From assembly GCA_021014325.1 (NCBI GenBank), contig CM037463.1:1-64000 (forward strand): a stretch of DNA of 64,000 nt. The letters run 5' to 3'. The position numbers and the translations under genes are program-made. Below, piece after piece: positions 1-64,000 of this stretch. Below the pieces are notes generated by a model. That model searched no databases, was not told the DNA's origin, and worked only from the letters and a program-made list of their open reading frames with translations. This DNA comes from Plazaster borealis. Its lineage: Eukaryota > Echinodermata > Asteroidea > Forcipulatida > Labidiasteridae. Position 1 is the first letter of the stretch; the number at the start of each line of letters is the position of its first letter.

Positions 1-860
1 TATTTTATGTTTTTGATATTATGTCATATTTGCATGATGAGTAGGGACTCTGTACAAGTGTTTTGATTATGATTATTACATTGGAGAAGTCAATTTCAGT
101 TGATGATTGCAGAAATACCATAAGTTCAATGCAGGAGGCATTTATCTATGTTTAAGGGAACTGTTTGTTTATATTGAGTTTGTAGGAACTTAACTTCAAA
201 CTGACTAATGCTAGATGCATATATGGAAATACAGTTCTTGGGTAGTCTGTTATGATCATACTTCTATAGTATTATTGTCACTTACCAAAATGGTAATTTT
301 TTTACTGTTATTTATCTTGTTACAGTTTTCACGGTGATTGAGAATAAACATCTTAACATCAGTAGAAGCTTCCGTCATAAGTTTTTCATATAGACCAGCC
401 CCCCCCCCCTTTGAGTGCTTAGTGCGCTATAGTGAAAACGGTGCCTTCATGATGGATGTACTGCAATTCTACCCTGCCCCACCTTGTGTTTGATGTTTCT
501 CCATGCCGATGGTCATGATGTGCTACACCATGGAGCTGCTTACCGTGCTCTAATTGTCATTGCTGTTATCCGAACTCAGATGTCCAAGCCATAGTTCTGG
601 AGCTAGTTTTAACTCTACCTGCTTGATCTCAAAGAACAATATTGGTCTACTAAAACGGACTTGATGCAGTAAAGTTCTACAAGGACTTGAAATAAGTGAC
701 TGATTTATACTATTGTTACGATATTTCTATCAATCACTTTAAGCTAAGAAAATTTAAGCAGCTCATGCATTTTTGAGTATTATTTTACCCACATCACATA
801 ACAGTGTGATTCTCCTATTAGCTGTAACGTAACAAGAGTTGTGAATAATTATCTTAAGCC
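1..860. other. Non-coding flank, nothing recognised
   Basis: AT-rich sequence with a short C-run near 400 and no long reading frame. It lies immediately upstream of the gag relic and could include the retroelement's leader or LTR. No terminal repeat or primer-binding site can be identified, because the other end of the element is not in view. Confidence 0.5.
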
Positions 861-2613
861 ATGTCAACAACGGACCTAGAAACACAGGAGGTCGCTGCTG
901 CTATGGATCAAGGTCCACGCCGCAGTGAACGAGAGAGAAAAAAGACAGAGAGGGCCCAAATACATCTTGAGCAAGCCATACAAGACAAAGAACGAAGGTT
1001 CAGCAATGCATACTCAAGGTGGAAGGTCGAAGCAAGGTTAGCGAGAGATATCCTTAAGAACTCTTTGTCAGAAGAAGAACTTGAAGATCAACTGCGTAAG
1101 ATCCACTATCGCCTTCACTTCGTAATGAATTATTTTGAAGAACTACGAAAACTGAGAGCACTAAATCCACAAGTTCTTCATCAAGTAGATTGCGCCTCTC
1201 AGATTTCCGAGGATATTGAAACACTGATCAAGAAACGACTCGGAGAGGTCCAGGAACAAGACTTCAATACAGAAGTTGCCTTGTTCAATGTTCGTTGTAG
1301 TTTAGACAAGAAAAAATATCCATCTGTGTTTGGAAGCATCACAGAGTCTCGGGTTTCTTCGGGTTGTTCCAAAGCATCACATGCTTCGTCAAGTAAGACT
1401 GAGGCAGCTGCTGAGCTAGCTGCAAAAAGGGCACAACTCGAGTCAGTTCAAGAAATCCAGGCCCAACATGATAAACTGGTCCAAGTTCAGGCATAATTTG
1501 AAAGAAAGATACAGGAAGAGGAGCATAAGTTGGAAAGAATCAAGGCTGAGAAAGAGAAAGCTCGATATAAGGTATATGAAGATGAGGAGGAAGAGCAATA
1601 TACCTTCAGTGGTAAGAGTCATGGAACACCAATATGTCAGGAAGAAAGGAGCTCAACTCGTACCCCTCTCCAGACTCCTAGTAGTGGTGGTTCAACTCCT
1701 CCCAATTCATCAAGTTCATCATCCGTTGATCTTTCAACAATGCTGCAAGCCTTCCAGGAAAGTATTTCACTTGGAAGACTGCCTGTACCTGAGCCAAACA
1801 TATTCAGTGGAGATCCCATGCAGTTTACTGAGTGGAAGAATGCATTTACAGCGCTGATCGCACGCAAAAATATTGGAGCTGCAGATAAGTTGTTCTATCT
1901 CCGAAAATACACCTGTGGAGCTGCAGCTAAGATGATTCAAGGTGCTTTTCTTCGCTCAGATGAAGCAGCCTATAAGGATGCTTGGTCTAAGTTAAACACT
2001 AGATATGGAGATCCCTTCATCATCCAGAGGGCCTTTAGGGAAAGATCACTCACTGGCCAAAGGTTGAAGATAATGATGCCAAGGCACTTCGAGACTACTC
2101 TGATTTCCTCTCAGCTTGCAATGATGCCATACCACATGTCAAGGGTTTATCCATCTTGAATGACTGTGAAGAGAATAGAAAAATGGTAAATAAACTAACT
2201 GCATGGGCTGGAAGGAGATGGAATCGTCGTGTGACTTCTTCACTGAAGAAGCAGAAGTATCCATCCTTCAAGGTGTTCTGTGACTTTGTAGCAGAAGAAA
2301 CTGAGGTAGCCTGTAACCCGATCACATCACCATTTGGGTTAAAGCTGCAGGAGAGTCAAGGGAAGGAAGTAAGACCAAGTAAGCCAAAGCATCAAGTCAT
2401 GGTAACACAAGCATCTAATCAAACCAAAGCATATCCTTCAACCGCTCCTCAACCTCAGGTAGCTAACAATCAAACCAATCCTTTTCCCCCGTGCACATTT
2501 TGCAATGGCTCTCACTCCATCCACAAGTGCTTAAAGTTCGGAGACAAATCTATGGAGGAAAAGACAAAGTTCATTCAGGAAAATAGTCTCTGCTTCGGAT
2601 GTTTGAGAAAACA
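861..2613 (+). pseudogene. BEL/Pao-type retrotransposon gag, broken and truncated
   Basis: This encodes a retroelement capsid-type polyprotein. The N-terminal part is highly charged and predicted coiled coil (about residues 15-75 and again around 215-235). A DUF1759-like Pao gag core follows, with the tract FSGDPMQFTEWKNAF near 1801-1850. After it comes a C-terminal Cys/His region (CTFCNGSHSIHKC near 2491-2531, then CFGC near 2595) that resembles the zinc-knuckle part of Pao gags. The frame is broken twice. A TAA at 1494-1496 interrupts an otherwise continuous frame. A single-base frameshift near 2065-2075 moves the downstream part (2080-2613) into another frame. Coding stops where the 9-bp minisatellite begins, inside the second Cys cluster. 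No protease, reverse transcriptase or integrase follows. The family is recognised from motifs; the exact clade is inference. Confidence 0.8.
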
Positions 2614-2718
2614 TCTACTGGGGGGTCTACTGGGTCTTCTGGGTCTACTGGGGTCTACGGGGTCAACTGGGTCTACTGGGGGTCTACTGGGTCTACTGGG
2701 TCTACTGGGGGTATAATG

Positions 2719-5110
2719 GGGTCTACTGGGTCTTCTGGGTCTACTGGGAGTATACTGGGTCTACTGAGTCTTCTGGAGGTCTACTGGATCTACTGGGTCT
2801 ACTGGGAGTCTACTGGGTCTACTGGGTCTACAGGATGTTTGCTGGGTCTACTGGGTCTACTGGGTCAACTGGGGGTCTACTGGATCTACTGGGTCTACTG
2901 GGTCTACTGGGTCTACTAGGTCTACCGGGGGTCTACTGGGGGTCTACTGGGTTTTCTGGGTCTACTGGGAGTCTACTGGGTCTACTGAGTCTACTGGGGG
3001 TCTACTGGGGGTCAACTGAATCTACTGGGGTCTACTGGGAGTCTACTGGGTCTACTGGGTCTAGTGGGTCTACTGGGTCTACTGAGGTTCTTCTGTGTCT
3101 ACTGGGTCTACTGCGGGTCTACTGGGGGTCTAATGGGTCTACTGGGTCTACTGGGAGTCTACTGGGTGTACTGGGTCTACTGGGGGTTTACTGGGTCTAC
3201 TGGGTCTAATGGGTCTACTAGGTCTACTGGGTCTACTGGGTCTACTGGGGGTCTACTGGGTCTGCTGAATCTACTGGGAGTCTACTGGGTCTACTGGGTC
3301 TACTGGGGGTCTACTGGGTCTACTGGGTCTACTGGGTCTACTGGGTCTACTGGGTCTACTGGGAGTCTACTGGGTCTACTGGGTCTACAGGGCGTTTGCT
3401 GGGTCTACTGGGTCTACTGGGTCTACTTGGAGTCTACTGGGTCTTTTGGTTCTACTTGGGGTCTACTGGGTCTACTGGGTCTACTAGGTCTACTGGGGGT
3501 CTACTGGGTCTTCTGGGTATACTGGGGTCTACGGAGTCAACTGGGTCTACTGGGGGTCTACTGGGTCTACTGGGTCTACAGGGGTATAATGGGGGTCTAC
3601 TGGGTCTTCTGGGTCTACTGGGAGTCTACTGGGTCAACTGAGTCTTCTGGGGGTCTACTGGATCTACTGGGTCTACTGGGAGTCTACTGGGTCTACTGGG
3701 TCTACAGGGCGTTTGCTGGGTCTACTGGGTCTACTGGGTCTACTGGGGGTCTACTGGGTCTACTGGATCTACTGGGTCTACTGGGTCTACAGGGCGTCTG
3801 CTGGGTCTACTGGGTCTACTTGGGGTCTACTGGGTCTTTTGGGTCTACTTGGGGTCTACTGGGTCTACTGGGTCTACTAGGTCTACCGGGGGTCTACTGG
3901 GTCTTCTGGGTCTACTGGGGTCTACGGGGTCAACTGGGTCTACTGGGAGTCTACTGGGTCTACTGGGTCTACTGGGGGTCCACTGGGTCTACTTGGGGTC
4001 TACTGGGTCTACTGGGTCTACTAGGTCTACCGGGGGTCTACTGGGTCTTCTGGGTCTACTGGGGTCTACGGGGTCAACTGGGTCTACTGGGAGTCTACTG
4101 GGTCTACTGGGTCTACTGGGGGTCTACTGGGTCTACTGGGTCCACTAGGTCTACTGGGTCTACTGGGTCTACTGGGAGTCTACTGGGTCTACTGGGTCTA
4201 CAGGGCGTTTGCTGGGTCTACTGTGTCTACTTGGGGTCTACTGGGTCTTTTGGGTCCACTTGGGGTCTACTGGGTCTACTGGGACTACTAGGTCTACCGG
4301 GGGTCTACTGGGTCTTCTGGGTCTACTGGGGTCTACGGGGTCAACTGGGTCTACTGGGGGTCTACTGGGTCTACTGGGTCTACTGGGGGTATAATGGGGG
4401 TCTACTGGGTCTTCTGGGTCTACTGGGAGTATACTGGGTCTACTGAGTCTTCTGGGGGTCTACTGGATCTACTGGGTCTACTGGGAGTCTACTGGGTCTA
4501 CTGGGTCTACAGGATGTTTGCTGGGTCTACTGGGTCTACTGGGTCAACTGGGGGTCTACTGGATCTACTGGGTCTACTGGGTCTACTGGGTCTACTAGGT
4601 CTACCGGGGGTCTACTGGGGGTCTACTGGGTTTTCTGGGTCTACTGGGAGTCTACTGGGTCTACTGAGTCTACTGGGGGTCTACTGGGGGTCAACTGAAT
4701 CTACTGGGAGTCTACTGGGACTACTGGGGTCTACTGGGAGTCTACTGGGTCTACTGGGTCTAGTGGGTCTACTGGGTCTACTGAGGTTCTTCTGTGTCTA
4801 CTGGGTCTACTGGGGGTCTACTGGGGGTCTAATGGGTCTACTGGGTCTACTGGGAGTCTACTGGGTGTACTGGGTCTACTGGGGGTTTACTGGGTCTACT
4901 GGGTCTAATGGGTCTACTAGGTCTACTGGGTCTACTGGGTCTACTGGTGGTCTACTTGGTCTACTGGGTCTACTGGGGGTCTACTGGGTCTGCTGAATCT
5001 ACTGGGAGTCTACTGGGTCTACTGGGTCTACTGGGGGTCTACTGGGTCTACTGGGTCTACTGGGTCTACCGGGTCTACTGGGTCTACTGGGAGTCTACTG
5101 GGTCTACTGG
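2719..5110. repeat. About 1.7 kb duplicated blocks within the minisatellite
   Basis: The rare variant string around CAGGATGTTTGCTGGG occurs at 2831 and again at 4510, an offset of 1,679. The downstream string containing CTAGTGGGTC and GAGGTTCTTCTGTG recurs at 3061 and 4760, an offset of 1,699. The order of variant units between these markers is largely conserved, so the two blocks are copies that later gained or lost a few units. Confidence 0.75.
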
Positions 5111-5639
5111 GTCTACAGGGCGTTTGCTGGGTCTACTGGGTCTACTGGGTCTACTTGGAGTCTACTGGGTCTTTTGGGTCTACTTGGGGTCTACTGGGTC
5201 TACTGGGTCTACAGGGGTATAATGGGGGTCTACTGGGTCTTCTGGGTCTACTGGGAGTCTACTGGGTCAACTGAGTCTTCTGGGGGTCTACTGGATCTAC
5301 TGGGTCTACTGGGAGTCTACTGGGTCTACTGGGTCTACAGGGCGTTTGCTGGGTCTACTGGGTCTACTGGGTCTACTGCGGGTCTACTGGGTCTACTGGA
5401 TCTACTGGGTCTACTGGGTCTACAGGGCGTCTGCTGGGTCTACTGGGTCTACTTGGGGTCTACTGGGTCTTTTGGGTCTACTTGGGGTCTACTGGGTCTA
5501 CTGGGTCTACTAGGTCTACCGGGGGTCTACTGGGTCTTCTGGGTCTACTGGGGTCTACGGGGTCAACTGGGTCTACTGGGAGTCTACTGGGTCTACTGGG
5601 TCTACTGGGGGTCTACTGGGTCTACTGGGTCCACTAGGT

Positions 5640-8600
5640 CTACTGGGTCTACTGGGTCTACTGGGAGTCTACTGGGTCTACAGGGCGTTTGCTGGGTCTA
5701 CTGTGTCTACTTGGGGTCTACTGGGTCTACTAGGTCTACCGGGGGTCTACTGGGTCTTCTGGGTCTGCTGGGGTCTACGGGGTCAACTGGGTCTACTGGG
5801 GGTCTACTGGGTCTACTGGGGGTATAATGGGGGTCTACTGGGTCTTCTGGGTCTACTGGGAGTATACTGGGTCTACTGAGTCTTCTGGGGGTCTACTGGA
5901 TCTACTGGGTCTACTGGAAGTCTACTGGGTCTACTGGTCTACAGGGCGTTTGCTGGGTCTACTGGGTCTACTGGGTCTACTGGGGGTCTACTGGGTCTAC
6001 TGGGTCTACTGGGTCTACTGGGTCTACTAGGTCTACCGGGGGTCTACTGGGGGTCTACTGGGTTTTCTGGGTCTACTGGGAGTCTACTGGGTCTACTGAG
6101 TCTACTGGGGGTCTACTGGGGGTCAACTGAATCTACTGAGTCTACTGGGTCTACTGGGGGTCTACTGGGGGTCAACTGAATCTACTGAGTCTACTGGGTC
6201 TACAGGGCGTTTGCTGGGTCTACTGGGTCTACTGGGGGTCTACTGGGTATACTGGGTCTACTGGGTCTACTGGGTCTAATGGGTCTACTGGGAGTCTACT
6301 GGGTCTACTGGGTCTACAGGGCGTTTGCTGGGTCTACTGGGTCTACTTGGGGTCTACTGGGTCTTTTGGGTCTACTTGGGGTCTACTGGGTCTACTGGGT
6401 CTACTAGGTCTACCGGGGGTCTACTGGGTCTTCTGGGTCTACTGGGGTCTACGGGGTCAACTGGGTCTACTGGGGGTCTACTGGGTTTATTGGGTCTACT
6501 AGGTCTACTGGGGTATTTCTGGGTCTTCTGGGTCTTCTGGTTCTACTGGGGTCTACTGGGTCTACTGGGTCTACTGGGGGTCTACTGGATCTACTGGATC
6601 TACTGGGTCTACTGGGGTCTACTGGGGTCTACTGGGTCTTCTGGGTCTACTGGGAGTCTACTGGGTCTACTGGGTCTGCTGGGTCTACTGGGTCTACTGG
6701 GTCTACTGGGGGTCTACTGGGTCTACTGGGTCTACTGGGTCTACTGGGTCTACTAGGTCTACCGGGGGTCTACTGGGGGTCTACTGGGTTTTCTGGGTCT
6801 ACTGAGTCTACTGGGGGTCTACTGGGGGTCAACTGAATCTACTGGGTCTACTGGGTCTACAGGGCGTTTGCTGGGTCTACTGGGTCTACTGGGGGTCTAC
6901 TGGGTATACTGGGTCTACTGGGTCTACTGGGTCTAATGGGTCTACTGGGAGTCTACTGGGTCTACTGGGTCTACAGGGCGTTTGCTGGGTCTACTGGGTC
7001 TTTTGGGTCTACTTGGGGTCTACTGGGTCTACTGGGTCTACTAGGTCTACCGGGGGTCTACTGGGTCTTCTGGGTCTACTGGGGTCTACGGGGTCAACTG
7101 GGTCTACTGGGGGTCTACTGGGTTTATTGGGTCTACTAGGTCTACTGGGGGTCTTCTGGGTCTTCTGGGTCTCCTGGTTCTACTGGGGTCTACTGGGTCT
7201 ACTGGGTCTACTGGGGGTCTACTGGGTCTACTGGGTCTACTGGGGGTCTACTGGGGTCTACTAGGTCTTCTGGGTCTACTGGGAGTCTACTGGGGGTCTA
7301 CTGGGTCTACTGGGGGTCTACTGGGTCTACTAGGTCTACTGGGCTCTACTGGGTCTACTGGGTCTACTAGGTCTTCTGGGGTCTACCTGGTCTAGGGGTC
7401 TACTGGGTCTACTGAGGGTCTACTGGGTCAACTGGGTCTACTGGGGTCTACGGGGTCAACTGGGTCTACTGGGGGTCTACTGGGTTTATTGGGTCTACTA
7501 GGTCTACTGGGGGTCTTCTGGGTCTTCTGGGTCTTCTGGTTCTACTGGGGTCTACAGGGTCTACTGGGGGTATAATGGGGGTCTACTGGGTCTTCTGGGT
7601 CTACTGGGAGTATACTAGGTCTACTGAGTCTTCTGGGGGTCTACTGGATCTACTGGGTCTACTGGGAGTCTACTGGGTCTACTGGGTCTACAGGGCGTTT
7701 GCTGGGTCTACTGGGTCTACTGGGGGTCTACTGGGTCTACTGGGTCTACTGGGTCTACTGGGTCTACTAGGTCTACCGGGGGTCTACTGGGGGTCTACTG
7801 GGTTTTCTGGGTCTACTGGGAGTCTACTGGGTCTACCGAGTCTACTGGGGGTCTACTGGGGGTCAACTGAATCTACTGGGTCTACTGGGTCTACAGGGCG
7901 TTTGCTGGGTCTACTGGGTCTACTGGGGGTCTACTGGGTATACTGGGTCTACTGGGTCTGCTGGGTCTAATGGGTCTACTGGGAGTCTACTGGGTCTACT
8001 GGGTCTACAGGGCGTTTGCTGGGTCTACTGGGTCTACTTGGGGTCTACTGGGTCTTTTGGGTCTACTTGGGGTCTACTGTGGTCTACTGGGTCTACTAGG
8101 TCTACCGGGGGTCTACTGGGTCTTCTGGGTTTACTGGGGTCTACGGGGTCAACTGGGTCTACTGGGGTCTACTGGGTTTATTGGGTCTACTAGGTCTACT
8201 GGGGGTCTTCTGGGTCTTCTGAGTCTACTGGGTGTACTGGGTCTACTGGGGGTCTACTGGGTCTACTGGGTCTACTGGGGGTCTACTGGGGTCTACTGGG
8301 TCTCTGGGTCTACTGGGAGTCTACTGGGTCTACTGGGTCTGCTGGGTCTACTGGGTCTACTGGGTCTACTGGGGGTCTACTGGGTCTACTGAGTCTACTG
8401 GGTCTACTGGGTCTACTAGGTCTACCGGGGGTCTACTGGGGGTCTACTGGGTTTTTTGGGTCTACTGGGAGTCTACTGGGTCTACTGAGTCTACTGGGGG
8501 TCTACTGGGGGTCTACTGGGGGTCAACTGAATCTACTGGGTCTACTGGGTCTACAGGGCGTTTGCTGGGTCTACTGGGTCTACTGGGGGTCTACTGGGTA

Positions 8601-11600
8601 TACTGGGTCTACTGGGTCTACTGGGTCTAATGGGTCTACTGGGGGTCTACTGGGTCTACTAGGTCCACTAGGTCTACTGGGTCTACTGGGTCTACTGGGA
8701 GTCTACTGGGTCTACAGGGCGTTTGCTGGGTCTACTGTGTCTACTTGGGGTCTACTGGGTCTACTAGGTCTACCGGGGGTCTACTGGGTCTTCTGGGTCT
8801 GCTGGGGTCTACGGGGTCAACTGGGTCTACTGGGGGTCTACTGGGTCTACTGGGGGTATAATGGGGGTCTACTGGGTCTTCTGGGTCTACTGGGAGTATA
8901 CTGGGTCTACTGAGTCTTCTGGGGGTCTACTGGATCTACTGGGTCTACTGGGAGTCTACTGGGTCTACTGGTCTACAGGGCGTTTGCTGGGTCTACTGGG
9001 TCTACTGGGTCTACTGGGGGTCTACTGGGTCTACTGGGTCTACTGGGTCTACTGGGTCTACTAGGTCTACCGGGGGTCTACTGGGGGTCTACTGGGTTTT
9101 CTGGGTCTACTGGGAGTCTACTGGGTCTACTGAGTCTACTGGGGGTCTACTGGGGGTCAACTGAATCTACTGAGTCTACTGGGTCTACTGGGGGTCTACT
9201 GGGGGTCAACTGAATCTACTGAGTCTACTGGGTCTACAGGGCGTTTGCTGGGTCTACTGGGTCTACTGGGGGTCTACTGGGTATACTGGGTCTACTGGGT
9301 CTACTGGGTCTAATGGGTCTACTGGGAGTCTACTGGGTCTACTGGGTCTACAGGGCGTTTGCTGGGTCTACTGGGTCTACTTGGGGTCTACTGGGTCTTT
9401 TGGGTCTACTTGGGGTCTACTGGGTCTACTGGGTCTACTAGGTCTACCGGGGGTCTACTGGGTCTTCTGGGTCTACTGGGGTCTACGGGGTCAACTGGGT
9501 CTACTGGGGGTCTACTGGGTTTATTGGGTCTACTAGGTCTACTGGGGGTCTTCTGGGTCTTCTGGGTCTTCTGGTTCTACTGGGGTCTACTGGGTCTACT
9601 GGGTCTACTGGGGGTCTACTGGATCTACTGGATCTACTGGGTCTACTGGGGTCTACTGGGGTCTACTGGGTCTTCTGGGTCTACTGGGAGTCTACTGGGT
9701 CTACTGGGTCTGCTGGGTCTACTGGGTCTACTGGGTCTACTGGGGGTCTACTGGGTCTACTGGGTCTACTGGGTCTACTGGGTCTACTAGGTCTACCGGG
9801 GGTCTACTGGGGGTCTACTGGGTTTTCTGGGTCTACTGAGTCTACTGGGGGTCTACTGGGGGTCAACTGAATCTACTGGGTCTACTGGGTCTACAGGGCG
9901 TTTGCTGGGTCTACTGGGTCTACTGGGGGTCTACTGGGTATACTGGGTCTACTGGGTCTACTGGGTCTAATGGGTCTACTGGGAGTCTACTGGGTCTACT
10001 GGGTCTACAGGGCGTTTGCTGGGTCTACTGGGTCTTTTGGGTCTACTTGGGGTCTACTGGGTCTACTGGGTCTACTAGGTCTACCGGGGGTCTACTGGGT
10101 CTTCTGGGTCTACTGGGGTCTACGGGGTCAACTGGGTCTACTGGGGGTCTACTGGGTTTATTGGGTCTACTAGGTCTACTGGGGGTCTTCTGGGTCTTCT
10201 GGGTCTCCTGGTTCTACTGGGGTCTACTGGGTCTACTGGGTCTACTGGGGGTCTACTGGGTCTACTGGGTCTACTGGGGGTCTACTGGGGTCTACTAGGT
10301 CTTCTGGGTCTACTGGGAGTCTACTGGGGGTCTACTGGGTCTACTGGGTCTACTAGGTCTACTGGGCTCTACTGGGTCTACTGGGTCTACTAGGTCTTCT
10401 GGGGTCTACCTGGTCTAGGGGTCTACTGGGTCTACTGAGGGTCTACTGGGTCAACTGGGTCTACTGGGGTCTACGGGGTCAACTGGGTCTACTGGGGGTC
10501 TACTGGGTTTATTGGGTCTACTAGGTCTACTGGGGGTCTTCTGGGTCTTCTGGGTCTTCTGGTTCTACTGGGGTCTACTGGGTCTACTGGGGGTATAATG
10601 GGGGTCTACTGGGTCTTCTGGGTCTACTGGGAGTATACTGGGTCTACTGAGTCTTCTGGGGGTCTACTGGGTCTACTGGGAGTCTACTGGGTCTACTGGG
10701 TCTACAGGGCGTTTGCTGGGTCTACTGGGTCTACTGGGGGTCTACTGGGTCTACTGGGTCTACTGGGTCTACTGGGTCTACTAGGTCTACCGGGGGTCTA
10801 CTGGGGGTCTACTGGGTTTTCTGGGTCTACTGGGAGTCTACTGGGTCTACCGAGTCTACTGGGGGTCAACTGAATCTACTGGGTCTACTGGGTCTACAGG
10901 GCGTTTGCTGGGTCTACTGGGTCTACTGGGGGTCTACTGGGTATACTGGGTCTACTGGGTCTGCTGGGTCTAATGGGTCTACTGGGAGTCTACTGGGTCT
11001 ACTGGGTCTACAGGGCGTTTGCTGGGTCTACTGGGTCTACTTGGGGTCTACTGGGTCTTTTGGGTCTACTTGGGGTCTACTGTGGTCTACTGGGTCTACT
11101 AGGTCTACCGGGGGTCTACTGGGTCTTCTGGGTCTACTGGGGTCTACGGGGTCAACTGGGTCTACTGGGGGTCTACTGGGTTTATTGGGTCTACTAGGTC
11201 TACTGGGGGTCTTCTGGGTCTTCTGAGTCTACTGGGTGTACTGGGTCTACTGGGGGTCTACTGGGTCTACTGGGTCTACTGGGGGTCTACTGGGGTCTAC
11301 TGGGTCTCTGGGTCTACTGGGAGTCTACTGGGTCTACTGGGTCTGCTGGGTCTACTGGGTCTACTGGGTCTACTGGTGGTCTACTGGGTCTACTGGGTCT
11401 ACTGGGTCTACTGGGTCTACTAGGTCTACCGGGGGTCTACTGGGGGTCTACTGGGTTTTCTGGGTCTACTGGGAGTCTACTGGGTCTACTGAGTCTACTG
11501 GGGGTCTACTGGGGGTCAACTGAATCTACTGGGTCTACTGGGTCTACAGGGCGTTTGCTGGGTCTACTGGGTCTACTGGGGGTCTACTGGGTATACTGGG

Positions 11601-11650
11601 TCTACTGGGTCTACTGGGTCTAATGGGTCTACTGGGAGTCTACTGGGTCT
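5640..11650. repeat. About 3.0 kb tandem duplication within the minisatellite
   Basis: Variant-unit order in about 5640-8650 is repeated in about 8670-11650. Matched landmarks lie 3,034 bp apart over the first part (5827/8861, 6325/9359, 6936/9970). The offset falls to about 3,023 (7575/10598) and 3,003 (7970/10973) further on, showing small unit losses in the second copy. This is a higher-order repeat produced by unequal exchange or a similar event. Confidence 0.85.
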
Positions 11651-13789
11651 ATTGGGTCTACAGGGCGTTTGCTGGGTCTACTGGGTCTACTGGGTCTACT
11701 GGGGGTCTACTGGGTCTACTGGATCTACTGGGTCTACTGGGTCTACAGGGCGTCTGCTGGGTCTACTGGGTCTACTTGGGGTCTACTGGGTCTTTTGGGT
11801 CTACTTGGGGTCTACTGGTTCTACTGGGTCTACTAGGTCTACCGGGGGTCTACTGGGGCTTCTGGGTCTACTGGGGTCTACGGGGTCAACTGGGTCTACT
11901 GGGAGTCTACTGGGTCTACTGAGGGTCTACTGGGTCTACTGGGTCCACTGGGTCTACTGGGTCTACTGGGTCTACTGGGAGTCTACTGGGTCTACTGGGT
12001 CTACAGGGCGTTTGCTGGGTCTACTGTGTCTACTTGGGGTCTACTGGGTCTTTTGGGTCCACTTGGGGTCTACTGGGTCTACTGGGTCTACTAGGTCTAC
12101 CGGGGGTCTACTGGGTCTTCGGGGTCTACTGGGGTCTACCGGGTCAACTGGGTCTACTGGGGGTCTACTGGGTCTACTGGGTCTACTGGGGGTATAATGG
12201 GGGTCTACTGGGTCTTCTGGGTCTACTGGGAGTATACTGGGTCTACTGAGTCTTCTGGGGGTCTACTGGATCTACTGGGTCTACTGGGAGTCTACTGGGT
12301 CTACTGGGTCTACAGGGCGTTTGCTGGGTCTACTGGGTCTACTGGGTCTACTGGGGGTCTACTGGGTCTACTGGGTCTACTGGGTCTACTGGGTCTACAG
12401 GGCGTTTGCTGGGTCTACTGGGTCTACTGGGGGTCTACTGGGTATACTGGGTCTACTGGGTCTACTGGGTCTACTGGGAGTCTACTGGGTCTACTGGGTC
12501 TACAGGGCGTTTGCTGGGTCTACTGGGTCTACTTGGGGTCTACTGGGTCTTTTGGGTCTACTTGGGGTCTACTGGGTCTACTGGGTCTACTAGGTCTACC
12601 GGGGGTCTACTGGGTCTTCTGGGTCTACTGGGGTCTACGGGGTCAACTGGGTCTACTGGGGGTCTACTGGGTTTATTGGGTCTACTAGGTCTACTGGGGG
12701 TCTTCTGGGTTCTCTTGGGTCTTCTGGTTCTACTGGGGTCTACTGGGTCTACTGGGTCTACTGGGGGTCTACTGGGTCTACTGGGTCTACTGGGGGTCTA
12801 CTGGGGTCTACTGGGTCTTCTGGGTCCACTGGGAGTCTACTGGGTCTACTGGGTCTGCTGGGTCTACTGGGTCTACTGGGTCTACTGGGGGTCTACTGGG
12901 TCTACTGGGTCTACTGGGTCTACTGGGTCTACTAGGTCTACCGGGGGTCTACTGGGGGTCTACTGGGTTTTCTGGGTCTACTGGGAGTCTACTGGGTCTA
13001 CTAAGTCTACTGGTGGTCTACTGGGGGTCAACTGAATCTACTGGGTCTACTGGGTCTACAGGGCGTTTGCTGGGTCTACTGGGTCTACTGGGGGTCTACT
13101 GGGTATACTGGGTCTACTGGGTCTACTGGGTCTACTGGGAGTCTGCTGGGTCTACTGGGTCTACAGGGCGTTTGCTGGGTCTACTGGGTCTACTTGGGGT
13201 CTACTGGGTCTTTTGGGTCTACTTGGGGTCTACTGGGTCTACTGGGTCTACTAGGTCTACCGGGGGTCTACTGGGTCTTCTGGGTCTACTGGGGTCTACG
13301 GGGTCAACTGGGTCTACTGGGGGTCTACTGGGTTTATTGGGTCTACTAGTTCTACTGGGGGTCTTCTGGGTCTTCTCGGTCTCCTGGTTCTACTGGGGTC
13401 TACTGGGTCTACTGGGTCTACTGGGGGTCTACTGGGTCTACTGGGGGTCTACTGGGGTCTACTAGGTCTTCTGGGTCTACTGGGAGTCTACTGGGTCTAC
13501 TGGGTCTACTTGGTCTACTGGGGGTCTACTGGGTCTACTGGGGGTCTACTGGGTCTACTAGGTCTACTGGGCTCTACTGGGTCTACTGGGTCTACTAGGT
13601 CTTCTGGGGTCTACCTGGTCTAGGGGTCTACTGGGTCTACTGAGGGTCTACTGGGTCAACTTGGTCTACTGGGGTTCTACTGGGTCAACTGGGTCTACTG
13701 GGGGTCTACTGGGTCTACTGGATCTACTGGGAGTCAACTTGGTCTACTGGAGTCTACTGGCAGTCTACTGGGTCTACTGGGTCTACTGC

Positions 13790-14420
13790 GTCTAGTGGGT
13801 CTACTGGGTCTACTGGGGTTCTACTGTGTCTACTGGGGGTCAACTTGGGGTCTAATGGGTCTACTGGGTCTACTGGGAGTCTACTGGGTGTACTTGGTCT
13901 ACTGGGGGTTTACTGGGTCTACTGGGTCTACTGGGTCTACTAGGTCTACTGGGTCTACGGGTCTACTGGGGGTCTACTGGGTCTACTGGGTCTACTGGGT
14001 CTACTGGGGGTCTACTGGGTCTACTGGGGGTCTACTGGATGTACTGGGTCTACTGGGGGTCTACTGGGTCGTCTACTGAGGTCTACTGGGTCTACTGGGG
14101 GTCTACTGGGTCTACTTTATCTTCTGGGGTGTCTACTGGGTCAACTAGGTTTACTGGGGGTCTACTGGGTCTACTGGATCTACTGGGAGTCAACTTGGTC
14201 TACTGGAGTCTACTGGCAGTCTACTGGGTCTACTGGGTCTACTGGGTCTAGTGGGTCTACTGGGTCTACTGGGGTTCTACTGTGTCTACTGGGGGTCAAC
14301 TTGGGGTCTAATGGGTCTACTGGGTCTACTGGGAGTCTACTGGGTGTACTTGGTCTACTGGGGGTTTACTGGGTCTACTGGGTCTACTGGGTCTACTAGG
14401 TCTACTGGGTCTACGGGTCT
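13790..14420. repeat. 456-bp duplicated block within the minisatellite
   Basis: The block starting TCTAGTGGGTC, with the rare variants GGGGTTCTACTGTG, CAACTTGGGG and GGTGTACTTGG, occurs at about 13795 and again at about 14251, with the same order of variants. Confidence 0.75.
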
Positions 14421-15482
14421 ACTGGGATCTACTGGGTCTACTGGGAGTCTACTGGGTCTACTTGGTCTACTGGGTCTACTGGGGTCTACTGGGTCTACTG
14501 GGGTCTACTGGGTCTACTGGGTCTATTGAGTCTACTGGGTCTGCTTGGTCTACTGGGGGTTTATTGGGTCTGCTAGGTCTAGTGGAGTCTACTGGATCTA
14601 CTGGGTCTACTGGGGGTCTAGTGGGTCAACTAGGTCTACTGGGGGTCTACTGGGTCAACTAGGTCCACTTGGGGTCTACTGGGTCTACTGGGTCTACTGG
14701 GAATCTAATGGGTCTACTGGGTCTACTGGGGGTCTACTGGGTCTACTGTGTCTACTGGGTCTAATGGGTCTACTGGGTCTACTGGGGTCTACTGGGTCTA
14801 ATGGGAGTCTACTGGGTCTACATGGTCTACTGGGTCTACTGGGTCTACTGGGTCTACTGGGTCTACTGGGTCTACTGGGTCTACTGGGTCTACTGGGTCT
14901 ATTAAGTCTACTGGGTCTACTGGGTTTACTAGGGGTTTACTGGGTCTACTAGGTCTAGTGGGGTCTACTGGATCTACTGGGTCTACTGGGGGTCTAGCGG
15001 GTCAACTAGGTCTACTGGGGGTCTACTGGGTCAACTGGGTCTACTTGGGGTCTATGGGAGTCTACTGGGTCTACTGGGAGTCTACTTGGTCTACTGGGAG
15101 TCTACTGGGGTCTACTGGATCTACTGGGTCTACTTGGTCTACCTGGTCTACTGGGGGTCTACTTGGTCTATACTGTGTCTACTGGGGGTCTACTGGGTGT
15201 ACTTGTTCTACTGGGGTCTACTGTGTCTACTGGGTCTACTGGGGGTCTACTGGGTCTACTGGGGTCTACTGGGTCTACTGGGTCTACTGGGTCTACTGGA
15301 TCTACTTGGGTCTACAGGGTCTACTGGGTCTATTGTGGGTTTACTTGGTCTACTGGGGTCTAGTTGGTTTACTGTGTCTACTGGGGGTGTACTGGCTCTA
15401 CTGGGTCTACTGGGGTCCATTGGGTCTACTGGGTCTACTGGGGGTCTACTGGGGTGTACTGGGTCTACTGGGTCTACTTGGA

Positions 15483-15577
15483 GTTTGTTTGTTTGTTTGT
15501 TTGTTTGTTTGTTGGGATGTTTGTTTGTTTGTTTGTTGGGGTGTTTGTTTGTTTGTTTGTTGGGGTGTTTGTTTGTT
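15483..15577. repeat. TTTG tetranucleotide array with 24-25 bp super-period
   Basis: Runs of GTTT units are separated by GTTGGGATG or GTTGGGGTG, giving a 24-25 bp repeat of a repeat. The array directly abuts the end of the 9-bp minisatellite. Confidence 0.9.
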
Positions 15578-15856
15578 TTGTTTCCATTCATACTTTCATG
15601 ATCAATACATAGTAACAAAACATAATAAAAAGAAGGGGAAAAAAGAATGTTCGTTATAATAATAACAGTATGAATGGGGGTGTCATCCTGAGAAGGACTG
15701 ACCTTCTGTGGTAGGAGCACCTAAAACTGCTGTCAACAATTAAATAACATGTAAAGTTATTCTCAACATGGAAAGAGTACATAATAGCCCAGTGAAAGTA
15801 AATTAAGAGCACATTCACATAATAGCAACATACATAGGTTTCTGCATAAATAAAAA

Positions 15857-18290
15857 CTAATTACTGCCTCGTTGTGATTGCAGACAGGAATAACAATTAA
15901 GTTTCATACACACAAAATTATCATACTTGGACAAATAGAACTCCTTGAGATGCTTCACACAAACTGTTCTGGAGGAATTAACAACATCATTTCTAATATT
16001 GTAAGGAAGAGAATTAACAATTTCTGGTAAATTATATCGATAGTTAGCAGATGACGCATTCACTCTACAAGTAGCAGCTGAATGAATAAGATGTTGTTGT
16101 CTAGTGGAGTACGAATGGATATTTTCATTTAAGGGAAAGAATGTTTGGCTGCTTATATTAAGAGGAAGTAACTTATGAAAATAATCATAATAGTGAGTAG
16201 CAATTGAACATTGTAAAGATACTCAAACATAAGAATTTTAAATTTGTTACAAAGGGGGATAGTGCGAGTGCTATACTTGGCATGACAGGCATTTCTAAAA
16301 CACTTCTTCTGTAATGTAATAAGTCTGGCAAATAATGAAGGATAAATCTTAATCACACCACCCCATGCTAAAATACCATAATTTAAATAAGAGTTAACCA
16401 GAGTGTTACAAAGGGCCAAGCTGTCTTTAGTTCAAAAAAAGTTCTTTGTTCTATTAATAATGTAATTAGCTTTAGAAACCTTACTACAAACTGAAGCAAT
16501 CTGCTCTTTCCATAACATATTTTTGTCCGTTTCAAGACCCAAGAACCTAGTACAAGAGACCTTATTCAGAAAAGTGTTTTCCAGATATAAAGAAACTTCG
16601 GGCAAATGCAGTTCCCTCTGCTTGGATGAATAGCAAATATAATACTTTTTTCCTGGATGAACCTTCAACCTATTGGCTCTAAACCACTCTTGCAGAATCA
16701 ATAACTCATTATTAACGATATCAGCCAACCTAGATATGTCTCTACAAGATGCAAAAAGAGTGGTGTCATCAGCAAATAATACAGGTTTTAAGAAAGAACA
16801 GCACAATGGTAAGTCATTTACATAAATAAGGAATAACAATGGTCCTAGAGTAGACCCTCTTGTGGGACTCCTCAATAAATTTCACAAGTAGTTGATTTAA
16901 CTCCATTCATAACAACATACTGCCTACGATTGATAAGATAACTAGCAAACCATTCAAGTGGAATACCCCCGAATTCCATAGTGATGTAACTTAATAAGAA
17001 GTAAATCATGACTTACTGTATCAAAAGCTTTTTTAAAATCCAGAAAAATGCCGACAGAAATATCAGGGGTGGTGTTACAAGCATCAGTTAAATTATTGTA
17101 AAAGTCAAGCATAGCGTGTACAGTAGTTCTACCTGAACGAAATCCATATTGACTCGGAGAAAACAACTTATTAGATTTAAAAAAACAATGAAACTCTCTT
17201 ATACATCAATCTTTCGAGAACTAAGTAAAGAAATGGGCCGGTAATTGCCTGGATATCTGTACATCACCTTTTTTTTTTAAATAGGAACAACTTTTGCGGT
17301 TTTGACATATGAGGAAAAATTCCCTGACCAAAAGAAGCATTAAATATGCTTGCTAAGGGAAAAAAATAATATCAACAACTTCCTTCAAAACAGAATTGCT
17401 TATTTCATCAGGGCCAGAACTGCTCTTACATTTAAATTGCGAAACAATCTCAACTATTTCTTGAGGGTCGGTAGGACTCACAAAAAGACTATTATTATTA
17501 AAATTAACAAAATTAAGATAGTAATTGCAGTCCTTAGTAGCTTCAGGAACTGTCTGACACGTAGTTTCTCCTGTGTAACAAAAATGATTATTAAAAGCAT
17601 CTGTAACATTTTTAGGATCGGTAATTAAGTTATTATTCAAAATAATACCACTCAAGTTCCCAAAAGAATGTTTAGGCTCACGTTTAATCATAGTGTTGAG
17701 AAAACATTATTGTATTTCTCATAGAATGCCAGCTTGGTCTGACTCTTATATCTATTTACATAGTGCTTTTGTTTGTTGTGGCATGATGTCAATAAACCCA
17801 AAGTCATCCAATAAGGAGCTCTAAATGATCGTCGTTGAGAAGGTTTTTTATGAACAAGTGGAAATGATAAATCAAATGCTGAATGCCAAATAACGTTAAA
17901 GGCAGTTAATTTCAGGTCTGGATCTTCTGCTTCAAAAACTCTAGACCAGTTAACAGTTGAAAGTAGTCTACGAAAAGCTTGCCGGTTAGCAGAATTAAAA
18001 GTTTTATAAGTACATTCCGAATCAGGTGATAACTGCAAACCTTGAGCCTTTTCAAATGCATTATAAGGAGATGATCAGAGAGATCACTTTTTATAATAAA
18101 GGAGGCCGCTTTACTATTCACTCTGTTCGTAAAAATATTATCGATCAGTGAAAAGGAATTTAGGATAGGGTCAATACGAGTAGGCCTTAAAATCATAGGA
18201 ACAAAATTGCCAGCAAAAAGAATATCAATGAGTTCACTAACGAAGTTTCCATTGAGGACTGACTCCCATAATAGACTGTGCAAGTCTCGC
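15857..18290 (-). pseudogene. Jockey/CR1-type non-LTR retrotransposon, 5'-truncated and multiply broken
   Basis: These are remains of ORF2 of a LINE. In coding order on the - strand: the end of an AP-type endonuclease (SDLSDH near 18085-18071; upstream catalytic parts are missing), a linker, then reverse transcriptase motifs. The RT motifs are YGFRSGRTTVHA (near 17150), LDFKKAFDTVSHD (near 17040), GPLLFLIYVNDLP and the FADD active-site box (about 16776-16765). A C-terminal tail ends at a stop at 15857. At least six frame changes or stops split it (breaks near 18030, 17690, 17350-17170, 16950-16880, 16425 and 16150-16065), so it cannot encode a working protein. The missing 5' half is usual for incompletely reverse-transcribed LINE copies. 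The assignment to jockey/CR1-like rather than another clade is tentative. Confidence 0.85.
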
Positions 18291-21200
18291 GCGTATCGGA
18301 ACGAGAAAACACGTCAAACAAAGAACATTTTTTCCTCTGAAATCAAATCTTTGTTTTAAATTATATTTAATGATAAAATCTGAACAACAAAAATACTCAT
18401 TACATGTTTATAAAATCAGTTCAATTTTTTATAATAAATACACAAATAATGTATTAATTATTATTGAACCAAAATTAAAACTCTGTGACAAGGATGCTTA
18501 TTTGATAATTATTAACTTTTCATAACGACGAAGATACTCTGACTACCCAGGAATCTGCCGGTCGCCGGGCTGGAAGAAGTCCGGTAGGGACCTAGTCTTG
18601 GTTCCAAGACCTTCGCGCCGAAATGGATCCATTCCAACAACGCATCGAAATGGATCAATTCCAACAACAGAGGGCGTTACTATCCTTGGTTCGATTTAGC
18701 TTCACAGACAGTCATCAATCCTGCATCAAACGCGATGAATTCATGAAGAAAAGCGCGCCCTCTGTTGGGATTTCAAACGCGATGAATTCGAGAATAAAAG
18801 CGCGCTCTCTGCTATCGGGTTATCACGAATATGAGATAGTGACGTCTTGGACCAAGACTAGTATGACCGATGATGTCAAAATTTCGAGCAAGGAGTACAG
18901 CGCCCCAGTTACTGGGTCTAGGGCTCGGGGTCAGTTAAGCTAGTGCCAATGTTTTCAAGCCTAACACATCAGAGGGTATTTTAGCAAATCAATTAATTAT
19001 TTCAAATATTTTTTTCAGGATAATTAATTTGCTAATTAAATAACAAATTCTTTTTGCCTTTCGCTGCACCACCTGACTGTTTTCTACGTACAGTGGGTAT
19101 CAGGAGCTTCACTAGACTGTTGTTTCTTTACACCATTAAAGCCAAAACGACTGCAAGCATGTTCTTTATATACTAAGCTTGAAATGTGCGGTGACGATGA
19201 TGCCTGCAGCTAGCTGAAGTTATTGATTGACATTTAATAGCTTCTTTGCTTTGCATAGTCATCTTCAATCATTCACTTGATATGAATATTGCATACATTA
19301 CAATTCATGTACTCTGTCTGGTCACGCCTCAAAAATAGCAATGTCCAAGACCTTGGTGGGATCTGGTTGTCGGTGGGGGAAATAACACTAGTCACAGCGC
19401 CCTCTATGTTTATTAATTACAAACGTGTACATTGAGTGCGGGTGGTTTTGTGTTTTTGGAAACACCATGGTCTTGGCACCAAGACTAAGTTCAACCATGG
19501 AAACCCGCTCGCGGGTACGTGCCACTCAACTTAAATATGACAAGTCATCAATGACCTCGTTGAGGGCGCTGTTTTGGTCTTGTGACTTCATGTGAAAGGG
19601 GTCTGTATGTGGATCAAGGATGGATGCATCCCACTAATTAAACTCCCATAGCATATAGTGCAAAATGCTAAATATTCAAAAAATACTATTACAAAAAATA
19701 CTCAGAAGTCTCACAGCTTTTTACAGTAAAGGGAAAATTATCCATCGACTCTTGACGTTTTATCCTCTGCTCAATTTGAAATGGGAGTCCTATGGCCCGT
19801 CGAATTATTCTCCCTCCAAATTTCAAAACGTGCATCAATCTTGAAAAAATTCCCCTACACCTCTGGGCAAATAATGACAATTTTTTCAGGGCCTGTCATC
19901 TCAAATACCTCAAGTTGGAAGTAAACAACCCCCAGGTCACAATATTGGGCAACATTTGTAAACTGTACCCCTTTTATTCCATGCTCTCAAATCTGTCCAA
20001 TACAGAAAATTTAAAAGGCCTACAAAATAGTAATGAGTCTGATGCTCTGTTTTCTCACTATTTAGTGGGGTGAGTCAATGTCTTTGTTCTGGGTGCAAGT
20101 CAGAGCCATTCAACCTTAAACTGCCGTATTAGGAGGGATCACACCAAGTTTACAATACAACCTGGGAAGCAGCAGTACATGGATCACCTACACTTACAGA
20201 GTCAAACATCTTCAAAAGTAATTACAACCAAACGTGACTATTTTACAAGGAAGATGTGTGTGCAATGCACACATTTTAATGGTTCTCCATGGGAAAAAAT
20301 GGGGCAGTTCCCTTAAAACTCTCTCATACCCCAACTATTATACAAAATAGTAGAGATGGTGCGTTAAACCTGCCTTGAGAGTATAATGAGGGTTTCTGCA
20401 TCAGGTTACGTGACATAACTTGTATGCCAGAATCTCTCCAAATTATACCTAATATATATACAATGGCAACCAGCAACCCTATAAATGTACAATCAGTCAT
20501 AGTTGCTCCACTCTTTAATATAAAACCTCTTTTAATATCGGACTGTCATTTTATTCCTTATGATACCAAATAGTGGTGAGTGGATGTATACATCCTAAAT
20601 AAGAAGCTTCTGAAGATGAATAAGGATTTAATAATTGGTTACAAATGGTTTTTCCACAGGTTATGTATAACAAAACTGACCATTTAACCTGAACCTCGCT
20701 TAGCGCAACAAGATGCAAACGTACAAGTTGTTGCATGTGTTTGTTAATCCTACAAATACATTGTATAATAATCTTTTTAAAAATGTAGGTGATGGTTCCA
20801 GAAAAGGAGCCAGTTGATGTATCATTTATGCTTTGACTTGATGCAGGCCTGATATTAATTTTTTGTATTTTCAAGGCATTTTTCCTATAGTAAAGGGAAC
20901 CTCTATGATGGCAATTTCTATTGGAACATTTCAAGGGGCATCAAGGAAATGACCAGGGGCGTGGAGGCGAGTGCCTCCATGCCCCTGTGTGAAGTATCAG
21001 ACCATCACAAGTATGCTATAGTCCTCCTCTTCAAAATGAGATAAATACAGTGTACACATTAAGATTAAACTAATGTTTATCTCTGCAATGCTAAATCCTT
21101 AAATTTGTGAGATATAATAATAAATAAAAATTCTAGCAGTTGTGTTGCAGTGGGCAGGCCGTTCATTTTTCTGCCTTGTTATTGCATATAACAGAGTGCC

Positions 21201-23830
21201 CATGAGATGTCTGTTTAGGGTTAGATTGTAGTCTGATACTAATTGTATTAACGAAGTGCACATCAATTGCAGTCATTAAAAGAGAAAAAGGCAGGTTTAC
21301 ACATGTAATACAAGTCAACACTGTACACCTGTGGAAAAAGTAACTGTTTGCCAACAATGCGAATCATGTACACATCTTCTTGTACTGTACATCCTATATA
21401 CACCTATGTACAACTTAGTTTTTAATATATTTGATGTCATTCATGTATTTCCCTTTACTTGTTTATTTTTTTATACAATATTTTGTGACAAGAGAAAACT
21501 GGGTGCTACACAATCGAAGCACATGCCGATATCAAACACTTATATAATCTGCACAAACCAAAGAGGACTTTAATGTAGAACTATTTGGACTGAGATACTA
21601 TTAACTTTTTTGATAAATTACTTAGCAAACAAAATTATCTTTAAATAATACAAAAACTGCGAAATCTTTATTCATGAATCAAACTAACAATATTTAGTAA
21701 CTTCTGCTACGTTTTGGGGGGTTTTTCCATCAATATATCTTGTTTGTTTTCTGTTAAGATTTGGCTAGATTTGGCTACATCTTGAAACTTCATATTTTGA
21801 TTATAATTCCATAAAGTGGCCAAACAGAAAGTGAACTATAAATGTATTCCACTACAGCAACATGTATTTTGCCTACATAAATATCAACAATTTCGGTGTA
21901 GAAAAAAACGTACAAGGAAGTATTATGTTATCAGTACACTGGGTGACAAGGAGGAAAAGATTAAAGCAGAAACCAACGGGACCAAGCTCATTCATAAATT
22001 GACATTTCAAAATCTTAATGGGAAAGCTGGTCTACTACAAACTCATGCTGATCAGTCACACCTGTCTGACAATTAAACAGAAGTTTTTATTGCATGAGGG
22101 CACATTCTACTGCAAATTTCCTTGCATCAAAATGACAGTTATATCTTATTGTTACTGCCTGTATGTTGTTTTCTTGTATCAATGGCCAAATAATAATAAT
22201 AATAATAATGACAACATTACACTGATAAAAAAGTTTGTTTTACCTTTTTTGCATCACATAAATTTGATTCGCACACGCCCTCACACGGTCCAAAATACTG
22301 TGAATTGAATAATTACAGTCACCCTTGTGGTTAAATCTTTTTTCCCTGTCACAATACCATACCAAAGGTTCAGTGAAAACGGACATTGGCACCAAACATT
22401 ATATTATTCATCAAATATACAGTGTGCAAGTGGTAAAAGAAAATATCCGAAAACTGAAACAAGTGGAATTGCTTTAACAGTCATTATATAAATGTAATAA
22501 TAGTTTTAGATATTTTTTGTTGTTTATGTTTATAAAAAACCAGCTGCACAATGCTAAACCCACAGGCTAAATATCAATTTGTAACAACATTGCTTTACAT
22601 CACATGTTTATTAAGATGGGGATAGGGGAATGCTTTTTTCCCCCTTTGATTAATCTAACGCTGAAACAAATGTCAATACTATCACAGTGCTAAAAACAAC
22701 CCAAAAGAAGAAAAAGGATACTGCATCAGACGGTAATGTTTACAAAGGAACATTGTCAAATGCAGAGGGGAGAGTCACTGCTGACAAAAAAGTCTGCAAC
22801 TGGGATCCAGGTTTTATGAGGTAATTGAAATGATGGCATTTCCACCTTTTGGTAACCCCTGGAGTTATAGATTCCAAAGAACTTTTGGGAACAGTATCCT
22901 CAGCGCTAGAGAAGTAGATTAAAGAGCCTGCCTTCAAAAAGTCTGAATTCAGATAAAAGTCTGATGATTGATTCAGTGCAGACAATACTGTGTGGTATGG
23001 CTGATACTGTGCGTAGCTGGCTTGATAAACTTCCCCATAAGGCTTATGTAGATTTGTTAAGATGCAGAATTGGTATGACTTATTTATGTCATCTCACACA
23101 TCTGCAGCATGCATCTACATTTGCGATAGAACTACATTGCTGCAGATGTTTTTACCGTCATAACAAATGTGTGCTAAGAATGGTAAATTTAGAGACTGAA
23201 AAACCCCATGACAACTATACAGACATTAACCAGACTAGATACTTTGTTACGAGTGACTACGAGTTGATGCACAAGCTTCCCTTTTCCAAAAGTAAATAGA
23301 ATCATTTCATTACATAAATGTTTTGTCTCTGCTTTCATATAAGTCAGGGCAGGGCTCAAAATATCCACTGTACCACTGGCCAGAGTCCAGCAATATCAAA
23401 TTGGGCCAAGTTGTGCTGTCTAAGTGTTTTTTCCGAACACATATTATTTTATAAGACTGACTGATTGTACATATAAGAATTTCAATACCAAACCTCATAA
23501 TAGTTCAGCAAATATATAAATTTTAAGAAACTTTTCTTGTTCAGTGAAAATTTTGAGCTACAAGACCGATTGTCTAATGGAAATTTCATTAAAAGTTAAG
23601 CTGTGGCCAACAGAGGTGGCCAACAGGGCCCTTTTTCATGATGCCGATAATACATGTCTAGTGGGAAAACTAAGATCCGTACATGCAAATAATTTCTACT
23701 TAGTTGGGAAGTACGTCAGCACCGCCTGCAACAATTGATAATGACATCAACCATGCATGCAAATACGGTACCCAACCCATGTTATTACATAAGGATTGTT
23801 AAGCACTGATTTTCCCTCTCCTTACAATGG
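18291..23830. other. AT-rich intergenic DNA without a recognised gene
   Basis: No reading frame here resembles a known protein. Local features are short direct repeats around GAAATGGATC at 18622-18670 and GCGATGAATTC at 18733-18790. There are several GTCTTGG/CCAAGAC inverted pairs (18597, 18848, 19470), recurrent GCGCCCTCT tracts (18755, 19397), and an AAT microsatellite at 22190-22210. KANSL1 transcripts could extend into the right side if a distal polyadenylation site is used. Confidence 0.5.
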
Positions 23831-24040
23831 ACTGTATAGACGATGTGACCTCTGTTTACATTCAAACCGCCCTCTGTTGACAAAACACTCGTTTCCGCCG
23901 GGCAAGAAGACGCGTACTCATGGTAACATTGGATGTCCTTTATAGCTGGCTGTCTGTACACAAAGGTTTTGCCCGGCGACATGCGCGCGCATCATGTTAT
24001 GGTTTTCGAATGACGTCAGAAGTCACATCGTCTATACACT
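23831..24040. mobile_element. MITE-like nested hairpin
   Basis: A perfect 17-bp inverted pair TGTATAGACGATGTGAC lies at 23833-23849 and 24022-24038. An inner 10-bp inverted pair CGCCGGGCAA lies at 23896-23905 and 23969-23978. The length of about 210 bp, non-coding content and nested symmetry fit a non-autonomous DNA transposon. A target duplication is not evident. Confidence 0.6.
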
Positions 24041-24580
24041 GCCAAGTGGGCTCCCTGCACACACACACCCAGTATTGAAGTGAATTGTTGGATTGGGTAC
24101 AAATAGACATTTATCATTGGCATCTGTTGTGTATTTCTCCCATTAAAATTAGTGCAGCCAAGCTGAGGCTGGGAGGGCAAATAGTCTGTCCATTTGTGGT
24201 ATGGATTTGAATCAGTAGGTATTTTCAACCCTCCTTGTACCAGACTGCCGCAAAGTACAATACCTTCCAGGCTAGCACTGGGTGGGGGGGTGGTGCATGG
24301 ATTACAGGGTGCTTTCAAAAGATTTGATTTTTCAGTAGAAATAAATAACTGCCCTCCATTGAGATTGAGGTTTAGGTGGCCACTACAAAATAATATCAAG
24401 TTTCACTAATGCATAGGAATAACTCTAGCGTGCAAGTCATACGCTTTTAAATAGAGTAAAGGATTAAAGGGCACTGACGGTGAACAAATTTAGTTTTAAA
24501 AATTTAACTTCAAAGTGTAATTGAACAGTAATACAACAAAGCAAGAAACAAGTTATGTTGAAACTTGAACCTTGACTTCA

Positions 24581-24594
24581 TTTATTTATTTATT
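24581..24594 (-). promoter_or_regulatory. Candidate KANSL1 polyadenylation signals
   Basis: On the - strand this is a run of overlapping AATAAA hexamers about 240 bp past the KANSL1 stop codon. The position suits a short 3' untranslated region, but a more distal site cannot be excluded. Confidence 0.4.
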
Positions 24595-24831
24595 TTTTTG
24601 ATTTATTTTTTTCGTTATCAACATCTTGCTTATTTAATTTTTAGTCAATCAATTTATATTTTTTTAATTAATTTTTTTTTGTTGTCTTCTTTCAAATCAC
24701 AGACTTGTTGAAATGTTTGGGAAACATTTGGTGCAGTACACAATAGTAAAACATACCATGGCTGGTGTGGAGGGTCTTTTTTGTCGTAGTAGAGAGGAAC
24801 TACTTGAGCGCAAATTCCTCATGAGCAACCC

Positions 24832-25587
24832 TCACCTTTTTGCTAATCGTAAGACTATTGAGCTACGCTGTTTGTCCGGGGACACCACTGTCCATTCGGG
24901 GTCGTTGGGGTCATCAATCTCCTCTGGACCTGACGATTCTTCAAGCATCTCCAGAGGGCTGTTTCTTGAAGATCCACTCTCTAGTTTGATGTTGTTCACT
25001 GCATTCTTAGTTACCTCGGCAACGTCTTCTGTTGTTAAATTGTCCATCTCATTTTCCTCTGAAACCTCTTGCACCGAACCCAACTCCACAATATCAAATT
25101 CATCCAGGGGGAACTTCCTGTGGGGCCAGGGGTTCTCCACATAGCCAAGCTCTTCAAAGCTGCCCACCATCGAGTTCTCTAGATTGGTGTCACTTGCGCT
25201 GGACGATCTACGCTTCTCCCATGAACTAGTTCTCATGCGATGGGTGGTGCAGCTACTGCTACTCAACAAGGGGGCACCACTCGGGCTCAACGCATCCTGG
25301 GTGGTTAGCGGGGATGGGGCATTAGACGAGTTCACACTGGAAGGCAGGCTTTGCTCAAATAGATTAGCATCCGGAGAGTAAGGCTCTGGTGTGCCACCCT
25401 GACTGTTGTTGCGGGATCGACGTGCCCCTCGGCGGTGGTGTGTATGTGTCTGATTGGCCAGGATCGTCAGGTATTTCTGACGCTCAGTGACCTCACATTT
25501 TGCGTGGCGCTCAGTGATCTCTGTATCTGACAAGTTCTCCTCTCCTTCCTCTTCTTCCAGGGGTTCCTCTTCCTTTTCTGCCAATTT
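24832..25587 (-). CDS. KANSL1: KANSL1 terminal coding exon (end of PEHE domain and C-terminal tail)
   Basis: The acceptor TTTTGTAG precedes 25587 and the exon joins in phase 0. It opens with an acidic stretch, then [20 protein letters not shown], which completes the PEHE region. A Ser/Pro-rich tail contains [17 protein letters not shown]. The TGA at 24834-24832 follows RLAKR. The stop overlaps the sequence AAAAAG|GTGAGG, which also resembles a splice donor, so an alternative 3' exon is possible. Confidence 0.88.
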   Translation of the reverse strand, partial: KLAEKEEEPLEEEEGEENLSDTEITERHAKCEVTERQKYLTILANQTHTHHRRGARRSRNNSQGGTPEPYSPDANLFEQSLPSSVNSSNAPSPLTTQDALSPSGAPLLSSSSCTTHRMRTSSWEKRRSSSASDTNLENSMVGSFEELGYVENPWPHRKFPLDEFDIVELGSVQEVSEENEMDNLTTEDVAEVTKNAVNNIKLESGSSRNSPLEMLEESSGPEEIDDPNDPEWTVVSPDKQRSSIVLRLAKR

Positions 25588-28500
25588 CTACAAAACAACA
25601 AATTAAAACATTAAAATTTGACATTCTACAACACTATACATAATGGTAGCGCTTATCAGTAGCTAATTACAATGCCTATCGGTAAGGAATTGCATTTTTT
25701 TAATAGCCTCATTTCAAGGCCTGCACATGCATGATTCTGTATGCTGTATCTGCGGTAAACACAGCATTATGTTTTACCGACTCACTAATGGCTGCAAAGA
25801 CCACAATGTTCTCATGAATATCGATTATAATTATCAACAGCCAATCACCGCCCATTCACATTGCGTGCTTCCCTGTGTGTTCAGTTTATCATGGAGCAAT
25901 CCTATAGATCGTTGTACATGTACTGAACATAGGATTTACAGACTTCGCGTGTGCTGTAGGCCTATGTGTAGCCGGCAGACCAGGAAAATTTGTTATTTTA
26001 ATAAGTCTTTTTCCTTTTCTTTTGGCGCTTCCGCACTAAAAGCGGGTACACATTTTGTGATCCTCTATTTTTTTTAAAGCGGAAATTAAATAATTGGCAT
26101 GGTCAGTGAACAAAAAAGCGGTCAATGAAAAAGCGGATATCCGCTTAAAAGTGGAGATTTCACCGGCCTGCTATTGCTATAATTAACTAAATAGGAAGCT
26201 ACCTGAATGAGCTGTTGTTCCTGGAGGTGATGATTCAAACAAGCGGCAAGCTTCTCCCCTTCACTCAGTCTCCTCCACTTTGGCGTCATGATCTCCTTGT
26301 ACTCCAACTTCTCCACCCTCGTCGATGCCAGCATCGAGTATGGGATGACGATGTTGTCGATGTCGTACTGGTCAGAGTTCCCCCCTGGACGTCTGGGCTT
26401 AAGAAAGTTTTGCAGGGATGAGGAAGGCATGGAGTGGGAGAGGCCACCACTTGCCGTACCATCACCTAAGGTCGTTGTTCCAGGGTGGCTGGACATGCTG
26501 CTGCTAAAGCACAGGTGATCCTCGATGTTTGGGAGGGAGAGACTCCGAGCTCTGGTCTTCTTCAGAGCAGCTTTGGAAAGAAATTATTGATGGGTGTTAC
26601 TTGTCTGGTTTCAAACCTACACCCTTTAACCACTTGATGCTGGAATACCTGCATATATACACACAGATTTCCCGAACAATGGGAGAACGGGTAAACATGA
26701 TTTCTGGTTGGGTGTGTGAGTGGTTAACATGGCAAGGCGCTAAATATGGCGAGCTCAACAGACAAGTAAAGTGTGGACTCACTCATGTAGATTTTGTGTG
26801 GAGCATGAGCTTGGAGTTTCACACCTGGATTGCAAGACACATGGGGACAAAAGGCACTGGAACACAGGGATATTTTTGTAATCCCTTCTTCAAGACCTTT
26901 GTTCCTTTGTCCGACATACCAGGATTTTGAAAGACCGAATGGCTACCAAGACTGGTCTTGTAGATTTTTCCACCAAATTCGACCTCTGCATTTATATGGC
27001 ACCTTAAAAGGGTCAAGGTGCTTAAGCATGATATTCAACCCTTGAAAAAAGTCTGAAAATTTTCATTTTGAGTAAAACCACTGCCACTACTGACAATTAC
27101 ATTGCAATTACAATGCATGGTCATCATCACATCACCATTGTTGTTATTGGCGCAGTGCTGCAGTGCTGTAGACTCTTCATTCGTCTTTTCTCTCTAAGAA
27201 TTTTTTCTCCAGAGGCTATGATTATGATGAGTTTTCCAAATGATCTGCCAATTATAGCTACCACTTTTTAAATATTCAATTGCCCTACTCATTGTTTCGC
27301 AACACAAGCTTGATCACTCAGCCACGGCACGTTATACAACACAGTCCAACATCTCAAGCGTTGGATGATTATGATGGTGAATAGTCCATGCCAAAGTACT
27401 ATACAGTACTTAGCAAAACAGAGTCTAGAAAAATGTGATGCTGGATTATGATTGGTTAAGATTGACTAAGGGTTCCTATACATACCAATGGCTAGCTGTG
27501 CAGCCCGCCTCTTTTTGATGTCCGTGCGACACCGCCTGTTGATCTCGTCTGTCAGCAGGTTCTTGGGTGTCCCTGGAAGGGAGTTGGCTTTGGAGCGAGG
27601 GCGTTTCAGGATCTTTCCATCCCCTCTCCCATGTCTCATGTCTTTCATTGCTTTGGGAAATAACAAACAAATATGACTGCTCAATAAAATTTGAAATAGT
27701 ACAGGTTATTTGGAACCTTTTCTGTTTTCAGCCTTTGCATCTCTTTTAGGAGGATTGCAAAATCAAACATGGGGTAACTTGGAAGTTAAACCTCAAATAG
27801 CCAAGGTGTAAACCTCAAATAGCCAAGGTGTACCTTGGAAAATCCGGCAGTTAAAATAGAGTTACTGCTTGTGTATTGCACATCTGTTTCAAAATTTAGA
27901 ATGGTATAACCGGGGCTCAAATTTAAGGCGGACAAATTCCACAAGACCGCAGGGCCTGTAGTTCAGAATGTTTACTGGACCAAATTTTTGTTCACAAGAC
28001 CAGAATAAAAATTGGAAAAGACATGAAAAGACCGAAATCAAAATGATGACACAGTTTAAACATATACATGTAAACTGTTTTTAATTGAGAAGATTGATCC
28101 CATTAGTTGTTGAAACTTAACAGAATTGAAAGATATTTATCGGAATCAAAAGTCAAAATTTGAACATATTAAATATAATACCTTGACAAACATGAAACTG
28201 CCAGACTTGCCAGTCGCGAGTTCACTGGACCGACACAAAAATCACTGGCCTCGGGCCTTCAGTCCAGTGTAAATTTCGAGACCTGCATTACATTCTATTT
28301 GGATGGGATAAGTATTCTAGTGCACATGGACCGTTCTGTTAAACCATCAGAATCTTCCATTGGAACTTTCAAGATCCTAATGCACGTATTCACTCGTGTA
28401 GGATTGCTCCTGCACTTCGGCACTATCATGCGGTCCAATGGAACGTTGTGGTGGTCCAATGGATTGCAGGCATGTGCACACGCTAACCTTCTTTTGCACC

Positions 28501-31500
28501 TAGAATGTGCCCGACTTTTGAGACGCTCCCCTAGCAATGCACATACAATTCATTGCTTAATGTATTACTCCCTCCGACCTGTAAAATTATTTAAGTTTTT
28601 TAACCAAGTAAAAAGCTGAACACCTTATGCTCAAATCGTTTTATTTTCCACACTGAGATTAATGGCAAATGTGCATCAACTGCAAACCTTAAACAGAATT
28701 TTACCCTTTTTTTTTTATTTTACAAACTTTTTAACCACCACATGTTCTTAGTTTATGTTTTATAAAAATCACTTGGAAGTACAATTCACGATAAGTGGGA
28801 TAAAACATCTTTGCTTTTCCTCTGAATAGCTGTTAATTTTGACAACAGATGGAAACATTGATGACAGAATTTTGTAAACACCATAAGCTGTATCGAGACA
28901 ATTAAAAATACTAAAATACTCATACAGTTTATGCAATCTACATAATCAAAATATAGAAAAACTGCAGCTGAAGCTTGGTACCTTCTTTGTTCTAAATAGG
29001 TTTATCAGTTATGTAAAAATGTATTTTTAACATAGTCCCTGCCCCTTTGTTTTCTGACTACTACTTTGAGTACTGGCTCAAAATCAATCAATCAAAATCC
29101 TGCATTAGGCCCTATTTAGAAAACAATGCAAAGTGTAGTTTGGGATGCAAGTGTTAAATCCATCAAACTACAGGAAATATTGAGACTTTTGGGCCCAAGA
29201 CCTCTGTAAAACGTGGGGAATCTTTTGACCTATTGTTAAGTTCAGGACTTTAATGTTATTGCACAGCACACACAGGGGTACTAATATTCAAACTTACTCT
29301 GTGCAGCCAGTTTGCGGAGCATTTTCAGGGACTTCTCTTCACCGGCATTCTGCCGTCGTTTTGTCTTGTCTTTGTCCTTCCTCTCATACTTCCGTGTGGT
29401 CTTCCGTCCTTCTTTGCCTTCTGTGGGTGTGCTGGGGCGACGCTTTCTGTTTAATGATTTGTGTAGTAATAACAACATTTTAACTTCTACTATTTATTTC
29501 AAATAGACACTGTACCGAGGCATTGCATAGTGGGGAAGGAACATGAATTTTGGTTTGCTGTAACAAAAGTTCTAAAAATAATTGTTTTCAGTTGCCATGA
29601 ACAGATTAGTTGTTCAAGAAGACTTCTCGAGACGACTACAGCAGGCTCGTTAATATGCTGAGACCAAACTCGTCTCACTCAGGGATTTAAAGGTATTTAC
29701 GAAAGTCTCCCTGATCCAAAACTATTTCAGTGGCAATACTATATTCTACTCATAGAAAGTAGACAGCACATGGCATCATCGAAACTGTCTTGACATTTTG
29801 GTAAGTAAATAAAAAAATTTTTACTCTCTTTGATTCAAGACACTCGGTTGCTTTGACTAACCTCAAACAAAACTAGTGACGGACTGACAACACAAAACTT
29901 ACTTTTTCATGTTCGACAATTTTGATGGTGGTGGTTTACGTTGCCACTCGTTGCTTTTCATCATTCCTTCAAACTGTAGTGAAAGTGGAATATCTACAAG
30001 GAAGATTTGGTGAAAAGTTTTATGGAACAAATTATATACACAAGTTATACCAAAATTAAGTAAACATATGTGTGCATTTTTTTCAGTAATATTGTTCACT
30101 TTATTAGTGGTCTAGTGGTTAGACATCTGCTTCAGCAATGCAACGGTCGTGGGTTCGAATCCCACCTGAGTGATTTGCCTGTCAATTTTTTTCACAGAAC
30201 TCGGGAAAGTACCGAGTATACATTGCTTAAAACACATCGGTGTAAGGGTAAAAACAAATTATAATGTTCACATTGTGATTAAGCCTGGGCAGATACTTTG
30301 AATAACCGAATATCCGCGGATAGCTTTTGCCAACCGAAACCGCAGTTACAGTTTTTGAACAATCTGGATATCCACGAGGGGGGTGGATACCTATTAGTAA
30401 CCCAGATAGTTCTCCAACGACAAATCCATGCTCTGTGGTGCAGATAACCGTAATAATATTATCTGCGATTGTCGGGCCGATGCATTTCACACACTAAGTC
30501 ACTCACAAACACACGTCGACGTGGCTGGACCATACCAATGTGTAGACTGTAGAGAGTCTGAGACAAACCACGCTCCAGGCACTAAAGGCGTAGACCACGC
30601 CTCCTCGCTATTGTGGTGGAAAGTAAACAAGCCCAGATTTCAATTACTTGGGAGGATGGCGCGTAAGTTTTTATGCACACCTGCAACAAGTGTGCCATTC
30701 GAACGGCTGTTCAGAATCATTAGTGCCAGCAATATAGTTAGTGCTAAAAAGTACTCCTTCTTTGCATGCAGAAACCAGCATTTGCTTTTCACATACTGTT
30801 CCAAATAACTAATGGAGCCCGAGACCAAGCGAAAGCAGTGGTTTCGAAAAGGGCTTTAGTCTGGCTCTCTCCTCCATGTTCCATACAACAATACAAAGGC
30901 GAGTTGGGAAACACACAACTCAAATTTCCAGGGTTTGAAGACGACTGGTGGAGTCTTATCTCAACCTTGTTCTGGTTATAATTCATGCAAAATTATAACC
31001 TCGTACACATAAACACATCGCTCTCGCCTCACTATTTTTTCAGGACCGCATGCCTTGCATGCTATACACAACGATCGGATCGTCATGCCACTCTTTCGTG
31101 TTTGTGTACCCACCAGTAGTTGCAGCAATAAGCGTCTTTTGTGCATCCTTTTCAAGAAATGGTGGGTCAAAAAATAAGTTGGTAGTATGCAAATGTGTAG
31201 CAATGGTGCATCAATTTTGTAACTCAACGAGCATCATTGTACACTGAGACATGACTGACATAGGCCTACTGAACATTGACGCACCATTCCCAGCCGGGGT
31301 CATGTAGTTTGTCTTGCAATTGACAAGTGCATAAGCCCACAATCACGTAAGTAGGCTAATGAAGATAGAAACAATCACGGATAGTTGGCCGGCAGATACC
31401 CGAATACCAAATTTTACTGTACGCCTAGGTTTAATTGTGATTGACCCCTCAGGGGCCTTTCTGAATCCATTAGCTCCCTTCAGCAAATGATAATTCAACA

Positions 31501-34500
31501 CTCAAATAAATAGATAGCTTGCATGCCTGGCCTCATGACATACAATGAAAACGGTTTAGGAACACAGTGATCCATCAAAATCAAGCAAACCAAGGTTTTG
31601 CTCAGGTAAGATTTTGGGATAGTTCACCCTTACCCCCATAAAGCCCCTCAACAATCCGCCAAAATGCTCCACTCTAGGGTAACTTCACAATAAAACGTTT
31701 GGACTTGGATAAATTGAGTGTGCCTGGCCCAATAATAAGCATTTTTGTTTGGTCCTGCATTGCCACATCCTACAATGTCAGACAACTTCCTGAATAGGAT
31801 CTTGGAGGATTTGGGAGTCTTGGGGTTTGTGGGTAAAGGTTAGTGCCCTAGATGCTCTTGGAGATTTACAAGACAGCAATTGCAAGAAAAGTGACCACAG
31901 CCCAATAGCTGTTTATACTCACTGGCATTTAACCTAAATATTTCAACATGGAGCTACAGTAGACCCATACATAAATCACTTATCTGGCACCAACCACGTC
32001 ATGATGCAAAAAAACTTTCTTACCCGAGAGATTTGAGGTCGGCAGTAAAAATAATAATCATAACAATAATCAGAAATTTCTCCATAAAAATTCATTGTAG
32101 GTTTTTTGTATTAAGTCTTATTATAAATGTGAAAGAGGTGAATTATGAAATGTTTTGAATAGATATATGCAACTCACTTTATGCTAATTTTACAGGAACT
32201 ACAAAAGCGCAAAATTTACCTTGTGGGAAAGACAAGACTGGATGGAAGGAGTAATCCAACTGAGCCACTCTCTCATTCAGTGGGGCCATGTCTGGTTCCT
32301 TTGGCTTTTCAACATGATTAAACCGACCTCCGCACATCACACAAGGCATAAGGGGTGGGCAGCAACCACACCGAACCGATGACAACTTCTGACTTTTGCG
32401 GCTATAATGATGCATGTTCATCGTTCGGATTAGTTTTCGCTTGCGAAAGTACCATACAGGTCGCGTCCTTGCACAGTAATGTTCCTCCGGGTTGATGGAT
32501 GATGGAGAAGGGAATGAGTTCATCTCCGGTTGTCTGTGGGAGCCAATCGGTGAGGCTGATTTGCTGTTCAACACCGGACTCCCATAAGTGGATGAATTGC
32601 CTACAATACCATTCATAGGTTTTGTGTGCGGCATCTTTCCAGCAGCTGTTGTTGGTGTGCTGGATGCCGTTGGAGGCAGTGGAAGCCCAGACATAGGGGA
32701 TACACAGTTCTGGAGAGATTTCTTCAGCCTTGCCGTCTGCCGGTCGACATTGCTCAGCAGGGATGACAGATTTGATGGGGACATCTCCTGGGATCCGCCT
32801 AGCCGTGCAATCTTTGCTTCGATTGGAGAAAGCTTCCGATTGGTTTTGGTCGACGTCATGACGCGCACCTTCATAAGTTCTTCTGTTGAGGATGGCTCTC
32901 CCAGGACAGCAACGCCTTTACTAGCCCGCGTCTGGCGATAAATGTCACTCTGTTGTCTGATGCGATATTCTAAATCAGATACCTGTGCTTGAAGCCACGT
33001 CCAGCGACTGGCAATAGAAGCTCTCTCCACGGCCCACTTCCATACAGCTCGCCTATGTCTGCAAACATGATACGAAATTCACTTCATGAGAGTAAAAAAT
33101 TTGCTAACTTTAAAGGTTGTGGATTAAACATTACCAAATTGTTGACGTCTTCGGCCTGTTGAAAAACCTTTCGTACAACAATTGAATTAAAAACCATATG
33201 GCATCTTCAAGGCATGAATTTAAAAAAAAATCAAACTCTTGACAACCGGGTAACAATCTTCTCTCAAAAATGAATCCCTCTGAAAAATAATGGTGTTATA
33301 TTTTCACAGACAATGGAAAACGAAAGGTTTGGACACATGGGCTTTGTCTTTCTTTCATTTGATTGTGTTCATGTATTCCTAGTAAACCTGAAAAAGGAGA
33401 ACATCCTAAAATCAGAAAGATATTCCGATAAATCATATTATGATAAATAATAGGCCTGTATCTTACTATTTTTTGTGATCTTGTTCTTCAACAAAGGTAT
33501 TTTTCATTGTGCAAGGCCCTCCCCAGTTTACCATAAATATATTCACGACTAGTAGTAAATGAGAATATTTTGTATTTGTTTGACTCATCTGTGCCTCTTG
33601 AAAATGAAAGTCCCTCTTAAGTTCAAATCATGTTTGATTCCCATTTGTGTTACATATGAACTACATGTTTTGTATACTTTTTGCCCGAACAACAACTTAC
33701 AATGGTATTTTATGCTTTTGTCGAGTTTGTGCGTAAGATGGTAGAGTGTCATCCCCCTCATCACAGCTCTCTCCTCCAGAGCTGCTCTCCGTTTCATTAT
33801 CGTCTACCCAATTCTCCACATGATCCAACTTAGATTGGAGCTGTCTGGCTGCCGTCTTTACTGACATGTTTCCTGACACATCAACGTCTGTTGGTCTTGT
33901 CGGCAAAAGCTTCCGCTTATGGTTACAAGTTCGAGGGAGGTGGCTATCCCCGATGGTGGCATCTGGGCCTGTGCTACCAGTCGGCTCCTTCTGTGATGTT
34001 GATGCAACATTAACATCTGCTAGATTTGATGATGAAGAATTCCGCTTACATTCTGGACAACCTTCCGCATCAGCCTCAGCAGCCTTTTCTTCTAGATTCT
34101 TGTGCTGCTCTTGAACAAAGCTTTGAATCTGCCGTTGACTGTGGGTGCTAATGTGATTAGCCTGCAATCTTCTGAGTTTTTGAACAAGCTGTCTTGCCCG
34201 CTGTGCTAAATGTGAGTTCTGATCGATGGCGCATTGTATTTGGTCTGGTGCCAAGAGTTTAGGTGTTGGCGAATTGCTGGTCACTGCATCTACTTGTAAC
34301 ATTCGTACGAGACTACTAACCTTTCCATAGTTTACAATCATATCCTGATCAGTAACATTGTCCATTCTATCAAAAGAGTGGATTTTTATTTCACCACCCA
34401 GCGTATCATCTTCAGCTTCTGAAGAGTCGGCAGTGGCAGTGGAACTGCTACCTGTCGCATCAGTTTTATTCGCTAACGAGAGAGATGACGTTTCTGGAGG

Positions 34501-35058
34501 CATGGTGGTGGCTACATGGGCACTTGTCTGACAAGGTTGCTGCTTATCATTTGCTCCAGAGACAGTTGAATGACTCATTTTCTTAATGTTGTTCACAACA
34601 GCCTCGCCCCCGTTGTTCAGGCCAGGACCCCTGGCTGACAGGGGATAAGTACCAGTTCCCACTGCCTTTCCTCTCTCTAACTTCCCAAGAAGTCTGAAGT
34701 TCTCAGGAATTCTACCTCTCTGAGAGTTTGCTTTGAAAAGCCTGACCTTTGACCTATGATTATTGATCCCCGATTTATTCTGGCTACCTTGCTTCACCAA
34801 TGGGTCTCTCTCATACCCAGAGTCCTGGATGGTTTGATCAGAGTCAATGTGTGTGTGGTTGGAATTAGAGTGACCGTTGGGTAACCCTGGGCTTGTCGGA
34901 TCACTTGGGGTGGCTTCGAAGCCAGCTTGTCCAGGATCCGCAGGAGAGACCGGCAACTTAAAACTAGAAGGATGGGCAGAAGCATCGGTCAAGGCTGGAG
35001 CCATCGCAGCCATGCAGCATAGCCTGAGGATGGCTGTCACACCACCAAGGCATGGAGA
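24832..35058 (-). CDS. KANSL1: KANSL1: KAT8 regulatory NSL complex subunit 1 (seven coding exons)
   Basis: A nuclear scaffold of the NSL histone acetyltransferase complex. In known members it binds KAT8/MOF through its PEHE domain and binds WDR5, supporting H4 acetylation at promoters. CDS = join of 35013-33701, 33058-32220, 29993-29903, 29446-29298, 27650-27486, 26570-26203 and 25587-24832 (- strand). All junctions are GT-AG and in phase, giving 1,226 residues against about 1,105 in human. The start [10 protein letters not shown] at 35013 matches the family N-terminus. A helical segment lies at about 275-325. The [18 protein letters not shown] tract is near 457-474. ARTRP at about 634-638 is a WDR5-binding-like motif, followed by a Cys cluster at about 664-690. 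The PEHE domain at about 920-1020 includes NIVIPYSM and [12 protein letters not shown]. The two ends of the protein are well supported; the promoter and 5' untranslated exon(s) are unresolved. Confidence 0.93.
26203..26570 (-). CDS. KANSL1: KANSL1 coding exon 6 (N-terminal half of PEHE domain)
   Basis: A 368-bp exon, acceptor TCCAAAG before 26570 and donor CAG|GTAGCT after 26203. It contains the KAT8-binding core: [28 protein letters not shown], and a helix ending EQQLIQ. Confidence 0.93.
27486..27650 (-). CDS. KANSL1: KANSL1 coding exon 5
   Basis: A 165-bp exon, acceptor CCCAAAG before 27650 and donor G|GTATGT after 27486. It encodes a basic region containing [20 protein letters not shown] and [18 protein letters not shown]. 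Phase 1 at both ends joins cleanly to its neighbours. Confidence 0.85.
29298..29446 (-). CDS. KANSL1: KANSL1 coding exon 4
   Basis: A 149-bp exon, acceptor AAACAG before 29446 and donor A|GTAAGT after 29298. It encodes a very basic Lys/Arg-rich segment (KRRPSTP, then alternating Lys/Asp/Arg), plausibly a nuclear localisation or nucleic-acid-contact region. Confidence 0.85.
29903..29993 (-). CDS. KANSL1: KANSL1 coding exon 3
   Basis: A 91-bp exon, acceptor TTGTAG before 29993 and donor AA|GTAAGT after 29903. Joined in phase to exon 2 it continues the conserved stretch after HPVLSFPQ with [20 protein letters not shown]. Confidence 0.88.
30099..30265 (+). mobile_element. tRNA-derived SINE, copy 1
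   Basis: Pol III internal promoter boxes are present. The A box TGGTCTAGTGG lies at 30108-30118, with a clean D-stem (GTCT/AGAC) beside it. The B box GGTTCGAATCC lies at 30152-30162 within a 5-bp T-stem (GTGGG/CCCAC). The acceptor and anticodon stems pair poorly, so this is not a functional tRNA gene. A tRNA-unrelated tail (TTTGCCTG, CACAG, CGGTGTAA) follows and is shared with the copy near 61640-61803. It sits in KANSL1 intron 2, antisense to the gene. Confidence 0.75.
30280..31433 (+). mobile_element. hAT DNA transposon, internally deleted
   Basis: The element is bounded by inverted ends TAAGCCTGGGC (left) and TAAACCTAGGC (right, reverse complement). An exact 8-bp target duplication ATTGTGAT flanks it at 30272-30279 and 31434-31441; 8 bp is the length typical of hAT elements. 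Inside, the + strand keeps the transposase C-terminal dimerisation region and nothing upstream of it, so the copy is non-autonomous. It lies in KANSL1 intron 2. Confidence 0.85.
30614..30790 (+). pseudogene. hAT transposase C-terminal dimerisation fragment
   Basis: The translation shows [20 protein letters not shown], then [13 protein letters not shown], matching the pattern of the hAT family C-terminal dimerisation domain (W-x-x-N, P-x-L, A-x-x-x-L, P-A-T-S-x-x-x-E-R-x-F). The BED zinc finger and the DDE catalytic core are absent. The usual GN-x-x-S-x-x-R region after ERLF is degraded. It is a fossil with no expected activity. Confidence 0.85.
32220..33058 (-). CDS. KANSL1: KANSL1 coding exon 2
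   Basis: Acceptor TTTGCAG precedes 33058 and donor CAAG|GTAAAT follows 32220. The exon carries the strongly conserved [18 protein letters not shown] tract, the ARTRP motif, the RCGCC...C..C cysteine cluster and [16 protein letters not shown]. Together these identify KANSL1 without the PEHE domain. Confidence 0.92.
33701..35058 (-). CDS. KANSL1: KANSL1 coding exon 1 (contains start codon)
   Basis: The acceptor CCCCCTATACAG ends at 35059. About 45 bases of 5' untranslated sequence precede ATG at 35013-35011. This start is chosen because [10 protein letters not shown] is the conserved family N-terminus, and because the upstream in-frame sequence reads through the splice acceptor. The exon encodes residues 1-437, mostly low-complexity Ser/Thr/Gln-rich sequence plus a helical segment containing [10 protein letters not shown]. 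The donor TT|GTAAGT at 33701/33700 leaves phase 2. Confidence 0.9.
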
Positions 35059-38000
35059 CTGTATAGGGGGGGAAATCAAAAGAATATATTAAAGTTGTGC
35101 CAAACCAGGCAAAGCTTTTATATATTTATTTATAATTCAAAGATCAGTGGAGTTTATTTGCCTGGAGTCTTCATTGAAAATGGAGATTCGTCACATTAAA
35201 ATTTCTAAAACAAGTCTCACTTATTCTGTTGTCATTACCTCTAAAAAAAAATTAAAAAAAAAAAAAAGGCAAAGTTTGTCCAAACCTCAAAATTTTCACT
35301 GACTTGTAAATCACATAAACAAAACATGGAATCTCTATCTGTGGTTTTCAATATAAATGTTGGAATTTACTGCAATTTCTGTTTCTCCCAAAAAGTAAAT
35401 TTTTAGGGTCGCACTAAAAGCCAACAACTAACAACAAGTTTTAAATGCACTAAAAAACCTGTTAGAACATAAATAAATCACAAAGTATGTAAAAGAGTCA
35501 TAAATATCAAAATCACCTTCAATCTATTGAAACAGTTTTTTTTTTTCTAATTTAGAAAAACAAAATTCTTTACCGCAAAGTAGTAAGTTCAATAGTACTG
35601 TCCACCATCTTGCTTTGGACCAAATCATTGCCTGCAGGGGTAGCCAAATTGGCAAGTACTATGTGCAACATGATCATGGTAGCATGCAGCCAGTCCATGT
35701 TATCATGTCACACTCGGGGTTTGCAATTTATTTAGAAAAATAAATTCATGAAAGATAGTTATTTTCTTTAAAAAGAAAACTGGGGGAACAGCAGTTAATA
35801 CTTTTTAAAAAGACAGCTTAGGCCTCACAAGTTACCCCTGCAGGATAATGGTATCGTCCAAGAACGGTCAAAGGCAACATGGCGGACGATACTAGGTTTT
35901 ACAACTTCGTGGAAAAGAATTGGTTTATTCCTAAGTTAATAATACAATTTGTTCAGCAGATTTAAGGTGATTTGGATATTAATGACTCTTCCACATCAAT
36001 ATTTAACGATTTACTATGACGTTCTAATGTGGTTTTTCAGTGCATTTAAAACTTGTTGTCGGCAGTTGTCATCAGTTGTCGGCTTTTATGCTGCAACCAA
36101 ATTTAATTTGTATAATCTACTTCTCCAGAACCAAGACAGAATACTTGGTATACCTTTCTAAATGCGTATCCCGTTTTAAAAATTGGCTACCTACTATCTC
36201 TGATAAATGGCACATGAAATGTTAAAACTATAGTATTGGCTTCATGATATGAACACTGTGAATATGATAGATATAAATATAACAACCGTGAATATCAAAT
36301 AGCATTATTAACAATTTAGGATAACCATTCAAAAATTCTGATTTCAAAATATTATCCATTTGCCGACAATACTAGACAAAACTGAAGTGGCAAGGATGAC
36401 ATTCTAAAGTTGGCCTGTTGCCAGCATGAGGTAACTAATGTAGAATGCTCAACAAAAGTTCATGTGAATAGTGCAACAATACTTGTAAACAGAACAAATT
36501 TCTAAAACAGTTGTTTTTTCTTAGACCAAAGAGGTCTACTCTTTTGCATAAATTGAAATATTTGGTTGTAAAGCATGACAGTCTACTCATCATTTGTAGA
36601 CTATGTCGAAAACATTGGCACAGAGAAACATTAAAAATAAAACAATAAAAACTGTTCATTTAATCATGAACTGTATCCGTAAGACCGTAGTCAAGCTCAT
36701 TTGGTTTGTTTACGGTCGTTGATACATTTGTATTTTTAAGGCAAACATCATGATCATGGAGTGAAAAGACTATTTTTGAGGGGAAGCTAACACAATGAAT
36801 AAAATGAATAAAACACCAAGTTTTTAAGATCAAGCCCCAAGGGGAAAAACACAAGACAATGTTTCCATAAAAAATCATTGACTTGGTTTTGTCCAAAACA
36901 CCAAACATATTTAGGGGCCTACCAAAATTAGACCAACCAAGACCTTTCTGCATGATCTGGCAGATTTTACTTCAAAAGGTCGGCCATTCACGCAATAAAA
37001 TATTTCACAAACTCTTATATTATTTAATGATGTTGCGCCAAAATTACCTGACCTAGATTTAGTTGAGCTGTATGGCCTTGATGAGCCTGCAGCTTGTCTG
37101 TAGTGTTGTTTAGTTTAAAAAGCATAGCCATTTCTTTCTACTTGTTTGTGCCATCTTCCCATTTTTCCAAAGTTCTGACTGGTATTGGCTTGTACGGTTT
37201 TTGCAATGAACTTTCCCAGCCCATTGGTTTATTGGCGAAATGGTCACATTCATTATCGATACGTCACTCTTTATAAACATCATAACCTACCGAAACTGGC
37301 CAGTGTTGTGAATGTATGTAATTCATACACATGATACACGTGACATACACAACTTCCTGGGCATTTTCCCGCGTAAACCCGTCATTTAATTAGAACATTT
37401 GGATGTTGATAATTACAAAGATATATTCCTTTCTCCAGAAACAGACCTTTCAAAGGCAAATGAGCCGACTGCCGAGGCTAGGGGTTCACGAAATTTCACT
37501 GGAAACACAGAGAAGTTTGCACCGTTCGTCGAGATCATCGCAAACCGCAGAAGCGAAGAGTTAACACGTGACCAGGGGTAGGCCACGTTCCTTCTGCAAA
37601 CACGTCTCGCCAAACCCGGAATCGTGGAACCACCCTTAATTTTGTCGGCTTTGCTGACCTTTTTATGAGAATTTTCCTTCTCCGAATACCAATGTAGGAC
37701 GAAATGATTGTAACCCTCGCCTCTCAGACTGTTCAAACGGCAATTCCGTGATGAATTGCGCCGAGACCTGGCAGCAAATTAGAACGAAAGGCTTGGCTAA
37801 AATGGCGGCTCTTTTCTTCATTGATCTATCGCATCGTTGATTGAACGTAATGCATGCTGCTATGTTTTACATGCAAATCGTCCTATTCTACCCTGCACTT
37901 TACCACCTACGTACGTACATAGGCAAAACGTCACAGATAAACACACACACAAAAATGCATACTTCATTTACATGCATGGCGGGTAGGTTGCGTCAATTGA

Positions 38001-39431
38001 TAGACCCCCTCTAAGCGCTATTCCCTTATTGGTCAGTTTCTGTAACCACGCTCTTGGAATTAGTGTACGCTTATCACACAAAGTTGCGTAAATTGAGCAT
38101 TTTTGAATAATATCATCAGTACATAAAGATTTATACAAATAATCAATGACAATTTTAAACAATTTTACTAACAAAATTAGTATTTTGTTGAAGTATCTCT
38201 TTTAATAAGATAACAATGTTTATCTCTGTATTATGCACAGAGGGAAACAAGCAATAAAAAGAATGTCCGGGTGCGCAGACAAAAATTATTAGACATTGTG
38301 CCGTCAACTATTGGTCCGGACGTATAATGTACATGTACAGTACATACATGTACAGTACATACATGTACATGTATACATGTACATGTACACCGTTGGTACA
38401 ACCGGATCAGTCTGTTCAAGTCTAAAAAAAAACGAGCACAGAATGAGGCCTAGATACTAAACGATTGGATGGTCTGAAAAGGCAAAGAGTGGACCGACTC
38501 ACTGTAACCCCAAATAGTTGTTTTTTTTAAATAGGTTTAAATAAAACTGCATTAACAAAACATCGGAAGATTAAACGATAACTTATTGTTGTTCAAAATG
38601 GATGTATAGGAACGTGCACGTGCATGTAGGTCTTTTGGCGGCTTTAGTTAATCTGTATAGATCATCATAGGTCCACAAACGAATTTGCAAGTTTCCATAA
38701 AAAAAATAAAAAAGAACGATGTGATGAAGATATCGTTATGAGATGCGATTGGGATGCGATTTCATGTTTTATGTTTATGGGAAAATCATAGCTGTTTCAA
38801 ACTGCTTACCAAACAAAAGAACCCATAAATAGTATAAATGCAAGAAAGGATGGCCGGGCGTTTCGACCCTGTACTAACACTCAGTCTTTCTCGAAGGCTA
38901 AATGACAACACAACACGCATTATACAGCCCAGCCTTCTGGTGTATAACAGAAGCAGTCAAGTGGAAAGAAATGACAGTTGATAGTTTTTAACCCGATTCA
39001 AGTAGAACAACACGCCAGTAGCTGAATCGACGTCGTGTTCTTTTTTGGTACTTGGGTTTATTATATAAAGAGCAATGACAATGTTTTTACACTTTCACCA
39101 ATTAGGCTACCACAGATCGACAACAAACCTGTATTTTATCGTGGAATTTAAATTAAATAGTCTTTTTGAAAACTTCTTCGTGAGCCACACTCAACCGTGA
39201 GTGACTGAAGCAGTACTTGCTGGCTGCAGCTGTGCACTGCGCCATCCCCCATGCACATTTATTTCAAAGGGCAAACTTTTCCGCGGGTCTCGTGGTCAAT
39301 GTTATCAATGTGACGTTGGTTCACTTCACAAGTGGTCCAAAAGGCGTGCACTCTTTAAGATCTTTTTTCGTCACTTTACAAAGAGGACATCATTAGATCA
39401 TAGAGAAAGGACCATAGATGAAGGCCTATTA
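35059..39431. other. KANSL1 upstream region or first intron
   Basis: No coding sequence is recognised. Two YY1-like ATGGCGGC/ATGGCGGAC tracts occur at about 35879 and 37801, in AT-rich surroundings. Either could mark a promoter, but no transcription start can be assigned. A palindromic ACATGTAC simple repeat lies at about 38328-38390. A GAAAGACTGAG...TCGAAACGC hairpin-like string occurs on the - strand near 38850-38900. Confidence 0.45.
38328..38390. repeat. Self-complementary ACATGTAC simple repeat
   Basis: Repeated TACATGTACAGTACA and ACATGTACATGTA strings. Every unit is its own reverse complement, so the stretch can form hairpins on either strand. Confidence 0.85.
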
Positions 39432-39460
39432 CGTGGTTATGGCAAGCCATATGCCCAATA

Positions 39461-40098
39461 ATTCGATAAGCACTGTTTATCACCGATAAACACTGTTTTT
39501 CGCCGATAAACACTGTTTTTCGACCGATAAACACTGTTTTTCGAGAAAAAACTATGTTTATCACTTGATAAACACAGTTTATCTTGATAAACACTGTTTT
39601 TCGCCGATAAACTTTTTCGCCGATAAACAGAGTTTATCGAGATAAACATTGTTTATCAACTGATAAACACTGTTTATCGAAAAACTCTGTTTATCGCTTG
39701 ATAAACAGAGTTTTTCGGGGTGATAAACAGAGTTTTTCGATAAACACTGTTTATCAACTGATAAACATAGTTTTTCGAAAAACTGTGTTTATCGGTCGAT
39801 AAACAGAGTTTTTCGATAAACTCTGTTTATCACTTGATAAACACAGTTTTTTGATAAACATAGTTTTTCGATAAACACAGTTTTTCGCCGACGCCAAGTG
39901 CTCAATAATTCGATAAACTCTGTTTATCACTTGATAAAGAGTTTTTCGATAAACTCTGTTTATCACTTGATAAACACAGTTTTGGCGGTAAACACAGTTT
40001 TTCGCCGACGCCAAATGCTCAATAATTCGATAAACAGTGTTTATCATTCGATAAACAGTGTTTATCATTCGATAAACATAGTTTTTCGATAAACATGG
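39461..40098. repeat. Left arm: about 30 GATAAACA/TGTTTATC palindromic units
   Basis: The units share an AAAC-N3-GTTT core flanked by GAT/CGAT and ATCG or TTCG. Many are fully palindromic (GATAAACANTGTTTATC). Two internal copies of the element-end motif (CGACGCCAARTGCTCAATAA, at about 39890 and 40003) interrupt the array. Confidence 0.9.
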
Positions 40099-41019
40099 TT
40101 ATAAAGTCTGCCTCGGGAGGGCGCTGTCCTGCAGATTTGCGCTCAAATTATTGGAGAGTTTGTTGTCGACACGGTGACAGTGTGTCCTATTTCATGAAAT
40201 TAAAGGAACATTACAGAATTGGTTTTTGCTAACAAACCAGTTGCTGGCAGTGTAAGCACTTTATATAATCCACCATATACATAAACTGACAAACCTGTAG
40301 AAGTTTGAGATCGATCGGCCATCTGGGTCACGAGAAAATAGTGAAAAACCGATTACACATTTGCATGTGTTATACAATGCATGAATAAAACGCTCATGAG
40401 CGATAAACTCCAATCGGAAATTAGTTTTATTTATTTCTCATCAAATATGGCAAATATGGGTTTCCAGTTCCCCGTTTCGGGTTTTCCGTCCTCCCACATC
40501 TAAAACAACATTTCTTACCTAACGTTATTCATCCTGTTATTAGCGCTTGTACGCCGTTGTGTTGGATGTGTAAGGAAATAAATTTCATATCCATATGATT
40601 ATATTAGTCTACGTTTTAGGGATGCTGGTAAAATCTGTTAACGATTTTTACCTCTCGAAAGCTCGAAGCAAACATGAAACAGGATGAAAAAGGGGTAACA
40701 GGGTAGGATTTGCAGCCCGTTCGACTCTATTTGGTAGTGGGGCGATTAAAGGCTTCGATAAAGCCACCAAGAGTAGTGCATGTAACAGTAACTTCATGGT
40801 TTGCAAACCATTGAAGTTGTAGACAATTAAGACAATACGGGGAAAATTAATGTTATAAACTGATCAATTTCAACTATTTCGCATGTGACATAGAAATAGT
40901 TACACCCGGCGCGGTATATACCTCGCAGGTACACGTGTATACCAGCTGCATTGACAAGAGCGCACAGCTCTGCAAGAGCGGGCACTATGGCGCCCTCTTT
41001 AGACGGTGTACGAATAACC

Positions 41020-41560
41020 ATGTTTATCGAAAAACTATGTTTATCGAAAAACTATGTTTATCGAAAAACAGTGTTTATCAGTCGATAAACAGAGTTTTTT
41101 CGCGATAAACTCTGTTTATCGGCGAAAAACAATGTTTATCGAGTGATAAACACAGTTATTCTCAACAAACAGTGTTTATCGACTGATACACACTGTTTAT
41201 CGAATTATTGGGCATTTGGCGTCGGCGAAAAACTGTGTTTATCGAAAAACTATGTTTATCAGTTGATAAACAGTGTTTATCGAAAAACTCTGTTTATCAC
41301 CCCGAAAAACTCTGTTTATCAAGCGATAAACAGAGTTTTTCGATAAACAGTGTTTATCAGTTGATAAACGATGTTTATCTCGATAAACTCTGTTTATCGG
41401 CGAAAAACTATGTTTACAGGCGAAAAACAGTGTTTATCAAGATAAACTGTGTTTGTCAAGTGATAAACATAGTTTTTCTCGAAAAACAGTGTTTATCGGT
41501 CGAAAAACAGTGTTTATCGGCGAAAAACAGTGTTTATCGGTGATAAACAGTGTTTATCGA
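41020..41560. repeat. Right arm: about 25 palindromic units in inverse order
   Basis: The same unit as the left arm, arranged as its inverted counterpart. One internal end-like motif (ATTATTGGGCATTTGGCGTC) lies near 41203-41222. Confidence 0.9.
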
Positions 41561-41591
41561 ATTATTGGGCATATGGCTTGCCATACGTGGT

Positions 41592-42877
41592 ACACATTAC
41601 ACCGAGGATTGAACCATGGAGTAAAGGCAATTTCCAGAGTAAGTATAGGCCTACCCGCCTGGCCCACTACAACACATGCAAGCTGGAAGGCGCACAATCG
41701 ACACACACCACGGCTCAGCAGGCACAAAGACACGGATCACTGCCATTCAAGTTTGACCCGTTATTTTTACCTGATTAACTTGAACCGCAGGCGACCATGA
41801 CACATACTAATTGTTATATGCATAGTATCAAACGCGTACATCCCTGCTCAAACGGTCATGCTCTGATGCAATAAGACACACCCATTTGCAATACTCATTT
41901 TACTTTCGTTTCACGCGCCACTCTCGATGGTTCGGAATATCTCATTACCAACTTGCGGGCTTCCTAGTCTTTAGTCTTTAGTCTTTAGTCTTTAGACTTA
42001 GTCTATTGAAGAAGAAAAAAAATTGACTCCATCATTTGGATTTCTGATCAGTCAATCAAGCCAAAACAGAAAACGAGGTGGTTTTTTTCCTGATGGGTAG
42101 GCCTACTATCATAGAGAAGGACAAACTCTGGTACTATTGAGTGGTCCTTTAAAAAAGTCGAACTTCCACGTTTCAAGTCATATTTCTGTCGTCGCATTCA
42201 ATGTATTACGATCATTATTCCGAGTAGAGATTGTTTGTCAGGTTATCTTCGATTTCCCGGCACTGGACAAACACGAAACAAAACAAAACAAAAATGTAAC
42301 AGTTTTACATTCTTGTTTTGTTTTATGGGGGGCGGGTTGTGTTTTGGGGGTATTTTGTTTATTATTATTATTATTGATTTATTTTTATTTTATTTTTTTT
42401 ATTTATTGTTTTTGTTTTTTTTTTTGTTTTTTTTTTTTGGGGGGGGGGGGGGGGTTGTGGTGATAGGGGAGGCACTGACACCAATGGTTATTAAATTCCA
42501 CTGAACGATCACATCATACACGAAATCGGTGACGGGAGCATGAGAGTGTGACGTCAGCTTTACGGTAACTCAGTTGCCAACACCATTGACGTAGCTAATA
42601 ATTTTTCCAACGCCATTGGCTAGAACCGAACCAATGTCCTTACGTAATTTCCATGTACTCGCTCGACACAGTAAGGCTGAATTGGCGGCTACAGCCACGG
42701 CTACGACTGTCGCTAAGGGTGTTGCTAAGGGCGTCAAATAAACACATGATGACTGGGATGTCGCCGTAGCGTACCGGAACCGCCATTTCGAAATGAGAAG
42801 CAATAATTATATCTCAAGAGAAAATATTGGAGCTTAACTAAAGACAAAGTAGCTGATTAATTTAAAAGCTCACTTAC
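41592..42877. other. Non-coding region with simple repeats
   Basis: Contains an AGTCTTT heptamer repeat (about 41967-42000), a T-rich then G-rich low-complexity tract (42355-42455), and one copy of a dispersed GC-rich repeat (42681-42735). No gene is recognised. Confidence 0.6.
42681..42735 (-). repeat. Dispersed repeat, copy A
   Basis: On the - strand it reads CCCTTAGCGACAG, then CGTAGCCGTGGCTGTAGC, then CGCCAATTC. This matches a second copy at 60493-60537 on the + strand with scattered changes, so it is a dispersed family, probably a MITE. Confidence 0.65.
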
Positions 42878-42952
42878 CGGGATTGATGTTCAGTTGTAAC
42901 AGGAGATTAAGTGTCTACAGCGAATTGTGTAGAAAGTTCGTCTGATAGCGCC
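42878..42952 (-). other. Candidate untranslated exon end (splice donor)
   Basis: On the - strand AATCCCG|GTAAGTGAG at 42878/42877 is an excellent donor. It lies upstream of KANSL1 on the same strand and could be the end of a 5' untranslated exon. There is no coding sequence or transcript evidence, so this is only a candidate. Confidence 0.2.
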
Positions 42953-43392
42953 CTCTTTTGAATCAACCTCCTTCAGCACCTGCTTGTACCGTATGGGGAT
43001 CGGGAGACCAAATCCCCTCGGCACCGCTACTGTCAAAGTCGAGAAACAGCATAATGATCATAAGATTATGAACATACACAACCTTACTCAGTGACAAAAC
43101 AATAATTGCCGTTTCGTTGTTTTCACGTAGGCCTACTAAACTGACCACCGATAAAAAATAAACTCGCAGTTTGTTTGCGTGACTAGAGGAGAGGGAAGTT
43201 AAGGCATCGTACACGTTTGGTAATATTGGAGCCTATTGTTTGTTTCAAACCTCCATAGTTGTAGTTGTAGATATACCATAAAACTAACCTGTGAAAAAAT
43301 TGATTTCAAAAGGTTGTAGCGTTTTTGAAATATTGTCGAAAATCTGGAGCGGTTATGTCCACGCAGGAAGAATAATCTGCATTGGAATACAC

Positions 43393-43428
43393 AATCTGAG
43401 AAGCGTTACGCGTAACGCTTCTCAGATT
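43393..43428. repeat. Perfect 36-bp palindrome at the centre of a larger hairpin
   Basis: The half-site AATCTGAGAAGCGTTACG is followed without spacer by its exact reverse complement. Flanking arms GCGGTTATG (43349-43357) and CATAACCGC (43465-43473) share the same centre, so the imperfect hairpin extends over about 43335-43490. Confidence 0.95.
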
Positions 43429-43960
43429 CAAATGTTTTGGGGGATAAAAAGTGATATCTTTTTCCATAACCGCAGTACTTCGAAGTGAAAAGTTTCTCAA
43501 ATTGCATTATACTATCCACAGCTGCTGTACTTCTTACCAAGTAAGTTTGTATTGACATCAATTATCAGAGTCATTACCAAACGTGTACGATGCCTTTAAA
43601 TTACAACGAAGTACTTTAGGCCAATTTTAACAAGTACCGGTACTTTCCCTTGAAAAGCAGCATGTTAGTCTTGTTCCTGAAGCAGGATTGAGCTTAGATG
43701 AAAAACCTAATTATTTCACGGTGTTAGATTGTAAAACCATGGAAATTACCTAAACGTTATAACTAAAAGACCCAATGAAGCACTGCTAGCTGCTAAAATA
43801 TTCACAGCGGGGGTTCGCTTGACAAAAGCTATAAGTTTACCGTTCACACGGGGCATGGTCGCGGCCCAATGGCCATCAAAGGGGATCCGATCCTTTCTGA
43901 TCCCCCTATATAATATATATATATAATATAATCGTTTGCACACTCAATCTGTTTTCACAT

Positions 43961-44434
43961 TCAAAGTTCGATCGAGAGGTCTCTTATCCAGTCTCGTGTC
44001 GAGGCATCAGGGCTGATGAGAGTGGAGAAGGAGCCAGGTGCCTTGTGGGTGGTGCACTCGGTCACCACGTGGTGGACTGTCTGGGACGGGTGCCCGCATG
44101 TGCAAGCTGCGTCGGCTTGCATGCCCCAGCGGTGGAGGGTCTCTGCGACTCGAGCAGTGCCGGAGCGGAGACGGTTTAGCCGCACCCATTGCTTGCGTGG
44201 AAGGTCAGCACCGGGAGGGAGGGCTGTGCTGGGCGGTGGGCATGCAGACTGTAGGAGAGGGGGACCATTGTTGATGCGATCACCCCACGCCATCTCAGGG
44301 TTGTAGTCATCCGCCAGCACACGAGCAGCATGGTGAGAGAAGGGTCGGCGTGATTTGAGTCGTTGGTGGTGTTGACCGGGTGCAGACACGCGGTGGTGAA
44401 GGAGGGATCGATCGAGTGTCACGCCAAGGTACAC
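43961..44434 (-). pseudogene. Non-LTR retrotransposon, C-terminal fragment
   Basis: The fragment starts at YLGVTLDRSL, the typical end of a reverse transcriptase domain. It continues through LPRKQWVRLNRLRSGTARV, then WGM..C.CG...T..H...EC, the Cys/His motif found at the C-terminus of many such elements, and ends at a stop at 43961. The polymerase core and endonuclease are missing. It is GC-rich relative to its surroundings and sits inside the inverted-arm segment. Confidence 0.8.
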
Positions 44435-44874
44435 CGGGTGGTTGTTGTTCGGGAGGATGGCTTACCGCCGAATTCTGCGCTTGCGATCACCATTCTCCGC
44501 TTACCGAGCAAGCGCCGAATTTCTGCGCTAGCTGTGTAAGCGTAGAATGCCTAGTAACGTGTACTACGCACGCGCACCAGCAAAAATTCCCTGCTAACCC
44601 GTGAAATACGCTTGACGTAAGCGCGGAATTCCCGGCTTCCGTAAGCGCCGATTTTTTGCTTACGGTAAGCAGAGCCATGAAATTGGGCCCTGATCCTGCG
44701 TTGCGTTTACACTTGGTTTTTGATCCACTGTGCGGGATCTGATCCTCCTTTGATCCCGCAATCCCCCTTTGATTATGCTGTCTCTCGACTTTGACAGTAA
44801 CGGTGCCGAGGGGATTTGGCCTCCCGATCCCCATACGGTACAAGCAGGTGCTGAAGGAAGTTGATTCAAAAGAG

Positions 44875-46140
44875 ATGGGATGGATGGGGGAGGGGGACAG
44901 AATCTCCTACTTTATTGTACTTTTTTTTTTTTTTTTTTTTTTTTTAAAGTTCAATTTAATTTTTGTTAACTTACATTTGTATGTGTTATTTAAAAATATA
45001 TATATATATTATTATAAATTGTACGATATCCAATATAAAACTTGTGATTTGCTATTTTGTATAGTTTTGTTACGGGAATTAGCATGTGGAATCTACAACA
45101 AAGCCATAAAGTCACACGAAAGGGGTTTGTTTTTGATACAAGAAGTGTACCTGCTTAATTAAAGATGTACATATGAACACTTATAAAGATAGGCCACCAG
45201 AATGTGACTGAACTGAAAACGGAAATCGGAAACGATAAAATTTAGGTCACAGAGAGAACTACTCGCAGTGGTATTGTCTGACGATTTTATCACCAGGATG
45301 TACCATCAGAGCACGTGAGATCACGCCCACAAGTATAGTGTACATCATCCGGAAAGCTGAGCACGCCGGAAAGCTGAGATCGCAATACCGGCCATGGATA
45401 ACCTTTTTGGATAGTTTAAGCCCATGTTTACAAACATGGATCCTAACGATGTCCGATTCTTTTGTCTTTATTCTCTCTCTGTGAGTATGATTTAAGCTGT
45501 GATCTAGATAATGTCAACTTAATTGTAAAACTTAAAGAATTTCGGCGGCAAGTGAGGAGAAAAATGTACAATTAGGCCTATATATGCCTATGTGCAACCA
45601 TGGAGGAGTGCAACTCCACCATAAAAAGATAAATACACGGCGTCGTAACATCAGCTGAAATCAAGTTTATAGCTAGCTGTCAGTTACGTTTACTAGGGAG
45701 AAAAACACTGCTAAATTCCTTTCTCTGTGGCTGTTAATGGGACTGTTAAGTTCAGTTAGCGGCGGAAATTTTCACTGCTAACTTTTGGACTTGGCAACGA
45801 AGTTAGCAGCGAAGTAGCTCGTGATGCGGATCATTTTATAAAGATTTGCATAAACAGTTGGTGGGTAGTGGGTCGTTTAGGTAGGCATATGGAGTTCCGG
45901 AAGTGACGTATTGGCATTGCTGGCACCCTTATCGTAATATTGATCTCGGTGTCTGACGTAATTTCTACGGCCTACAAACACTGTATACGAAACTCCTCTC
46001 ACGGTGAAAAAGCCTTCCCACTCGGACAGCATTAAGTGTAACTAGACTAGTCGTTTTAAAAAATAGTCCAATATTATTAGCCTTTCTGAGATGGTGGACC
46101 TTCTTCCATGGGTGGACACTATAATATCGGTGCACTCTAG
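44875..46140. other. Intergenic DNA, nothing recognised
   Basis: Contains a T homopolymer of more than 25 bases (44921-44945) and a TA dinucleotide run (44995-45010). No gene or element boundaries are recognised. Confidence 0.5.
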
Positions 46141-47265
46141 GTTTGGTTACAAACACTCACTCATTATCCTGTGACCGTCGTGTGATGGTCGTTGGGGTAC
46201 CATGGTGTATGCATCTGCTGTGTCGCCACACAGCAGATCTCTGTCCTCTGTCATACGTAAAGCAATGTTTCGGCCTGTCCAGTCTCAGATGTTGTCAGAC
46301 CAGGACTTCCTTTGTCTGCCCTCCGTCGCTTGCCCTCAACTTTTCATTGGGGATGGTTTTGGACAGGGAGTCGTGACGGGACACATGGTCGTGTCAGGCG
46401 AGCTTGCGGCGTTTCACTTTTGCAAGGAGTGGTTCCTGAATGCCTGCATATAGGCTAGGTGTGGATTTGCTGCCTGACAAAGTCATTTTTCTTGTGCTCT
46501 CTGTATGATGATGCGCATGCAGGATCTTTCTGTAGCACTTATGCTCAAAATGCCTGAATTCTTCGTTCCATGTGGATTGTAAGTGCCCAGCTCTCACACC
46601 CCGACAGGTGAATGGAAACACCAGCGACTTGTACAATTTAACCTTCGTATGAAGGCTGTTCCAAATGATATTCAGCCTTGTCATGGCAGATGAGTCAAGG
46701 CCGAGTCTTGTTCTGATTATTTTATTTGGTTGAGCTGCCATCTTTGATCAAAGTGGACCCACTTCTTTCCCCCTCATGATGATGTTAGTTGCTGTTTGTT
46801 GGCTGCGTGTTGACCAGGATTTTGCTTTTTCCTGAGCTGACTTCCATTCCATACGCTTCTGCTGCCACTTCCAGTCTGGTGGTGAGTTTCTGAAGTTCTG
46901 CCTCACTGCCTCCCATACATATCGTCGGCGAAACGCAGGTTGCAGGGGGCCGCCCTCCTATGAACATAGAGGGGGTACGGAAGTCATGAAGTGTCTCCTG
47001 CATTATGTTTTCCAGGTAAATATTGAACTGATAGGCCTACTGGTGAGAGGGGACAGTCTTGTCGAACTCCAACTGTTGTTTTGAAGTCTCCAAGGATGCT
47101 GTTCAGGAGGACTGCACTGGTGGAATCTTTGCACATAGTGCTTCGATGACTTTAGGTGAGGTTTAATATTGTCGAAGATGAAATTTTCTTACCACTTGCC
47201 AGGTACAAGCCGTCATGCCAGACGCGGTCGAGGCTTTCTTGAAGTCGATGAATTTATGGTCAATG
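46141..47265 (-). pseudogene. Non-LTR retrotransposon reverse-transcriptase fragment (second family)
   Basis: The coding order on the - strand is FIDFKKA and VWHDGLY (near 47250-47200), then a PSHQ-like segment near 47040. GGSEAELQKLTTRLE and YGMEVSSGKSKILVN follow (46930-46800), then LNIIWNS..TKVKLYKSLVFP (near 46670-46610) and a C-terminal tail rich in His/Arg down to about 46141. The catalytic FADD region near 46920 is disrupted, and several frame changes separate the blocks. The motifs are typical of long interspersed elements in marine invertebrates, but the clade is not assigned. The upstream part is absent. Confidence 0.8.
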
Positions 47266-49593
47266 CTGCGCTGGTGTTGTAGATATACATATAATTATGC
47301 TGTAAAAACAGAGTATAGGCCTACCCAATACAGTGCCCTCGGTGTCCACCATACTTCAAAAAGGTAAATTCATTTTCCAAAAAACCCTGTTAAGTTCCAC
47401 TTGCGGTTATTTGTATGAGTTTTATTTTGTAAAACGTGCTTGATGTTAGTAATTATAATTATTTCATTTTTGTATAGTGTGCGAATGTAACTTTTGCCGT
47501 TTCTATCTTAATGTAAAGGTGGGAACAAGTGCAATGTTTTTCTTCAATAACCCCCCCCCTCCCCAGTATAATACCAATTTATTTCACTCAGGGCCCCCAG
47601 GCCAAGGCTATAAAGCCAAAATGACATAATGAATTATTTTTACTGTGTGTTGGCTGAGTTGCATCATCGAGGAAGCAATTAGTCGGTTTCTGGTAATTAA
47701 GAAGTTGGTCATGGGTGAGGGTACGTTACCGAAAGCACAGTCTGGAGGAATGCGCAGCGTTTCAAAGTATTTAAACCAATTGTATTTGGCTTCTGTTCGG
47801 GCAGATGCAAGTATGTTCAGACCATAATAATAAACTGAAATCTTTATAGTGTATACACCATGATATGCATCGGACCGACGTTTCTGAACGGCAATGGACT
47901 AATGGAACTCTAATATTGTTGTTTAGTTTGGCAGGGCAGTCCCCACAACCCTATCACTTGTGACTTTTTAGTGTCCCTGACATTACTGTGCGATGATGGG
48001 TAATTAAAACCGAACCAGGGGAAGGAGACTCGATCTTGTAACTTACCAAGCAAGTCATTTTGAAAACGTTTTTGTTGGGGCAGGCTTAACGAGCCGTTAG
48101 AATAACAGTCTTGTAATTCATAAAATTAATAAATACAAATAAATAAATAAATAAAATAAACAGGAAATAAACTTTTGAAGATCAGGTAGGAAGACAGCTC
48201 CCACCAGAAGACCTGTCACTTTTTTGTGTGGATCGGCTAGGAAATTTTAATATCCAGCAGAGAAACTTAACAAAGTTAAACATAATGATTTTGAAGTGAG
48301 TAGAACAGAGGCGTAACTAAAGGGAGGGGCACGCCCCCCCCAACATGTCCGTGCGCCCACAGGTGCCCCATTTGAAATATGGACTTTTAAGATGAAAAAT
48401 TGCCAGAGTAAAATGACACATAATTAGCTTTAATCTGATAATTTCAATGGTATTTAAAGCTACTTACAGGCGGACTGTATTTGTTTTGACTTCATGTCAG
48501 CTTATCTTATATATAACAAAAAATTTAAAAAATGGCATAATAACAAGACGATGAAAACGGGCTTGTTCAATGTTTTAATTCCATTTGGTAGCAGATTATC
48601 TTATGAAAAAAAGTAAATGGCGATGAAAATAGGCTTGTTTAAGAAAAATGTAAACGGAGAATACAATTTTAATTGGCCAGAAGTGCCGCTTAGAAAAACT
48701 GGTAGGCTTATTACCCCTTTGTACCCCGTAATGTTTTACCCTAGATACGGCGCCGGGTAGAAATTCCAGTTTAGTGAATGGAGTTGTGTTTTTTCACACC
48801 ATATCCGCAAGTCAATTCCTGAAAGAAGATACATTGCAATACGACACAGACTTTATTCAAAGTGTTGTCGCTGTATTTTTTAACACAGGAATTTAAATAG
48901 GGGGGGTGGGGGCACCGTCATCGACCCTAAAATTATTTGGTTCCTTTAGGTGAGGGTGCACGGGACAAGAAACTCCATGACGTCACATCACTGCAAATAT
49001 AGTAAACCAAAAAGGTGACCGGATAATAATATTAAGCGAACACACACACACCAGACACAAAATGCAAATAAAACAATTTTATTTTATTTTATTTATGACA
49101 AATGGATCAGAATTTAATTTTAATTTATTTTCCATTTCTACCTCGATGGTCTAAAACAATAAAAGTAATTTAAAATTCAAGGAAAGTGACCACGTCCGCA
49201 ACGCTCAATCACATTAATCATACTATTTTCTTCCTCCATGATCATACCAGTGAATTTCTTTGAGGAATTGATGACAAGGCCAAGAGTGTGATGACATGCA
49301 AGAAGTGACTTGCTTTTATTTAGGCAAAGCTAGCCGTGGTTGCAATTACATACACAAGCAGACATCGGCGGCTGGTGATGGGACGCCACAATCGAACAAG
49401 ATGGTAAAAGCAACGAGTTAATATATCTCGGCTGTAGAACCTTTAAATTAGTTTCAGAACTCAATGGGCACTCATCGCAGGGTTTACCGACCGCTTGATT
49501 TATAGCGTAATTAAGCTCATTTATACTCTGTTGCTTAACGTAACATTTTGGCAGTAAGGCTTAGCGCAGTTCCCCCTTCGTTGTGTCGGGCAG
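47266..49593. other. Intergenic DNA with simple repeats
   Basis: Contains an AAAT-rich stretch (48125-48165) and a GGCGTAACTA...CACGCCCCCCCC tract at 48310-48345 that looks like one end of a DNA transposon whose partner is not visible. No gene is recognised. Confidence 0.5.
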
Positions 49594-50079
49594 CATGGGC
49601 GTCATATAGGGGGGGGACAGGGGGACATGTCCCCCCCCCCCCCAAGTTTTCAAGGGTGGGGGACACAATATCAAATGTCTCCCCCATGTTTTTCGCCCAT
49701 GCCGTTATTACATTAGTGTAAAAGCCGGACAAGTGGACTAAAACGCATGCTATATCTCCTGCTACTTTGAATCTCAGCGTGATTGGAGACGAACATTTTT
49801 CAAAGTGCTCAGATCGACCTTAGATTAATGCTGTAATTTGTACGCCGACCCTCCCACTCTTTACACGCCGAGCGCTCTAACGTAATTTTGCCATTTCCTG
49901 GATGTACTTGAACGATGAATATCAGCACAAAGCAATGGGCGTATACACTGCCCTGGACATTGCAAGCAGTCTACTCCATGATAAATTTTTATATTCAGCC
50001 ACCTGCTATAGGATGATTACACAGCCTACACCGTGTCTCTTACAACAAGACCGGATTGATATTTTCAGCAAGACGCTTG

Positions 50080-50135
50080 TTTGTTTGTTTGTTTGTTTGT
50101 TTGTTTGATTGTTTATTTATTTATTATTTTTTTTG
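50080..50135. repeat. TTTG/TTTA microsatellite
   Basis: Consecutive GTTT units grade into TTTA units, inside the outer hAT-like element. Confidence 0.9.
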
Positions 50136-50709
50136 TGCTATGTTTTTGTCTGGTTTTTGGGGGTTGTTTTTTTCCTTTTATTGCCTTGTGTTGTATTTGT
50201 TGTTCTTGTGTTATTGAGGTCGAATAATTAACAACAATAATAGCAATATTATTCCAAACACATGCCAGGATCACAACTCATTAATTTTTTTTCTGAGTTT
50301 GCTTAAAAGTTTGTTAGTAAAAGATTTGTATTTGTTCTGATAGAGTATTTTAAAGTAGAAACATCCTGTATAACTTAGATATTCTATAAATCGGCCCATT
50401 GTTTTAAGCTGAAGCAGTTGTCCTGAAAATTTGATACATTTTTTATCTTTGAAATATGGCATAGGCCCTACAAGAAATATTCATCAAATTTTAATCAACA
50501 TCCTTTCTTTTTCTTTCCATCGCTTACTGTATTGTTACGCACAAAGGTGGAAATGTATGTTACTGGAGGTGGCCTTAAAAAAAGGATGATAAAACTTTCT
50601 ATCTGAAAATCAAAAGATGACAAAAGTGAAATAACCTATCATAAACAACCATGGACTTTACAAGTTTCCTGAACCGAAGCAAAATTGTTAATTTTACAAT
50701 CCATGAGAG

Positions 50710-51777
50710 CAGGGGCGGATACAGGGGGGGCGTGGGCGTCAGCCCCCCCCCAAAAAAAAACTTTTCTATTTTCTTTTTTAGTACTGCCTGTTTAAAAATT
50801 AGCCACAAGTGTGTGTGGTGTAAAATTCCCCCCAGAGGCAGGATGGATTTCTTTGTCATACTATACCATTCACATTTTTTCTTTCTGCCAAAATGAATCT
50901 TTCATGATATGTCACTTGTAATTGTTTAGATTTGCAACAGTAACGTAACATTCGAAACCTGATGTTCCAATTTGTCCGGGATAATACGACAGTTAGCTTG
51001 AATTTGAAAAAACGATCTTACCCACTAGTGAATATGTGAATATGCATGAAACCAGATAGTGCAGCGACCAGATCCAAACGTGAGATTTGTGGTATTACAA
51101 TTTGCTTTGAGTAAAATTAGAAGATTGATATGGATCCAAAGATGCTTATAAAAAGTGTGTCTATTGCTCTGTTTTAGGCAAACAGAGGCTTGATTTTTCA
51201 CCCCTCAAAAGGCCAAAAGCTCAGAGCTTCCGCCAGGGGCTTCGCCCCCTGGACCCCCATCGGGGCTTCACCCCTAGACCCCACCATTAATGTTACAGTA
51301 ACATTTTCCAGTAAATTTAGAAGAGTGAAATGGATCAGAAGTGCTTAAAAAGTGTTTCTATTTCTCTGTTTTTTGTTAATTATATTGAAAATTGCACTAT
51401 CATATCGTTTGTCTCACCATGGAGGAAGGATCCTCCTCACCCAACACTTTTTTGTCCCTGAATAAATATTAATTGAAGTCTGCCTTTTTATTTTATAACT
51501 CAGGATGGCTGATTCAATGACTCCCAACTCGAAAATGATGATTAAATAATGATCTTGCAAAAACAAAATTGGTTTAAGTGGTCAGATCCTGCATGAGATC
51601 GCACCACAGAACATCTAGAATTCTAACTGTTTCGGAGCATGTAGGCGGGCCCCTGAACCCATGCCGTTAGGGCTTCGAGTTACGCGTTCTCAGGCGCCAC
51701 AAATTGCATTCACCCTTAATTTTGCTGCTTGGAACATTTTCACGCCCCCCGTTCGGAAAATCCTGGATCCGCCCCTG
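50710..51777. mobile_element. hAT-like non-autonomous element nested in the outer copy
   Basis: The inverted ends are CAGGGGCGGATACAGG (left) and CAGGGGCGGATCCAGG (right), flanked by the direct repeat GAGAG (50705-50709, 51778-51782). No coding capacity is seen. It carries the same GGGGCTTCGCCCCCTGGACC-type hairpins (51225-51285) as the outer element, so the two belong to related families. The 5-bp repeat is shorter than the 8 bp expected for hAT. Confidence 0.65.
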
Positions 51778-53076
51778 GAGAGTTTAGTTTTTTTTGTTCT
51801 AAATAGGACACCATCAAAATGAAAATGAGTAAACAAATTTGGCATGTCCTCTGCGTGTAGCACGAGTTACCGATGTTCGCCGCTGTCCCATGCATACACA
51901 CAAGTAAAAAAAAAAAAAAAAAAAGTCAAAATACTATGAGGATCTAGCCTTGAATGATGGTTGTTTAATACCTGGAGCATATAGTATGTAAAAAGACACA
52001 TTGAATTGTAGCACGAGTCACAGTGGCATTGCCCATAAGAATAATAGGCCTTTATCATGTATGTTGGTCTTTTATTTAAGTGTCGCTTGTTCTATCTCTC
52101 TCTGAACCAAGTCCAAGTTTGATATGTAAATAATTATAGCAAGGAGAGCTTTTCTAGGTCGTTCAAACATGCTAAAGCCCAACAGCTTCAGGGGGCTCCG
52201 CCCCCTGAACCCCCGCCAAGGGCTTCGCCCCTGGACTCCCACCAGGGGCCCTTGAGCGGGCCCCTGGACCCCACGCCGTAAATGATCCTGATGTCCCCCC
52301 CCCCCCACATTTCAAGACGGATTGACGCCCCTGTCGGGCAGTATTATATGGTATTACGTACGAAGATGAATGAAAACGGAAAACAATCGAAACAAAATTC
52401 CCAAGTCACACAATCATGCACCTGTTAATTGTCGATCACGGTAAATCGAGGACTTCTCTTATTCTCCCATTACGATTTTAATTTTTTTTTTGCGACGTAA
52501 TTTCTGAGAACTTCAAGCCACCCTGATGCCCGCCTACCCTGATAAGTGGGCTACTTGTTATTTCCTTTACTTCAGATATTCCTCTGTGGGGTAGTATGTT
52601 TTTTCTTTGACCATACTTGTAGGGTAGCATTGTTCCCATAGGCGTAATGGGACTTTTTGATTAAGGGGACAGAGGGTTGGTTTGCCTGAAAGTTTACACA
52701 GATAAAAACACACAAACCAAGTTCTTATAACGGGTAAAAAGTCCTTTATGCTTTCTCTCTCTGTGCTTTTTTTTCCTTGCTTGCCCACATTTTCCCTACT
52801 GTTTTCCCAGAGCAACCCTCATAACTACTTGAACAATTGAGGCTTTGCAAGGTTTTTGATCGATCATAGGTTTCAAGAAGCAATGAAAGAACCAACACAG
52901 TTCTTATAAGACCAGTTCTGATGACGGCTCCAGTTAAGAACCTTTCATATAATTCATTCCAAGAGTGAACCTTACATGGCATCTAAAACCTCAACTTGGA
53001 TTTTTTTTTTCAAAACTGAAGCAAATACATAACCCACAACTCTTGTCAAGAACTTAAAATCGTTTTCAAAATTTCA

Positions 53077-53082
53077 TTTATT
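53077..53082 (-). promoter_or_regulatory. Candidate polyadenylation signal of the cysteine-rich gene
   Basis: AATAAA on the - strand about 680 bp past the stop codon at 53761. Plausible position, no cleavage-site evidence. Confidence 0.35.
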
Positions 53083-53760
53083 CAACAAATTTAAATCAAT
53101 AAAAATGTATTTTGTACAAACATATAAAAACACAACTACAAGATAAAAAATAGCAGGAAAACACTACACTTCAGTATATATTCCAGTGAATGAAAAGGTT
53201 AAAATAAACTTTCAGAATGATACACAGTATTTTTAAACAATTTTATCTTCTTGAATTGTTTTTTAAAATGCAGGAGGTCATGTTAAGTAGGCAGCAGAAT
53301 TTCAAAGAAATTCATAAAAAGCTCAGCTGAACAAAATAAAACCCAATAAAAATAGAGCTGATGTTGATTCCTTTTTCAATCATTTCCCTAAATCCAATTG
53401 TAATATCTCTGATAGAGTGAATCTGACTGCTGTGCAAGTGTAAAACTAGGGATAAGGTTGTCAAGTATCTTGATCTAGCTACTAGGACATGTGCGATATA
53501 TATGAGTCCTGTATTATAATTGTGAAACAGAACTAAGAGTTGTATAGCAGCATTAACACAGCAAATCTGTCCCTATGCAAACACACTTTGTAAATCTAAA
53601 CCTATACTTCCAGCTGCAATGTAATTTTCTTTTAGTCTCTTATTAGCGACTGTCTCGTTGAGTTGTTCTAGCATTTTTTTTGTTGCTATTAAGAATAATC
53701 TTTCCTTTTTCTATTCAACCTTAAATTCTCAATTATTCACGGTTTGTGTTAAACATGCTT

Positions 53761-53844
53761 TCAACGTGTGCACATCACTGCTCCGTCACGACGACACTGG
53801 CACCGGTCTTTGTGTCGGACTCCGATCTCAAAAGAGTCACCAAG
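53761..53844 (-). CDS. Terminal exon: short VWC-like end
   Basis: An 84-bp exon whose acceptor TTTTAAACAG precedes 53844. In phase 0 it reads LGDSFEIGVRHKDRCQCRRD, then GAVMCTR and a TGA at 53763-53761. TIL domains are often followed by such a C.C...G.V.C segment, which supports the join. The exon is short, so confidence is moderate. Confidence 0.65.
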   Translation of the reverse strand, partial: LGDSFEIGVRHKDRCQCRRDGAVMCTR

Positions 53845-56800
53845 CTGTTTAAAATCAAAGAAATGGATCTAATTATCAAGTGGTGTTTGAAGCTTTGCAT
53901 GGTGTGAAAGTAAGAAGTAACTATAAATAGTAGTAAACTTGCGGGTACAACCATGTGTAAAATCTCTTTTGGGAGGAGTGTTGGCTCTGAAAAGAACCGG
54001 TTGGATCTCGACGTTTCGAAAACTATACTCTGCTCGTCTTCCAAGACAACAAAAGGCTAACACGAGTCGGCATTTGTCACATAGCCAATATTTGTTGAAT
54101 GGCCACTAATTTGATATAGCGCCACCATGAATGTGACAAGGACTTTACGTTTCAGGTTAAATGTGGGTTATACACAGTCTTCTTGGACTTTGAACCTTTG
54201 CAATGGAGCAGAACAGCCAGCTGCGTACTTGTGCGAATTAATACTAACGGAATGTTCAACTTATATTTTGAACCGGAATTCAATTTCAAATGGGGTCACT
54301 CTTTGTGTAGCATTTGTTGGGTTTAAAAAGACCTGTCCGATGATGTAAAGATTGTACAAATCCATTGTGTTGTTCTTGAGTTATGAATTTTTCAAAAGTC
54401 TGACATTTGATTGTTAGCGAGGTTTGTACGGAAGGCTGGTTTAGAGACTAACAAAGCGTAATGTCAAAATCAGGTTGCGCGAACCTTGAACAGAGACTAG
54501 ACTACAAGCATGTTTGAAGGACTTTGAACCTTGCGGTTGATTCAATGGAGCGGGCAGCCGCTCACCGTCTAACTGGTTTAGATCGCGTATTGTATGTGTT
54601 TTCAATGCAGTTTTTCCCGCGGTTTGACAACGGGTCAATGTATACCCGATTTCAACCATAAGTGAAGGTCAAAAGGTAACATCTCTGTGGACAAGTTTGA
54701 AAAGTCTCAAGAATCTACAACATGATGTAGAAATTGTGAGTAATGTGTATGTAAAAAGTATGAGGTCTTCTTAAAGTATGAATTGAGAAGTTTTCAACTT
54801 CCGGTTTGAACAGGAAGACAAGATCAAACAGTATAAGACTCTGTGTAGTATTTGCTACATTTCCTAGACCTCTCCGATGATGTATAGATTGTTATTATAG
54901 CTTATGTACTTCTTGGGTTATGAATTTTTTAATTATTAAACTTTGATTTACTGTATTTTAACACCTGATGACTTCATCATGAGGTCACAACTACTTGATG
55001 GAGGTTTTATCAAGGTCCTAACATGGTGTAAATTTGAAGTTGATCTGATAAACAGAAGTTACATTTTTTGCCGGGAGTTGTTCAGGTGTAAGGCCAGAAC
55101 ACCTAATTACTCTAAACCTAACCCAACTCACCCCAACCCACCCTATTAAACCCGACCCAAACCCACCCAATCTAGTAACCAAATCCATTACCACCAAAAC
55201 CAAACCAACCCACAGACAACCCAACCCAACCCAAACCATCCAAACCCAACCAATCCAAACCCAACCCAATCTAAACCCAAACCCACCAAACCTAGTAACC
55301 GAATCAATCCCCATCAAATATAACCATAGAGAAAGGATCTATGATACAACCCATCCAAATCCAACACAGCCAGACCCAACCCATCCATTCAACCCTACCC
55401 AACCTGACCCAAACCCTTCCTAATAAATGAAATGCATTCCCACGAAACCCAACCCAACCCAAGCCAACCCAACCCAACCCATCCCACCGAATCTAGAAAC
55501 CAAATCCATTCCAATCAAAACCAAACTGACCCAACCCATCCAGACACAACCAAACCATACCCAACACCATCCAACCTAACAAAATTTAAATCCATTCCCA
55601 TCTAACCAAACCCAACCCACCCAACCCAAACCCACCCAAAAAAATTAACCAAATCCATTACTCCCAAACCCATACCTACCCAGCCTAATACTCAACACAA
55701 CCCCTTGTCTCCTCACCTGATAGTACTCCTTCTGCCCATTGCCATCAGCGTCATACAGGCATCCACACTGTTGTTGTTTGACGCACATCCCATCCGAATC
55801 CAGCACAGACCTTGGTGGACAGAAGCAGCCTTGAATGCAAATGGCTGGACAACCAATCAGTTCATCACTACGGACATTCTCACAGGTCATAGGGCAAGCT
55901 GTGCCACATTCCTGGTAGATCTTTCCATCTTTACACTCTACATCTGAGAATATAAAAAGAGTAACAAATAATCTTCATTTAGTATAGACCTTATGCATAT
56001 GACGTCATTTGCCCTCCGTAGAGGTCAAAAGAAGATTGCTAATTGGCCCATCCTAGGTGCCTCGCACGTAATTAGATGTGCGTTTCCATTGCTTCATCAT
56101 CATTTTACCTCTACGACAGTGACATGATCACATCAATGCATAAGGTACACACTGAAAATAAGATCACTGTTTTTAAAACTGAAATGGTAAAGATACAAAT
56201 ATTTAAACAAATATTTTGTTATAAAAAACAAAATACAAATTAGACCTTGAAGAACTACTTTCAAAAGAACATTATCAAGTTAATCAACTACTTTAATTAT
56301 TTAAAGAAAGGTGACATTGTGGAATACAAACAAAATGCCGAAAATAAGTTAAAAGATTTAAGTGAACGAAGACCAACAACGTTGACTCTTGTGGCTTAAT
56401 TAGAATTTAAGTTTAAAGTTTTCAATTGTGACTATCAATTTGAAAAACAGAAATAAATGCAACTCTTCAGTCAGTATTTTCGACAGCATTGCAAAGACTC
56501 CACAAACAAAACAACAGTTCAATTGATGTAATCATTGCATTATGGATAAAGGGTTAATGTAATTTAGTTTTGTTTGTGTTTTAAGCACTGAATACTTGGT
56601 GCTTTCTAAGGCCTGAAGAAAAAAAGCAAACCCAGGACTATTAGTATTATTGAGCAGGGCTGAATTTCATAGCACCACTTATCGCTAAATTCTGCAATTT
56701 ACAGTGCGCTGAAATGTGGAATTCTGTGGTAACCTGGGCCACTAAATTGGGCCCATTATGTCTTTACCAGAAACCTGCTGGAAATCAACCAACACTTGGT

Positions 56801-59800
56801 GACAGTGAATCTTATATCGAAGAATTAACAGCATTTTCCTGCTGTTGACTTACCAGGTGGTGGGTTACACCGACAGACCTCACAGCCATTCTCATTTTCT
56901 GCGAATCCGTACGTGCAATACATCTTGCACGTCACAGGCTCACAAATTTCTGGAATTGAAAAAAGGTCAAACAGCTTTTTTGAATTAAAGTGATTCATAA
57001 ATTGTTTACAAAATCTTCAATCATGTGCGCCAAAACACACCTTTACAGAGATTGAATTTTCAAGTCCAAGGCTCCAGTGCAGGATCCAGTTTTACCACGC
57101 ATCACCGAGCTCCATTTCCCGCCTCTACTTCCCGCCTTCGTGCATCACCAAGCTAGTCCCCATCCACAGTACTTAAGCAGCATGCAGCATCAGAGTCCAG
57201 CTTTCTCCAGAAGACGATCAGAGCATACTGATCGAAACGTCGAGTTGAAACCAACGGTTCTTTTCAGAACCACCCCCAACTCACATAGAGAGATTATTAC
57301 ATGTACATGGTGTCACCGCAAACCTTTCCATATAAGATAATCTCCACTAGACAAAGGTCTTGAAGCTCAAAAATGATACTAAACCATAATTATTTCATTT
57401 CAAAAAATCATTCCTTTCTCGTATCGAACTAGGTTTCCGTTGTTTAATGAGCATTGTACGTAATGGTCTAATGAGTCGAATTTCAATTGAAATGTTCTAT
57501 TGGATCATTTTGCAGTGAAGCCTTGTTTGGAAACTTAAACTACCAAAACAAGAGGTGAAGACAAGTTATACTCGGATTATTTTAATAAACAAGACAATCT
57601 TGCCTAAGATGCCTACCTCTGGATGGCTTATTACACTTGCACACCTCGCAACCATTCTCTGTCTGAAAGCCGTAGCGGCAGATTCTTCTGCATCTAACTG
57701 GTTTACATTGCTCTGCAAAACAGAAGAGGAAAACTATATAATATCCACAAGTAATGTGTTAATGTGCATGTAACAGTTACTCTAGACTGGTCCCCTGTCT
57801 TTATCCGTAAGGATAAAGACAGGCACTGTTCTTACGAACCCAATGGTTTCATTGGACAGACGTATACAAGCAATGAAGTACAACTACCAGACTAATACAA
57901 CATACATGTACATGTGTTTGTGTCGTACACACACAGTACTATGGCATACAAGGTCAAAGGTAAATCTGGCAGGAACCAGTAGTTTCTAAAGGCTGGTATC
58001 TGGTATTTTCATGCGCCTCAAAGTTTGATGTCAGATGTTCAGGGTACCGGTACATGCTCTCCTGCACTTCCCCAAGCATTCATACAAGCATCTTGGGACA
58101 GCCGACCGGAACTACTTTCATTGTGTGCATCACGTCCGAAAATTTTCTTGGATTCACAAAGAAAAATTGTAAAATAATTACTCATGGTAAAACTGCATTG
58201 TTAAATTATTTTACAAGCACACATTGATAAAAAAGTACTTAATGCTCACAAAGTCTCTGTTTCAGGGTGAAAATAAGTGTCAAACCTCTTGAAGTGTCCC
58301 GCTGAATAACAAAAAAAATGTTGGCCACTGAGAAAGTTTTTTGTCGTGACATCATGTACCTGGATCAGCCCCAAGTAACTCGCTCCACAAGCAGGTTACT
58401 TGGGTATGACCTGGGTGAGCCACAACAATATCGTCAAAGCTACTTGAACACACTGGGGTCAGACCTGGAAGAGAATTGAACACACCCTGTGCGTGTAATT
58501 CTGTATCCATAAACAGGATTTGGAAGCGCCCTCTTGTAATGCAAAAAACACATAGGTGCTGTCTTTGTATGTGTCCCAAAAAGGAATTACAGGGAGTGTG
58601 TGTGACATAATATGCTCTTAAACCAACCAACTTACAGAGTACTCAATGGGGACAATACAAATCAACAGAGGACATTTTATGAAAAGGGACAATAGAAGAA
58701 GAATAGAATTCTCCCACTTAATCATGACGCTAAGAGTGAATGTGCTTACCCTAGGAACAAAGGATAGGTATTTACAACCTAACTAAATAACCCTCGTTGA
58801 GGGTTCCAGCCCATTTCAAAAACATAATCCATTTTAAGTATGTCTGGCACATAGAATCAGTTGATTAGGAAGATTTTGTTTTCACGTCAAGGGAATAACC
58901 ACTTATAGCAGGAAGGGGTGCGGTAACAGGAAAGGGTGCTGGATAACCATTTAGCAGGAAGAGGTGCAAGGATAAAAACTTAGCGGGAAGGGATGCGGGG
59001 ATAACCACTTTGCGGAAAAGGGTGCGGGGATAACCACTTAGCGGGAAGGGGTGCGGGGAAAACCACCTAGTGGGAAGGGGTGCAGGGATAACCACCTAGC
59101 AGGAAGGGGTGCAGGGATAACCATTAAGCAGGAAGGGGTGCAGGGATAACCACTTAGCGGGAAGGGGTGCGGGGATAACCACTTAGGTGCAGGGATTACC
59201 ACTTAGCTGGAAGGGGTGCGGGGATAACAACTTAGCGGGAAGGGGTGCGGGGATAACCACCTAGCAGGAAGGGGTGCAGGGATAACCACTTAGCGGGGAA
59301 GGGGTGCGGGGATAACCACTTAGCGGGAAGGGGTGCAGGGATAACCACTTAGTGGGAAGGGGTGCGGGGATAACCACTTAGTGGGAAGGGGTGCGGGGAT
59401 AACCACTTAGTGGGAAGGGGTGCGGGGATAACCACTTAGGTGCAGGGATAACCACTTAGCTGGAAGGGGTACGGGGATAAAAACTTAGCGGGAAAGGTTG
59501 CGGTGATAACCACTTAGCGGGAAGGGGTTTGGAGATATCCACTTAGCAGGAAGAGTTGCGGGGATAACCACTTAGCAGGAAGGGGTGTGGGGATAACCAC
59601 TTAGTTGGAAAGGGTGTCGGATAACCACTTAGCAGGAAGGGATGCGGTGATAACCACGTAGCGGGAAAGGGTGCGGGTATAACCACTTAGTGGGAAGGGG
59701 TGCGGGATAACCATTTAGCGGGAAGGGGTGTGGGAATAACCACTTAGCAGAAAGGGGTGCAGGGATAACCATTAAGCAGGAAGGGGTGCAGGGATAACCA

Positions 59801-62800
59801 CTTAGCGGGAAGGGGTGCGAGGATAACCACTTAGCGGAAAGGGGTGTGGGGATAACCACTTAGTTGGAAAGGTTGTCGGATAACCACTTAGCAGGAAGGG
59901 ATGCGGTGATAACCACGTAGCGGGAAAGGGTGCGGGTATAACCACTTAGTGGGAAGGGGTGCGGGATAACCATTTAGCGGGAAGGGGTGTGGGAATAACC
60001 ACTTAGCAGAAAGGGGTGCAGGGATAACCATTAAGCAGGAAGGGGTGCAGGGATAACCACTTAGCGGGAAGGGGTGCGAGGATAACCACTTAGCGGAAAG
60101 GGGTGTGGGGATAACCACTTAGGTGCAGGGATAACCACTTAGCTGGAAGGGGTGCAGTGATAACCACTTACCACGAAGGTGCAGGGATAACTACTCGACG
60201 GGAAGGGGTGCGAGGATAACAACTTAGCAGGAAGATGTGCAGGGATAACCACTTAGCGGGAAGGGGTGTGGTGATAACCACTCACTGGGAAGGGGTACAG
60301 GATAACCACAGGATAACCACTTAGCTGGAAGGGGTGTGCAGACAACCACTTAGCGGGGTTGGGGTGCGGTGATAACCACTTAGCGGGAAGGGATGCGGGG
60401 ATAACCAATTAGCGGGGAGGGGACTTAGTCATTAGTCATTAGTGGCTTGATTGTCATGTGAACATGCATTGAAGCATAGGAGGCACATAGCGACACCCTT
60501 AGCAACAGCTGCAGCCGTACCTGTAGCTGCAAATTCGAACATGGCCTTTATATCTTGGGGGAGCAGGTTGGCCTAGTGGTTTCTTTCCCTGCCTTTCACC
60601 TTTGTGGACACTGGTTAATCTGATGCTGCATGCTACAAGACAATTATTAGTTGAATTCATGTACTTCTGCTGCAGCATTCATAGTGCAATTGCAAACCAC
60701 GAAGGAGTCCAGGATAGGCCAAGAAAAAGCCGAGTGTTTTCAAGAATTTAACGAGAGGATCTTTAGCTCTACTTACCTGGTCGTTTGCACTGGCAAATCT
60801 CACATCCTTGCTCATCTGTATCCAAGCCGTAAGGACAACGCATGCCACATACCATGGGGGCACAACCTAGAGGAAAATACAGTAATTTTGAGGTCATGAC
60901 AAAAGTTTCTGACCAAATACCAACACAGTGATTAAAGTTCATCTGATTATTACACACCCATAGAAAATGCATTGAACACTTTTTCTTCATACTCAATTAT
61001 GAAGTTTTGGACTTGCCTTTTACATGTTTTGCAAAGACTCATTCTTTTGGATGGTGGAGTAGGGGGATTTAAGTGAAATTACACACAAGTTTTTGCAAGT
61101 TTTGGAGCTGGAAGTAGCAAAAAACAACCTGAGTGTTTGACCAGTGTGTGTGGTATTGACTTACCAATATTAGAGTTTTAGATAAAGGGATGTTTGTCTG
61201 AAATAGATGCTACAACCTCGGCCAAAATGTTTGGGCCACCCAACAATAAACCTACCCTCCCCCATCTCCCACTCAATATTGTTATCATTTTAGATTGACT
61301 TGTCTAGAATTTGTTTCCCATTTTAAGATTGGATTAATAGGCTTTCGAGTCACAGTGGATTGGTTCACTTTTATTTATCCTGGCCATTTTAGAATGAGTT
61401 TTTCTTGTCATCTAATTCAAATAGTTGTTCCTGCCTTTCTGTTACTGTTCCATCATTAGTACTGGAACAGTAACAAATATTACTTTCTTGTTTTGTTGCT
61501 TGTTAGTTGAAATCTTGGCTGAATAAATCATCCTAATGGGGATAATAATCATCATAACCACCCCGGCTGGAGCAAATGAGAGTCAACATAGATCGAGGGC
61601 CAGGTGGCCCAACGACTTATGATTAGGGTTGTAGAGCTAATGTTATTAAGTTACACCACTGTGTGTTGAGCACTGTACATGTTTACTCAAAAGTTTCCCC
61701 TAGTCCTGTGACAACAAAATCCACAGGCATATTACTCAGGTGGGATTCAAACCCATGACCTTTGTCATTCTAGAGCACATGTCTTACCACTAGATGCTAG
61801 AGCTTTTTGTTGCTAGAGCACAGATTCTCAGTCAGGTGCAGGTGCAGTCACTACCAATACAATCATTAGAGCATTGACCATGGGTCTCATATGTCCAGAG
61901 ACCTTTCTTTTGTTCACAAACATTGACCATCATGTTGTATGGACGGCCATACATATCACAAAATGTTTAACTGGGGTTGGCAATTATTTTGGTTTTTTTA
62001 AATAAAACATTTAAACCCTTTTTGAAGGAAGAACGTGCACTTTTGTTTTGGGTCTGCACAGTTGATCAGTAATAGTGGTAATGTTGTAACAATTGTATTA
62101 AATGTAAATTATTGTATTCTTTTAGCAGTGAAGGCTCCCCTAGTTTTGCCAACCAATGTTGTGATGTCTGTGATTTGCAAAAAAAACCTCTTTAAACCCA
62201 ATTCACCTGACGTCGTCATCACAACAATCTTGGTTGTGCCATTTTGGGAGCCAATACCTCAATTTTAGTGCAAATCAAATTTTAGTCTTCACTGCGTTTA
62301 CACGCTTACCTGTTGACTCCCAAAACGGCGAGCATGACAGTCGCCTCGTGTTATGTGCGTGCAATGGGTCAATACCAATTTTGTTCAGTCTGTAATCACT
62401 TAAATTTTGTTTCAACTTTCTTCTGTGTATGGAACAAAATGTTGATGAAAAGGTGACTTTTTGGGGTCGATATATGTATAAAGCAGACTTACGAGGTAAT
62501 TCCATTGTTCTCTACAATGTAGGCATGCTCAGAAATACGTACTCAACGATAATTTACCTAGAAAGTCTGCTGCCACCTAGCATCTCAACACCTCCCATTG
62601 AAAGTGACTGGAAAATTGCCACTCGTCGCTAGTTCTTACCTTGCCTACAGCTATGGCCGCATCCATTAAAGCAACACAGCCCTCCATCACCACACTCGCT
62701 ATCAGATGAACAATCCTCCACACAGACACCACCTCCACTGGCTTCCGGGCATGTTAATTCTTAAAAGGGAAGAGAAAAGGTGTGGCAGATGAGAAGAAGT

Positions 62801-63408
62801 GATACAATAGGTCAAGATGTAGTTTGAAAAAATGGTGGATCAAGACTTTTAAATTTGAGTGTTTGTTCTACAAATTGCAGTAGATAATTTAGAAGGACAA
62901 GTTGTTTCTTATTTGAACTAAATTCTAATAAACCTTGAGGTTTATCAGTAAATTCTATCCAGCAGCAGAAGATAAACAGCAGAACAAGTTCTTTCAGAAC
63001 TTAGCAGGACTGGTTCTTTTCAGAACCAAATTCTACCCAGCAACAGTAAATAAACATCAGAACAAGTTCTTTCAGAACTTAGCAAGACTGGTTCTTTTCA
63101 GAACCAAATTCTACCCATGGGCAGTAAATAAACAGCAGAATAAGTTCTTTCAAAACTTAGCAGGACTGGTTCTTTTCAGAACCAAATTCTACCCAGCGGC
63201 AGTAAATAAAGAGCATAACAAGTTCTTTCAGAACTTAGCAGGACTTGGTTTTTTCATAAACAAATTTTGAAATTGGGCCCAGTTGGTAAAAAATGGGTTT
63301 AAAATAGACAATTACCCAGAGCAGAAGCACATTGACACATATCACAGCCATTTTCATCTTTTACAAAGCCGTACTGACAGTAAATTAAGCACATAACTGG
63401 ACTGCAAG
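53761..63408 (-). CDS. Secreted multidomain protease-inhibitor-like protein (antistasin/WAP/TIL/VWC), 3' part
   Basis: Exons in coding order: 63408-63316, 62759-62640, 60866-60777, 57712-57617, 56949-56854, 55943-55717, 53844-53761. All have GT-AG borders; joined they give 267 residues and a TGA. The order of modules is antistasin-like, WAP (eight Cys), antistasin-like three times, a TIL domain with 11 Cys, then a short VWC-like end (CQCRRDGAVMC). The first five exons are each phase 1-1, the classic mobile-module pattern. Antistasin, WAP and TIL modules are known serine-protease inhibitors, and the all-cysteine design implies secretion. No signal peptide is in view, so the 5' end probably lies beyond 64000. 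I do not recognise a named orthologue. The target protease is unknown. Confidence 0.8.
53990..54064 (-). repeat. Dispersed CGAAACGTCGAG element, copy A
   Basis: On the - strand GGAAGACGAGCAGAGTATAG, then CGAAACGTCGAG, then GGTTCTTTTCAGAGCC. A matching string lies at 57205-57275 on the + strand. Confidence 0.7.
55100..55690. repeat. Degenerate CCCAA/CCAAC-rich satellite
   Basis: About 590 bp of imperfect AACCC/CCAAC units (GGGTTGG on the - strand) with blocks of longer repeats, such as the AACC(A/G)AATCCATTACC-type tracts near 55180 and 55650. It begins within about 30 bp of the TIL exon donor. Confidence 0.85.
55717..55943 (-). CDS. Exon: TIL (trypsin-inhibitor-like) domain
   Basis: A 227-bp exon, acceptor TTCTCAG before 55943 and donor CAG|GTGAGG after 55717. 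Its 75 residues carry 11 cysteines in TIL order. The YQECGTACPMTC start, the GCFCPPRSVLD core and the QQQCGCLYD end are all visible. It ends in phase 0, unlike the phase-1 modules before it. Confidence 0.88.
55988..56146. mobile_element. MITE-like hairpin
   Basis: An 11-bp inverted pair ACCTTATGCAT (55988-55998, 56136-56146). An inner pair reads CGTAGAGGTCAAAA on the left and TTTTACCTCTACG on the right. The length of about 160 bp and lack of coding capacity suit a MITE within an intron. Confidence 0.6.
56656..56756. mobile_element. Short MITE-like repeat with AATTGGGCCC end
   Basis: It opens GGGCTGAATTTCATAG and closes CACTAAATTGGGCCC, approximate inverted termini. A similar end, GCCATGAAATTGGGCCC, occurs at about 44674-44690, suggesting one family. 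Confidence 0.4.
56854..56949 (-). CDS. Exon: antistasin-like module 4
   Basis: A 96-bp exon, acceptor AATTCCAG before 56949 and donor G|GTAAGT after 56854. It encodes CEPVTCKMYCTYGF and ENGCEVCRC. Confidence 0.85.
57205..57275 (+). repeat. Dispersed CGAAACGTCGAG element, copy B
   Basis: AGAAGACGATCAGAGCATAC, then CGAAACGTCGAG, then GGTTCTTTTCAGAACC. Related to copy A. The final hairpin string also recurs in the 78-bp repeat at 62942-63260. Confidence 0.7.
57617..57712 (-). CDS. Exon: antistasin-like module 3
   Basis: A 96-bp exon, acceptor TTTTGCAG before 57712 and donor AG|GTAGGC after 57617. It encodes CKPVRCRRICRYGF and ENGCEVCKC. Confidence 0.85.
58891..60421. repeat. 29-bp minisatellite in an intron of the cysteine-rich gene
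   Basis: The unit GGATAACCACTTAGCGGGAA plus GGGGTGCGG is repeated about 50 times, with shortened units (CACTTAGGTGCAGG). A 259-bp block is duplicated exactly enough that 59629-59859 and 59888-60118 translate identically on the - strand. The - strand frames are repeat artefacts, not proteins. Confidence 0.95.
60493..60537 (+). repeat. Dispersed repeat, copy B
   Basis: ACACCCTTAGCAACAGCTGC, then AGCCGTACCTGTAGC, then TGCAAATTCG. Matches 42681-42735 in reverse orientation. Confidence 0.65.
60777..60866 (-). CDS. Exon: antistasin-like module 2
   Basis: A 90-bp exon, acceptor TTCCTCTAG before 60866 and donor AG|GTAAGT after 60777. It encodes CAPMVCGMRCPYGL and EQGCEICQC. Confidence 0.85.
61640..61803 (-). 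mobile_element. tRNA-derived SINE, copy 2
   Basis: On the - strand the order is an A-box-like TAGCATCTAGTGG, a B box GGTTTGAATCC (61752-61742), CCCACCTGAGTAATATGCCTG, a CACAG stem region, then AACACACAGTGGTGTAA. The same order appears in the copy at 30099-30265. It lies in an intron between exons at 62640 and 60866 and is co-oriented with the host gene. Confidence 0.75.
62640..62759 (-). CDS. Exon: WAP four-disulfide-core module
   Basis: A 120-bp exon, acceptor CTTTTAAG before 62759 and donor G|GTAAGA after 62640. It encodes 40 residues with eight cysteines in WAP spacing, including VCVEDCSSDSEC and LCCFNGCGHSC. The first WAP cysteine-loop is short. WAP modules commonly inhibit serine proteases. 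Confidence 0.85.
62942..63260. repeat. 78-bp tandem repeat, four copies, each with two hairpins
   Basis: Four units, each containing AAGTTCTTTCAGAACTT (7-bp arms) and GGTTCTTTTCAGAACC (6-bp arms). The + strand happens to be open through all four. It lies between the first antistasin exon and the WAP exon. The unit length is a multiple of three, which explains the open frame. Confidence 0.9.
63316..63408 (-). CDS. Exon: antistasin-like module 1
   Basis: A 93-bp exon, acceptor TTCTTGTAG before 63408 and donor G|GTAATT after 63316. It encodes CSPVMCLIYCQYGF, then DENGCDMCQC, the six-Cys antistasin pattern. It is the most upstream exon found in the window. Confidence 0.8.
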
Positions 63409-64000
63409 CTACAAGAAGAAAACAAAAACAAATTTCACTGAATGATACAAAAATGGAAAAGAACCAAACAAGAGGTTATAAGGTACCAAGCAAAATAACT
63501 TGTTTATAGTGTCTGAACTGTACTGTGTAGCCCCAAATAACCAATGAAAATTGTATAGTATTACAGATTTCCCCGACTCTAGCCATTTTTAAAAAGCAAA
63601 AAAAAAAAGGTAGCTGTGGACATGTGAAATGTACAGTACATAACTGCATGCAGAAGCCATGCTTGCACAGATTAACACTGCGCGCACACTTTGTTTATTC
63701 ATAAACTAGCTGCCAGTCTCTCCTTCAGAGATCGAATGTATTATAGTGAATGCGATTATGCGGAACGCAACACCGCGAACAACAGACCACACAGGAATAG
63801 ACTGTGTTAAGTCTCACCCATGAGACTTACAGGGCCTATGGCCAACCTATGGTGCGCAAAAAGAAGAAAACAATTTTTGAAGACTGCATCATCAAAAATC
63901 ATACAAATGAAGAATAAAATCGTAAAAGTGTAACAAATCGCCCCAAAAAACGCCAAAATCGGAAGGTCTGTTGTTGAATCATTTGGTAAACCCTATGGGT
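63409..64000. other. Right edge, probable intron
   Basis: No exon is recognised upstream of 63408 within the window. If the cysteine-rich gene has a signal peptide and more modules, they lie beyond the edge. Confidence 0.5.

Follow-up and report, generated by a model that had tools for sequence, protein, structure and literature searches.

Structure of the element

The 64-kb stretch of DNA analysed, referred to throughout as the window, opens contig 9 of the Plazaster borealis genome. It contains an element of 2148 bp at 39438-41585, bounded on both sides by CGTGGT, that starts at 39438 with TATGGCAAGCC and ends at 41585 with GGCTTGCCATA (Table 1). The coordinates, inverted ends and CGTGGT flanks recorded in an initial annotation of the window proved exact.

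Other features were noted in the window. Gene frames on the minus strand at 24832-35088 gave a sub-threshold PEHE match (28.8 bits against a cut-off of 34), and the element lies on the 5' side of this gene, which we take to be probably KANSL1-like. A 12.9-kb array of the 9-bp unit GGGTCTACT extends from 2623 to 15478 and starts inside a frame that comes after a DUF1759 frame at 1497-2159, DUF1759 presumably being a retroelement gag-type domain. A 29-bp minisatellite with a higher-order period of 259 bp occupies 58929-60309.

Table 1. Features of the foldback element and its flanks (window positions).
Feature	Position	Strand	Basis
Left 6-bp target site duplication, CGTGGT	39432..39437	.	Read from sequence
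Left terminal end motif TATGGCAAGCCATATGCCCAATAATTCGATAA, TA..TA terminus	39438..39469	+	First 19 bases: 110 exact genomic matches, control 0
Left arm, array of 17-bp palindromes GAWAAAC-N3-GTTTWTC	39438..40100	+	Arm pairing, unit counts, fold
Core, non-coding, common to most copies	40101..41010	.	Genome search with core
Right arm, left arm inverted, minus one block, inner part diverged, one internal end-like motif	41011..41585	-	
Right terminal end motif, inverted copy	41554..41585	-	Read from sequence
Right 6-bp target site duplication, CGTGGT	41586..41591	.	Read from sequence

The element has the long, internally repetitive inverted arms that characterise foldback elements structurally. Pairing between the arms extends over 113 nt at 99% and over a further 182 nt at 97%. 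They were measured as approximately 660 bp (left) and 575 bp (right), which replaces an earlier estimate of 540-640 bp, and inside the left arm lie two motifs resembling the ends, GCCAAGTGCTCAATAATTCGATAA and GCCAAATGCTCAATAATTCGATAA. Folded as DNA, the left arm yielded -181.7 kcal/mol compared with a mean of -63.3 for 20 shuffled versions (z -27). No stop-to-stop frame of more than 85 aa overlapping the core was found within the window, and no Rfam match was found in 39000-42000.

Genomic copies, insertion sites and age

The genome searched comprises 560.6 Mb in 717 contigs. A search with the element end, as had been proposed in the initial annotation, established that the element is multi-copy: the exact matches to the 19-base end were distributed as 58 forward and 52 reverse, against none in a control in which the pattern was reversed. 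A search with the core gave identities of 95-100% in the 40 candidates scored out of 1958 found at first look, some of them covering the core partially. The core had been described as unique, which holds inside the element and fails genome-wide, where it is repeated.

Among 32 distinct complete copies for which both flanks were read, 27 possess a perfect 6-bp duplication, while matches at 4, 5, 7 or 8 bp were found in none of the 32. The remaining five are a dimer (L058), three copies with one base off (L059, L066 and L068) and one that is unclear (L042). With both strands counted, the target consensus is A-CRCGYG-T, a palindrome centred on CG; the middle dinucleotide is pyrimidine-purine in 25 of the 27 perfect cases. 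Membership of the Dada group, which is described in the available part of its literature as inserting into multicopy small RNA genes, was considered and is contradicted by the targets, since 26 different target 6-mers occur among the 27 perfect copies and no Rfam match lies around the window copy. The outer ends of the copies inspected read TATGGC and GCCATA, except for one end each in L039, L044, L056 and L057; in copy L050 the true right end is absent.

An empty site could be obtained because one copy, L060, has inserted into another repeat. When its flanks were joined with a single 6-mer, they aligned without gaps across the junction to L020 (the same locus as L037), L002 and L071. The comparison with an empty site that the initial annotation had called for is thereby provided by a paralogous site of L060, not by the window copy's own site, and it breaks exactly at the element ends. 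Two weaker cases, in which small gaps or mismatches lie close to the junction, are L056, compared with the window, and L059, which sits in a tandem array. This array, with a repeat of approximately 246 bp, is found on several contigs and also harbours the insertions L013, L005 and L064.

Pairwise divergence of the core averaged 1.3% among 21 aligned copies, which were those of 1.9-2.2 kb taken from a set of 30, and the core of the window copy is the majority sequence of the alignment. In total 39 head-to-head end pairs were recovered, 23 of them 2.0-2.2 kb apart, with a range from 251 bp to 18.1 kb if the longest is a single element. The shortest, L068, consists of the ends and about 10 units and has a near-perfect duplication. 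The stretch 39438-41585 belongs to a young DNA transposon family with many copies, and this family has been recently active. The reading of the locus as a mobile foldback element, put forward in the initial annotation, is upheld by the 110 exact ends, the 27 perfect duplications and the one paralogous empty site.

Some copies have unusual arrangements. In the L050/L058 dimer (C5:15113615-15118005), the second copy starts at the CATTTG of the internal end-like motif in the right arm of the first, and both copies have the common outer right end, with the flank TACGTA. A copy with GGCGTT flanks (L017/L018, C20:31403140-31406186) lies inside a Gypsy-like integrase region with retroelement protein matches on either side, and its core contains another inverted-repeat sequence.

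Palindromic units and half-sites

The arms are built from the 17-bp palindrome GAWAAAC-N3-GTTTWTC, of which 43 exact examples were found in the element and none in the rest of the 64-kb window. Allowing up to two mismatches, 55 units were counted, which agrees with the figure of about 55 given earlier. In 1000 trials, versions of the element randomised by a first-order Markov model contained a mean of 0.001 units and never more than one. The units had been described as palindromes of about 20 bp. They are palindromic; the size is 17 bp, made up of 7-bp half-sites around a fixed 3-bp spacer. Half-sites number 53 forward and 50 reverse in the element and form 43 pairs at a start-to-start distance of 10, the one forward-to-reverse distance under 26 bp that occurs among them. 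The spacing between unit centres is most often 21 bp (11 times) or 17 bp (10 times), followed by 19 and 20 bp (four times each) and 22 bp (twice).

Two kinds of half-site can be distinguished. The strong half is GATAAACA: the base after GATAAAC is A in 61 of 72 half-sites. After the weak half, GAAAAAC, an A stands in 10 of 31. The exact units of the window comprise 16 strong/strong, 27 strong/weak and no weak/weak combinations (Fisher p 0.003, with related units treated as independent), so that all 43 have at least one strong half. Weak/weak combinations were also absent from the 1331 exact units of 30 copies; as units and copies are related, these strong/weak counts represent one evolutionary sample rather than many.

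Among the 21 aligned copies, substitutions per site amounted to 0.0065 in half-sites, 0.0070 in the core, 0.0197 in unit centres and 0.0132 in linkers. Selection on the half-sites is not claimed, because they vary less than the linkers but not less than the core, and exchange between units without selection could leave the same trace of higher variation in unit centres and linkers.

One explanation of these arrays is that they have no binding function and arose as a side effect of slippage during replication and of template switching within a foldback, amplified by chance and kept as passengers. In its favour are half-site conservation no higher than that of the core in young copies, the differences among copies in the number of units in their arms and the partial, internal end-like motifs that the arms contain. 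Slippage alone, however, predicts that spacing should drift, whereas the 3-bp spacer gives the only close half-site spacing observed; the absence of weak/weak exact units and linker variation about twice that of the half-sites also speak against it. We regard a by-product origin as unlikely.

Alternatively, the arms might serve a host forkhead-type factor and not a transposase. A forkhead protein expressed in the germline would provide open chromatin or expression, and elements carrying clusters of Fox sites would spread. The forkhead-type site is RYAAAYA and the canonical forkhead core is GTAAACA. The strong half GATAAACA contains ATAAACA, which fits the former; the 2.1-kb element has 68 occurrences of RYAAAYA and the remaining 61.9 kb of the window has 179, and the A at position 8 of most strong half-sites agrees with it. 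GTAAACA, in contrast, is nearly absent, with two occurrences in the element and 15 in the rest of the window. The fixed inverted 10-bp spacing of half-sites is also left unexplained, and to our knowledge neither this spacing nor a weak GAAAAAC half is a feature of forkhead binding. Judged from sequence motifs, a role for such a factor in place of a transposase seems distinctly unlikely. The reading preferred here is that the units probably serve as docking sites for whichever protein mobilises the element, by analogy with the systems compared below.

Relationship to known transposons

Drosophila FB and sea-urchin TU are foldback elements with long inverted repeat arms. The element shares with FB, TU and Tetris the long inverted arms of tandem repeats, the short middle and the capacity to form large hairpins, and a resemblance to TU and FB had been suggested in the initial annotation, which named neither a superfamily nor a role for the units. 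A foldback of this Mutator kind (FB, TU, Phantom, Tetris), whose long repetitive terminal inverted repeats (TIRs) are moved by a MULE transposase, would have the architecture seen here, and most foldbacks seem to be members of Mutator (PMC4079207, available in part). Tetris, which is assigned to Mutator in the same source, has duplications of 8-10 bp. The present element differs in having TA..TA termini and a duplication that measures exactly 6 bp in 27 of the 32 copies and 8 bp in none. This length and the TATGG..CCATA termini do not support kinship with TU and FB, and a Mutator-type foldback is considered very improbable.

A 6-bp duplication is also found in Polinton elements, as far as the available part of PMC10045372 describes them, and derivation from a Polinton/Maverick was examined for this reason of shared duplication length. 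The TIRs of Polintons have AG..CT termini. The element has instead TA..TA termini and a non-coding core, where a Polinton is a large coding element, and long frames are absent from the complete copies examined except for a LINE-like insertion. Such a derivation is extremely improbable.

The ends correspond more closely to those of IS3EU/GingerRoot transposons, which have TA..TA termini and 6-bp duplications (PMC10045372, in part). IS3EU elements of rust fungi have TAYGG..CCRTA ends, TIRs of more than 30 bp and 6-bp duplications (PMC12730594, available in part). The TATGG..CCATA termini of the element conform to both descriptions, its arms pair over more than 30 bp, and its duplications are of the same length. 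In Ginger1 and Ginger2 the termini are of TGT type and the duplications measure 4-5 bp, according to the available part of PMC2836005. The element differs from IS3EU/GingerRoot in being without a transposase and in its arms of approximately 575-660 bp built from arrays of palindromes. A transposase of the IS3EU/GingerRoot clade, which is without the HHCC finger, is encoded between the ends by none of 36 complete copies, and because no examined copy encodes a transposase the assignment to IS3EU is made from the ends alone. On the evidence of its sequence, the element appears to represent a new form within a known, little-studied transposon group, in which foldback architecture is set on IS3EU-type ends. 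No foldback of IS3EU type was found in the literature searched, which excluded Repbase and most subscription journals; since Repbase lay outside this search, the family may already be in it.

Binding sites within or near transposon ends are known in other superfamilies. Galileo, a Drosophila element of the P superfamily, likewise has long, internally repetitive TIRs, and secondary binding sites for its THAP-domain transposase within the repeats have been tested by footprint and gel shift (PMC3688188, available in part). Besides the superfamily, the difference lies in the number of sites: in the same source, three (BS1-BS3) are given for the GalileoG TIR, compared with approximately 20 exact palindromes per arm here. 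CACTA elements (En/Spm, Tgmt*) carry a short subterminal motif in direct and inverted orientation, which is bound by TNPA in En/Spm and can form stem-loops (PMC2613891, available in part). The occurrence of a short motif near the ends in both orientations is shared with the element; CACTA termini, a 3-bp duplication, an unrelated motif and asymmetric arrays set the CACTA group apart.

Search for an autonomous partner

No transposase had been visible in the window copy, and the same is true of the 36 complete copies examined. In these, tblastn with the integrase-like protein L080 and its 15 relatives gave no integrase match, and no frame of more than 194 aa was present apart from a LINE-like insertion in L065. 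A full-length relative with a transposase between the same ends, for which the initial annotation had proposed a search, was found among none of the copies examined. Several oversized end pairs were considered as candidates and proved to be ordinary copies with insertions. They are those of C7 (11.2 kb, of which the first 5 kb was read), with Gypsy-like frames; C19 (5.4 kb), with LINE-like frames; and C6 (3.1 kb), C20 (3.0 and 2.9 kb) and C389 (2.6 kb), in which the inserted sequence is non-coding. In the 18.1-kb end pair of C13, a core match adjoins the first end. Eight single ends (L071-L078), followed for approximately 2.2 kb inward, led into ordinary arms, several interrupted by unrelated sequence, and into no autonomous element. 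Variant ends were also sought: TATGGCAAGCCATATG with any base except C after it had no genomic match, and TATGGCAAGCCAT with any base except A after it had eight, against 16 in the control.

Integrase domains were searched for across the genome. With PF13683, 150 of 487 candidates were scored, and with the IS481 model NF033577, 68 of 1052; both searches returned many long Gypsy-type frames. Four of six matches inspected (L079, L081, L084 and L085) were Gypsy-like by eye and were rejected, leaving L080 and L086 as two integrase-fold families that are not Gypsy-looking by the same inspection. L080 is a frame of 491 aa whose first 369 aa match Pfam rve (E 5.5e-12). In the locus that contains it (L080, L082 and L083, C5:13791300-13795900), the integrase-fold frame is followed by frames that are OTU-like by eye, and one of its fifteen relatives in the protein collection has both Pfam rve and OTU. 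L086 (C7:9031700-9032199), found through the L080 search, matches Pfam rve with an E value of 3.9e-11. Its family is high-copy, with dozens of relatives of near-equal score and open frames of approximately 236 and 341-344 aa, and is apparently young because many matches have equal score.

Neither GATAAAC, GTTTATC, TATGGC nor GCCATA occurs in the 4.6 kb around L080. Distances were calculated to the 100 element ends that were listed of the 110. The nearest of the 111 listed matches of the L080-based integrase search is 28 kb from one of these ends, and the nearest of the 68 scored IS481 matches is 72 kb away.

Proposed mechanism and significance

Taken together, these data suggest, with a probability of about 0.6, that the element is a foldback version of an IS3EU/GingerRoot-type DNA transposon, young and non-autonomous, whose arms are predicted platforms for dimer binding and which would be mobilised in trans. 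An integrase-fold (DDE) transposase supplied by another element would cut at the TA termini and join the cut ends to target DNA with a 6-bp stagger. Each palindrome would be a candidate site for a protein dimer, with GATAAACA as its half-site, and the protein may be either the DNA-binding domain of the transposase or an accessory protein. A spacing of about two helical turns would place many dimers on one face of the DNA, and such an array may lend specificity to the short end motif and help both ends to pair. Since pairing is possible between any two units in either orientation, unequal exchange or conversion could spread the palindromic repeats inside the arms.

More tentatively, and at somewhat less than even odds, this may be the first IS3EU/GingerRoot foldback, pared down to a pair of dense platforms that each hold 20-odd inverted-dimer sites. 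A transpososome of integrase type, or else a forkhead-like factor captured from the host, might be assembled on this palindrome of palindromes. One strong half would then be enough for each dimer, which would constitute a co-operative code of one anchor per dimer.

Foldback elements have been a structural oddity, mostly filed under Mutator or P. If the assignment of the ends to IS3EU is right, this architecture would have arisen in a superfamily of integrase type as well. Unit, half-sites and strong/weak grammar are now defined at the level of single bases, and, as the copies are young and numerous and have a clean target, the role of repetitive foldback arms, an old question, becomes testable in this family.
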